NCBI GenBank assembly: GCA_950295325.1
Contig: OX485805.1
Coordinates: 26,337,501 to 26,401,500 of the forward strand
Direction: 5' to 3'
Length of the DNA: 64,000 nt
DNA from: Polytrichum commune
Lineage: Eukaryota > Streptophyta > Polytrichopsida > Polytrichales > Polytrichaceae
In this document: positions 1-64,000 of the stretch, piece after piece
Position numbering within the stretch: position 1 is the first letter of the stretch
Layout: every line of letters starts with the position of its first letter
The notes under the pieces: model-generated
Databases searched by the model: none
What the model saw: the letters and a program-made list of their open reading frames with translations, nothing else
What the model was told of the DNA's origin: nothing
Program-made: the position numbers and the translations under genes

Positions 1-732
1 GTAGATAGGAGATTGGTTTGTGGTTCTAAATCTACTACTCCACTACATCTACACTGATATATGCAAATTAGGTTGTCTCACGCTGATTTATCGACATTCC
101 ACATTAGTTTCAATACTTGTTACCACAAGAACGATATACAATAATTGTTTTTTTTGAAGTGTGGTTGCTATACGGATGGATAAAGAATTTAATGAGTTTT
201 TGTGTGATTTGAAATTGACCCAAGATAATATGCACGGGTATATAGGCAACATACTCACAAAGGCAATTTAATTGCATGTATCAAAATAGATCATCTAGTG
301 GCTGCGGACCAATGCTTTTTGTCCATGTAATTCTTGTAGTGAATGCAATATAGCTATGAGAGGTTGAAGATGAGATTCTTTTGCACTTTTGGCCATTCCT
401 TTGCACTTAAATTTGTCCCTCTGATTGTGTTAAGTGTCGAACCCAAAATGGTGTAGATTACATGTTCCAAGCACAAAGTCCAATCTCGTTGTGACACGTA
501 ACATCTTTTTTTATTTAAATAAATAAATATTGACAAGTTCAGTTTCCATAAACCATTCTAATATAGGTCTTTGATCAAGAAGAATGACCACAAATTTAAA
601 GGCCCACACCTTACTTATAGTAGGCCTTTTGTGGTCATTTGAGGTAACATGCAGCCTACCAAAGAGAAGAATCATGCAATAGAGAAATGAGGTATCTACA
701 AATTTTGCATTTTTTTTTCTTCTCATGTGGAG
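1..732. other. AT-rich intergenic DNA, nothing recognised
   Basis: No open frame longer than about 70 codons, no splice-consistent exon series and no terminal repeats were recognised. The short frames have no family resemblance. Confidence 0.6.
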
Positions 733-1125
733 GTTATTTACCTAAGGTAGATGAGGCTAATTGAGTTAGCTACCTTAATTGGACACCTACTTTTGGCTCC
801 TAATTGGCGATATAATCGCTTTAATTCGGTGGGTGAGGAATACATGGGGATTTAGCCACCGCCATGATGATATTTGGGTCAGTCACCTTCGCAAAAGGCA
901 TACTCACCCACCATCCTCCATAATGAGGAGTACTATCTACCAAGTTATGACACACTTGATTTTTGTGCTTGAGGTAGGCAAATTAGGAGATGGCATGTGG
1001 CTATGAGGTGCCGACCAACTTGTATTGTGGGTATTCTATAATGAAAAAACAATTCGGCAACATTTATCTTACATGTGACCACACTTTAGAGACACGACAC
1101 AACCAATATTGGCATTAAACATGGT
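733..1125 (+). repeat. Interspersed repeat R1, copy 1
   Basis: This roughly 400-bp stretch matches 58,797-59,200 in inverted orientation. Both copies share the block around the words 'gaggctaatt' and 'cataatgaggag', and the end near 'ccaatattggcatt'. Both contain a short frame with related peptides (Pro-Pro-Ser-Ser-Ile-Met-Arg-Ser is common to them), but each is disrupted differently, so the frame may be chance or a fossil coding remnant. No transposase motif is visible and the superfamily is unknown. Confidence 0.7.
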
Positions 1126-1599
1126 TTCATTGGCAAATGACCCGTGTAGAATTTGTTCATGATGTTGTCCACTTCCACAACATTAAATGATAAAAGAGAT
1201 CTACCCTATAACACCACATTGGGAAGTAGAGAATCTTTGATTCCAGAGCCTAGATCGATCAACACCTTCTTGAACTCTGACAATTTCAAATTATTTGGTC
1301 TTGATTCGCAAATTTTTAACTTGCTCAAGCTTCTAATGCTCAAATCCATCAATTGGATGATTCCGTAGAGCCGGATGTGTCTACGTTAACCTCGTCTACC
1401 TTAGTAAACATTCTAGGTCCTAATCATTAAACAAGTTAGTTCATCAAGTTCAAATATCGAGGTGGTTTCCATTACACAAGCCTCGTGATCGTGTCAAGTT
1501 TACGATTGTATTGTTTGCAACTGTGTTGTTTGGACCCATGTTTCCTACTAGTGATATAAGGTATGTGAATGTTGTATGGTTACTTTTCTTAGTCAGACC
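1126..1599. other. Intergenic DNA, nothing recognised
   Basis: No supported gene. A 71-codon frame at 1,153-1,368 lacks any recognised domain. Confidence 0.5.
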
Positions 1600-1970
1600 C
1601 TACATTTGATTAGTGCGTGATTAGGTGAAGATCATAGAACAAACACAATAAAAACACATGGTTAAAAGATATTAGACTACGTCTTCAACTTTTATCAATT
1701 ACTTCACACTTTACAATAAACACAATTGGGGAGGACCTATATATTTAGTTAAGTAATCAACAATCATGCAAGTCTTCCGAACAACCATACCTAAATAATT
1801 TGAAGCCTGATTTTCAGTCCGAAATTGCTGATGCTTCATCATAGATTCGCTAGAGCAGCACAAGTTTCATTATTGTGTGAATCAAATCAGGAGAAAGTTG
1901 GAGAACTTGAAAACCGAACCCACATAACACTTACACACCTTAAGTTCATCTTGAATCGGGCATGAGATCC
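1600..1970 (+). repeat. Interspersed repeat R2, copy 1
   Basis: This resembles 23,850-24,185 in the same orientation. Shared blocks include 'gaggacctat' followed by 'atttagttaa', and 'cagcacaagttt' or a close variant. The copies have diverged by many substitutions and small indels. No ends or coding capacity were recognised. Confidence 0.6.
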
Positions 1971-1974
1971 AGTG

Positions 1975-2205
1975 ATTGGGGAAATTCTTGGGCATAACCG
2001 GTTGAGATCCTAGTGTTTGCAAGTCCAACTGGTTACATGTTGACATCCTTCAGTTTTTCTATGTTAATTTCAGGTATATTCTATAAATTCCTCATAAAAC
2101 GATGGGTAATTTTCCTGCAGTCTTGAACTTCAACCGGTTATATCTCAAACTCAACCGGTTCACCTGTAACTAACTGCCGGTTCTCCCTGATCATAGACGA
2201 GATCC
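1975..2205 (+). repeat. AACCGGTT-rich repeat family, copy 1
   Basis: A roughly 230-bp repeat with several AACCGGTT or near-AACCGGTT palindromes, running from 'gggcataaccggttgag' to 'ccggttctccctgatca'. Related copies lie at 8,222-8,400, 12,640-12,865 (inverted), 16,515-16,740 and 16,945-17,470. The outer segments are imperfect inverted repeats of each other, which suggests a non-autonomous DNA element. Confidence 0.75.
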
Positions 2206-2336
2206 TTCTCAAGTCCAATAATAGTGATGGACAAGCTGGGTACTCAGGGGCTTCGACAGCCTTGGTGCACATTCCAACATGTTGGCGGCTTGATTCCAAA
2301 AGTAGTTGTGTTCAGAAGCTTTCTTCCATGGCCTTA

Positions 2337-3558
2337 GGGGCGGTTTACACTATGGACCATGAAGTCGTCCCACGTAAGAGGTCTATTTTGTGTGGGACGA
2401 CTTCATGGGACGACTTCCATGGTCCGAGTTACTAAAATATTAGTTTTCATGGTTCATGGGCCCTTCACTAGGTGTAAACCGAATGTGGACCATGAAGAAT
2501 GACCATGCGGCAAGAAGTGGATGTGCTGATTTTTTTAATATAAGCCCAAAAAGGGCAGTTTTGGGGGAAAATGAAGTTTGAGCATTTTGTTGACTTCAAT
2601 TTGCCTTCACTTGCCTACACATGCCTTCACTTATCTTGTCAATTAGTTTTTTCTTCTTTTCACCTTAAAGTTTGATCATTCTCTTGGCATCTCTTGGGCT
2701 TCAATTGTCTTCACTTTTTGTTAAATGTGTCAAAGATGTGGCTTGCAAATCTTCTCACAACAATTTTTACCAAAAAAAAATGAGCGATGCAATTGTACAT
2801 GTGACATGTAATTTACATGTGACATGTACCTTGTGTTTCACTACACTAAATAGGATATGTAGTGTTTGATTATATCTGATGTTGTTACCACCCAACCTTC
2901 CTCAACACTAAATTTCAATTCTTTGATAATTAATGTTAGAAGATTTCCCATTGCGCTTCTTTTGACCACCCTGATCTACAGTCACTAAACGACTATGTAT
3001 TTTCTTATTTCTTTTTCAACTGTATGTTTTAAACATTTTGGAGCGTGTAATATACCGTTGGAAAGGTATTTTCAAGACCTTTCCAATGGTATATTACACG
3101 CCTCCAAATTCCAAACATTGCAGCTGGTAGACCAAAAAAACAAATCTGCACTTGAATTCTTGAGTTCTAGATGTCCCGCGTTGTTTGATGAAACACGTGT
3201 AAGCGGGTTTAAAGGGTAGGGCAAGGTAGTGCTAGTATGTCTCATCGGCTATAATGTAATTAAGGCACATAAAAGGTAGATTCATTAAAACATTCGTGAA
3301 ATGGCATTTCTCTGACATGGGCCCTTGCCTTTTCCTACCAGACCACCTCTCTTGCCTCTCTCAACGAAAAACCCGTTGGACCATGTCAGTGCATTCATTA
3401 GGCCTTAAAAATTATATTTTGGGGACCTCAACCTCTGTGGTCCCTCTGCCATTTTTTCCTTAGTGTAAACCGAAGTTGTCCCGGGACAACTTCAAGAACC
3501 AATCAGCTGCCTTGCAGAGCCCTGGTCCAACTTCATGGTCCATAGTGTAAACCGCCCC
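2337..3558. mobile_element. Harbinger-type MITE with TTA target duplication
   Basis: The ends are inverted repeats: the left end begins GGGGCGGTTTACACTATGG and the right end is its complement, continuing through ACCATGAAGT. A direct TTA duplication flanks it (2,334-2,336 and 3,559-3,561). A 3-bp TTA target site is the hallmark of PIF/Harbinger elements. Internally there is a second pair of related arms (around 2,470 and 3,465) and a strong hairpin at 3,041-3,106, so it may be composite. No transposase frame is present. Confidence 0.8.
3041..3106. repeat. Long hairpin (about 28-bp arms) inside the MITE
   Basis: Arms running from 'ggagcgtgtaatatacc' to 'aaaggt' pair with 'acctttcc' to 'tattacacgcctcc' across a short loop near 3,070-3,076, with about one mismatch. 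Confidence 0.85.
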
Positions 3559-3729
3559 TTAATTCCATGACGGCTTCGAAGCTCCAAAAACGGCACAGTG
3601 AGCATCCACCCAACAACTGAAGTGAGCTCCTCCCAACGCGGCCCAATCCTGAGTAATAAGTTGAAGAATTTGTCGCATCGGTTTTGTACTCTAACTCGGT
3701 TCGGCCATTCTTTCACAAGAGCATGATAC

Positions 3730-4480
3730 ACCCTCAACTCCGTAATATCCACCTCCATAATGTCACACACTCTCTAATGTCCTGAAACCCTAGGGAACGG
3801 ATGTTCGTAGTTCAAATCTCACTCATTATTGTCACATTTATCTCCCTTGTATCATGAAATTTGTCAATAGTGCAAACCACCAAAGAAGTCAACCCACACC
3901 CTCGCATTGCACCATGTGTCAATATGTGGAGGGTCACCTTCTTCTTCTTCTTCTTCTTCTTCTTCTTCTTCTCCTTATGCCACTTGTTGAATGTTGGTGC
4001 ATGCGTCCGCCACATTGCCCGGGATGGTCAAGTGGAGTGGACCACACTAGCGTAGGTGACGGGGAGAACAAATTCAAATTGTCCTCACATCTCCTTTGTG
4101 TTATTCCGTAATGTCACATGCTACATTGACTTTATAATATCATGCATCCATGTTAACACTACACAACTCCGTAATATCACATGCACTTTGGTTGCCACAA
4201 GTGTGACACGTTTGGGAAACACAAAAAAGGTCATGCTATCGAGGTGTTGTCTTCTCATTAATATGACAAATGACGTAAAGTTTCCGTATTATTGAAGGAA
4301 TATGAAAACATAAGTAAGTCGAGCTTAAGATACATACAACGAGTGTTTAAACAATACAGATGGTACGAAATAATAACTTATAACTCCAAATATATACAAA
4401 TATTCTCAAGAACTCTTGAAATAGGAGTCCAAAGATCTCCGGTGTTGCCTACCCAAGTTAGCAACTGTCATCTTATCTAA
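3730..4480 (+). repeat. TTC-carrying repeat R3, copy 1
   Basis: About 750 bp that recur in inverted orientation within 19,880-21,540. Shared blocks are the segment before the TTC run ('caccaaagaagtcaaccc'), the segment after it ('ccacttgttgaatgttgg'), and the end near 'gagtccaaagatctc'. Several copies of a 'ctccgtaatatcac' motif lie in it in both orientations and may be terminal or subterminal repeats. The superfamily is not clear. Confidence 0.75.
3938..3972. repeat. (CTT)n microsatellite inside R3
   Basis: About 11-12 uninterrupted CTT units. The other R3 copy has the equivalent AAG run at 21,284-21,325, so the run was present in the common ancestor. Confidence 0.95.
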
Positions 4481-6213
4481 ATTCCCTACCAACTTTTGAA
4501 AACTAATAACTTCACTAACACCAAAATATAAAGAGTTCTCTAATAAGAAACTACTAGACAATAATGACGCATAACTTTTAGCATCAAGATACTGGTGATA
4601 CTATATCACCCGTGTACAAGACAACATACTAGGCAGGAGGCCACTCTAACCCTAACCATGTCCATTCTACACTAGTAACCCCAGTTATCATGAAGTTCCC
4701 AAGTAGTTCCCACGTGCAAAATGGATGTATTTTAGATCTACATAGCATAGGTGAACGGAATTTTAACATTAACTACCTCTTTAGTATGACAAAACGGAGA
4801 TTCTGAATGTCGCATTATCAAGTGCCGTGGTCATATAAATGAGTGTCGTATTGAGGAGGTAAGACTGTGAGGAGTGAGGGTGGCTTCTGCTGCCATGATT
4901 CCATTCCTGTCAGGAATCCTGACCTGACACTGGCTGACTCTGGGTCATGCTCATCACTTTGTACACGAGACTGAGGGCCCGTGACCAGGGTGATTTTTAT
5001 TTTTTAAATATATATATAGATTGTTTCTTATTTCTATTTCTACGTCTCTACATGGGAAAACAAATTTCTTTGGTCATGCCTAAACTATAGATATGCTAAA
5101 TGCTTAAATGGTCATGTTACAGATGGAGCACCGACAAAAATCAGATTGAAAACCAAATCTCTCTTGAAGTAGTCATGGTTATAGGAAGGGTGTGTGTGTG
5201 TTGATTCCTTAGATGAATACATAAACCTCCAATTATGTTGACTATTGATTGTAGAGTAATTAGATTTGATTATGAAGACATAGCCCAAATCCTACACATT
5301 TGTCGTTATGGTGTGTGTTCGTAGATCCACACCGTTCAAATATAGGTGTTTGATTTTTGAAAAGTATAACCAAGTAACATCCGCATTCTGCAAACCATTC
5401 CCAAATTTTTAGACTAAGGGGCCCCAATGTTACACATGGGGTGCACATAGGTGTTACCAAACCTCAAAAAATCTATATATGAGGTTAACTCGTGTTTAAG
5501 TAAATCTAGACATATTTTCAAAATCTGAACTTTTTGGTTGCTACAATTCTATGGTTGTATTTGTCAACACACTTTTCATACACCTGAATTACATGAGAGA
5601 TATGTGAATCCTTAGTGATTATTGGGTGGTCACCTAGATGTAATGCTCTTGAAACATGATGAAAAAACAACATATCTATCTTTTGATGCTAAGTTTATAT
5701 AGTTAAATTTTGAAAACTGAAAATATAATTAAAAATATGCTATAATGTTATCATAACCAACATTGCATATCCTACCGTATGAAACTACCATACACTCTTA
5801 TCGGAGGATCTTATGATAGAATTCAACATGTTATAATTCTAGACTTGAACTTAGTCCAGTTTTACTCAAATATCAGTTGGTGAGTCAACCTTCTCATAGC
5901 ACTATGTCTTCTTAAAGTTCATGTTGTTTGTGTTTGCCACAACATAGTGAGAGATGCAGCTTTGTTATGTTTCCATTAATAGCATCCAAGTGGGATTTGA
6001 AGTTTGAAGCACGACCCCATTCGAGCTTCGCAATGTCGAGCTATGCTAGTCGGTGCCCTAGCTCATTCTTTGACATTTCACAATTAATATGAGTTGTAGG
6101 CTAGGTAATTAAAAAAGCGCATGAAAGGTTTTTAAAATTGTAGTTTGAGATGTTGAGCATGTTTGGACCTTTGGTCCCTTAACCGTGTAACCCCAAGACA
6201 AACTTTATCCTCA
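4481..6213. other. Intergenic DNA, no gene recognised
   Basis: Low-GC sequence with only short unsupported frames. A piece near 4,950-4,990 ('gagactgagggcccgtgac') resembles the ends of the MITE family at 8,870, 14,450 and 62,840, so a degenerate end of that family may be present. Confidence 0.5.
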
Positions 6214-6452
6214 CTACATCAAATATGATATTTAGTGAGACTTACTATTTGGATCGGTGCTATATCTTTTCAGTATTGAAATATAATTTTACGAAGTAAA
6301 GTTGTAAATGTTCTATAATGTCCAACTTACCAATTTAACATTTGTTTGTAAAATATGAGATGTATAGTGAATAGATCTAGTGAATAGATATAGTGAATAG
6401 ATATTGCGTAATTCCAAATAGTAAGTCACGCTAAATATCATATTTAGTGTAG
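6214..6452. mobile_element. 239-bp MITE with long inverted ends
   Basis: The left end begins CTACATCAAATATGATATTT. The right end, read on the minus strand, begins CTACACTAAATATGATATTT, and the match continues through a shared 'gacttactatttgga'. A direct CTCA repeat flanks the element (6,210-6,213 and 6,453-6,456). A short triplicated 'gtgaatagata' lies in the middle. No coding capacity. The 4-bp duplication does not fit Stowaway or Harbinger cleanly, so the superfamily is left open. Confidence 0.8.
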
Positions 6453-6556
6453 CTCAGGATTGGTAACCTTATGCCCAACATGGTGTGTCTCACAACCTAT
6501 AAGAAGCGGGTGCAGAGCTTTAAGTCCCGCTTGTTTTAAGTTAGAAGCGCGAGGGT

Positions 6557-6693
6557 CACTACTAGAAATGTGGTAGTTTCACGACACGATAATCCAACAT
6601 GAAGCCACCATAATGACACGGGTTGGTGTCATTATGGTTGCTTCGTGTTGGATTGTAGTGTCATCAAACTACCACATTTTTATTAAGTAGGTG
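6557..6693. mobile_element. CACTA-like hairpin MITE
   Basis: The unit is almost entirely one inverted repeat. It starts CACTACTAGAAATGTGGTAG, and its arms pair through 'aatccaacatgaagc' and 'ccaccataatgacac' around a small loop near 6,620. The CACTACTAGAAA start resembles the CACTA superfamily terminus. The transcript would fold into a hairpin with arms of about 60 bases. Confidence 0.75.
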
Positions 6694-7301
6694 AATCATG
6701 TTTCTGATTTTGTTGTTGATAATATTATTGGTTTGTAATAGTGTTGCATAATGGCTTGAGCCTTGTACAATGCACATGATGTATGCTATGGCATACTTGC
6801 CTCATGCATAAGTTTGATAGTAGTATAGTCCACATAATTTGCAAAGTTCAAGGGGCTAGCAATTTTGCCTACACAAGACCGTTGTGATTGTGAGTAGAGG
6901 GCCTAGGGTTGTCAAGAGTTGTAAGTACTCCGACACATGAATGATGTGTTTGTTGACTTGCAATCTGGGCTCGTGACACTAGGAGAAAACGTGGTCCACC
7001 ACATTATGGTCCTTGTATATGTGTCATATTGACATGCTTTAGTACAAAAGGCATGGACCTCTCCCCCCTCCCGTCCCCCTCCCCCCCACCCCGGTGGGCG
7101 GTGGCCATAGGAGAGGGGGGATGCCAAGACTCAATAGTTATAGGAAGCATGTCACTAAGTAAGTACCACTTTGGGTGTTGAAGACCACTTTGTCGCAATC
7201 AACATATAAATGGGCTTCCGCGACATGCCTTCTTGACCTTTCTTATTTAGGAGGTGTCATCTTCCCCTTCCCCCTCCCCTAACCCTTTGTAGTGAGGCAT
7301 C
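6694..7301. other. Intergenic DNA with a C/G-rich hairpin
   Basis: At 7,049-7,119 a run of C-rich sequence ('cctctcccccctcccg') is followed after a short GC-rich spacer by its purine-rich complement ('ggagagggggg'). A CACTAGGAGAAAACGTGG word near 6,977 resembles the start of the element at 7,302. No gene was recognised. Confidence 0.5.
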
Positions 7302-7546
7302 CACTAGTAGAAAACATGGTTCTAAATAACATATTCAAAATGACTACCTTGTTGAATTGACATGTTTAATCTAGGCTCTCTTGTAGATATGTTGGGTCAT
7401 TCTACAAGCAAGTTACTTGCAACCTACTGGTTGGGATTAGGTTTTCTACTGATGGTAGAATAGGGTGTTGACGATAGTCATTATATATCATGATGTGCAT
7501 GTATAAATGACATGTTGAAGAGGGCAATGCCAACTTTCTACTAGTG
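7302..7546. mobile_element. Short CACTA-like MITE
   Basis: 245 bp bounded by CACTAGTAGAAAAC on the left and its near complement 'ctttctactagtg' on the right. An internal 'aggttttctactgatgg' resembles another end. No clear 3-bp target duplication is visible, so the superfamily call rests on the termini alone. Confidence 0.5.
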
Positions 7547-8221
7547 TGAGACGATCACAAGACATATTAGTCATGAATCCAAGCCAAATCACAATACAAT
7601 GCATGATGATTCTATTAAGATGTGAATCCCAAAGAATAAGTCTCGCAACACTAAAAACATGAAACATACACCCATGATATGTTTTGAGTTGTGTAAGATG
7701 TGTGGTTTGGGACTCGTATCCTAAATTTTACATGAAACGAAAGTATGTGTATGTAAATAGTAATTACTCTAGAGAACATAACACAAGATTGATTTCAAAA
7801 AGTTATAACAAGAGTACTTTCAAAGTAATTTGGCATGTGCCGTAATAAAACCTAGTACCATGCATACAAATTATGAATTGACAAATAGATAGTAGATAGA
7901 TAGGTGGATGGATGGCTTTGTAGATACATGGATAGGTCACCAAATGTCATTGCTTGACCATTACGTGTTGCTCGCTCGTGCAAGCCCCACACTTTATCTA
8001 GCAAAAGATGGTTAAAATTCACACTAATTAAAATATTCATGTTCTATTTTGAAAGGCAGATTTGACATAAGGATATCACGTCACCCACAACCAGATTTAC
8101 TGGTTGATTTTTATGTCACCAAGAAGCCCAACATGAAGCTTGGGGGCCCAAGGGACCAAGAGAGTATAACTAAATGCAAAACCTACATCAAAGTCCTACA
8201 CGGCAACAGTGTCCATGATGA
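7547..8221. other. Intergenic DNA, nothing recognised
   Basis: No gene. A short degenerate GATA/GGAT-type tract lies near 7,885-7,920. Confidence 0.5.
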
Positions 8222-8400
8222 ACATCGGGCATGATCAGTCGAGATCTTAGTGTTTCCAAGTCCAACCACTTATATCTCGACATCTTTCGGGCTTTTCTTT
8301 ATCGCTTCGAGGTATATTTACTAAATTCCTCTACAACGATTGGTAATCTTCTTGAAGTCTTGACGTTTAACCAGATATTCCTCAAACTCAACCGGTTCAT
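8222..8400 (+). repeat. AACCGGTT-rich repeat family, copy 2
   Basis: A diverged copy of the family at 1,975-2,205. It shares 'cttagtgtttccaagtcc' and 'ctcaaactcaaccggttca'. Several of the AACCGGTT palindromes have decayed here. Confidence 0.65.
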
Positions 8401-8869
8401 TGTATGGCATGTTTTCAAACCATTTTTTTTTGTATGGTACACGTTTGATTGGAGGTCAGCTCTGGGTGAAATTAGGGTTAAGGACTGGGCGCTGACGTCC
8501 CAAATGACGTGTCTCTCATCTGAGGAGGCCAACATTTTGCTCGTTTGCTGGAGATAAGTTAAGTTATATTTTGTTGGCTTCAAGGGTAGTCGATGAAACA
8601 GAGCCCCAGATACTTACATGTCATTGTTTAAGCATACTTGCAAGGGTCGCTGGGGTTGGAGGGGCCCATGTGCAGTGGTGGGTTAGTGGTCGATTATGCC
8701 AGCAGTAAACAATTGCGTCCCAAATAACAAGGCTCTGGAAAAAGGCCCGAGTTTAAGTAGTTTAATCTTCCGTTCCTCACTTTACAACAAGCCACGTTGG
8801 GACGAACTTGCAGGCCCGTGCCAGAGTCTGGAGAGAGCCAGGCAGCGGACTGGATCAACAAGTAAGGGC
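8401..8869. other. Intergenic DNA, nothing recognised
   Basis: Frames of 94-108 codons on opposite strands overlap here (8,231-8,583). Neither shows a recognisable domain and both run into the flanking repeat, so no gene is called. Confidence 0.5.
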
Positions 8870-9370
8870 CACGTCACACACGAGCCAAGAGCCGTGACCA
8901 TGAAATTGTGAGAGCCCAATGAAAGGGTCCGAAGGCCGTCCCAACACACCTCCAACATCACGTAGTGTGGTCACGGGCTCTCAAGTGTAGTGTGATGTCA
9001 TATGTGACCGGGCCCTCAACCAAATGCAATTTCGATGAATTTCTATTCATGTGGGTTCTCACACATGATGAAATAGAATAAACCAACGGTTGTGAGCGTT
9101 TGGAGTGTCATGGTCTCCTGGTTTTGTGTTAGGCCTACCTCCAAGAGGTGGGTTTTCGAAAATAATCCAAATGATCATGAAACATGATCCATTTGATGCC
9201 ATGTAAAAATCCATGTAGACTTTACATCCATCTTGCATTCACATACTCCGTTGGTCCCTCAAGCATAGTGTTAAGCAAATTTGGACTGGCTCCGTCTTTT
9301 CCACCAACGAGAGTGCTTGAAGTGTAATGGTCGTGGGCTCTCAGTCTCGTGTGTGAAGTGGCCCTGAGCT
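8870..9370 (+). mobile_element. MITE family M1, copy 1 (about 500 bp)
   Basis: The ends are inverted repeats around AGGGCCACGTCACACACGAG and 'cgtgtgtgaagtggccct'. Internal blocks ('gagccgtgaccatgaaatt', 'ggtccctcaagcatag') recur in copies at 14,450-14,910 and, inverted, 62,840-63,345. In the third copy the outermost bases read TTTTACACTATGGCC, which ties the family to the Harbinger-like ends at 2,337 and 11,576. Confidence 0.65.
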
Positions 9371-9907
9371 TCAATTTGTGCTCTAAGGTAGAGGGGTCTT
9401 AAGGAACGGGTACTTTTCCCCCAACTAGCCCACTTAGTTTTCCTAGGGTATAAAACATGTGATTAGTAAAAGATGGTTGGAAAATCTAAATCGAGGCTAT
9501 AGCTATTTTCCTCATGATTCTTGGAGCTCTTATGGATATCTTATTCATTATCAAAGTGTAGAGTTTCGTGCTCATTAAATGGTCATGGTGATCTCCCCTA
9601 TCATGTTAACTATATTAACCTAGAATGGTTATGCTATTTTGAGCATGTGGTCCAATCTTATTCAAACACATGCTTTTTTAATATATGTTTTTGGAACCAT
9701 GCCAAACCACATACCACTCAAATATATGCGGTGAATTAGAATGGTAATCAAATTAGGCACATCTACCTCATAATTGGGGATGAATATATCCAAATTAGGC
9801 GTCATCCAAGTTTCAACATTGGAGTATTTAGGGTTCAATTTGATTGGGGGAATACCATGGAATATTGTCAATCCCACAGAACACTATTATGGATCCGAAT
9901 AATGTTA
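9371..9907. other. Intergenic DNA with a partial inverted-repeat element
   Basis: The last 70 bases (about 9,838-9,908, 'ggaatattgtcaatcccaca') match one arm of the element at 15,045-15,285. The match ends where the 227-bp tandem repeat starts. Confidence 0.5.
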
Positions 9908-10822
9908 TGTCGAGCTCTTTCAACTTTTGCATGTGGGATCTTAATAAAAATACATATAAGTGAGGGCTTACCCCTAGCTACATTCTGACACTTGCTCAAA
10001 TCCAGTCCCACTTTCGCCTAAAACGTGCCCCTCAGTGTCCCACATTTCACATGAATCCACCTCTACTTTGCATCGGAGACATTTAAATGGTGCAAAGTGT
10101 GTTCCAGGTACATGATTAGAAAACATTTATAGGTGTCGAGCTCTTTCAACTTTTGCATGTGGGAACTTAATAAAAAAAAATACATGTAAGTGAGGGCTTA
10201 CCCCTAGCTACATTCCGACGCTTGCTCAGATCCAATCCCACTTTCGCCCAAAACGTGCTCCTCAGTGTCCCACATTTCACTTGAATCCGCCTCTGCTTTG
10301 CATCGGAGACATTCGGATGGTGCAAAGTGTATTCCGGGTACATGATTAGGGAACGCTTATAGGTGTTGAGCTCTTTCAACTTTTGCATGTTGGGATCTCA
10401 ATAAAAATACATATAAGTGAGGGCTTACCCCTAGCTACATTCCGACGCTTGCTCAGATCCAGTGCCACTTTTGCCCAAAACGTGCCCCTCAGTGTCCCAC
10501 GTTTCACATGATTCCGCCTCTGCTTTGCATCGGAGACATTCGCATGGTGCAAAGTGTATTCCGGGTACATGATTAGGAAACGTTTATAGGTGTTGAGCTC
10601 TTTCAACTTTTGCATGTTGGGATCTTAAATAAAAATACATATAAGTGAGGGCTTACCCCTAGCTACATTCCGACGCTTGCTCAAATCCAGTCCCACTTTC
10701 GCCCAAAACGTGCCCCTTGGTGTCCCACGTTTCACATGATTCGGCCTCTGCTTTGCATCGGAGACATTCGCATGGTGCAAAGTGTGTTCTGGGTACATGA
10801 TTAGGAGACGTTTATAGGTGTT
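9908..10822. repeat. Four-copy tandem repeat, period about 227 bp
   Basis: The word 'gagctctttcaacttttgca' occurs at 9,912, 10,138, 10,368 and 10,595, giving periods of 226, 230 and 227 bp. Each unit also carries 'gagggcttacccctagct' and 'tgctttgcatcggagac'. Units 2 and 3 hold a roughly 75-codon open frame on the minus strand starting Met-Gln-Lys-Leu-Lys-Glu-Leu-Asn. Units 1 and 4 do not keep it, and no domain is recognised, so it is not called as a gene. Units differ by roughly 5-10 percent. Confidence 0.9.
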
Positions 10823-11221
10823 GCTTTTGAGTGAGGTGTTGGATTTAGCACCCTGTTTATAGGTGTTGGCTTACTGTTTCGACACAGGGCCCGAAGCGAT
10901 GAGCAAAGCCTCACAACAACATGAACCAAACACACAGTGGCCCTTGTTGGATTGCGATCATGGGCCTCCACTCGAGGTGAACATGGCTCTTCTGGTGGCC
11001 TTCATTAACTTAGGGCTAAATTTGTAACTAAGAATATATTGGCACGGCATCATGATGATACTACCTATAGGTAACTCGGGAGTTCATAAACTTCTAGACT
11101 GCATGCTTACGTAATCAGAGCCTGGAAGTATTTTTGGGAGGAAGCAAACCTGCAGATTCTTGACTCTTAACCACACAAATGTCAATTGCATTCTTTAGGT
11201 TATTGAAAGGAATTTACAGAG

Positions 11222-11252
<31 letters not shown>

Positions 11253-11575
11253 ACACTGAAACTTTAAAGCCCCAGTGAACAATATCCTTGTGGACTTGTC
11301 AAATCACGTCACTAACTTATGACCAGTTTTTCATTGACTTGCTCTCTAGGTGACCTAGACCTACGAACGGGGGAGATCTGACCGTCCGTTACAGATGTGC
11401 CCATCGAGTTTGAGAAAACGACCGGTTGGGATCGGAGACACTTGGACCTCGATCGATGTGGGCCAAATTCTCTCCGGACACTGCCTGAGACCACTGTCTC
11501 TGGGCAATCACATTAATCATGTGAGCTGAAATGTCGAGGAGCCTTAGGTAAGTGGGCCTAGTTCGGTTACTCTTC
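10823..11575. other. Intergenic DNA with a (TA)n tract
   Basis: A pure TA run of about 28 bp lies at 11,223-11,251. No gene was recognised. Confidence 0.6.
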
Positions 11576-12152
11576 GGGCCGATTCACACTATGGCCGTCC
11601 AAGTCGAGAGGCCGTGGGATTGCGTGGCCAAACTTTGTTGAGAGTCCAAAGAAATGGGTTGCAAATAGGTAGCCAATAAAATATAGGAATTGGAGTCTTC
11701 AGCTAGGCAAAGTGTGAAGCCTTCAAATGTCAAGCCCAAAGTCCAAACCTTTAGCCATGAACTCCCATGGCCTCTCAACTGGGACGGTCATAATGTGCAG
11801 CCTCCAAAGGCCAAGCTGAAAGTCCAAACCCAAAGGAGCATCCCACTTTATTCCTTGCCCAAAACAACCACTCGAATCTAACGGCCAAGATCTTTATCAA
11901 TGATTGTTTTTTTTAATTTAATGAAAAAAAACTGACGGCCTCTCGACCATAGTTTGGGTTTCTATTCCCGTCCGACCCAAACTTCCTTCGAGAGTCCGTT
12001 GCCTTCGTCAAAAAGTAAGCATTTTAAATTGCGACAACCTTTGGACTGTGGCCTTAGTGTGAAGGGTCGAGAGGCCGAACTCTTGGTTTCTTGCAATCTG
12101 ATTGGTGGAAATTGACAGCCTCTCAACCTTCGGCCATAGTGTGAAGCACCCC
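11576..12152. mobile_element. Harbinger-like MITE
   Basis: The left end GGGCCGATTCACACTATGGC pairs with a right end whose complement begins GGGGTGCTTCACACTATGGC. Both continue into related 'gagaggc' blocks. The shared TTCACACTATGG is close to TTTACACTATGG of the element at 2,337-3,558. The flanks read TTC on the left and TTA on the right, so a 3-bp duplication is possible but not exact. No coding capacity. Confidence 0.65.
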
Positions 12153-12639
12153 TTATCCTAATCAGACACTTGCATTTGAGTGATAATTGGTTAGGTGTAG
12201 ATCTAAGACATGACATAACTAAGACATATGTTTAGAGGAGATTGGGTTGTGTGCTTCAAATTTGTTAACAATCTATTTTAATCTCAGGAGTGGGGGTAGG
12301 GGAGGCATGTTGTGACCCTCTTATGGTTCATTGTCATAAAAACTTGAGATTAGCTCCAAGCGTTATGGGAATGAAGCTTAAGTTCTTTGTATATATTTGC
12401 AAACACACAAATATATCAGTCTTACAAATCCAAGTAGTATAAGGTATCAAACATCAAAAGTTAGTGAAATAAGGGCCATCTACCTTATGTAAAGTCATTC
12501 ATCATGCAGTAAAATAAAACCAAATCCCATATAAGATCGTGGCCCCTTCATTCATTCCAAGTGGACCTGATTAGAGTATTTGGAGTTTCTCCAATGCCTT
12601 TCTATGTCATTAATGCAGTGGAAGTTAACAATAATGGCC
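12153..12639. other. Intergenic DNA, weak match to 20,270-20,530
   Basis: The 'ggttaggtgt' block followed by 'gaatctaag' or a close variant, and the later 'agctccaa' block, recur at 20,280 and 20,490, which suggests another old interspersed repeat. No gene. Confidence 0.4.
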
Positions 12640-12865
12640 ATTCTATCCAATGATCGGGGAGAACCGGCAGTTAGTTACAAATGAACCGGTTGAGTTTGAG
12701 AAATAACCGGTTAAAGTTCAAGACTGCAGGAAAATTACCGATCATTTTAGAGGAATTTATAGAATATACCCTGATTTAATAAAGGAAAACCAAAGGATGT
12801 CAACATGTAACCGGTTGGACTTGCAAACACTAGGATCTCAACCGATTATGCCCAAAAATCTCCCT
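12640..12865 (-). repeat. AACCGGTT-rich repeat family, copy 3 (inverted)
   Basis: A close inverted match to 1,975-2,205: 'gggagaaccggcagttagtt' is the complement of the end of copy 1, and 'aaccggttggacttgcaaac' the complement of its beginning. This is the closest pair in the family. Confidence 0.8.
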
Positions 12866-14449
12866 GATCACTGATTCTATTGTAACATTACAATTTGCTG
12901 CATTTTCACTGTCTTAATGGATAAGCTCACATAGACACCAGAAAACCATTGCATGTCATGTGCATCATGTACACAAATAAGACCTTGGTATGCTAACACA
13001 TGCAGGCACCTAGGATATTCAATGTCATCGTTACTACTTGAGTAACAATGTCATGCAATATTGACATAAGCATGTTTAATATGTTATACAAACACATATG
13101 TTTGAAAGGCGTGTCCTTGGTTGCAATTCAAATAGCATGTTACACATAATTAACACATGTTACACAAATGTGTTAAGAACACATTATCTACATGCTCATA
13201 ATTTGTGAATATCTTTAGCCTCACAATGGACATTTATATTGTGTTTGAGGGAGGAGAGGGCACCTATATGATTGTTCAAGAAGAAAGAGAACATTCACTT
13301 TGGTTGTAGGATTAGCAAAAATTAGAGAAACGAATTTAACAAGATACAATTTGCAACATACAATTGCATATAAGTTGAGTTTCTTCTGAGATGGTAGATA
13401 GATAGATAGATAAATAAAAAGGCTAGTCTCCCATGGAGGCAAGCATGATTGAAGAGTCACTTCACCCACATGTTGCTTCCACCTTTCAATGGTGGACTCT
13501 ATGTAGTTGACCGGATCAAGCGTAACCAATTAATTCTCCGCATGGAGATGATAGGAGTTTTTTTAAATGTTATTATTTTGGTAGGGGCAAAGGAAGAAGG
13601 GGGGGGGGGGTAAGTGGGAGAAGCACTTCTAGAGAGCATTGCGGGCTAGGTTTCAAGTTAGCATTTGTTAAGGACATGGCAAAGAGGGAATGGATGGTGG
13701 TGGTGTATAGTTCATTATGGGAATAAAAGGTCCATGGGAATTCTTGAGAGAAAAATATACGAGTGGTAATTATTGAAGGGTTCAATTCATACACTTTGTA
13801 CCTACCGTAACATTATTAAGAGAGAAGGATTTGGCCATTCTCCAAAGGCATGGACACCCACTTGATCCTATAATGTTATTCATCACATCCAACACATTCA
13901 ACTAAACAAGGCTCAGGGTGGAGACAAGCTTGCTTGCCCATGATCATCGTCCATTGTAAGATTCAAATATTTTTAGCATTTAGGTAACACCCCGTGTCAA
14001 ACCTGACCCAAATAACCAACCAACAAACTTGGTAGTTCAGCACCTTGTGAAAGGGCATTTAATATCCAAATTAAAAATCTCACATGTATGCATTCCATTT
14101 ATTTAAGGTTTTATTACATACCATTGAACATGAGCCTATTCCATCCCATCATCCAAACTAGAAAAGATAAAGTCCAATTTTCACGAGTTATCCCTACATA
14201 AAAACTCCTACCTCACAAAAGTATGGATCCTCAAATTTGATTTATATGGTTATGATTTGAAAATTAATCCCAAGGTGTAGATTGAAGCTAATTACACATG
14301 TGAGTGGCCAATTTTTTCCTTAAAAAAGGGTAGCAGGTGGGATGGAAAACCCTCAACATCAATGGTGGTCTCAAGTTTCCTTCCTCGATAAAATGCACGC
14401 CCAAGATAATCTTAGGGTCAAGCCAAGGTTTGGGACTAAGGGTTGCTTT
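12866..14449. other. Intergenic DNA, no gene recognised
   Basis: Contains a short GATA microsatellite (about 13,392-13,412) and a 10-G run near 13,600. The sequence from about 13,985 ('gtaacaccccgtgtcaaac') has the flavour of an LTR start in plants, but no second LTR or internal domain is visible, so no element is called. Confidence 0.4.
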
Positions 14450-14910
14450 ACATATACACCAAGAGTTGTGACCATGAAAATCATCCAAAAGGCCGTACGG
14501 TGGGAAATAGAAATCCACTTTTGCAATTGACGGGCCTTAAAGCTTAGTGTAAGACACGAGTGAACCATGTTTAAAGACTGTAACATGTTTTATGGACAAT
14601 CCAAAATAGTAGATAGTCCATGACCCCCCTATGGCAATTTAATACTTCTAGGAGCCAATGGCACCGTAATTGCGACCCCTAGTTTGCATCAAACCCATCT
14701 TTTTTTGATGCGCCCAACACAATATCCGGTAGACCATGAAATATCGTCCACTTGGTGCCATGTAGAGTTTCCATCCATTCAAATTTCTTTGATCCCTCAA
14801 GCACGCATGTTTAATCTATAGTGAACTTGGATCGTCTTTGGCTTCTCAACCGATCACATAATCTACATATCACGGGTCAAGGGACCTTAAGCTCTACTAT
14901 AAAGTGGCCT
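14450..14910 (+). mobile_element. MITE family M1, copy 2
   Basis: A diverged copy of 8,870-9,370, recognisable by 'gagttgtgaccatgaaaat', 'ggtagaccatgaaat' and 'tgatccctcaagca' in the same order. The ends are degenerate. Confidence 0.5.
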
Positions 14911-15044
14911 TCAATGTTAATTGACCTGCATAGCCAAGATAGTCTCACCACGGAGTGAGTTTGTATGCAAATTGGTTTTGTACCATATTATGTCACACAC
15001 CTTATGTATTCTTGAAGTCATAACATATTCTTGAAGTGGACTCA
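14911..15044. other. Intergenic DNA
   Basis: Nothing recognised. Confidence 0.4.
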
Positions 15045-15285
15045 TAACATTATTCAGATTCATAACAATGTTATGTGGGACTGACAATATTCCACGGAAT
15101 ATTCTCAGATATTTCCCACATTCAGATCCACAACAATGTTATGTGGGATTGACAATACTCCACAAAATATCCCCAAATATTTCCCACATTCAGTCTGAAT
15201 ATGGAAAATATCTGAGAATCTTCTGTGGAATACTACCAGTCCCACATAACACTGTTACGGATGTGAATAATGTTGTGCTTGCATT
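15045..15285. mobile_element. Inverted-repeat MITE with an internal duplication
   Basis: The left arm ('aacaatgttatgtgggactg', then 'attctcagatatttccca') pairs with the right arm ('aatatctgagaatc', then 'cagtcccacataacac'). The left arm is present twice in tandem with small differences (15,063 and 15,133), so the element holds two left arms and one right arm. A single related arm lies at about 9,838-9,908. No coding capacity. Confidence 0.75.
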
Positions 15286-16514
15286 TGAGAGGATTGGGAT
15301 GTAACAAGTTCATATCCGCTTGCGAAATATGAAGGAGGACCAAGCACGCCCGCCGATCACACCCACTACCTCCATCCCGTGCCACTAAGGCTCCATAATT
15401 GAAGGCATCGGGGCGAGTGGGTGTGCATGCCTCATGGCTCCCCCACGTGGGTGCACGTGGAGGCCGAGTCGCCGAAGTTCGGAGCCGAAAACATCGTGGG
15501 GTCGGAGGGAGACCACACTCTCGCTCTTTTGGAAGTTTGAAGTAACTTACCCTACGTATGTATGTAGTAGGGAGACCGCCGTGGGTGTGCTATGCTAGGC
15601 TAGGCTATGGGTACCACTTGTACGTTATGATTGTAACCATATGTGGAAGCTTTTTCCCGTGGAGGAGGACGTACATTTAACACTATATGCCATGCATGGC
15701 GACGCTTCCCCTTGGAGGGCCTTTCCGGCACACTCATCCCGATTCCCTCCTCGGCGCTTCTTGTTGCCACCTTTTTGTCATTGGTCACCATGCAACACTC
15801 ATTCCCCCTCTAGTTGTTGGAAATGCTTTGGAAAATCCTTAGTTGGTGGGGTGAGTCCTCTTGCCAATCCAGGCCCCCAACCGCCCTCCACAGCCCAACC
15901 TTGCGGGACAAAATTCTTATTGCAATGACTACTGTCCCTCCTTTGTAGAGATGTGAAGCATCGGGTGCTTCAACCAACACTTTATGTGATGTTGCCTATT
16001 TTTGGAATACAATTGGATTAGTGATATGCATGATTGACTTAACATATTGGGTTATACGTGATACATATAAAAAAATAAAAAATATTGCACATCTTATGAA
16101 TATATTTTCAAGTTTTTGAAGTCATTTATTCCTAGTCATTTATTCTTTCGTAGGCCTGCATCTTTTCTATTGCAAACAATTTGAAGACGAACCCAACACT
16201 TGGTCCAAAACTGTCCTCATTTTTGTTTTCCTCTAAAATCATTGTACGTGTCAAATGCCACAAATTCTTGGCCACCACTGTGACTTGTGAAGTACTTAGT
16301 ATAGAGTATCTCTACCGACTAGATACTCAGGTCCTTCTTATTCAGTGAACGGACTAAACTCAAATATATACAAACACTCGAAGGTAGGAAGTATGCTTAC
16401 CTTGTCACCTGGTAAAACAAGATTAGGGTAGGGAAGAATGGATTTCTATTCACGTCGGTGCAAATAAAAAGCATTGATGTTATTTTTATTTTACTATATA
16501 CAAACACTTAGTAC
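15286..16514. other. GC-richer intergenic segment then AT-rich DNA
   Basis: 15,320-15,930 is notably richer in GC than its surroundings and has a 95-codon plus-strand frame at 15,641-15,928 with no recognisable domain. No splice-consistent gene could be built. Confidence 0.4.
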
Positions 16515-16740
16515 TTGGAAAGATTTTGGGCATAACTGGTCAAAATCTTAGTGTTTCCAAGTCCAACCGGTTACATGTTGTGATCTTTCGGTTCTCCTTT
16601 AATAATTTGAGGCATAGATTCCTTTACATTGGATTGATGGATTTCTTGAAGTCTTGAACTTCAACCGGTTATCTCTCAAACTTGACCAATTCAATATGTG
16701 AGTAGTGGTCGATTCTCCCCGTTCATTGCAAACAGTGGTG
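16515..16740 (+). repeat. AACCGGTT-rich repeat family, copy 4
   Basis: Matches copy 1 in order: 'gggcataactggtcaaaatc', 'gtgtttccaagtccaaccgg', 'cttgaacttcaaccggtt', then 'gattctccccgttcattgc'. Confidence 0.75.
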
Positions 16741-16944
16741 CATGAGTGCATGGCTAGGGCGAACGATCAAACACTAGTTCCTTGGAGGCAAGAGTTTAGG
16801 CATCCAAAAATGAAGGAGTGTATGGGTTGGTACGCCCAAATCCTGAGTACATCATGTTTGTCCCACCAAACAAGCTAGGTGAAATGAGGGTGCGATAGAT
16901 TTACAAAGCGTGTGGGCCTTTTGAGGGCACTTGCAACTAGTGTC

Positions 16945-17470
16945 TTGGGAATTTTTGGGGCATAATTGGTCAAAATTCTACACTAAATACGAACGCATAC
17001 ACTGTATATCAATAATCCTATGAAAATATGTAACATCAAATGTAAACTCAAACAGTAAACACCAACATCGGTATTATGTGGAAGTTACATGTTTGAATTT
17101 AGTGTTAGTAAGTATATGAAAAAAAAGAAAAATGATAAAAGGAGAATTCCAACATATCTTCTAGCATATCTTCTAAGACTAATTGTCAATAAATTAAGAA
17201 TTAATTAATGTTGAGCAGGGTAGGGTGGTAAGAACATTAAATATAATCAAACACTAAATAACCTATTCATTGTAGTGTTTCCAAGTCCAACTGGTTACAT
17301 GTTGACATCTTTCAAATTTTCTTCGATAGTTTGAAGAATATGATATAACGTAGTTGGCAAAAAACAATAATTTTAGTAAAAAGTTATAGCAACACCTAAC
17401 TTTGAAAGGTAACCCACATTAATTAGACAAAATAGTGTAGCGGTCAGTTCTCCCCCTTCATTGCTTCCAG
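16945..17470 (+). repeat. AACCGGTT-rich repeat family, copy 5, split by an insertion
   Basis: The start ('ggggcataattggtcaaaat') ends at 16,980 and resumes at 17,273 with 'gtgtttccaagtccaactgg', matching the continuous copy 4. The interruption is the TA-flanked element at 16,981-17,272. Confidence 0.75.
16981..17272. mobile_element. Stowaway-like MITE inserted in the AACCGGTT repeat
   Basis: A 292-bp insertion flanked by TA (16,979-16,980 and 17,273-17,274). Its short ends CACTAAATA and, on the minus strand, CAATGAATA are imperfect inverted repeats. TA duplication is typical of Tc1/mariner-derived Stowaway MITEs. The right half ('ggtagggtggtaagaacatt', then 'aatcaaacactaaata') is related, inverted, to 2,843-2,935. 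Confidence 0.7.
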
Positions 17471-18075
17471 CTCCACATACATATTTGGCCATTGAACTGG
17501 TTTGGGAATTGGCTCATCCAATTAGCAATTGTGAAAGCACAAAGACTATCATCTCAAATTTGACTCCTAATTGTTCACGAGACCTAAAAGTAGTTTGCAT
17601 TGTTATATAAAGGCTCTATGTTTGCGTAGTTACTGTAGTTTTTCAAAAATATAGAAATAGAATATGGGGGCATTAGGTCCAGCTCAAACGAATTCCTGGA
17701 CAAAGCGTGAACAATGACACCCATGCCAATCTTTCATCCTCCCAAAGTGCTTCCATGTCATCAAGTTGTTTTGTGTGTCGTCCAACTCATTAGATGTAGC
17801 TTCAAACCTACCGGCAACCGTAACCCTTGCAACACTATCCTCATAACACCTTCATGTACTTCATCTTCAACTTCCACTTTCTCACATCTCTCCATTGAGT
17901 TTTTATTTAAAGGTATAAGGTTGACTACTAATAGTTTTTAGTTTTGTACTCATGGAGCTATCATGCTCTTCGTTTCTTGCAACCTTAGCATTCAAGGTTC
18001 CCTTGTTCATTGAATTAGAGGTGGCATTGCTGCAAATTCCATAGCAATTTGCGATCACCTGTAGCCCATATATAG
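17471..18075. other. Intergenic DNA upstream of the Harbinger relic
   Basis: A 75-codon frame at 17,714-17,941 shows no domain. It could be decayed 5' sequence of the adjacent transposase relic. Confidence 0.35.
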
Positions 18076-19700
18076 TTGTGCTCATTTTGCAAATTTAATT
18101 GTCTTGCTTCAAGATGGAGGAAATGGACCAAGAATGGGAAGAAATCATTCGTTCAAAATAGACGACCTGATTTTGTCAATAGGTACTTATTAGGTTCTTC
18201 CAGTAGGAGCATGTTCAAAAAAAGGTTGTGCATGAATCATAAAACCTTCATGTATGTTTGTCAACAAGTTTGCATTGCTTGTTGTAAATCAAGATACATA
18301 ATGACACTTTGTAATCTAGTGGAGACATGGGTGGCAATTGCAATCTCACGGTTAGCATCTAGCACATGTTTAGGTGATTTGGAAGATCGTTATGGAACTG
18401 TGAAATCTACATCACATGGAATTGATTTAGAATTCGATAATGCTCTGAAAGAAAAGTGTGGAGCTCCTTACATTAGATGGCTATCACCAGCTAGGTTGAG
18501 AGCGATCAATCAAAAAATTCAATCCTTGCAAGTTATTCTGTGGATTTCTGGTGCAATCAATGGAAGTCACATTTTGATATTTTCACTCTCTGAGCATGCC
18601 GCAAACTACTTCAACAAAATAGGATTCCATTCGGTATTGTTGCAAGGTGTTGTTGATCAATCTTGTTTCTGGGATAACGACAAAGGTAGGTGTGGGAATC
18701 ATGATTCTAATTTGATCTCCAAGTGACGATTTGCAGAAAGTTTGTTTGACTGGCAAGCTCAATCCCTACGCTCTACTTGGAGATTCTACATACACTTGCA
18801 AGCCTTGGATGTTCACTCCTTACCTTCACTCAAAAGTTTGGGAATTACGTCCAATCAAGCTCACGTATGTGCATAGAGAGTGCTTTTGGAATATTGAAGC
18901 GCATGAATGTCAAGCTCCAGTACAGTAATCTCTTGCTTAAGTATGCACCCATTTGAGTACGCAAATTCTTTGACAAAAATTAGGGATCATACATTATTGA
19001 TGAACATGTCATGCAGAGTCATTTGCCGCGAATGCATGAATTTTTTATGCTTGATATTAAGTGCCAATTTGATAACGTTTCGCTAAAACGTCTCAAACAA
19101 TCGTCGCAGTTCATCATACATTTGTCCAGCTTCCGTTTATACATCGGAGCAAAGCAATTGGTCGTCGATGTCAAGGACAGTGGTGTGTAAAGCTTCAAAG
19201 CCTTTGAAGTCCGTAGCACTTTCAGGTTTCAATAAATGTCTTGATAAGGTAAATTCATTGCAGTATGTTCTTCCGATTGTCCCAAACTTTCCGGATGGCG
19301 CCTTCACTGACTTCATACTCCTGCCCCAGTGCTTGCTTGCTTGGCGCATTCGGCTTGCTCAACTTTGTAATGATTTCACATCGTTGGGCTTCGGTCAAGC
19401 CGGTTTCCTCAAGTTTCATCCGTTTCCCATTGCGAATCATCGAATCATAAGGTCTAGAAAGCAATATGAGTAAAGTACGCACCTACCAACTAAGGGCACA
19501 CCAATGGCTCCGATTCAAAGTGCATACTTAAGCGGGAGATTACTATGTATGTATGTACCACTATGAATTTGATTTTGCACAATTTGACTATCATTCATAA
19601 TGACATGTTCAATAGGGACCAGGTTGTAGTGGTTGTGGCGGAGCTTCAACAAGGCTTGCACAAAATGCCACAATCTTCCCTTAAGTTGAGGAATCAAGTA
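18076..19700 (+). pseudogene. PIF/Harbinger transposase relic, interrupted by a pogo-like element
   Basis: Harbinger transposases (DDE_4/ALP1-like nucleases) cut and paste their element at TTA/TAA sites. The 216-codon frame at 18,076-18,726 reads in family order: a helical N-terminal region (Thr-Phe-Met-Tyr-Val-Cys-Gln-Gln-Val-Cys), then Gly-Ala-Ile-Asn-Gly-Ser-His-Ile with Asn where the first catalytic Asp is expected, then Gly-Phe-His-Ser-Val-Leu-Leu-Gln-Gly-Val-Val-Asp. After a stop, the next frame (18,731-18,928) gives Pro-Tyr-Ala-Leu-Leu-Gly-Asp-Ser-Thr-Tyr, and a third frame gives Glu-Ser-Ala-Phe-Gly-Ile-Leu-Lys. A pogo-like element interrupts it at 18,923. The C-terminal Leu-His-Asn block resumes near 19,575. 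Several frame changes and the lost Asp make it inactive. The element's own ends were not found. Confidence 0.8.
18923..19545 (-). mobile_element. Pogo-like (Tc1/mariner) element, copy A
   Basis: 623 bp with inverted ends: CAGTAATCTCTTGCTTAAGT on the left and, on the minus strand, TAGTAATCTCCCGCTTAAGT on the right. TA precedes the left end. On the minus strand, 19,482-19,255 encodes a CENP-B/pogo-type helix-turn-helix (Leu-Thr-Glu-Ala-Gln-Arg-Cys-Glu-Ile-Ile, then Tyr-Glu-Val-Ser-Glu-Gly-Ala-Ile-Arg-Lys-Val-Trp). Fragments of the second DNA-binding region follow. The catalytic DDE domain is absent, so this is a deletion derivative mobilised only in trans, if at all. Confidence 0.85.
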
Positions 19701-19879
19701 ATTGGCAAAGCCAGTTGCACCTCATACAAAACTTGTGGTGTAAATTTAACAATGCTTGATATCAACAATTGCCTAAGAGATGATAAACTTCTAGGGTGGT
19801 ATATAAAAGATGATGCTACATTATCAGATTGTGGTTGTCACTGCTAAGTTGCTCCTGTTCACAATAGAAAATATAGATA
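19701..19879. other. Possible tail of the Harbinger relic
   Basis: The 100-codon frame begun at 19,545 continues to 19,847 without further recognisable motifs. Confidence 0.35.
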
Positions 19880-21282
19880 GTAGCTAACTTGGGTAGGTAG
19901 CACTAGAGATCTTTGGACTCTTATTTCAAGAGTTCTTGAGAATATTTGTATTTGTTTGGAGTTATAAGTTATTATTTCATACCATCTGTATTGCTTAAAC
20001 TCATTGTATATATTGTTAAGCTCATATTACTTATGTTTTTGTATTTCTTCAATAATGCGACAACTTTATGCCATTTGTCATATTAACGAGAAGACGGCAC
20101 CTCGATAATACGGCCTTTTCTGTTGTGCTTTCCAAACGTGTCATACTAAAGAGGGAGAACAATAGAATGTACCTCCTCTTGCTCCACGTTTCAAGTTCAC
20201 AAATCATAATTGTACCTAATGGTAGATGTACCTTATTCCAACATGGCAAGAATATGGACACCATTATTTGAGTGGTATGTGGTTAGGTGTGAATCTAAGA
20301 ATGGACACCAAAAATGCATGTGTATGAAAGAGCCTAGACTACGTGCACAAAGTATGCTATCCATTCTAGGTCCAATAATCAACAAGATTTTTTCATTAAT
20401 TAAATAATTAAATTTGGGGGGGGGGAGGGATGTATGACCACTTAATGAGCATGAGAATATTCACTATGATGATGAATAGATTTTTATATGAGCTCCAAAC
20501 ATTATGAGGCAAATGACTATGGACACAATTTGGATTCGCTAATTTCATCTCACACTAATTGCATGTTTCATATCCTACAAGAAGTGAGTGCGGAGGGAAA
20601 ACCACACGTCTACCTTAATAATGTAGTCTCTTACCATGCTCATGTTACCTCCCCAAATGCAAATGCCTGGTAAGACTTTGTTTGGGCATCCTTTGTATTG
20701 AAGGAAATTCTCCACTAAACACCCCCCCCTTTTCCCCATCCCCTAATCTTATATTTTAATTCAAAAAAATCACTTATTGCAATGGTAGATTTTTGAAGGC
20801 CGTTATTACCGCAAACATGCCCAATATGATATCCTTATCCCACACCATTGAGAGCTTGGTTGGCAAGCCCTTCCACTCCTTATCATCATCATTGGAATTT
20901 GAGGAACAATAGTTAACTCCTCTATTAACAAACTGAAGGACCTTGACATCCCAATTATAAAACTAAATCGCTCATGTAAAATATCTCACTTAATGCCATT
21001 AAATACTTCACCTATATGGATCTTAACAAGTGTACTACACTCTAAACTCCGTATTATCACACCTATGGCAACCAAAGTGCACATGATATTACGGAGTTTT
21101 GTAGTGTTAACATGGATGCGTGATAGTATGAAATTAGTGTAGCATGTGACATTATGGAATAACACAAAGGAGATGTGAAGATAATTTGAATTCATTCTCC
21201 CATCACCTACGCTAGTGTGGTCCACTGCACTTGGCCTTCCTGGGCGATGGCGGATGCATGCACCAACATTCAACAAGTGGCA

Positions 21283-21313
<31 letters not shown>

Positions 21314-21540
21314 AAGAAGAAGAAGACACTCCACACGTTGACACATGGCGCAATGTGAGGGTGTGGGTTGACTTCTTTGGTGGTTTGCATTAATGACAAA
21401 TTTCGTGATACAAGGGAGAGAAATGTGACAATAAGGAGTGAAATTTGAACTACGAACATCCATTCCCTGAGGTTTCAAGATATTAGAGAGTGTGTGACAT
21501 TATGGAGATTGACATTACGGAGTTTAGGGTGTATCGTGTT
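19880..21540 (-). repeat. TTC-carrying repeat R3, copy 2 (inverted, split)
   Basis: 19,880-20,160 is the complement of 4,195-4,480, and about 21,045-21,540 is the complement of about 3,730-4,195. The roughly 900 bp between are absent from copy 1, so either copy 2 has an insertion or copy 1 a deletion. The intervening part includes the weak repeat shared with 12,153-12,639 and a short G-run at 20,417. No gene recognised. Confidence 0.7.
21284..21325. repeat. (AAG)n microsatellite inside R3
   Basis: About 14 AAG units, equivalent on the opposite strand to the CTT run at 3,938-3,972. Confidence 0.95.
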
Positions 21541-22620
21541 CATAACATCATTAAGCGATGTGCATTCGTTCATGTGGGCCCCGAGATTCAATTTTAATTT
21601 GCACAAGCTGCAACATCCCATGGTTATAACCTCGAGACCCACATGAACAAACGCACAATGCTTAATAATGTTATGCCACTTGACTTCCGGTCCAACAATG
21701 CCATTCTATGTCTGTATGAATCTATAGTCCTCTACCAATGATTGTTTTGAAACTTTCTTCTTTTGTAGATGATTCGTAAAACTGTCTGCTCTTGTGTGTA
21801 CCTCAGGAATTGCACTCAATTGATGCATGCTTGCAGACAGCATTTATTATATATTTGACAATTCGAAGCATCTTCGACTTTGTTGTAGAATCGAGGTTGT
21901 TGACGAAATCAGTTGAAGTAGTTGCACCTATTCCCAACACTTTAAGCTAGTTTGAGTACTTGGAATAGTGCAATATATGTGTCGATGATCTCGTTGGACT
22001 AGCCTTTCAAAGTGGATATGTGATTCAATTTATTTGAGTTATCTCTCATTATCTTACAAAATCTTGAAGTCAACATATTCTAGAGTTCATGGTGGTCGTA
22101 TATGGACATCCGTTTTTGCTACCCCTCTCGTTCATGATCCACCTTTCGAAGAGTAGCATCTACTAGAATATGATATTATAGCCTTGCATGAAACCTCATG
22201 ATTGTGAGATCCAAGGACTACAAGTGACACGCCACACTTGTTGGTGGTGCCCTACATATAGTTCATTAAAGTTCAAAACTAGCACATCCATAGCCCTATC
22301 CATGTCGAAGCCATCAATTGTCTATGTCACAAGTATGCCACAGGGTCGGATTGCCATTGCTATGCCTTCAATTGGTTTATACATTATTGAAAACTACATA
22401 AAATATGTTTTTTGTTCATTACATCTTTAATTAGAGGTGTTCATACTAGGTCACAAGCAAAAGTAAGTGCACCCACCACAGTCCACTTGGGAAAAAAAAT
22501 AAAAAATGCAAGTTCAAGCGAGGTTCAGGCTGATGATGAGATCAAGTAGGTTGGGGCCAATACATATGCTTACATCTAAGTTCATATTGTGGGGGGCTTG
22601 AATGGGTGGGCTTCAAACTA
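21541..22620. other. Intergenic DNA, no gene recognised
   Basis: An 80-codon plus-strand frame at 22,188-22,430 has no recognisable motif. No repeat ends were seen. Confidence 0.45.
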
Positions 22621-23256
22621 CAATAATCTCCTGTTTAAGTACGCACTTTGAACTAAAGCCGTTGGTGCGCACTTATTTGGCAGGTGTGTACTTTACTCAT
22701 ATCGCTTTCTAGACCCTTTGATTCGATGAAACGCAACGGAAAACGGATGAAACTTGAGGTCACCCGCTTGATCGAAGCCCAACAATGTGAAATCATTGCA
22801 AAGTTGAGCAAGCCGAACACACCAAGCAAGCGGGTGCTAGGGCGGGAGTATGAAGTTAGTGAAGACACCATCCTGAAAGTCTGGGACAATCGGTAGAGCA
22901 TACTGCAACGGATCATTTGTTGCGAGAGCCTATCAAGACATTTGCTGAATCTAAAAGTGCTACCAAATTCAAAGGCTTTGAAGCTCTACACATCATTATC
23001 CTCGACATCGACAACCAATTGCTTTTCTCCGATGTTCAAACGGAAGCTGGACAAATGTATGATGAACTGCGATAATCGTTTGAGACATTTCAGTGAAATG
23101 TTAACAAATTGACATTGAATGTCAAACACAAAAAATTCATGCATCCATGAAAAATGACTCTGCATGACATGTTCAAACAATCAAGTATGAATCCTAATTT
23201 TTGTCAAAAAAAATTGCGCACTTAATCAGGATGCGTACTTAAGCGGGAGATTACTG
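22621..23256 (+). mobile_element. Pogo-like (Tc1/mariner) element, copy B
   Basis: 636 bp flanked by TA on both sides (22,619-22,620 and 23,257-23,258). Its ends are CAATAATCTCCTGTTTAAGT and, on the minus strand, CAGTAATCTCCCGCTTAAGT. It is the same family as copy A in opposite orientation. Frame 22,684-22,896 encodes the same N-terminal helix-turn-helix and ends at a stop just after Lys-Val-Trp-Asp-Asn-Arg. The downstream fragment (22,920-23,100) matches copy A in other frames. The DDE domain is missing in both, so they descend from the same deleted ancestor. Confidence 0.88.
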
Positions 23257-23849
23257 TACTGACTACTGTTAGTGACCCTTCCGGCAAGGTATAATGACAT
23301 TTGGTGAAACCTTAAACTTGACTTGCATGTCAATATTCTATTCTAGAATGTATTCTATGGTATTTGTTGGCTAACTTAGCAGTATGTAGGTGACTTGGGT
23401 AAATCTACCCAAGGTCCTCCGGAAGGGCAGGGTTTAGGGCTTATCAGGATGTCACAAAAACTTGCTGAATTGTAGCATCTTTCAGCATGGTGTCTTGACT
23501 GGATAACCCCTTTGCTATTGTAATTCTGCAAGCCTGTGATTTGGACCAATGTTGGACCAGCATCACCTTTTATGAATACTACCACCTGGTTCATCTGTAA
23601 CTAGTAGGCAGCTCATCTGGAAAGTGCTCGAAATTGGACAACTGGAGTGTCTTTCATACGGAGTTGTGTGTGATGTGTTTCATTGTGTTGACAGTGAGAA
23701 GGCTCTGATCAAGAAAGACGACTGTTAAGAGCATGAACTGTGCGTCGAACTGCGTAGACTCGTTGTCGAGACACGTCCCGGACATTTTGGAATGTTTTTT
23801 TTCCTTAATTTATGCGCGTTGCTCTACTTATTTTATGCATCTATTTATA
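23257..23849. other. Intergenic DNA, no gene recognised
   Basis: Only a 72-codon minus-strand frame (23,376-23,594) without recognisable features. Confidence 0.45.
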
Positions 23850-24184
23850 GACCGACTAATTTAATGAGGCATGTTGTAGGACACGTGTTTAAATGAGATT
23901 GGATTACATCTTCAAATTTTAGTATCTACTCGACAATAGTGAACACAAATGGGAGGACCTATGTATTTAGTTAAGGAATTAACGAACATGCATTTCCAAT
24001 AACCATAACTAAATCAGGGTAGGTCCAACTTTCAATCTGATTTTTGTTGATAGTTCATTGCAGATTTGCTAATGCAGCACATGTTTTGTTGTGTAAATCT
24101 AAACGGTAGAAGTTTAAGAATAAGAAAAACGAACCGAATAACACCCACATACCTTAATATACCAGTCCAACCTTGAGTTATTGC
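23850..24184 (+). repeat. Interspersed repeat R2, copy 2
   Basis: Related to 1,600-1,970 in the same orientation, with 'gggaggacctatgtattta' and 'agcacatgttttgttgtgt' in the same order. Confidence 0.6.
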
Positions 24185-24720
24185 CAACAACTAGTCTGCA
24201 CCGATCAAGCCCACTTTAGACTCACCCGTGGTTTCCATCCTGGAATTGCTGTTATACAGAGACAAAAGGTCTATAATACCCTTCTGAAGAGTTGATGCAG
24301 TTGTGGAAGGGATACCAAGTAAACCTTCAAGCTCCTTAAAAGGATCATACACTAGTCCGGTGTCTGCAGTGGCCGTAAATAAATGACTGCCACCCATGTC
24401 CATGAGCGGACTCCAACTCTGAATTGTTGAAGCTTGATTTGATGCCTCACTGCTAGAAATCTTCTCTTTTAAAGTGAACTTTTTGCCAGGTCTGAGATTA
24501 TTGTTAGCTAATGATTTTCACACTTTCATTCCATCTGGACACCTCTCACGCGTAACCCCAGAGCCTCCAAACAAAGAGGCTGGCAGTTTCTGTTTCTCAG
24601 TTGACACTTCTGGTTGCACCTTCTTCCTCGGTTTCTGACAAGGCTCATACACAACTGCTTGTTGACAACAATTTTCAAATTGTCAAATCCAACACATCAG
24701 AAGACACAATGCAAAACATG
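24185..24720 (-). pseudogene. AP-4 complex subunit epsilon pseudogene, C-terminal piece
   Basis: AP-4 epsilon is the large adaptin of a trans-Golgi sorting coat. On the minus strand this stretch encodes the linker region: Thr-Glu-Lys-Gln-Lys-Leu-Pro-Ala-Ser-Leu-Phe-Gly-Gly near 24,560-24,600, then after a break Pro-Phe-Lys-Glu-Leu-Glu-Gly-Leu-Leu-Gly at about 24,310-24,350. Both resemble the conserved linker of plant AP-4 epsilon. The order agrees with the N-terminal piece at 25,307-25,723, but the hundreds of residues normally between are missing. Stops separate the pieces. The family call is from memory of the motifs. Confidence 0.65.
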
Positions 24721-24754
24721 GTGGTCTGAAGTTCTAGATGGAATGAAAGGTGTG

Positions 24755-24905
24755 CGAAGGAGTTACATAAAAACACTATTCCCGGCCTTGGGATGCTTAA
24801 CCTCGGAGTTCCCACGGGATGCAGATGAAGGGCGGTTTGAACCACTTTTAGTTAACGGGACCCTTCTCTTTGATGATGCGAGATGCTCAAACACTCCCAC
24901 CACTT
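24755..24905 (-). other. 5S-rRNA-like segment, possibly a Cassandra-type TRIM fossil
   Basis: On the minus strand, GAACTCCGAGGTTAAGC followed by 'atcccaaggccgggaatag' aligns with the internal promoter (box A and intermediate element) of plant 5S rRNA, and 'ctgcatcccgtgg' upstream fits the preceding helix. The rest of the 120-nt gene is only loosely conserved, so it is not a working 5S gene. Cassandra retrotransposons carry such a 5S sequence in their LTR, and SINE3 elements are the alternative. Ends and a second LTR were not found. It sits between AP-4 epsilon pseudogene pieces. Confidence 0.5.
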
Positions 24906-25306
24906 GAGGTGCCAACAGAACAAACCTTAAAGTACTCAATGTTGACATGCTAATAGAGTTATAGCTTATTTCAATGGGATTTTTGGTCCGGAGTGGGTTG
25001 TTTGGCATACAAGACCTTCCATGTTTGGCAAGTATTTGGTGCATGCTTGGAATTGGTGTGGGGGTTTGAATATAGGTTGCTTTTCATACACATTCAAACA
25101 CTACCTCCAAGCATCCACCACAAGTGGAAGAGAAATTATTGACACTTGTATGCAAAATAACCAATGGCAAGTCATGGGGGACCAACTCCCGTTGAAGTCC
25201 CATTGAATTCAAGGATAACCTAAACCATCATGGTCTCAACTTCTTAACATTCCAGAAATATATGATGGCTGCAACTAAAGTATCAGATGGGCCATGTTTT
25301 GAGTAC
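24906..25306. other. Sequence between AP-4 epsilon pieces
   Basis: May be the rest of the 5S-bearing insertion plus remains of an intron. The expected next exon of AP-4 epsilon was not found. Confidence 0.4.
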
Positions 25307-25723
25307 CTGTTTGAATTCAGGTACAAGGTGATCAACCAAGTTTGGATAGTGTTGATGGAATCTGTGTAATGCCATGACAGCTTTCTTCCTAACATACTCT
25401 TTAGGGTGATTCAGCAATTCCACAATTTGAGGCAAAACTGCAGGAATTGTGTTTTAGTTGATAAGCTCACAAAGTGCTGCAAGAGCTGCACAAACAACAA
25501 GATAGTTATCCGATTTGAGGTCCTTTTGGATGGTGTTGACAATGAGGATGATGAGATCATAATCCTCATTTCAAATAATGTGACCGAGGTACCTGGTTTT
25601 TTTACACAAAAAATTGTTGTCATGGGTCATTTTTACAGCAAGAATAAATCCGAATGACACATCGTGGCCCAGCATTTCTATGTATGGAAGGCCGATGATG
25701 TAATATTTCATCTTTTGTTGAGG
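25307..25723 (-). pseudogene. AP-4 complex subunit epsilon pseudogene, N-terminal exon
   Basis: One continuous minus-strand reading gives the adaptin N-terminal trunk: Ile-Glu-Met-Leu-Gly-His-Asp-Val-Ser-Phe-Gly, Ala-Val-Lys-Met-Thr-His-Asp, Asp-Leu-Ile-Ile-Leu-Ile-Val-Asn-Thr-Ile-Gln-Lys-Asp-Leu, and Pro-Lys-Glu-Tyr-Val-Arg-Lys-Lys-Ala-Val-Met-Ala-Leu-His-Arg-Phe. These are characteristic of plant AP-4 epsilon. The exon ends at a GT donor (25,306-25,305). Two in-frame stops break it: TGA at 25,571-25,573 and TAA at 25,454-25,456. An intact parental gene should exist elsewhere in the genome. Confidence 0.88.
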
Positions 25724-26468
25724 TATATCAAACGTGTGAGTTAAACTGCAATCAAATAATCCTACATATAATTTGGTTAGGTCAAATTTGAGAAAACGTT
25801 TAGAAAACCTCTAGATCCATATACCAACACTGATAATTTCACATTGATTCAATCAGATCAAACTACAACAGTGAATCAATACCTACCAAATGTAGAGTTG
25901 CAATTTTACTCTTTTGTTTCTGTATCTTATAGTTGCAAGATCTGAAAGGATGCAATTTGGGTTGCATCAATGTTGAATGAATCTTTACTAGCTAAACGTT
26001 CAAATGTGAGTTATTTGATACCAAACGTGTGAGTTAAATGAAGTTTGAATAAATCATTAGCTAAATGTTGAATTAGTTCTAAAAAGATAATAAACCCTTC
26101 AAAGGGTATGTAACAACACCAACTCAACATTGAACGCTGACCACTTGCATTTTGAGATGTGATATCGTATACCTACGACGCTCAAGTCTTCACGAAACCA
26201 GTGGGTAAGCTGCACTATTCTATAACCCCAATTTCATCAGATCCTATCGGAGACTGGATTGAATGAAAGTAACAATTTTGACTTGAATCAGAGTCAATCA
26301 TAACCATAACACCCTCAACAGAAGACTCCTACCACACTATTGTTAGCCATTTTCCTAGAAATGAAACAAGCCTCGAAAGAATAACAAGAAGTAGAATGTG
26401 ACACAAAGCTCTGCAAACGCCTCCTCTTCACAACCTTCATCAAAGAATATAACTACCGTGCTGGCTGA

Positions 26469-26504
<36 letters not shown>

Positions 26505-27170
26505 AAAAATTGAGCTGAAATTAGCTCACCCGTGTTTGAAAGCTGTCTTCATGATTCTGCAAGGCCAGGAAATACACACAGCATCGATCGGAAAATTGTA
26601 AAGAACAAGTTTCTGCAATTAGGGCAAGAAATCAAAGAAGCAGAAATGACAAATTTGCCCACATCTCACTGTCATACCTTTCTCACCCAACTTCTCGCAA
26701 AGGTTTTGGGACCCAGAATTCGCACCCCAAATTGTCGTCTCTTATAAAAAAGCCCACAGGCATGCAGATTTCTTACTTGAAGGCAACAATAATCGACTTC
26801 TTCATCTCCTCGTGCTGCTGCGATTGTCTGGAGCCTTCAGACCCACAACGTACTAACATAACCCACAGATCCTTTTATTCAACTTGATTTGCATACAAAA
26901 AGTGTTAAACTTCTGCCGATCACATAAACACCACCCAACTGCATTTCTTCAAAGGGTTGAAACTGAAATTTACAAATCCTACTAAGTGACCACCTTTTTT
27001 GGTGACTCTCTTCAGTAATGATGAGTGCTTTCTGACAATCTACACGTCCAGACTACTTACTGTATTTATGCTTGTACAGACTGTTCCTTCAAAACAGAAC
27101 ATGTCGAAGTACGAATCACTATTTGAGTACTGTTGCAGTAGAGTTCTCCATGTAAATTAAGTAGTTGCTG
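25724..27170. other. Intergenic DNA, possibly decayed 5' region of the AP-4 relic
   Basis: Contains a GAAA run of about ten units (26,468-26,506). Read on the minus strand, 26,740-26,755 has a TATA-like 'cttttttataag' followed by transcript-like sequence towards the pseudogene, so this may be the old promoter and 5' UTR. That is a guess from position and composition. No coding exon was recognised. Confidence 0.35.
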
Positions 27171-27179
27171 CTTCGCAAG

Positions 27180-27222
27180 GGAAGACGTTAAATACCCCCC
27201 CACGAACTTATAGGGGGCACCT
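27180..27222 (+). repeat. Left terminal inverted repeat of the outer MULE
   Basis: About 43 bp, including the internal mirror 'taccccc' and 'tagggggca'. It matches the complement of 57,897-57,939 with two mismatches. Weaker similarity continues inward ('gcagggctgcccg'-like). Confidence 0.95.
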
Positions 27223-27389
27223 CTGACAGGTACAGGACTGCCCGCGAAGTGACGTCAGCAGTGTCCAGCCGCCCATCCACTCCACTCGACGTTCATCCAA
27301 TCCACGTCTGCGTTGAAGGCGTCCTCCAGACCTGCGTAGCTAGGATTTAGTACACGACATTGACATATACTAAGATCCTTATACATTTA

Positions 27390-27600
27390 TACATACAATG
27401 TTATATACACAATGTTACAAGTATAGGGTACTGTATATCCAGTTCTGCATCTGCTGTTCTGTATACCCAGATCTGTACACCCAGACCCAGTTCTGCATAT
27501 GTACATATACAGTACATGCTCTGCAGATCTGCGATGGAGTGTTCCTGTATATCTACCTATACAGAACATGCTCTACAAGTATGCGAATGGAGTGATTTTT
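27390..27600. repeat. Left subterminal repeats of the outer MULE
   Basis: Degenerate short repeats of the forms 'ctgtatac', 'gttctgcat' and 'tatacag'. A similar cluster of 'ctgtatacg' words lies just inside the right end (57,640-57,815). Subterminal repeats of this kind often bind transposase; that role is inferred. Confidence 0.6.
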
Positions 27601-27717
27601 GGATCTAGGGTTTAAGGGTCTTGGAACGCAGAGCACACATTTCTTTGCATAGTGTGTGATGGTTTAGGGTTTCGTCATTTGTGCTCACGTTTTCAGATTT
27701 TGAGTTCTTTGCTATCC

Positions 27718-27958
27718 GTTTCCAGTTCTGTTGTTCGAAGTAGTTGGGTACTGCTCAAATCTTCTTCATCGCCTTCACCTTGCATCCCCTCCCTCGTTTC
27801 CAGTTCTGCTGTTCGAAGTAGTTGGGTACTGCTCAAATCTTCTTCATCGCCTTCACCTTGCATCCCCTCCCTCGTTTCCAGTTCTGCTGTTCGAAGTAGT
27901 TGGGTACTACTGAAATTTTCTTCATCGCCTTCAACTTGCAAGGACACACCCCCTCCCT
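27718..27958 (+). repeat. 78-bp tandem repeat, three copies, 5' of the outer transposase
   Basis: The block beginning 'tttccagttctg' and containing 'gttcgaagtagttgggtact' and 'tcttcatcgcc' occurs three times at 78-bp spacing. Since 78 is divisible by three, a Ser/Pro-rich frame runs through all copies, but it precedes the likely start codon at 27,975 and is probably untranslated leader. Confidence 0.9.
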
Positions 27959-27974
27959 CATCACATTCGTATTC

Positions 27975-30340
27975 ATGGAAATGGCCTCCCGAAATTCTGT
28001 TCAAGAGAAGGCGACCACCCATTTCTCCCGCAATTTGTCAAATCCTCAATCCAGTGTAGAGTGCGATGATGACATCCCACAAATCGCTCCTGCAACATTT
28101 CGTGCAATGCAGGCTGATCTTATAATTTCGTTGAGAGAGAGAGTTCAAAATCCTCCTCCAGGTGCATTTGCTATGGACGACTTGGTGTGGACCAACCACG
28201 TTACACAAGGTCAAGGGATACAGAAAACCTCTAAGCTAGCTGTAATATTGTGGGAGAGACTTGATGATTTCATTAAAGGCGAGCAACAACATCCTCAATT
28301 TCCCTGCAATTTTACCAAGGAAATCGTCCGTGTTAACTTGCCAAACTCCTTGCGAACACCTCGTGCACACAGTCCTGCTATTGTACTGAGGTTTGACCTA
28401 CTGCCTGCTCTGAATTTGAAACCACACACTATTCATGTTCTGCTTGTCATAATGTGCTCACCAGCCAAATATCAAACTTATGCATTTCATTCTACACTCC
28501 ACAATTTGCAGTACAATGTCCTTACTGTTCATGAGGGTGTATGGATTCCATGTCCTGCAAATATGTACATATAAAATTTTACATATTCAATACATGTGTT
28601 CTTCCATTGCCATTGCAGATACAGGTGCAATTTTGGTCCTGAAGATAGGAGTGATATTGTTGCGTATGATATGCAAGCTTTACTGAAATCTACAAAAAAA
28701 AAAAAAAACAGAAGATGTTGCAGAAGAAAAAGCGAGGTAAGAAGGTAATACCGGAATACGAGTCTTTCGCAGTGAGCAAATCAACCCGTCCAAAGGCTGC
28801 GCGCATTGGCAAGACATATGTGGGCAACTCAAGAAAGCGAGGGTGCCAATGTTGTTTTCTTGCGAAGAAGCCCTATCTGGACCACTCGTTGTGTTTGCTA
28901 ATTTATGAAAATGCAGAACACTTGAACAAAGCTGGAGAACACTGCCACGGCACCATGCTCGGTGGATTTAGATATGCGCTCGGTGCTGGTCTTTCAACTG
29001 AAATGAAACAAAAAATTGCTGAAATGCATGCCTATGGGTTATCCCCTGCCCAAATCATGCAACAACACACCAAAGAGGTTCGTGAGCTTGCCGTGTGTAA
29101 TGGAGTGGTGACGCGCGACACATTCTTGTTGCCGTGCGACGTCAGAAACATATGTCGAAAGAGGGCTGAAGATCTATAGGAGAAACATCCGTCCGACCCG
29201 ATTAGCGTCCGTATGTGGGCAACAGAGAATCCAGACAGCGTGTTCTACTACCAAGAGCACTCGCTACTGGACCTTAATTCTCAAACACAAGACGACTCAC
29301 CTTTCACCATAGGCATACAAACTGAATGGCAACTTGAAAAGATGGCAAACTTCGGTCACAACAGCGCTCTTTCCATTGACGCCACGTTTGGTACCAGCCA
29401 GACTAGGGTAAGCTAATGTCCATGTCCTTCATCTTCGTCGTCATGTTCTGTGATGATTTTCTCATACTGCCAGTCAATTTGTTTCAACCATGTTCTGCCC
29501 TATGCTAACAATGATGTTCATTGTTTCTATAGTACCCACTCTACACTGTTATGGTGTTCGATGATTGGAGAAATGGCATACCAGTGGTTTTCTTTGTCAT
29601 TTCGTGGACACGTGAACAAGATCTCCGCCCAGTTCTTCAAGCGCTGCATGACAGGGTTCAAGGGTTCAAAAATGATTGGTTACCATCCTCTATTATCGTT
29701 GACAATGCTCAGGCTGAAATAAACACACTTGGGTAAGCAGTTATTGTCTGTTCTGCAACTTTTACTTTGTAGTCTCACCCCAATATGTAATGCAGTGTTC
29801 TGCATTGCATATTGGTGTTAATTATTAATTCCTCACTGTTACAGGTATTTTCCTCAGTGTTCATCCTCTGAGCTCATAATCTGTTGTTCTGTCTCTTGCG
29901 CAGCATGGTGTGGCCGCAAGCCAAAATTTTCCTGTGCTTGTGGCATGTCAGAAAGTCATGGGCAGAGAACGCCATCAAGAAAATTTCAAGCGCTGCAGAA
30001 CGCAACACTGTTCTTCAAATGCTCGGCGACATAATGTACGGGAAAGGTTGCAAGGTTGAGGATGATCCTATCGACTGGGCCCTCGACCAACTTGACAATA
30101 TATCTAACACTCGTCCATTGGCGAGTGCGTTCATGACATACATGAACGATGTTTGGCGAGTCAAGACACCAATGTGGTACGTCGGAGCGCGACGGATACC
30201 ACATGCAGGACAGAACACTAACGCGGCTATTGAATCCTATCACAACAATTTGAAGAGTGTTCTAAACTCTGCCAAAGAGAGATTTGTGGGTAGGCGCATG
30301 GATCTCACGGGTGACGTTTTGACTCATTACTGGTACAGTG
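27975..30340 (+). pseudogene. Outer MULE transposase, N-terminal and catalytic part (split gene)
   Basis: A Mutator-family DDE transposase would cut and reinsert the element. Exons: 27,975 to about 28,560; 28,619-29,407; 29,533-29,732; 29,904-30,340, joined by GT-AG introns. Catalytic features are in order: Leu-Ser-Ile-Asp-Ala-Thr-Phe (first Asp), Ile-Ile-Val-Asp-Asn-Ala (second Asp), Cys-Leu-Trp-His (the C-x2-H of MULEs) and Ala-Ala-Ile-Glu-Ser-Tyr-His (Glu). The second exon has a run of about 15 A at 28,694-28,708 across which the frame shifts, and an in-frame TAG at 29,177-29,179. At 30,340 the gene is cut by the nested MULE. The reading resumes at 48,199 in the same phase. The Met at 27,975 was chosen because it opens the first frame showing family-like sequence. 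Confidence 0.85.
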
Positions 30341-30415
30341 GGACGAGACTTGTATGTGAGCGGTGAGCAGAGAGCGGAGAGCAGAGAGTGGCGATTTGGA
30401 GAGCGGAGAGCAGAA
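30341..30415 (+). repeat. Left terminal inverted repeat of the inner MULE
   Basis: Starts GGACGAGACTTGTATG, then 'gagcggtgagcagagagcgg' and further GAGAGCGGA-like units, ending with 'gagagcggagagcag'. It pairs with 48,115-48,188. Confidence 0.9.
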
Positions 30416-30909
30416 ATGGTGTAAAAATAGGAAATATTCTATATTAAATTTAGAATTTCCTTAAAATAGTACAGGAATATACTTAGAATATTCCAGATTA
30501 TGCCAGAAATAGAAAAAATTTGGGACCTATTTCCGTGGAATGTGTAGGCACTAAATAAAATAAATGCCTTGAATTTGAAATGGTCTGATTTAGTTTGGGA
30601 ACCGTGAAGTGCAAAAATGATAGTAAAATTGTGATATAATAAATAAGTAGATGATGAAAACCAAGGATGATCCCAAGATGTATAGAGACACATGATACAG
30701 TTGAGTATTGTAATCCAACATTTTGAGTTGAATAAAAATAATCCATGCGATTGTATTTATTATATTATTGAGCTGACAATCTTAAATTATTCAATGAAAA
30801 TCTTATATCACTTAGTCTATGTCGTACTCGATTAGAAACATGGATGAATAGGCACTACTTCATCGATCTATCATGTTGATGGGAGAAAGGGACACTCCTA
30901 GAGTAAATC

Positions 30910-33900
30910 CTAGGTCCGATCTAAAGGGTGAGTTAAAATTCCACTCTCGAGAATTACTTTGACCTCGTTGAAGCTGAAGGTTGGCGCGTGGATGAAAAGG
31001 TCTACATCAGGATTGCGATGGCAGACCTTTAAAAGAATATAGTAAACATGCTTGCAATACGAGAATTGATTCCGCCCTCGAAAGTTGGTCATTGTCTTCT
31101 TGAACGCAGGGCATGTGCAACCCGGGAGGGAACTGATGGTGATATGGTATTGTGTCACATCGGGTGGCATCATCGAGTCTAGCGCAATGATGCAGCCATG
31201 GCCAGGGTGAGGAATCATTGTGACCGAGCGGAGTTGAGCATTGAGGGAGTCCGAAGAGCCCATGGATAGCCGCTGCTGAGGGTTTGGACGGGTTGCGGTG
31301 CGCTTAACGAGCTTCCCTTCTCTCTTCCCAGGATACCTGTCCGCATCTGCTGGCACCGGCACGGAGTCTAGATTTGCCGGAGACGGTGCAGTGGAAAAGA
31401 GCCTTCTGGGTGAGACTGGCACTTTCTGCGGCAGTTGGAATCCGGCCGCCTCGAGGGCCAGGATCTCACATTGCTTGAGGTTAGTGCCAAGTTTCACTGG
31501 CCAAACATCCGGAATGCTTGGTCTCTCCTGTTCCGCAGAGTATTGAACAACCCATTTGCGCCTGCTACCCTTAACGCACCTATGGATATCATCTGAGCAG
31601 AAGAAAAACTCTGTGGTCTCTTTCACATTCCTCCTAGTGCTGTGCCATAGACCGGTGTACGTAGGGGCAGGGGTTGATTTTGCACCCCTTACGATTCTCT
31701 CAGTACACTTCTTTTTGGTGACAGCTCTCTGTGCCCAACAACATTTGGCAGAAGTCTTTGGCAACCGAGCGATGTGCCACTCCTTCACGTTCACCCTAGT
31801 CTCCTCGACGGCAGTGACGTGGCTGATCCGTCCCTCGGGGATGTGGGACGGGACGACATTGTCGGCATATGGCGCCATGGGTGCAACTTCCGGGACATTG
31901 GAATCATCCTCTTCAATAATTATGGGCATGTTAGTGGAACGAGTCCGGACAGCCCTACCAGAGCCACGGGGATGTGAGAAGTTGACCTTATCAGGTCTGT
32001 GCGACTCCTCTTCTGCTCCAAGAGGTAGATCTGCTTTCCGTTTCGTGGACCCGAATACCTCTTCCCCAGCCATGCAAGGCACCCGGGTACAGAACTCTTC
32101 TGCTCCAGGCATGTCCATCATGGGGTCTTCGAGGACTAAAGGATTACCCGTTTGCTTCGCCCTGCGCTCTGCCAACCTTAGCTTGAGCTCTTTCTTTGTA
32201 GGGCCTGTACCGCCGACATCACCTTTCAGGAACTGGTAGTAATTGACAACCTGTAGGAAGCCTCAAACGAAGTCGTCCACGGTAGCAACATAGAGGTCGC
32301 CGCCGCTATTTCCAGACGCTTGAAGCCACTTGTTGTGTATTGATTCGGCGAGATTACATGAAGGCATTTCTGCTAGTTCTCCTTCTGTAAATTTCTGCGT
32401 GCACATAGTGGAAGCAATTATAAATTGGAGAAGAGTTGTGAAAATTACAGTGAAAGAAAAAAAAAACAACAAGTTTTGGGACAACATACCCCGGTCATGA
32501 AGCCTCCCCATTGGCGATAACGGAAATGCCAGAATGCAAGCCAGAGCTCCAGTTTGTCAAGTGCCTTCTCTGTCACTGCCCCGGCGGATACCCACCATGC
32601 ACGTAGCCCGTGGTACAGGTTTTCCGCTTCGTCCATGGTCCTCGCGGTCCTATATTGGTGGCACATCTTCTTGTGCTGCTCCCAGAGTTCTTCGGGAATG
32701 TATTTCTCGGTATACTTAACCATAGATTGGGTCCAATGAAACTGACAGGTTCTCTCCCGGTCATCCATGCGGTCCTCCTTCTTCCCGTTGCCATATATGA
32801 CCCGAACTGCATTCCAATTGGCCTGGGCGCTGTCGGCCATGAAACCCTTGAAGTTGGTATCGACAACACCATTCCTCTCCATCACAGCATTGAGATTCTT
32901 CCAAAAAACGATATGGGCATCACAGTCCTCCGATTGCATGTCACAACTTGCAATGGTCATGACACGACAATACGTGGAGTCATACACGTGGCATGCCATT
33001 GTGGTCCATTGTCTAACCCGTTTCACATGGTCGAACATCATCCAAGCATTCTCCAGATCTTCGCCGGGCTGCATACGCTTCACCAAGTCTACCCCACTAC
33101 CAGGCCCGACTTCCGACATCTTGAAGACAAAAACCTTGTCAAGATCAGCCCCTTGACCAGGGAATTTGTTCTCCTGAACAAAGGCCCATAAACTGATTCC
33201 ACGGAGTTTGGTGATAGAGTCCATGACACCATACCTTTTGAGGTATCGGAAGCTCATGACCTTGTTGCGGATGTTCGGGGAAGCCATGTCCTTGCACCGG
33301 TCGAATACAGGAACAAGTTCCTCCAGAGTGAGCTTCTTTGGTGGCGCGTCATCGGATTGAAGAAGATAGTTGCCAATTAGAACTTTGCTAGCCTCCAACA
33401 CAAGTGCACTCTTGGTAGCCTGAGGAGTCTTCTCGATCTGTTCTTCAATTAAGCCACTGATCTCAGCCTTAGTGTCTCTGTAGTCGCCCACCTTGACAGG
33501 GTGATCGTGAGTTCCAATGTGGATGCACGCTCTTGTGTGGTTGTTTTTGCCAGCAACATAATAAATTTTCGCTCCACATGTAGCAATACATGTTGGGGGT
33601 TCTTTACATACCTTGCAAACAAACGTAGAGTCAGGTGGGGGCGCTTGATCCACTACAAAGGCTTGGAGGGTACAACCTTCAAACTCTGTCTCGTTGACTT
33701 CGAAAATACGAGGTCGGCGGATCAAATATTCGCACTCCTTGTTGTTGCAACGCAGGTGTCCAACGCAAGCGGAAGAACGGAAGGACAAACCAAAGTCGTT
33801 TGTGATGTTGGTGGTGATGGTCTTCGTCCACACATGGCCGTCGTAACGCTTGTCCATTCCCTGCATTGACTTGGCCTGTGACCGTGCGGCCGTGTCACTA

Positions 33901-34706
33901 GCGGGTGGCAACTCAAATATGACGACACCATCGAACTCAGCAGGAAGGTACTCTACTCTCTCGTGTCTAATCACTGAGTAATCTAATTTTTTTAGAATAT
34001 TTTTTTTTCCCGGCCTTCCTGCAAGTTGTTTTAGCAATGGAAATATGCTAACAGTCTCTTGGGACAAAGGATATACTTTAGGAGCATTCCCACTAACTAT
34101 AACCTGAGGCGGGGGCTTGGTGGGACTGCCCTCTTCATCTGAAGAAAGTGTAATTACAGACTGAACTCTAACGTTTTCTACAATTGGCGTGTCGAGACCG
34201 GGCTCGAGCTTGACCTTCACATCACGTGGCAGAGGAGTTTGAATGGTGCACGTAGAGGAATTACGAGGAGTGAGGATCTCAGTAGACGCAGCCATCTGAG
34301 AATTAGTGAGGCCATACACTCGGTAACTACCTGGAGGAAGACTCCAAAACAAGTTATTGTTCTCATCTCGCTGCGATACCCGACCAAGGGTGTATGTAAG
34401 TTCTGACGTGACAACATCAAAAATATCCTCGTCAACAATAATAGTATCCTCTCTGAAGCCGAACCGAATACTCAGACGTTGGGACGTCACGTAAGCTAGA
34501 CCGTCCTCTTGCATCCGAAAGGTAACTGGGACTCTCACACCATCTGCATAGAGGACAGCCAACCCCAAGTCTCCAATAGCAGGAATATGAGCCATGATAA
34601 GGGGAATGAGCCCTTGCGGCAAGATGGAAATATGAAAGAGGATTCTAAACATTGTGGGCCATCTATATATTACAAATGGGCTGCCAACGACAACGACATG
34701 ATCCAC
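30910..34706 (-). pseudogene. Inner MULE transposase (two exons, one premature stop)
   Basis: A large MULE transposase, 1,233 codons if read across one stop. Exon 1 is 34,706-32,490 (739 codons) and exon 2 is 32,394-30,910, joined in phase by a GT-AG intron. Residues about 280-420 form a Cys/His cluster resembling WRKY-GCM1/FLYWCH DNA-binding folds (Cys-Asn-Asn-Lys-Glu-Cys, then His-Ile-Gly-Thr-His). The catalytic core has Asp576 (Val-Tyr-Asp-Ser-Thr-Tyr), Asp625 (Met-Ala-Asp-Ser), Cys654-x2-His and Glu756 (Asn-Leu-Ala-Glu-Ser). A SWIM zinc finger (Cys-Thr-Cys-Pro, then Tyr-Cys-Lys-His) lies near the C-terminus. A TGA at 32,263-32,265 (codon 783) follows the Glu and removes the SWIM region. 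It may be a CGA-to-TGA CpG decay. Otherwise the frame is open, so the damage is recent. Confidence 0.9.
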
Positions 34707-36589
34707 ATGATGGATGAACTCTGAACGAAAGCTTCACTAATATTTTCAATATGGAAACAGCCGCCCTTGGGTCTAAAAGTGATGGGTAACGCTGTCACGA
34801 TATATATAAGTACAGCGTGCAAGTCATGGTAGACATTCTACTCGACAAGCAATTAAATTTGATTATTTGGCGCCGACTTAAAGCATGTATCATAACTAGG
34901 TCTAGAGATAGACTTGACGTTTCAAGACAGGAATAGAACGAATGACAAAGACCCAATTGGGCATTAAATATAGGACTGTCCCTCGTGCGAACACTTGTAT
35001 AAGATCTCGTGATACTCAACTCCTTTGTTTTAGAATCATAAGTTATGGACTCTCGAGTGCCGTAAGATGTGTTCGGTTCAAGGGAGGATTTTGGGAATGT
35101 TGGAGTAGACATGCTCTGGAAGGGTGATACCTGACATGCAAAATCATATCAAGAGAAGGAAAAAGAGAGGGAAGTTGTATTTCAGTAGCACTAAGGCATT
35201 GAAAACAAGTAGAATGGGAAGGAAGAAGGCACAACACGAAAGATACGAGACAAATGGAATTAACAAAGTTTCCCTCCCAAACGTAGAACATCTTGCCAGA
35301 AAGGTGTGTAAGGTAAGGGTCAATTTGAATTAAAATTGAAAATGCAGTGGAGCAGTTACTTAAGTTAGTCATGATCATATGCCAATCCAAATTAGATATA
35401 TTAATAACAAACATGAGGCTGGATGCCGAGTGACGTACTTATAAATACACCAGAGACCACGTGAACCATTTAGTGGATATAAGGGACACCCTAAAGTAAA
35501 GTGTTTCTTTTGGAGTGGAAGATTGAAATGGGCAAGGGAAGAGCATTAACCTTTAAGGAGAAGCTAGAATAAGTTAGTTTAGTTGGAAGAGTATCGTCAA
35601 GGTATGGCTATACAGAATATTTCTTCTAATTAGTTTAGTTTGAATTATGTATTATCATTTGTACTATCATTTTTATTTTTATAAAACATGATATTCTTCA
35701 TTTTTAGATTACTTCTGAATTATTTCTATAAATGTTATTAGACATCTGTGTCCATTCTTTTAATGTTCATTTTTATGATTCCTTATATGTTTATAGCAAC
35801 TTGACTGTAATCAAAACATATCGACATTATGTGAAAAAGATTATGGGATGGAATATTAGTGTGGATGTAATACAGGCGAGACACATACATTGATAGAGTG
35901 ATGTTCACATAGGAGGGAAGTGTAGAATTTGTGAAGCCGGTTCAGTTACATGACAGGGTCCTCGCCGATAGAGTTAGTGAAACCAAAGGCGAAGAGGAGG
36001 AGGAAGGCATTTTTCTCAAGCAGGAAGCAATTAAGGGCATCTAGGATGAGACAACCGAAACAACGATATGATAGCTTAAACAGCACAGTCAAGGCATTGG
36101 AATTCTCCCCAGACCGCACACGGTCAAGGTCTCGTATACGGAGAAGCCAGACTCACAGTGGTGAAGACATTGCTAGCAAGGAAGCTGGAGTGGGTACGAC
36201 CAGACAAGTGGAGATATCACATGATCTATCGAGAATTTGCGAGACCCAGGTATGAACCTCAAGTCGATGTTAACATATATGCACTAGAAATTAGGGGTTG
36301 TATTCGTGAGCTAGAGAAGGCAACAAGTGTGGGCCCGTTGAAGCACTCGACATCACAATGAGACCGTCACAAGTGGAAGGGAACAAGACTGCCGCGGCAG
36401 TAGCCTACCATCGTTCCCCGCATTACAACGGACCTCTGAACTAGGCTTGCAGGGTTGCAGCCACGATTTGGAGCGGGGGAGTGACTCGAGGGAAGGGCAG
36501 TGGTCGCCCCGTGGAGAGGTTTGAGGTGAGAGCCCTGGGGGATGAAATTTGAACCTCGCAAATGACTTTAGATGGCTGGTTTAGGGTTG
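34707..36589. other. Intergenic part of the inner MULE
   Basis: Between the transposase start and the satellite. Two related basic frames occur on the plus strand, 35,124-35,333 and 35,950-36,255. Both contain a Lys/Arg-rich stretch followed by Phe-x-Ser-Ser and Ser-Arg-Met, so a duplicated short segment is present, but no family was recognised and no gene is called. The promoter of the transposase should lie just above 34,706. Confidence 0.45.
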
Positions 36590-39500
36590 GCAAAGGGCTC
36601 CTTAGTGAGGTATGAGGTGAGAGCTGGATGATCCTTAGTAAGGTTCAAGGTGAGAGCTGGGGCGGCAGAAATTTTGGTGGCTTTGTAGGGTGGCTGGATG
36701 CTCTTAGTGTGGTTCGATGTGATAGCTTAGGGGCCAGAGATGAGAGGTGATCATATGAATTTCGGTGGCTGGATGGTCATAGTGAGGTTCGAAGTGGAAG
36801 TTGAAGCGGGCGGTGCGGTGCGGTTCGGTTCGGTTCCTTCGTTCGTTCGTTTCGTTTCGTTTCTTTCATTCTTCAGCTTTCTTTTTCAGCATCCTTAGTG
36901 AGGTTAGAGGTGAGAGTTGGGGCAGAAATGTAAGGTTATTATCTGATTTTTGGTGGCTTCCTAGGGTGGTGGATGGTCCTTAGTGAGGTTAGAAGTTAGA
37001 GCTAAGGGCACTGTCGGATCCGACAGACCCCTAGGGGCAGATATGCGCACCTCGCTTTTTATTTTCGGGAGGTTAGAGGTGAGAGCTAGGGGCAGAAATG
37101 CGAGGTTATTATCTGATTTTTGATGGCTTTCTAGGGTGGTTGGATGGTCCTTAGTGAGGTTAGAAGTTTGAGCTAGGGGCACTGTCGGATCCGACAGACC
37201 CCTAGGGGCAGATATGGACACCTCGCTTTTGATTTTCGGGAGGTTCAAGGTGAGAGCTGGGGGCAGAAATGTAAGGTTATTATCTGATTTTTGGTGGTTT
37301 CCTAGTGTGGCTGGATAGTCTTTAGTGAGGTTAGAAGTTAGAACTAGGGGCACTGTCGGATCCGACAGACCCCTAGGGGCAGATATGGGCACCTCGCTTT
37401 TGATTTTCAGGAGGTTAGAGGTGAGAGCTGGGGCAGAAATGCGAGGTTATTATCTAATTTTTGATGGCTTCCTAGGGTGGTGGACGGTCCTTAGTGAAGT
37501 TAGAAGTTAGAGCTAAGGGCACTGTCGGATCCGACAGACCCCTAGGGGCAGATATGGGCACCTCGCTTTTGATTTTCAGGAGGTTCAAGATGAGAGTTGG
37601 GGCAGAAATGTACGGTTATTATCTGATTTTTGGTGCAGCCTAGTGTGGCTGGATGGTCCTTAGTGAGGTTAGAAGTTAGAGCTAGGGGCACTGTCGGATC
37701 CGACAGACCCCTAGGGGCAGATATGGACACCTCGCTTTTGATTTTCGGGAGGTTCAAGGTGAAAGCTGGGGGCAGAAATGTGAGGTTATTCTCTGATTTT
37801 TGGTGGCAACCTAGTGTGGTTGGATGGTCCTTAGTGAGGTTAGAAGTTAGAGCTAGGGGCACTGTCGGATCCGACAGACCCCTAAGGGCAGATATGGGCA
37901 CCTCGCTTTTGATTTTCAGGAGGTTAGAGGTGAGAGCTGGGGCAGAAATGCGAGGTTATTATCTAATTTTTGGTGCAGCCTAGTGTGGCTGGATGGTCCT
38001 TAGTGAGGTTAGAAGTTAAAGCTAGGGGCACTGTCGGATCCGACAGACCCCTAGGGGCAGATATGGACACCTCGCTTTTGATTTTCGGGAGGTTCAAGGT
38101 GAAAGCTGGGGGCAGAAATGTGAGGTTATTCTCTGATTTTTGGTGGCAACCTAGTGTGGTTGGATGGTCCTTAGTGAGGTTAGAAGTTAGAGCTAGGGGC
38201 ACTGTCGGATCCGACAGACCCCTAAGGGCAGATATGGGCACCTCGCTTTTGATTTTCAGGAGGTTAGAGGTGAGAGCTGGGGCAGAAATGCGAGGTTATT
38301 ATCTAATTTTTGGTGCAGCCTAGTGTGGCTGGATGGTCCTTAGTGAGGTTAGAAGTTAAAGCTAGGGGCACTGTCGGATCCGACAGACCCCTAGGGGCAG
38401 ATATGGACACCTCGCTTTTGATTTTCGGGAGGTTCAAGGTGAAAGCTGGGGGCAGAAATGTGAGGTTATTCTCTGATTTTTGGTGGCAACCTAGTGTGGT
38501 TGGATGGTCCTTAGTGAGGTTAGAAGTTAGAGCTAGGGGCACTGTCGGATCCGACAGACCCCTAAGGGCAGATATGGGCACCTCGCTTTTGATTTTCAGG
38601 AGGTTAGAGGTGAGAGCTGGGGCAGAAATGCGAGGTTATTATCTAATTTTTGGTGCAGCCTAGTGTGGCTGGATGGTCCTTAGTGAGGTTAGAAGTTAAA
38701 GCTAGGGGCACTGTCGGATCCGACAGACCCCTAGGGGCAGATATGGACACCTCGCTTTTGATTTTCGGGAGGTTCAAGGTGAAAGCTGGGGGCAGAAATG
38801 TGAGGTTATTCTCTGATTTTTGGTGGCAACCTAGTGTGGTTGGATGGTCCTTAGTGAGGTTAGAAGTTAGAGCTAGGGGCACTGTCGGATCCGACAGACC
38901 CCTAAGGGCAGATATGGGCACCTCGCTTTTGATTTTCAGGAGGTTAGAGGTGAGAGCTGGGGCAGAAATGCGAGGTTATTATCTAATTTTTGGTGCAGCC
39001 TAGTGTGGCTGGATGGTCCTTAGTGAGGTTAGAAGTTAAAGCTAGGGGCACTATCGGATCCGACAGACCCCTAGGGGCAGATATGGACACCTCGCTTTTG
39101 ATTTTCGGGAGGTTCAAGGTGAAAGCTGGGGGCAGAAATGTGAGGTTATTCTCTGATTTTTGGTGGCAACCTAGTGTGGTTGGATGGTCCTTAGTGAGGT
39201 TAGAAGTTAGAGCTAGGGGCACTGTCGGATCCGACAGACCCCTAGGGGCAGATAAGGGCACATCGCTTTTGATTTTCGGGAGGTTCAAGGTGAGAGTTGG
39301 GGCAGAAATGTTAGGTTATTATCTTATTTTTGGTGCAGCCTAGTGTGGCTGGATGGTCCTTAGTGAGGTTAGAAGTTAGAGCTAGGGGTATTGTCGGATC
39401 CGACAGACCCCTAGGGGCAGATATGGACACCTCGCTTTTGATTTTCGGGAGGTTCAAGGTGAAAGCTGGGGGCAGAAATGTGAGGTTATTCTCTGATTTT

Positions 39501-40549
39501 TGGTGGCAACCTAGTATGGTTGGATGGTCCTTAGTGAGGTTAGAAGTTAAAGCTAGGGGCACTGTCGGATCCGACAGACCCCTAGGGGCAGATAAGGACA
39601 CATCGCTTTTGATTTTCGGGAGGTTCAAGGTGAGAGTTGGGGCAGAAATGTAAGGTTATTATCTGATTTTTGGTGCAGCCTAGTGTGGCTGGATGGTCCT
39701 TAGTGAGGTTAGAAGTTAGAGCTAGGGGTACTGTCGGATCCGACAGACCCCTAGGGGCAGATATGGACACCTCGCTTTTGATTTTCGGGAGGTTCAAGGT
39801 GAAAGCTGGGGGCAGAAATGTGAGGTTATTATCTGATTTTTGGTGGCAGCCTAGTGTGGCTGGATGGTCCTTAGTGAGGTTAGAAGTTAGAGTTAGGGGC
39901 ACTGTCGGATCCGACAGACCTCTAGGGACTGATATGAGCACCTCGGTTTTGATTTTCGTGAGGGTCAAGGTGAAAGCTGGGGCATAAATGTAAGGTTATT
40001 ATCTGATTTTTGGTGGCAGCCTAGTGTGGTTGGATGGTCCTTAGTGAGGTTAGAAGTTAGAGCTAGGGGTATTGTCGGATCCGACAGACCCCTAGGGGCA
40101 GACATGAGCACCTCGGTTTTGATTTTCGGGAGGGTCAAGGTGAGAGTTGGGGCAAAAATGTAAGGTTATTATCTGATTTTTGGTGGCAGCCTAGTGTGGC
40201 TGGATGGTCCTTAGTGAGGTTAGAAGTTAGAGCTAGGGGTACTGTCGGATCCGACAGACCCCTAGGGGCAGACATGAGCACCTCGGTTTTTATTTTCGGG
40301 AGGGTCAAGGTGAGAGTTGGGGCAGAAATGTATGGTTATTATCTGATTTTTGGTGGCAGCCTAGTGTGGCTGGATGGTCCTTAGTGAGGTTAGAAGTTAG
40401 AGCTAAGGGCACTGTCGGATCCGATAGACCCCTAGGGGCAGATATGGGCACCTCGTTTTTTATTTTCGGGAGGTTAGAGGTGAGAGCTGGTGGCAGAAAT
40501 GCAAGGTTATTATCTGATTTTTGGTGGCTTTCTAGGGTGGCTAGATTGT

Positions 40550-41838
<1,289 letters not shown>

Positions 41839-42199
41839 GCGTTTCTTCTGCTTTCTTTTTCATCGTCCTTAGTAAGGTTAGAGGTGAGCGTTAGGGGCAC
41901 TGTCGGATCCGACAGACCCCTACTCCTATTGGCAGATATGGGCACCTCGTTTTTTGTTTTCGGGATGTTTAGGGTGAGAGCTGGGGGGTGGAGGTTTAGG
42001 GTGGCTGGATGGTCCTTGTGAGGTTAGAGGTGAGAGCTAGGGGCACTGTCGGATCCGACAGACCCCTACTGACAGATATGGGCACCTCGCTTTTGATTTT
42101 CGGGAGGTTTAGGGTGAGAGCTGGGGGTGGAGGTTTAGGGTGGCTGGATGGTCCTTGTGAGGTTAGAGGTGAGAGCTAGGGGCATTGTCGGATCCGACA

Positions 42200-43060
42200 G
42201 TCCCCTTGGGGCAGAAATGTGCACCCGAATTTTTTATTTTTATTGGACTTTTTGGTAGGCCAGATGCTCATTTGGACAGGTATTAGTTGGGGGTTAATGC
42301 ACGTTAGTGAGGGTTTAGTCATGTTTAGATGCTCTTAGTGTGGTTCGAATTGATAGCTAGGGGGGGATTTAGAGGTGCTCTATAATCTGTTTGGCCTTTA
42401 AGGGTTTGGGATGCTCTTAATGTGGTTCGATTTGATAGCTAGGAGGGGCACAAACTAGAGGTCAGATTATAGTGGAGAGAAACAGGGCAGATTTGCTAGC
42501 ATATTATGTGAATTATGGTAGATTATGTGGGTGGCCGAAAGCTCCCAATGAGGCTAAGGTTAGAGGTAGGGGTCTGAAATGTGTTTGTTAGCACCTGAAT
42601 ATTTGTGGCTGGCTTTAGCTTGTGAGGTATGATATGGAAGCCCAGGGGCACTGTCGGATCCGACAGTCCCCTAGGGGCAGAAATGTGCACCCAAAATTTG
42701 ATTTTTGTTGGACTTTTTGGTAGGCCAGATGCTCATTCGGGCAGGTATTAGTTGGGGGATTGTGCACGTTAGTGAGGGTTTAGTCATGTTTAGATGCTCT
42801 TAGTGTGGTTCGAATTGATAGCTAGGGGGGGATTTAGAGGTCAGATTATATTTGAAAGAAACATGGCATATTTGCTAGCATATAATCTGATTTCGGGTGG
42901 ATTTTGGGGGTAGCTGAAAGCTCACAAGAAGGCTAAGGTTAGAGGTAGGTGGATTTTGTGGATGGCCGAAAGCTCCCAATGAGGCTGAGGTGAGTTTGGT
43001 TGTATTATCATGTAAATATTGGGTGGCATTGTTCATTCTATTGGTTCTTATGTTGGTAAG
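42200..43060 (+). repeat. Duplicated block between satellite and ParB-like gene
   Basis: A block of about 360 bp occurs twice, near 42,210-42,560 and 42,660-42,950. Shared words are 'ttggactttttggtaggcc', 'gtgagggtttagtcatg' and 'gatagctagggggggattta'. It connects the last palindromes to the gene and may hold its promoter and an untranslated first exon; an AG acceptor sits just before the first coding exon (near 43,071). Confidence 0.75.
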
Positions 43061-43086
43061 TAATTGATTCTCAGGAGATTGTTGAG

Positions 43087-46000
43087 ATGGTTGCGGATGG
43101 AGAGTCATTGGATGTTGGGGTTCGCATTGGTGCTGGGTCATCCCTTAGTGTAGAGGAGCATATGGAGCAAGGGTCTCCGTTGTCATGTGCTGAACCTACT
43201 GGGCTTACACCTGGTAGTGGCGAACCGCAGACACCCGGGATGACACTCACCGGCTCACCACCAGAATCGGATATGGGTGTTCGTGTAATGGAGTATCGGA
43301 TTCGCCACAATTTAAAAAAAGATAGTTTTTCAGTTGTTGAGGGCATGAGGATACAACCGGTCGAAAAGTCCTCTATGAGAATCCCTCTCTGCAGGTTGAT
43401 TCACATGCCATTGGTTCGGCCAACTCTCCGCAGCGACGTTACAAAGCTCATGGCAGCATTTCAATTTGGATACCGAGCTGGGTCTGCCACTTTTTATGTG
43501 TCTACTGCAAATGAGAGTGGAGAGAATCGATTCATTTCTGCCAAAGACAAGCGTGAATGGGGAAAGCTATGGAATGCAGAAAATGATAAGTTTGAGTTTT
43601 TTTTGCGCTCGGATAAGGACTTGATGAGCCTTAGTGGATGCATGTTCTTTGTGTATGATGGTAACCACCGCTTGCTAGCGTGGAAGGAGTGTATTGAAAC
43701 AGATCACAAGGACGATGCACTTTGGTATGAGAAACATGGTTGCCCAGAATGTGTCATCCTCGACACAACGGGTGGGCGTGGAGACGTCCTTAATGCAATG
43801 CACGACATAAACAAGTAAGTTTGTTATTTTTTTGAACATTTTTTCCTTCATTTTTTTATTTTCATCTAATGCCATTTATCTCAACCGCAACAGGGCTAAC
43901 CAGACTGCGCACGTTAAGACTAGCCTTGTTCACACTCTACACCGCATCCAAAAATACGGTTCGTATGATTTTAGCTACTACCAGCCATTGTTGACCGAGG
44001 AGCAATTCCAAGCGTGCAAGAGCAGAGGCCCCAAGAGCCCTTGGTACCCGCTGACCCAGGATCTTATGGTGTCCTTCATTTTCAATGTAAGTCACTCCAA
44101 ATTCATCAAGCTCCTACTTCGCATTCATTACTTTTAGTCATGGTCTAACAATTTAGAATACATGTCCAGCAAGAGATAGCCGATGCGGTAGATGAGGCGG
44201 CCCAAATCTTCAAGGAGGAAGTGCCTCTAGATGAGCAGTCAGGGAAGGGGTTGAGTGATGTATTGGACGCTGTAATTAAGAAGACGTCTGAGGAACTTGG
44301 GCACAAGTTCAATAAACAACAGTCGATCGCAAACCCTGCCCTTGGAAAACAGTTCCTAGATGAGGTAATTTCCTTGTCATCCAATTTGGAATTATGCTTT
44401 TCGTATTGCTTGCATTCTTTGCAGCATTTTTTCAGTAAACATTTTAAAATTTACTTGGCCTTCTATTTTGATTGCATTTGTTTCAGATTACTAGGCATTA
44501 TAGCGCCCACCATTCTCAAAAGATTGAGATGACATTGGAGAAATTGCAACTCATTGCCACTGCCGCTGTCGAGCCAGAGTATAAAGCCCGTTGGCTTAAG
44601 TGGTGGAACAGTGGAAGTTTCAATCGTGAAGCTATCCGGTTTCCCAAAAGTCCTGCAAGCGAGGACAACTTGAAATCTTGGCTCAATAAAGCAGCGTTCT
44701 GGGCAGGGGTACGTCTATCCTATTTTCTTTGCTTACCTTTCAATTCTTCATTTTGTGCCAATTCTCATGTTCGCCTTGAATTCCTTCACAGCTAGAGGAT
44801 GCTGCGGTCAAGGAGTTACCGGATATACTAAGTGCATTGGGTGGGCTTGACGGAGACGTGGAAGTTGATTCGTTGCCGGATTACTTGGAGAAGTGGCGAA
44901 TTTGCCTTTGGGATAAGGCGTTCATTGGTCACTTCTCAGGGTCAGATATCTATGGAAAGGGGACGTGGTGGAAGGATGTCAAAGGCGCTGACAACATTGT
45001 CAAGCGCTTAATTTTCCGGTAAGTTAGTTGGGCCATCTTTTGTTCTCATTTATATCAAACTAGTTGTTTTCTAAGTTGCTTATTGGCCTCACTCCTTGGT
45101 TGTGAAGGTACATCAAGCACGAGCTTTTCAAGAAGAAGGCTTTGAAGAAGCTTCCTCCATTTCTGGATGCATGGTCGGATTCCTCTTCGCCCACCTTCAT
45201 TTTTTCCCCGGCTCAAAAGCGCAACTTCTCCCTCCCGCATCTCCGCGAGTGTTGCTGGTACTTGGAGTGTAAGAGGACGTGGCAGCCGGATGAGGAGGCG
45301 GCCTTGAAGATTCGGCTCTCCGGTGGAGAGCCACCTTCTCAAAGCGATGAGGTTGTTCTTCTAGAGAGTCAGCTTCCGGAGGCGGATGAGGTTGTTGCGA
45401 CTCTCGATGAGCCCAACACTCAGAAGTCCAAGAGGAGGAAGCGTGCGACTCAAGACGAGTCTTCACTAAAGAAGCGCGCGAGGAAGCTGAAGACTGTGGA
45501 GGATGATCCCCCTGCTTCACCTGAGGCGGCAGTTGCATCCACTGCAACTCTTAGTCAAGTTCCTACTCTTTCCAGGCCGCCTCCTCCGCCCGTTCTTTCA
45601 TCTGCTAGGCGTCCTCCAGTTGTTTCAGAATGCATCTTGAATGCCTCTATTCTTCATCAACGTCGTCATTTTCAGGATGTTTCCAACTTCATTCTTTCTC
45701 TTCCACCCTCCTATCCGCGGAGAGCTCTAGGCGTTGCGAGGTCAGATGTGGGCATGGCTGATCTTGTCATTGCCGACCTCCCGGAGAACCTGCCGGTACC
45801 CAATGTCTCCGATCCTTCCTATAGTGTGCCTTCCTGGAATGCATTGGATTCCGATTTTATTGGTGAACTCTTCGATTTCGCGGACGAGATCCTGCATGAC
45901 GATGGAGCTCTCCTCCTCTTTCATCCAGATGACAATGGTGATTTCAGGGAGAGCATTGAAGACCACTTCGCTGCTTTTGGGTTCACGATCTTCAAGGAGT

Positions 46001-47018
46001 GGCTGGGAGTCAACCGTCTTCGCCTACATTCAGCTAAGCATAAGGACAAGACCACCAACCTCTTCCAAGTTGTACTACTTGTTCGTGCCACCAAAACAAT
46101 TGGATCTGACCTTGATAAGCGGCCCCGGCACTCGTCATTTCGCCTTCGCGATGCCAATGAGCTCAAGGCTCTTGGCATTGAGCTCGACATGGATGATGCG
46201 ATTATGAATTATACCGCAACTCCTCTCATGGACGGCTCCAAAGCTTGGCGTGGTCCCCGGGAGAAAGATATTTCTTTCATGTCCTCCTTGATCATGGCCA
46301 CTACGGACATTGGACAGGTTGTGGTGGACATTAATGCAGGCGTTGGTATGTCCTAATTCACTTGCCAACATATCCTAGTTTTCAATTTCTAAGTTTGTTT
46401 TTTTTTCCTTTGCTAACCTTTCCTCCGCAACAGGGACTTCTATCCATGCATGCAGGCAGCTTGGGCGCCATATCGTTGCTCTTGAGGAGGACGAGGACAC
46501 CTTCAACCGTGTCCTTAAGCCACTTAAGAGTGTTCAGCCTACGGTGAAGGCTCCATCCATTGTTGTTGCTTCCACGCAGGCTTCACAAGGCACGCAGAAG
46601 AGGCCGCCGGCCTTGAAGCGATCGAGGCCAGAGCCCTCGCAGTAAGTGAGTATGATGACCTTCTTCGCTTATTTTCTTTGTCCATTCAGCTTTTACACTT
46701 TCCATCCTCTTTCTTACATTTATCGTGTTTTTTTTCAGACTTGGCGTTGGAGCGGATGTGTTGGGTACTCCCACCATGGGATTCACATTGCCTATCTATG
46801 CCCATGATATGGCGATGGTACTAGCGGCACAACCTTCTCCTACCGAAGCTAGTTCCCCGTCTCCACGTTATGACCCCCGTGCCTTAGACTTCTTCGAGCA
46901 TTCTGCGGAGGTGGATAATGAGTGCCATAGCTTAGATTCCACTTCAGATGAGGGCGGCCATGAGGGTAGTATCTTTGGAAGTAGGGAATCTAGTAGTGAC
47001 GACCTCATGGTTGATTGA
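43087..47018 (+). CDS. ParB-like / beta-class DNA methyltransferase-like protein, inner MULE cargo
   Basis: Eight exons join through GT-AG introns into one open frame of 1,096 codons: 43,087-43,814; 43,894-44,086; 44,170-44,364; 44,487-44,708; 44,792-45,018; 45,108-46,345; 46,434-46,641; 46,739-47,018. Every junction keeps phase. Residues 191-195 (Asp-Gly-Asn-His-Arg, then Leu-Leu-Ala-Trp) match the ParB/sulfiredoxin-like core. Residues about 628-650 are basic and NLS-like. At 742-748 Val-Ile-Ala-Asp-Leu-Pro-Glu stands where motif IV (Asp-Pro-Pro-Tyr) is expected, followed by Gly-Ala-Leu-Leu-Leu-Phe-His. At 929-952 Asp-Ile-Asn-Ala-Gly-Val-Gly-Thr through Leu-Gly-Arg to Glu952 corresponds to motif I. 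Motif IV before I is the beta-class order. Altered motifs suggest a weak or dead enzyme, perhaps a DNA reader. Met 43,087 is the first in frame; an upstream exon is possible. Confidence 0.85.
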
Positions 47019-48114
47019 TTTTGGGTTTGATTGATTTGTTGGTTTGATTTATCGGTATTTGGATTTATAAAGTGTTGTGTGGATTTCAATATTCCAATTA
47101 TCTCATTGAATGCATCTTTTCGTTGTTCTCAAATCACGCTTCACTTGGTGGTCGTCATACTCCAAAGAGAATTTAGTCCACCATCTTCTCACAATCTTAA
47201 CCGCTAGTCACAAAACAATGTAGCATCCACCCACTCCAATAAAAAGTTGTTGCCTCACACACCTCCTCCTTGTTTCCTTGAATCATAAGTATTCAATAAT
47301 ACTTGTTGCACACCACCCAACACACTCCAATTCATACTACCCGCATTGCATTCTTCATTTTTGTTCACCATCTATAATGTTCACCCTCAAATGTTCACCC
47401 TCTATAAATGTTAACCCTCGGGAGTGGATCGAACTTTACATGTATAAAGGTGTTAACAGTTAACAATTATAAAATTACTTCTTTGAACAATATGCAAATC
47501 TTAACATGTCCTAACTATAAGCAATTGTGAAGAGTAATTGTGAGAGAATATCATACACAAAATTGCAAACCCAATCAAAACTTTATTCAATATCAAGTTT
47601 ACAAATCATGGGTGAATTATGAATGTATTTCAGTCGTTAACATTTATAGAGTCAAATTTACAAAGAAGGGAACACCGTTTTGTTAACAATTAACAGGTTT
47701 AACATTTATAGTGTGCAATATGTAGGGAGTAGAATAAAGTGAACGTTTGGAAATGGTTAACACTTATAGGTGTAACAGTAATAGAGGGTGGACTGTATGT
47801 GGAGAATTTTTTTCGCCAACCTCCTTCGTGTCACGTTCAAATAGTAAATATTATTTAATTTACCGTAATATAAAATATAGTACACCATTTTGGTAATTAT
47901 AATTGTGACGTCATAGTGATGTAAGCCCTAATTTTGTATTTTATTTTAATATTTCTATGTTTCAAAAATCTATTAACTTTATGAATAGGAAAATGTTACT
48001 TTATTTCCACGGTAATAGAGTCCATAACTCTCCAAAGTTTCTAAAAATAGTTCAACATTTTTCCCTCAATCCCGCGGTTATAGGTGCAATTTCTCTCTCA
48101 TTTCATGTCTCAAA
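47019..48114. other. 3' flank of the ParB-like gene within the inner MULE
   Basis: AT-rich, containing several 'gttaacaattaac' and 'aacacttatag' words between 47,440 and 47,780 that may be degenerate repeats. No gene recognised. Confidence 0.5.
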
Positions 48115-48188
48115 TTGAGTTCTCCGCTCTTCGGTCTTCGCTCTCCGCTTTCCGCTCTCCGCTCTCCGCTCGCATACTAACTTTCCCC
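48115..48188 (-). repeat. Right terminal inverted repeat of the inner MULE
   Basis: A series of 'cgctctccgctttccgctct' units ending 'gcatactaactttcccc'. It is the inverted partner of 30,341-30,415. Confidence 0.9.
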
Positions 48189-48845
48189 TGGTACAGTGTC
48201 CAATGCAAAGCATACGGATATATACGCAACAAGAAACAAGAGGGTATTGTTGCATCTGCAATTATGGGAGCCAACGACATACCTGATAGTAACGTCCTCA
48301 TTTGTATGGACGAGGATGTTGCATATGTGGGGTCTGTAAACAACCGCCCGAAGGTGTGGACCATCAAATGTCCGGACTCTGAATGGGCACAATGCAACTG
48401 CCCCGTCGCCAAAGAGGGCATGATTTGCAAGCACACCATTAAAGTCTTCAAGATGCTCCACCCTGGAATTGAAGATGGTGCCATAGTGCGTGAAGCTGGT
48501 ACACGACATGGAACTCAGCGCGCCACTCCAATTGCGCGTTGCTACGCAGGACTGTCACAACAGACTACTCAAATCCATGTTCCGGAAGACATGGGCACAC
48601 CAATCGAAGTTGAACCTGTGGTGCAGGACAATGTTCTGCAAATTGATGTTGTCGAAGATCACATCACTCTAACTCCTGTGGACCCTGTGACTGTGGACGA
48701 CGAACAGAACCCCTCGCAGTTCTCCTCTCAATTTACCCAGATGGACTCCTTCCATTCGACTCCCCTTTCCCAAGAGAGTTCTTCACAAGCACCTACTGCC
48801 GCAACCGCGCACGACATTTACGCCACCCTTTGCACTCAAGGCTGA
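48189..48845 (+). pseudogene. Outer MULE transposase, C-terminal SWIM part
   Basis: Continues the transposase cut at 30,340. The duplicated target TGGTACAGTG encodes the same Trp-Tyr-Ser on both sides, and the frame after 48,198 follows in phase. A SWIM zinc finger is plain: Cys-Asn-Cys-Pro-Val-Ala-Lys, then Ile-Cys-Lys-His. A Ser/Thr/Gln-rich tail follows to a TGA at 48,843-48,845. SWIM domains are a usual C-terminal module of MULE transposases. This half has no internal stop. The frame extends upstream into the inner MULE's terminal repeat only by chance. Confidence 0.88.
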
Positions 48846-50082
48846 GCAACATCCTGTTCTACAAACTCACTTGATCGCTGGCCTTAGGCACATTCGGGGC
48901 AAGCAAAACCAACTTATTGCACAAGGTGTTACACGGATGCCATTGACTTATACGACAACCTCGTTTCCAGAGAGGGCAGGCGACAACTCTTTAAAACGCC
49001 GGAGGAGTTTCCTGGAGTTCCCGTTGCCGAAGAGAAAGCTTTCCAGCTCCAAATGATAGGGTTTAAGTGTGAACAATAATCTGCATTATCTGCATATTTG
49101 TAATGTAGTACACAGTTAGTTCTTACTTGTAATAGTTTTTAATTCTGTGTGCAAAGTTATGTGTTAAAAATAAAACGGTCCTTCCTAAGTACCATATCTG
49201 GGTGTAGTAGGGTGATTCATGTTCTGGTTACGACATACCTCAGCTCATTTTCCTTGTTGTACTGCAACTCGCCTGTCCTGCTCATTGTGTATTGTTCTGC
49301 ACCATTGGTTGATCACGCGCCAGTTGTCCTGCCCATTCCCTGCTCTACACTTCTTCTACTGCACATCGATTGTTTCTGGGTTTGGTGCGTTTTCATCATG
49401 ACTGCTCCCATCCCTTTCAAGTGATCCCATCTAACCACATCCCCCCCCCAACATCCCATATCACACATGGTCTTCTGAAATGCCATTGTTTTATATCAAA
49501 ATGGTTGCTATTGAAAGTAGTACAAATGGTCTTTGACCTTCGAGTGTTCTTTGTATCATGTTCTGCGTTTTCTGTGTTGTATATCTTGTTCTGTGTATCC
49601 TGTTCTGTGTACCCTGTTCTGTGTACCCTGTTGTACATGACTACACGGTATTTGATGTTGTACAATGTAATGGAAACTGTACATCCATTTTACAACATGT
49701 TACACATGTAAAAAATACAACCTAACTCTTGTCGACTACTTTCGGAGGTCCGACCTTGAGCCTTACTCTGCGATGTCGTTTTGCTGGAGGTCTTCGTCGT
49801 GGTGCTGTCTGGTGTACAATTCTCACGTTCCATTCCGTGGACTGGTGCCGTCCATTCTCTATCACATCGATCAACGCATTCCGAACTACCCTCCTTGTAC
49901 GCAATGCATCTGTCCTGCTATAGTTCAACGCGAATCCCTGCAACAACACAAACATCCTTAGAACATTTGTTGCAGAACAGCAGTACATTCATTGTGGTAG
50001 TATACTTAAACTTTTTATGATCTATTACTCATCTGCGTCTTCTCTATGCATGTTTAGGTGTTCGAAGAGGTCTAAGACTCAA
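48846..50082. other. Region between the convergent genes of the outer MULE
   Basis: Lies between the 3' ends of the transposase and the protease gene. 49,560-49,635 holds short tandem 'ctgttctgtgtac' units. No gene. Convergent gene order is also the arrangement in maize MuDR. Confidence 0.6.
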
Positions 50083-53000
50083 TTACCTCACACAATGTAA
50101 GGGGGGTCTATCTCTCACGCTCTTTGTATACTCCATGATATTCTTCAACATGTAGAACCCGCAAGCCCAGCCATAATTTTGTTGTGGCACAATTCCTTGT
50201 ACCCACTGCTGGGACGAGCTAACAGCATTCCACATATCAGCATCGGTATCATTGCCACTCCACGCAGCCCACAACTTTCCGAGTCTTGTTTCAATTCTGG
50301 GGTCGGAATGGAGACCTAACCCTACCAAGGAATCGAGATGGAAGAACCCGTGTTCCCCTACTAAGTAAACGGTCCAATGTTTCCCGCAGGTATAAGGAAC
50401 TATTAAAGTGTTTATGTTCTGCGTTGGAAGGGCTCCATGCACGTCATGTATGAAGGCTACATATACCTCTAAGGTGTCTTTTTCTTGCTCCTGAAGATGC
50501 GCTAGGAGCAGGTTTAGAAGATAAGGACTGCAAATGTGACACTTTAAACTCTCAAGTTGGGGATTCAGCCACGCCCTAATCCATTCCATCATGTAGTTAC
50601 TCAACTCCCCATGATTTTGAACCAAAGGCTTCATATCCCCTTTCCACTGTAGACTCAAATTCTCACCACGATACAGAAACTCAAAACTTGCAACTTTCTT
50701 CCCACCTGCTTCAGCAATGATGGTGTTCACAAGTTCCTCAAGTCTGCAGAACACAGCCTCATGTATTAGTCTCGTAGCCAGCAACATCAAAGGACGGTAT
50801 GAATATTATGTTCTGCATCATTAACACTACATAAAAGTTACCTTCCATCCGATTTTTGTGTTGTACTGCCCAGTACGTCGTCCAAAGTTTTGTCCTCCTT
50901 AGGCTGGACAGGACGGGAGCTGACCTTCACTGGCTCAACATGTTCCTCCACCTCTGATACTACCGGGCACGCAGTGCGAGTTGAAGTGGTTGCATCCTTT
51001 GTCGCCGTCGAAACTTCACCCATGTTCTGGACCGAAGTGGATGCATCCTTTGTCGCCGTAGGAACTTCACACATGTTCTGGACCTCTTTGTAGGCGTCAT
51101 TGAAAAGTGCGCCTATTTCGTCCGCTGCAGCACCAACGTCCTGCGAGCATCCGGATGAGTCCAATGGTTTGTTGTGGGTGCAACCAGTAGGGGTAGTGTC
51201 GTCGAGGTTCAACCTCCGTGCTGGAGAAACCATTGTCCTGCCATCCGGAGGCCCTATTGCAAGCGTGTGAGACGGCGTCATGTAAAACCACGGTCTTGTG
51301 TTGACCATTTAGCAAAAGGCATAGGTGGAAGGCGCTTAATTGAACTCATAGGTTGATAAGGGTGTGGTATGAGACACGAACCTTAATGGCGTGTTCTGCA
51401 TCTCATAACTAAGCTGTGTTAGGGTTAGGTCCTGCGTGCTGATGCGGTCGACGCCATCGAAATCCATGTGCATAGGTATTGAGTCCAAACTCTCCAAACT
51501 CATGGCCTCATGTACTTCATCCCCGAACCCCAGAGTTGATCGAGATGATTTTTCCATAGGCATCGCCACCTCTTCGAACAACAACGCCCTCGTGCAATGT
51601 AGGTTAGGGGCAATGTCATCTGTTGTTTCCTCCACTCCCAGTCCACAATTGAACAACCGCAATTGGGTGGACCTTACATATTGCAAGCTCTGTACTATAT
51701 CCTTCACCCGCATCTGCACGCAGGTGCTCTTCTTGTGCAGGTCACCCAATGTCAATGTTCCTATGTCAACGTCCTCACGGAAGACCATTGATGAACACAG
51801 GACCTGCGCCACATATCCTTCACTTACTTTGGCCATCGTATGTTGTTATACCAGTACTGTTCTGCACTATATAATACTATATTGTTTTACAATCAATATT
51901 CAAAATGTACTGTTAGACATATCATGTTCCTATTAACTCCCAATCGTCATAGTGAAGAACATGCTAAACCCCGAGGGTGATTGTCAGATGAACAGGACTC
52001 AGTACATACCTCGCTACACTTCGCTTGGCGTTGCTCTCCGACGTCGACACTGAACCACATGTCAGCAAGCTCACTTTCACGGTGCATGCGGACCATGTCT
52101 GCGATGGCTCGTTGCGCGATCCTACCGATGAAGGACTCCATTTTCTTAACCACAGCCATGCGCCCTGATGGTTCATGTCCAAGCAGAGCTGCAACGTCTG
52201 TGAATAGGACATCAATGTGTTCTGCGGCACTCTCGATGCTGGGGAAAGTACACCAACCTGTTGTAGGGATGTTCTGGGCAATTGTCGTCAAGGCAACTGA
52301 GTGGACTGTGTCTCGAGCAAGCTCCAATATGTATTCCTCGTGGAGACCTATAGTTGGGTGTGAGATTGGACGACTAAAGCCCGTATGATTTCTGACCAAG
52401 TACAAAAATGCTCTCAAAACATGCGGGCACTCACGCTCAAGCGACAGAGGCTCGGTCTTCGTGTTCGACAGCAGAACAGCTGACATCTCCAGCCACTCCT
52501 GTTCTGTGTGGTCCCATGGGCCAGCCTTGAAATTTTTTAGAGGCCATTTTCTGAATATCTGGTACAACGGTGACCATTTCCACTTGGACTCCTCCTCCTT
52601 CTCTTTCACGGCGCTGTCAAATTTTCGTAACGCGTCTTCGACGTGATTTCTTCTAAAATTCTCAAAGTTGACCTTGGCGGCAACAACCTTCTCATCGTAC
52701 TCCCTTTGTTCGACGCGATAATGAAGATAGTCTTTCAGGCCCTGAGCTCTTCATACACGTTCACATCGGAATTGCTCTTAAAAACCCTGACTTGCGCCTT
52801 TATTTTATCCAAAAATTCGCTATGTTCTCCAAGGTTCTTCTGCAATGTATACACCGGCAGAACATAAAAAAACGTCTCATTATAAGAACATAATATTGTA
52901 CAGCCAATATGATCTGGTAGAACATGAGATGATAGAGCACATTCAAAATTGAAGAACATGGAGTGAAACACAATACCATATTTTTGCCATACAGGTACCA

Positions 53001-55128
53001 TTGCCCGAATGCAGCCCCAACACGATAGCCAATAAAGCCATCTTCCAATTGTTTATGGAGGTATTGCATGCAGCCATCCGGGTCATCTAAGAGACTTTTT
53101 GGCACCCAGTAATCGTCAGTCTCGTTGATAAGCACATAGAGACCATCGACTGACACTGGTTCTGGAGGCCGTGTAATCTCTTTAGGCGCATGGAAAAGAA
53201 CTGTGGCCTCCTTGTACGCGTGTTGTTTGCACTCCTCCCGCGACATGGAGATAGGTTGGACAGGTTCAGTCGAGGGCTGGGCAACAACAAGGGGAATAGC
53301 ATCTTCCTGCGGAGGCTCGGGTTGCAGAACAATGTCCGTCACATGTACTGTTTGCGGAACAATGTCTATGTCTATGGCAGGATTCAACAGTACACCATCG
53401 TGCGAAGTCGTAGCTCGAATAAGTTCAGTTTGCTGAACCTGTGGGTGGATATGTTCCACACGCGACGGCGAAGGCTGCGCACGATGTCCATGTTCGTGCG
53501 TCATAACACGGAAGTGCCCATGGCCACTGTTCTGCGAATTTGGAGTCGCCTCCTTTGATGTGGAGTCGGACTTGCTTGGCGACGTGCCCGAATTCAGCTC
53601 CTCTTCGCTGGAGGATATACAAATCATGCGAGATGTCTTCCAATTTTTCTTCGGTCGTCCCTTACTGGCAGAGGGTGACTCGAGTACTCTGGGCGGTCCC
53701 TTCACTGCAAGGTTTTGCGCCTTGCGGGGTGGTGATGAGGGAGCGGCGTCCACACCAACGCTGCGAGTTCTACAGCCAATGATAGGAACGGGCATCCTCG
53801 TTGTTAGCTTGCGTTTTCTGGATGGAACACCATGTTCTGCATCGGCAGCCACCAATGATGTACTGCCCACTGGATTGGACTCTAATTCTAGAGGCGGAGG
53901 AAACTGCGATGGGGATTGGGAGTGCGACCCATGTGGTGAGGAAACCTTGTTGAATTTCTGTGCAATCCTATGCTTCTCTCCATGATTGCTTGGCTCCCAG
54001 GTTGGATACATCTTGAGTGGCTTCTCTCCCGTGTAGCTCTTACATAGGTTAAACATCCTATGGTAAGAGACAATGTTCTTATCCTTGTACGACTCATTGC
54101 AATAAATACAATTGAACATGTACCTGTTGTTGGCCATTTTAACTTTGTCCCTCGTCTGCCAATATGCCTCTACCACAAGCTCCTCATACTCATCTTCTAC
54201 GTACATACATGCACAGGTCTTCCTATTTTGTTTCATGGTACAACGGAAAACCCTAGATGTTCCATCTTGACCAGCAAACACCTGCAAAACAGTACCTGTT
54301 CAATATGCAGAACTGATGGGAGGGAAGAAAATTCTGATAGAACTACAGGACATGTAAATTCCTAAAACAGATGAGGGAAGAAAGTTTTGATAGAAAAAAC
54401 AGGACATGCTAATTTCCTAAAACTGATGGGAGGAAAGAAAGTTCTCATAGATAAAACATGACATGTTAATTTCCTAAAACTGATGGGAGGGAAGAAAGTT
54501 GTCATAGAAAAAACAGGACATGTTCATTTCCTAAAACTGATGGGAGGGAAGAAAGTTCTCATAGATAAAACATGACATGTTAATTTCCTAAAACTGATGG
54601 GAGGGAAGAAAGTTGTCATAGAAAAAACAGGACATGTTCATTTCCTAAAACTGATGGGAGGGAAGAAAGTTGTCATAGAAAAAACAGGACATGTTCATTT
54701 CCTAAAACTGATGGGAGGGAAGAAAGTTATGATAGAACTACATGACATGTTAAATTCCTAAAACTGATGAGAGGGAAGAAAATGCAGTGAGCAAAACAAG
54801 ACCTGTTTAATACCTAAAACTGATGCTTACCCCTTGAAAGTTCTGAGAGAATTTAACATATTGTTGTGTATGCAAATATGTAACCAACAATACAGGAAAA
54901 TGGTAAGGAAAAACAACACAACAAGTTATGTGAAGGAATGCTTACCCCTTCTTGCCAGCCTTGTTTACCATGTATGCTCAAGTGGACGAATTTGTGCCTC
55001 CCCAAGGACCTTATCAGGGCTTCATCTTCGAGGACATGCCAACCCACAGCAAGCGCCTCTGGAAGAAGTTTCGCCCCATTCTTGTTCCTAGTCACTTTGG
55101 ATGCTCATGTTCCTTCAGTTGTCGCCAT
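50083..55128 (-). CDS. C48/Ulp1-like cysteine protease gene of the outer MULE
   Basis: Ulp1-family proteases cleave SUMO-like tags; what the MULE versions cut is unknown. Minus-strand exons: 55,128-54,946; 54,281-52,993; about 52,838-52,010; about 51,836-50,842 (probably with an intron near 51,320); 50,743-50,083. The last exon carries the catalytic set: His in Gly-Lys-His-Trp-Thr-Val (50,377-50,379), Asp in Phe-His-Leu-Asp-Ser-Leu (50,332-50,334), Gln in Pro-Gln-Gln-Asn-Tyr, and Cys in Trp-Ala-Cys-Gly-Phe (50,161-50,163). The second exon starts with a Cys/His cluster (Cys-Ile-Tyr-Cys, then His and Cys), perhaps a BED-like finger, and ends Ser/Pro-rich. The middle is charged and probably coiled coil. 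An in-frame TGA lies seven codons after the ATG at 55,128, and a frame change occurs near 52,740, so the copy may be inactive despite an intact catalytic exon. Confidence 0.82.
54305..54830. repeat. Minisatellite of about 57-60 bp in the protease gene's first intron
   Basis: About nine copies of a unit containing 'aaaactgatgggaggga' and 'agaaagtt', then 'aaacaggacatgtt' and 'atttcct'. It lies wholly within the intron between exons 1 and 2. Two alternating unit variants ('ctcatagataaaacatgac' and 'gtcatagaaaaaacaggac') suggest amplification as dimers. Confidence 0.9.
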
Positions 55129-56020
55129 TAATGCGTTCGGGTATGATGATTTCAATTGTGCACAAAAAACACTTAAAAATGAGCAAACCCTAAACCTCAC
55201 ACGCTTTCATAATTTGCTGGCATTAAATGTGCGATAAGGGAATGAAGAGTTTGCAAAAAAGCAAAACTGCAAACCCTAATAAAATTGTGCAGAAGCTACA
55301 ACAACAACCAGGAGCAGTTATTGGACACCAATCGATTAGCACTCAAAACCCTTGGAATGCCGCAGAAACCTTTCGAGTATAACCCGCAACCGCTTCGAAT
55401 ATCACTAAAAACGCTTAGATTCTAACTAAGTCGACTCATCGAAATCCTGTCCACACTCGCCGAACACACACTAGCTCATAAATTTCGCACGTTCCTATTC
55501 AAAAGGAAATCAAGCAGTTCACGAATAAAACCCTTGCAGCCCTTCACAAGCTCTTTAGAAAATGGTTAAACCTGCTGGTCTTCAACCCAATGACGTCCAA
55601 ATGATACCTAATAACCCTAAACAATCACTTTTAGTGAAATCACTACGTCATGATTGATGCAGCTATCATTAAAGAGCATGGGCGTACGACATCCCTTGAG
55701 CAGGACAGCAGTCGCGTCGAACTGCTCTGTACAGGACTGCAGTCGCGAGGAACTGGTATCTACAGGAAGGCAGTCACGTGGAACTGTTGTGTAGAACAGA
55801 ACAGCAGAACAGCAGTGCAGCAGTGCATCAATGGCGTGGAGGTGATATGCACAGCACAGTAGTAGCGTGGAATGTTAAATATGGAAAATGTTCAATTTGA
55901 AGAGGTTGTCAATGTCTCCTTTGTTCTATGTTGGAGCTGAGTTCGTGTTCGACAATGAAGCACTGTCCATCTCCCACTGTAATAAAATGCATATCGTCTA
56001 CGTTGGAGATGATTCTATGA
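55129..56020. other. Upstream region of the protease gene
   Basis: The promoter would lie here. A small cluster of 'acagcagtcgcg' and 'gaactg' repeats occurs at 55,700-55,870. No coding exon recognised. Confidence 0.5.
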
Positions 56021-57273
56021 TCCACAACCAATAAGAATGCATGTTCCACAATAAACCATAGCCCATGTTCCTAAACCAAAAAGAGTACATGTTCCCAAAA
56101 AACCAAAGTCAATTTTCGACAATCAAGCAGAAACCATGTTTCACAATCAACCAATGTCCATGTTCCACAACCAATAACATCCATGTTCCACAATCAAACA
56201 GTGTCTATGTTCCACAATCAACCAGTGTATATGTTCCACAACCAAGAACATCCATGTTCCACAATCAAGCAGTGTCCATGTTCTATAATCAACCAGTGTA
56301 TATGTTCCACAACTAAGAACATCCATATTTTACAATGAAGCAGTGTGCATGTTCCACAATAAACGAGTGTGCATGTTCCACAATAAACGAGTGTGCATGT
56401 TCCACAATAAACGAGTGTCCATGTTCCTCAATAAACCAGTGTCCATGTTCTTCAATAAACCAGTGTCCATGTTCCACAATAAACGAGTGTCCATGTTCCA
56501 CAATAAACGAGTGTCCATGTTCCACAATAAACGAGTGTCCATGTTCCTCAATAAACCAGTGTCCATGTTCTTCAATAAACCAGTGTCCATGTTCCACAAT
56601 AAACGAGTGTGCATGTTCCACAATAAACGAGTGTCCATGTTCCACAATAAACGAGTGTCCATGTTCCTCAATAAACCAGTGTCCATGTTCTTCAATAAAC
56701 CAGTGTCCATGTTCCACAATAAACGAGTGCCCATGTTCCTCAATAAACCAGTGTCCATGTTCCTCAATAAACTAGTGTCCATGTTCCACAATCAAGCAGT
56801 GTCCATGTTCCACAATCAATGAGTGTTCATGTTCCACAATCAACGAGTGTCCATGTTCCACAATGAAACAGTGCATATGTTCCTCAATAAACTAGTGTCC
56901 ATGTTTCTTAACCAAGAACATCCATGTTCCACAATCAAGCAGTGTCCATGTTCCACAATCAAACAGTGTCCATGTTCCACAATCAAGCAGTGTCCATGTT
57001 CCACAATCAAACAGTGTCCATGTTCCACAATCAAACAGTGTCCATGTTCCACAATCAAGCAGTGTCCATGTTCCACAATCAAGCAGTGTCCATGTTCCAC
57101 AATCAAGCAGTGTCCATGTTCCACAATCAACTAGTGTCCATGTTCCACAATCAACCAGTGTATATGTTCCACAACCTAGAACATCCATGTTCCACAATCA
57201 ACCAGTGTCCATGTTCCTCAATAAACAAGTGTCCATGTTCCAGAACCAAGAACATCCATGTTCCACAATCCTA
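56021..57273 (+). repeat. 24-bp minisatellite near the right end of the outer MULE
   Basis: About 50 units of the form 'catgttccacaatcaaccag' plus 'tgtc', with variants (aataaacgag, aatcaagcag, cctcaataaacc) arranged in higher-order groups. As 24 is a multiple of three, every frame is long and open. These frames are not genes. Confidence 0.95.
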
Positions 57274-57625
57274 TGTTGTGCTAAATAATGTCCCTATGTT
57301 GTGCTAAATAATGTCCCTATGTTGTGCTAATTAATGTCCCTATGTTGTGCTAATTAATGTCCCTATGTTGTGCTATTTTATGTCCATATGTTGTGCTATT
57401 TTATGTCCCTATGTTGTGCTATTTTATGTCCATATGTTGTGCTATTTTATGTCCCTATGTTGTGCTATTTTATGTCCATATGTTGTGCTATTTTATGTCC
57501 CTATGTTGTGCTAATTAATGTCCCTATGTTGTGCTATTTTATGTCCCTATGTTGTGCTATTTTATGTCCCTATGTTGTGCTAATTAATGTCCCTATGTTG
57601 TGCTATTTTATGTCCCTATGTTCTC
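57274..57625 (+). repeat. 23-bp minisatellite near the right end of the outer MULE
   Basis: About 15 units of 'ctatgttgtgctattttatg' plus 'tcc', with 'aaataatg' and 'aattaatg' variants, directly after the 24-bp array. Confidence 0.95.
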
Positions 57626-57639
57626 CCTAGCTAAGTTCA

Positions 57640-57815
57640 ATTCAGTTTGTACTGTATACGATGTCCTGTGTGGGATGCACTATATACGCAGTCCTGTATA
57701 CGGGGTCCTGTATCCGCTGTACTATATACATTGTGCTGTATACGTCGTACTATATCCGATGTCCTGTATCCGACGTCTTGTATATGCTGTACTGTATACG
57801 CTGTAGAACTCCTCA
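57640..57815. repeat. Right subterminal repeats of the outer MULE
   Basis: Degenerate units of about 12 bp, 'gtcctgtatacg' or 'gtactatatccg', about 14 in a row. They are the counterpart of the 'ctgtatac' cluster at 27,390-27,600, and candidate transposase-binding sites. Confidence 0.75.
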
Positions 57816-57896
57816 ACGCGCTGTCATCCATACGCGTCCGCGAATGACCGGCACGACCGGTCACCCCGTCGCCGGGCAGCCCTGCACATTTTCAGT

Positions 57897-57939
57897 AGGT
57901 GCCCCCTATAAGTTCGTGGGGGGGTACTTAACGTCCTCC
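57897..57939 (-). repeat. Right terminal inverted repeat of the outer MULE
   Basis: Complement of 27,180-27,222 with two differences, ending 'acttaacgtcctcc' before the target duplication CTTCGCAAG. Confidence 0.95.
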
Positions 57940-57948
57940 CTTCGCAAG

Positions 57949-58796
57949 TTGCTCCCTCTTCTCTTTCCATGACCTAACTTAATGTACAGGATTTTATCAT
58001 CAAACCCATCTTTCAAAACTATATACTAACTTTGAATTTTGTGAAGGAAAAAATCATAAACTTTTGAAAAACACATTGATCTACAGAGCGAAGCAATTTA
58101 TGTGGACAAATGTTTTTTCCTAAAAAAGTCTACATATTTTAGAAGACGATGTAGGTAGGTATATTGAACACATGATTGCCTAAAATTTGTTTAAAATATG
58201 ATAAAATTACATCAAATTGGTGTCTTTTTGTAATGATGCCCTCAAGTTTATAACGAATTTAAGGAATATACAAAAAATCCATCTTCATTGTCTAGCATAC
58301 TCTCTTCTATACCTCCATTGAATTTTGCCTCCTCTTCCTCCAAAACCTCATCAACCTCATTTACATGGACACCCTCATCAACCAAAGTACTAGTTGTGCT
58401 AAGGAGACGGGGAGCAAAGACTCATTTTCTTTCTTTTGTAAATTACCCATTGGAATATTACTCTACAATTGGAACTGGGGCAAGTAGTAAGTTTATGTGA
58501 TGGACTTTGTCAAACCTAAATAACCTTCTAGAACCATGCAACCTAAATCTGCTTCCAAATTTGGAGATCCCACGTTGCTTGCAGTTGCCATGAAGTCTTA
58601 CCATGGTGTAGACAATTATAACACTAGGGATTGTGCCTTAGATGGGTTTAAAGTTGTTTAGGTCCACCAAACAGAAACTGGACTTGCTATCCGATACTAA
58701 TTGTAACTCACATCAACTTGACAAAGTGAACTATACAACACCTGGCCGGTGAAGATAAGTACCAACCTTTTGTGTATGCATGGCTCAGTTATCAAT
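57949..58796. other. Intergenic DNA, no gene recognised
   Basis: Low-GC sequence with one 70-codon Ser-rich frame (58,288-58,500) lacking any motif. Confidence 0.5.
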
Positions 58797-59200
58797 AAAA
58801 ATCAAGTTCAATGCCAATATTGGTTGCATCATGTCTCTAAAGTGGACACATGTAAGATAAAATATTGTTGAATTATGTTTTCATTAAAGAATATCCACAA
58901 TACAAGTTGGTCGGCACCTCATAACCACATGCCACCTCTTAATTTGGCCACCTCAGCCACAAAAATCAAGTGTGTCATAGCTCGGTGGATAGCACTCCTC
59001 ATTATGGAGGATGGTGGGTGTGGTTTAATTTTTGCAAAGGTGTACCCAAATATCATCAAGGTAGCAGCTAAATCACCATGTATTACTCCCCACCAAATTA
59101 AAGCGATTGTATTTCCGATTAGGAAACAAAAATAGGTATCCAATAAAGGAAGCTAACGGAATTAGCCTCATCTACCTTAGTAAGGAGGCCCATGACTAAA
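58797..59200 (-). repeat. Interspersed repeat R1, copy 2 (inverted)
   Basis: The inverted partner of 733-1,125, with matching order from 'gaattagcctcatctacctt' through 'cctcattatggaggatgg' to 'aatgccaatattggtt'. Confidence 0.7.
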
Positions 59201-61048
59201 AAGCTTTTTTTGCCATGTCATGGGAAAACCTTTCTCTATCATAGTGTTCTCTTATACTAAGGACAACTTAGTTTTCCATAAGTTGCCTAAACATCCCTAA
59301 AAAAATAAGATGGTTGTGGCCAAGTTGCATTATATAAAGAAACTTCAAAGACCAACAATCAAACAATTTTCAACATTACAGTTGTAGATTTTTAAATTGC
59401 TTGGCGCTGCAACTCTAAACATATAAGATTTGGATTAATCGGAGGTGGCATGCTGATAGACTTGTAATTCTAGTGGGTGTAACCAAAAGCAATTTGAACT
59501 AAGACATTCTACTTTTTGATTTACATAGAGGGCTGTAATGACCAAGGATTTTGTCACTCAATCTATTCCGATGTTGTATGATTCCTACTCCAAGTCAAAG
59601 CATAACTTCAATGTTAGGTGTTGCCAGCAAGTAAAGGCTAATTTAAACCCAAGGTTCACTCAAGGCATTAACCTAGATCCCATGGAATCTTTGAGGTTAA
59701 GCCACCTGATGTTGGAATAGTGCTCAGATGGGTGATTTTCTTAGCATTTGTTTTCCCATCTACTAAGGTCCACCCAATCATAGTGAAAGTTTCATGAATC
59801 AAGGTGTTAAAAGTATAATTTTTGAGAACTGATGGAGGAATATATTTCCATATAGAGTTTATCATGGCAGGTTTTAATGCACTAGCATAGCATGCATGGG
59901 ATTACATGCCCATGCTACCCTCAGGAAAGGAACCCAACATCACTTGGGTAAATGAACCCTGTAGTTATCACAATCAATATTACAATATTTCCTCAGGGGT
60001 GTCACTGACAAAAATGAAATGTTGTCTCCTAATGTCATAGAGAAATCCTCACACAAGTGACCATTTCAACATTCAAGTTTGCTATGTATATTAATCACCT
60101 TTGTGTCATAGCCTTTGATGCCGCCCACAAGCTATGGTTGATATATACCTAACCGCTCATGATATTGTGGCAGCTGCATGTCCTAAGCAGTACACTCAAG
60201 GTGAGGAATGTGGCCCTATTGTGGACACTTCCTACTCCACATACAAATTTATCATTGGACCGTTGAAAATTACTAGGAGATAAGCATGCTTGGCACAATG
60301 AACTCAAAATTTGAGCAAAGTGCCATATCTCAATTTCTACAAGCTGAAACCCATACAACAATCCAAATATCACCTCAAATAATTTAATGTTCTGATACCA
60401 AAGTGCCGAACATGCTTTTCACCTGCTATCTCTTATCTCATCCAGTGAGCAATCGTGATTCATGCATATTGTCATTTGAAGGTTTTGAATGAGTTGAGAT
60501 GTAAGGGTTATAGAAGGTCAAAAGTGAAGATTCTCATTTTCTTTAAGTGATCACGTGTCTCCCTTCCTCACTTGAGCATTGAAATCTTGCTTCCTAAGTC
60601 ATCCTGATTTTCAAAGGACATCCATGAGACAAAATTGGCATTTGGACATATACTTTCATCATATTTTCAAGAAAACCTACATACAGAGCTTGGATTCCTT
60701 CCCTGTTGAACTAAAAATGTGGAGACACATAGAAGGGACTTTCAAACCAAGAGATAGAACAATCACCAATGGGAAAGAAGTGATAGGGAGATGAGATCCT
60801 GAGCAAGTGCATCCTAATCTAGCAGTGGATACTGCTGTGGGAAAAATTGTCACCGCAAAATATCCCTAGAAACTCATGAAAAGCCTTTAGGACCCACGCA
60901 CTTCATCCATTGTGGGGTTAAGAGAACTCTGATGGATAAAGCTGAACACAGGAAAGAAAATGTGTATTCTGATCGATTTTAAGTCGAAACATGTCACCCA
61001 CAGAAAAGAGAAGGGCCAGGAAAGTGTCAATGGGCACTTTGACATGCA
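59201..61048. other. Intergenic DNA downstream of NBS1
   Basis: No recognised gene or repeat ends. The poly(A) region of the NBS1 gene should fall in the right part, below 61,049 on the minus strand. Confidence 0.5.
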
Positions 61049-64000
61049 TTACTTTCTGCGAGGAATTTGGGACATTGGCTTTGACCGCTTCAGCTGCCAA
61101 AACAAAAGAAACAAATATCAGGTGGAGAACAAGAAGATTAAATTGCGACAACTTACATCATACTTTTCCAAATCATGGTGAAAGCGAGTAACTTTACCTC
61201 GTCAGGAATAATATCAAGAATTACAAAGCACATACAGAACTAATCGGTCATAACATTACTCAGCTGATGAGCTGTGTTCAGCTGCCCTGACTTCAAGAGT
61301 TAGTCTGAAGCAGTGGGATTCCAGCATCTGGAGTCTTTATTCTCGAATCTACTGCTGGGCCCATGAACACAGTTTATCAGCTGAGTAATGTTATGGTAGA
61401 TAGAGCATAACTCCTCTATATTTGGTGCCTGATATTGCCAAGGCCTTAAACCTTTGCAGCGGGAGATAAGGACCCCACATCCAAGAAAGTCATCTTTTAT
61501 ACCTACTACTTGTAATGCCATCCAAGAATGCCATACTTTTATACCATCTTGAGCACTTTGCAATGCAGAACTGGCAAGTCCAGAGAACAACATTTCTATG
61601 GACTAAGGCCACATTTATACTAGAGAAGTTGAGAGCTCAAAAAGACGAGCATTCTCATTGGTGGGGATGCATGCTTGTTTGCTCAAATCCACTTTACACG
61701 AGCTTTCAACTGGAGAGCTTAGACTTTTTACAGGCTTACAATGCTTACATTGTGCCTTGATGGTTCCATGTGGAACAACTATAACCAGTTCCTAAGATCT
61801 TAAGAATGTTGAGAGCTCGAGCTCTCTTGTTTAGTGGGCCCCAAGCCAATGGGCTTTCAAGAATTCTTTGGTGTATCAGGAATGTTTCTTTGTTTAGTAT
61901 CATTCCCCCCTTCAAATCTCACTTTGAGCATGACCGATCTACACGTGCTCAAACTATTGAGAGCTTGAAGATTCGTCAAGCTCTCAATAGTATAGGCCCG
62001 CCTTGTCAATTCCAAGACTTATCCAACTCCCTCAAATTTGCATGTTCGACTTCTCAACTCAAGCTCTAGCTTAATGGGTCCCTTACTATGTGTAATGAAC
62101 TGGGAGTTGCAAATAATTGACAATGTACAGAGTTCCATAGACTTCAGAATGCTTTGTCTATGACTGAAGTGGAGCCTGTCCTACTACTGACAAGAAATGT
62201 CCGTATGAAAATGAACTCCAAAACTTACCTTTTCAGCATTAAACAATTCATCTGCAAGTGTTTCAGCTTCTTTGCGTTTCCGCTCCTGTTGCATGAATTC
62301 GTTGCGCTCTCGACCTGAATCAGAATCTCTGTACCAAAGAAATGCAGGTCTCTTTAGTAGTTGGTAAATTTGTATACAAGTCTATCTCCTTCAAAGGTGC
62401 TAAATGATGATGATTATAATGATTTATGGATGTAAGATCAGAAACACAAAGCTCTATTCTGTATAAAATAGGGAATGCTTTACAGCAAAAGCTGACTCTG
62501 ATCAGCTTGGACAAGTGTCTCCAACCCAACTTAAGTCAAAAGAACAAGAAGTTATTTGTGGCGAATTCAATCTCAACACTCAAAAGCATTACAGAAGAGA
62601 ATCCCACCTGTAAGGTTCTTTAGCAAATGGAATCAGAGTCATGAATGTGTTGCCTGACAACCCCACCCCAAGTCCCTGCAACAAGATTTAACATGCATCA
62701 GTTAGTCAGACTTGTGAACTCAAGCTCAAGCAAGAATGATGAATATGTGTAACAGCATTATCTAAGTTATATGGATAAGAGAAAAAGAAACTTGCAATCC
62801 TGCACTTGCAGCAGTCAGTCACTTATTGCCACTTTTTTACACTAGAGCTTGGGGGCCCGTGACTATTGAAATCTAAATTCACTCATTGGTGGGAAAGACT
62901 GAGACCATCCTACTTCACTTTACACTAGAGCTTGAGGTCCTAAGAGTCTAAGGAAGTTTGAATGGATGAAAAACCTACAAGGAGTCCTATATGGTCATGT
63001 AATGGCTAATGTTTCATGGTCTACCGGATTTTGCACCATACCCACCTGTTTGAGGTGGGTCTAACACAAAACTGGGAGACAATAACACTTCAGAATCTCA
63101 TCACAACCCTTGATATAATATAGCTTATGTGTGGAAGGACCCACATGAATTTGATGGTGATGGAATTATAAGGCATTCAGTTGAGAGCCCAGTCGTGTAT
63201 GAATGTCTTTACATTACACTAGAACACCTCTGACCCCACAAAAAACCTGAGTTCAATTCTCCATGTAATGGCCTTTGGATGAGTTTTGAGGGCCTACACA
63301 ATTTCATAGTCATGGCCCTTGGCCATAGTGTAAAATGGGATTTAGAAAGAGGTAACCCTATCAGATAGAGAGCACATGTCACTGCCTTCGGGTCCAACTC
63401 AGTGAAGTGAGTGCATTTAGGAAGAAGTGAATCCCTTGCAAGAGCAAGAAACCCAAAAATTTACCTTTTTTACAAAGCGCTTGAAGTTTGGAACAGATCC
63501 TGATAAGGAAGTTTCTGGACATGACACCATTGTCACCTCCTTGGGTACCACCAATTTGCTGAAAATTATATCAGCCTGGACCGCTTGGGTAGAATCTGTA
63601 CCCACATCTTTGCTTGAGCCCTCAGCTTTAGGTATTGGTTGTGAACCCACTTCCCTCCTACTGGAACTTACAAATGGCAATCGACCAACTCCACTGGGTA
63701 CTTGAACAGCACCTTCAATGTCCTCCAAAATGGCTTGACTGACCACCTTGCTGGTTTTATTTCCATCATTTTGGCTAAAATATTTCTCAATTGTCCCAGA
63801 CCCCACAGTTTGGGTCTGGGGCTTTCTCTTCGTTGTGGATTTGTCCTGTTTCTGGTCAAGCTCCTTCAGAGCTCCTAAGCTAGTAACATTCTTAGGATGT
63901 CTTGTATATACTTTTGGAGTCTCATAATGGTCTTGGTTATCTATCTTCTGCCGCTTCCCAATGGAAGCATCAAATGCTTCAGGACTTCCATCATCAAGTT
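61049..64000 (-). CDS. NBS1: NBS1 (nibrin) homologue, 3' exons, gene continues past the window
   Basis: NBS1 is the MRE11-RAD50 partner that senses DNA double-strand breaks in the nucleus. Four minus-strand exons are joined by GT-AG introns in phase: 64,000-63,465 (partial), 62,675-62,608, 62,328-62,229 and 61,093-61,049. The first is a low-complexity linker with Gly-Thr-Ile-Glu-Lys-Tyr-Phe and ends Pro-Asn-Phe-Lys-Arg-Phe-Val-Lys-Lys. Then come Ser-Gly-Asn-Thr-Phe-Met-Thr-Leu-Ile-Pro-Phe-Ala-Lys-Glu-Pro-Tyr, and Asn-Glu-Phe-Met-Gln-Gln-Glu-Arg-Lys-Arg-Lys-Glu-Ala-Glu with Leu-Ala-Asp-Glu-Leu-Phe-Asn, the conserved C-terminal MRE11-contact region of plant NBS1. The last exon gives a 14-residue basic tail and TAA. 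The FHA and BRCT domains would lie outside the window. No breaks seen. The last intron is long and carries a hairpin repeat; another intron holds a MITE. Confidence 0.8.
61245..61400. repeat. Inverted repeat in the last NBS1 intron
   Basis: 'cataacattactcagctgat' at about 61,249 pairs with 'atcagctgagtaatgttatg' at about 61,375; the match extends through 'gctgtgttca' with few mismatches, around a roughly 90-bp middle. Probably a small MITE. Confidence 0.75.
62840..63345 (-). mobile_element. MITE family M1, copy 3, in an NBS1 intron
   Basis: The inverted relative of 8,870-9,370. Its two ends are 'tttttacactagagcttggg' on the left and, on the minus strand, 'ttttacactatggccaaggg' on the right, imperfect inverted repeats sharing TTTTACACTA and 'catgacta'/'cgtgacta'. 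It lies between the first and second visible NBS1 exons, which are separated by 63,464-62,676. Confidence 0.7.

Follow-up and report, generated by a model that had tools for sequence, protein, structure and literature searches.

A gene whose product combines a ParB-like domain with a DNA methyltransferase-like domain lies inside a transposon of Polytrichum commune, and the question is what such a protein may do for the element that carries it. A preliminary description of this DNA had proposed a bacterial or phage-type module recruited by the transposon, perhaps to read or mark DNA. The ways in which transposons evade sequence-specific silencing are poorly understood, and VANC is the only worked case known to us. 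The window analysed was a stretch of 64,000 nucleotides; its features are listed in Table 1.

Table 1. Features of the inner transposon and of its ParB-methyltransferase gene (window positions).
Feature	Position	Strand	Basis or remark
Whole inner transposon, 17,848 bp	30341-48188		ends common to 11 copies
Target site duplication, left copy (TGGTACAGTG)	30331-30340		10-bp duplications, 11/11 copies
Target site duplication, right copy	48189-48198		10-bp duplications, 11/11 copies
Left terminal repeat, GGACGAGACTTGTATG... then GAGCGGAGAGC repeats	30341-30409	+	
Right terminal repeat, reverse complement GGGGAAAGTTAGTATGCGAGCGGAGAGCGG...	48121-48188	-	
Two open transposase segments of 762 aa and 450 aa, separated by an intron	30910-34733	-	
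Array region, 25 copies of palindrome CTGTCGGATCCGACAG (20 exact)	36900-42760		
ParB-methyltransferase gene, 8 exons, 1,096 aa	43087-47018	+	splicing of window DNA; sibling comparison
Gene exons 1-4	43087-43814, 43894-44086, 44170-44364, 44487-44708	+	
Gene exons 5-8	44792-45018, 45108-46345, 46434-46641, 46739-47018	+	
ParB/Srx-fold domain, about residues 94-243	43366-43814	+	model, profile
P motif GNHR	43660-43671	+	within DGNHR, residues 191-195
Motif IV position, ADLPEN replacing (D/N/S)PP(Y/F/W), residues 744-749	45772-45789	+	
Motifs X, I and II, residues 904-955, spanning the exon 6-7 junction	46252-46495	+	

In-phase joining of the eight GT-AG exons yielded 1,096 codons plus a stop. 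The chance of this many open codons was approximately 1e-23, as calculated from base composition before allowing for splice-site choice. The same eight-exon frame with GT-AG at all junctions was recovered from 10 other genomic copies, and the gene described earlier was thus confirmed by splicing and by comparison. The frame was open in nine of the 11 copies including that of the window; the remaining two carried one stop each.

The structure model of exon 1 matched the ParB/sulfiredoxin (Srx) fold, in agreement with the ParB-like domain claimed before. The Gly-Asn-His-Arg core that had been noticed near residue 191 was located as claimed and corresponds to the P motif (GxxR), which was present as GNHR within DGNHR in 48 of 52 rows. 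According to the available part of a survey (PMC12704722), the ParB-CTPase fold binds CTP, ATP or GTP, and the GxxR motif defines the P motif. A canonical ParB also has an HTH domain, a dimerisation domain and a ParA partner; a Pfam scan of the full protein returned PF01555 only, and the middle region yielded no recognisable HTH.

PF01555 scored 25.0 bits in the full protein against a cut-off of 26.7. A homologue of exons 6-7 (P0094) was modelled as a beta-class DNA methyltransferase; the model was built with a read-through intron and reached a mean pLDDT of 53. The fold of this homologue and the profile match below cut-off together upheld a beta-class N6/N4 methyltransferase region. The motif order IV then I was also found as described, and it is that of the beta class: motif IV begins at residue 744, the motif X-like GPREKD occupies residues 904-909, and motif I (VVVDINAGVGTS) occupies residues 926-937. 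Bacterial beta-class enzymes ranked first among the structural matches, which also included the related Rossmann fold of the METTL3-METTL14 and MTA1-MTA9 type. Pairs of that type contain catalytically dead partners with a changed motif IV, but differ from the present protein, which has the motif order IV-X-I and matches the bacterial enzymes best.

The catalytic motif of the beta class is (D/N/S)PP(Y/F/W), and it occurred in none of 34 rows. Motif IV read D-x-P-[E/D] in 28 of the rows, and its aromatic position was occupied by E, D or N. That the protein marks DNA is questionable, since every row examined had a changed catalytic motif. An active methyltransferase, in which the altered motif IV still functions and the element's own sites receive N6-methyladenine or N4-methylcytosine, would agree with the fold and motif order of active beta-class enzymes and with the D of motif IV, which was kept in 33 of the 34 rows. 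Such activity was proposed for an Ectocarpus Sola1 protein in the available text of PMC12477816. Against the complete absence of the catalytic motif, this explanation is considered quite unlikely.

A bacterial or phage source, as initially proposed, stays a supposition, with no convincing sequence relative in phages, viral contigs or prokaryote genome contigs. Exon 1 gave no match in the viral contigs and, among 50,697 phage records, matched a single tail protein weakly and in part (E 0.6); the exon 6-7 alignment gave no match in the prokaryote genome contigs, and sequence searches of solved structures returned nothing convincing. A full-length protein query recovered none of 7,990 scored candidates at E 0.01, probably because introns split the gene. 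Exon queries at E up to 1 recovered 78 of 280 candidates and, in a second search, 43 of 7,997 scored candidates.

The enclosing transposon of 17.8 kb was verified by comparison of 11 copies. Their terminal sequences were identical, with two copies differing slightly in the length of the terminal repeat, and each copy was flanked by a 10-bp target duplication of its own sequence. The window itself shows an 11-bp direct repeat around the element; comparison with the 10 other copies assigned the final C at the right end to the element and reduced the true duplication to 10 bp. Target duplications of MULEs measure 8-11 bp, and those of all 11 copies fall within this range. The MULE transposase domains PF10551 and PF03108 had no Pfam match in either transposase frame, and a weak SWIM match (E 0.11) stayed below the cut-off. 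The duplications and this weak match are MULE-like features, but the search gave no MULE-specific Pfam domain; the inner element is consistent with a MULE-like transposon.

When the flanks were joined without the inner element, an outer transposase frame was open over the junction. The inner element therefore interrupts the transposase gene of a second element. This outer element occupies positions 27177-57942, with 46-bp inverted ends (96%) at 27177-27222 and 57897-57942. A Ulp1-type peptidase frame (PF02902, E 1.3e-5; 50086-50805, minus strand) belongs to the outer and not to the inner element.

Exon 1 was used to search the genome of the window (408 Mb, 64 contigs), which resulted in 150 scored matches among 1,133 candidates. 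Ten copies with 98-99% identity in exon 1 were chosen as siblings. Outside the central array they were 99.6-99.9% identical to the window element. Both transposase segments were open in seven siblings, and both genes in five; a premature stop between the two transposase segments is private to the window copy. The element is recently active and the family is young. A search with the transposase gave 59 scored matches from 2,374 candidates, and at least 26 of these had a divergently oriented ParB exon no more than 35 kb away (0.9 expected at random placement). This number is a lower bound, because 89 of the 150 ParB matches were counted and the 61 omitted were fragments and low-identity rows. 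The transposases accompanied by the ParB gene were 49-100% identical to that of the window.

The divergent orientation of the transposase and ParB genes recurs in several element families, and between the two genes lies an array of tandem units with one palindrome each. The last palindrome of the window precedes the ATG by approximately 430 bp (433-434 bp in the siblings). In the siblings, 8-23 core sites were counted, all inside the array region, and the length of the array varied; 36,552 bp of sibling flanks contained none. These arrays, which were absent from the preliminary description, strengthen its suggestion that the protein reads DNA. The protein probably binds the array palindromes. 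A run of GAAGGA (353 bp, approximately 59 copies, 99% matching) is located at 41485-41837, between two palindrome arrays of the element.

Alternatively, the gene could be hitch-hiking cargo with no role in the element, and the arrays products of slippage in a growing satellite. Other large tandem arrays exist in the window, the arrays of the siblings vary in length, and the variant codons of these near-identical siblings (10 synonymous, 21 non-synonymous) reveal no constraint. However, the gene is open in most copies and co-occurs with transposases of widely differing identity, the core of the palindrome is conserved across different backbones (see below), and three other window arrays that were tested contained no perfect palindrome of at least 12 bp. 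Hitch-hiking is considered very improbable.

Divergent relatives of the gene were used to compare sites and proteins. A shared core, TCGGNNCCGA, was found in the arrays of seven of the eight relatives examined (ParB 41-89% identical). Relative M (ParB 57%, transposase 74%, second transposase segment 88%) contained two arrays with different units, both with GGTGGTCGGGTCCGACCACC, and L037 (ParB 52%) had the palindrome and unit of M. The array unit of relative N (ParB 46%, transposase 49%) contained GGTGTCTCGGCCCCGACACACC. The palindromes were TTGTCGGATCCGACAA in L038 (ParB 89%), AATTAGTGTTTCGGGCCCGAAACACTAATT in L033 (ParB 46%) and GTGTCTCGGTCCCGAGACAC in L034 and L036 (ParB 42% and 41%), whose units are the same and near-duplicates. 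No array was present in the 2.5 kb of upstream sequence covered at L035 (ParB 41%). In N (L031/L032), a second array with the same core was observed downstream of the match to exon 6 of the ParB gene (joined and turned coordinates 16447-17647) and is possibly intronic, like some VANDAL arrays.

The palindromes of the units exceeded those of shuffled units, of which 0-10 in 500 reached them. Comparison of the backbones of eight representative units, seven of them with the core, gave no pair better than E 0.09, except for 33 bp common to two M units. In nine of nine arrays the palindrome was less variable than the backbone, significantly so in eight (p 0.0094 to 2e-10; p 0.19 in the M322 array), in a test that is biased towards this result, since palindrome similarity served to choose the units, and in which the near-duplicates L034 and L036 were both included. 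The centre of the palindrome varied by clade (AT, GT, CC, GC or TC). The GATC at the centre of the window palindrome would suit an active methyltransferase, but it is not common to the clades, and GATC as a common target was ruled out by the differing centres.

The transposase has to be considered as a reader of the sites as well. MULE-type transposases bind DNA of their own element, and the array was located between both genes wherever both were seen. The palindromes could be transposase binding sites, such as internal subterminal repeats, unrelated to the ParB protein. The terminal repeats of the window element, however, are devoid of the palindrome. Moreover, the L039 region is located on the upstream side of a transposase 89% identical to that of the window, yet its ParB is distant and its array palindrome, GGTGCCGTTAACGGCACC, lacks the TCGG core, whereas N, with a less distant ParB, keeps the core next to a transposase of only 49% identity. 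Binding by the transposase is improbable in the light of this contrast, and the palindrome seems to track the ParB protein and not the transposase. The protein-site link consists of one contrast plus conservation, because only L039 breaks the core. The contrast between L039 and N points to the ParB-methyltransferase as the putative site reader and to a possible exchange of the cassette between elements.

L039 was at one point taken for an element without ParB; this was ruled out when a divergent ParB gene was found beyond its array. This gene encodes a divergent ParB domain followed by a related middle region, and the domain is 32-36% identical to six others compared and 38% identical over 162 residues to that of the window. 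L040 was uninformative as a ParB-less comparison element, since the region holds retrotransposon frames. Judged by eye, these encode a reverse transcriptase, an integrase and a PHD-like finger, and a related transposase lies downstream of them.

Algal transposons that encode a ParB-methyltransferase protein have been described before. The available text of PMC12477816 describes Sola1-1_Ec32 of Ectocarpus, a Sola1 element of 21.5 kb with a ParB-plus-DNA-methyltransferase gene opposite the transposase; it cites green and red algal transposon cases (Iyer 2011; Petroll 2025) and proposes that the role lies in binding and modifying the sequence of the element itself. By this description the two genes are alike: each lies on the other strand from the transposase within a giant DNA transposon and encodes one protein of approximately 1,100 aa (1,104 in Ectocarpus and 1,096 in the window) that combines a ParB-like with an N4C/N6A methyltransferase domain. 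The transposase superfamily differs (Sola1 there, MULE-like here), and a palindromic site array is present here, while that text mentions none for Sola1-1_Ec32. In the text covered by the literature search, palindromic arrays were nowhere mentioned together with ParB-methyltransferase proteins, and ParB is unmentioned in the available part of PMC12695648. Relative to these sources, the new part is the palindrome array and its co-variation with the ParB protein. The survey of ParB-CTPases, in its available part, reports frequent fusion of this fold to N6_N4 methyltransferases in phages (PMC12704722). Such phage and prophage proteins share with the present one the two domain types in a single protein and the link to mobile elements; introns, a long middle region and the altered motif IV distinguish the gene described here.

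A second parallel is provided by the Arabidopsis VANDAL MULEs. In the available part of PMC5735166, VANC proteins bind a short motif that recurs many times in tandem arrays, remove methylation and diverge together with their target motifs. Common to both systems are an accessory protein of a MULE or MULE-like element and a short motif that non-coding tandem repeats carry in many copies, with protein and motif varying together, which in the present case comes from one divergent pair. VANC consists of DUF1985 and DUF287 and recognizes the 9-base motif YAGTATTAY; here a ParB-methyltransferase is combined with a palindrome, and neither DUF had a Pfam match in the protein at E up to 1.

Based on the VANC model and the ParB-CTPase survey, palindrome-based self-recognition is proposed, most likely in the service of anti-silencing and autoregulation. 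In this proposal the protein would bind the palindromes, probably in dimeric form. Given the density of sites it could coat or mark the element, possibly by the NTP-gated clamping that ParB performs at parS. The methyltransferase fold, in which the catalytic motif is altered, would serve mainly in DNA or SAM binding or in dimerisation and not in the usual methylation. As a result, the element would escape silencing and its own promoter would be autoregulated, much as VANC proteins achieve for VANDAL elements. That the product is an accessory protein recognising the element's own DNA, with this net effect, is given an even chance. Anti-silencing as the very purpose of the protein, argued from analogy, is tentative and leans towards doubt, and ParB-like spreading over the element is rather unlikely. 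The system offers a second candidate for escape from silencing, with a protein unrelated to VANC, a testable protein-site code and several natural ParB-methyltransferase/palindrome pairs within one genome.

A ParB fold and a clustered palindrome beside its gene form the layout of ParB and parS, and the present protein, with its P motif and neighbouring palindromes, resembles it. A ParABS-like system that segregates or maintains the element in an extrachromosomal form would have this layout, but the scanned element frames of at least 150 aa included nothing ParA-like, and each of the 11 copies is integrated and flanked by target duplications; such a system is extremely improbable. Further differences from ParB and parS are the fused methyltransferase, the lack of an identified HTH and the location in a nuclear transposon. 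A eukaryotic counterpart of ParB and parS is unlikely as well: by analogy, a ParB clamp would load on its cognate palindromes and spread, the methyltransferase fold would be re-purposed, silencing-resistant chromatin would form, and protein and site would be a co-diversifying cassette that can be paired with different transposases. If palindrome-based self-recognition is true, the ParB fold would act as a DNA-recognition module inside a nucleus, and the ParB-methyltransferase genes of algal transposons would have a purpose.

Two further repeats were observed. Long inverted repeats approximately 17 kb apart (3719-4012 and 21248-21541, with neighbouring arms) are probably the ends of another nested element. 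Palindromes of 24 bp with the form TGGACTTCCAT-ATGGAAGTCCA occur in the array region of the window at 40745-40768 and on the reverse strand of L035 near 1607 and 1884, and perhaps represent another mobile element.
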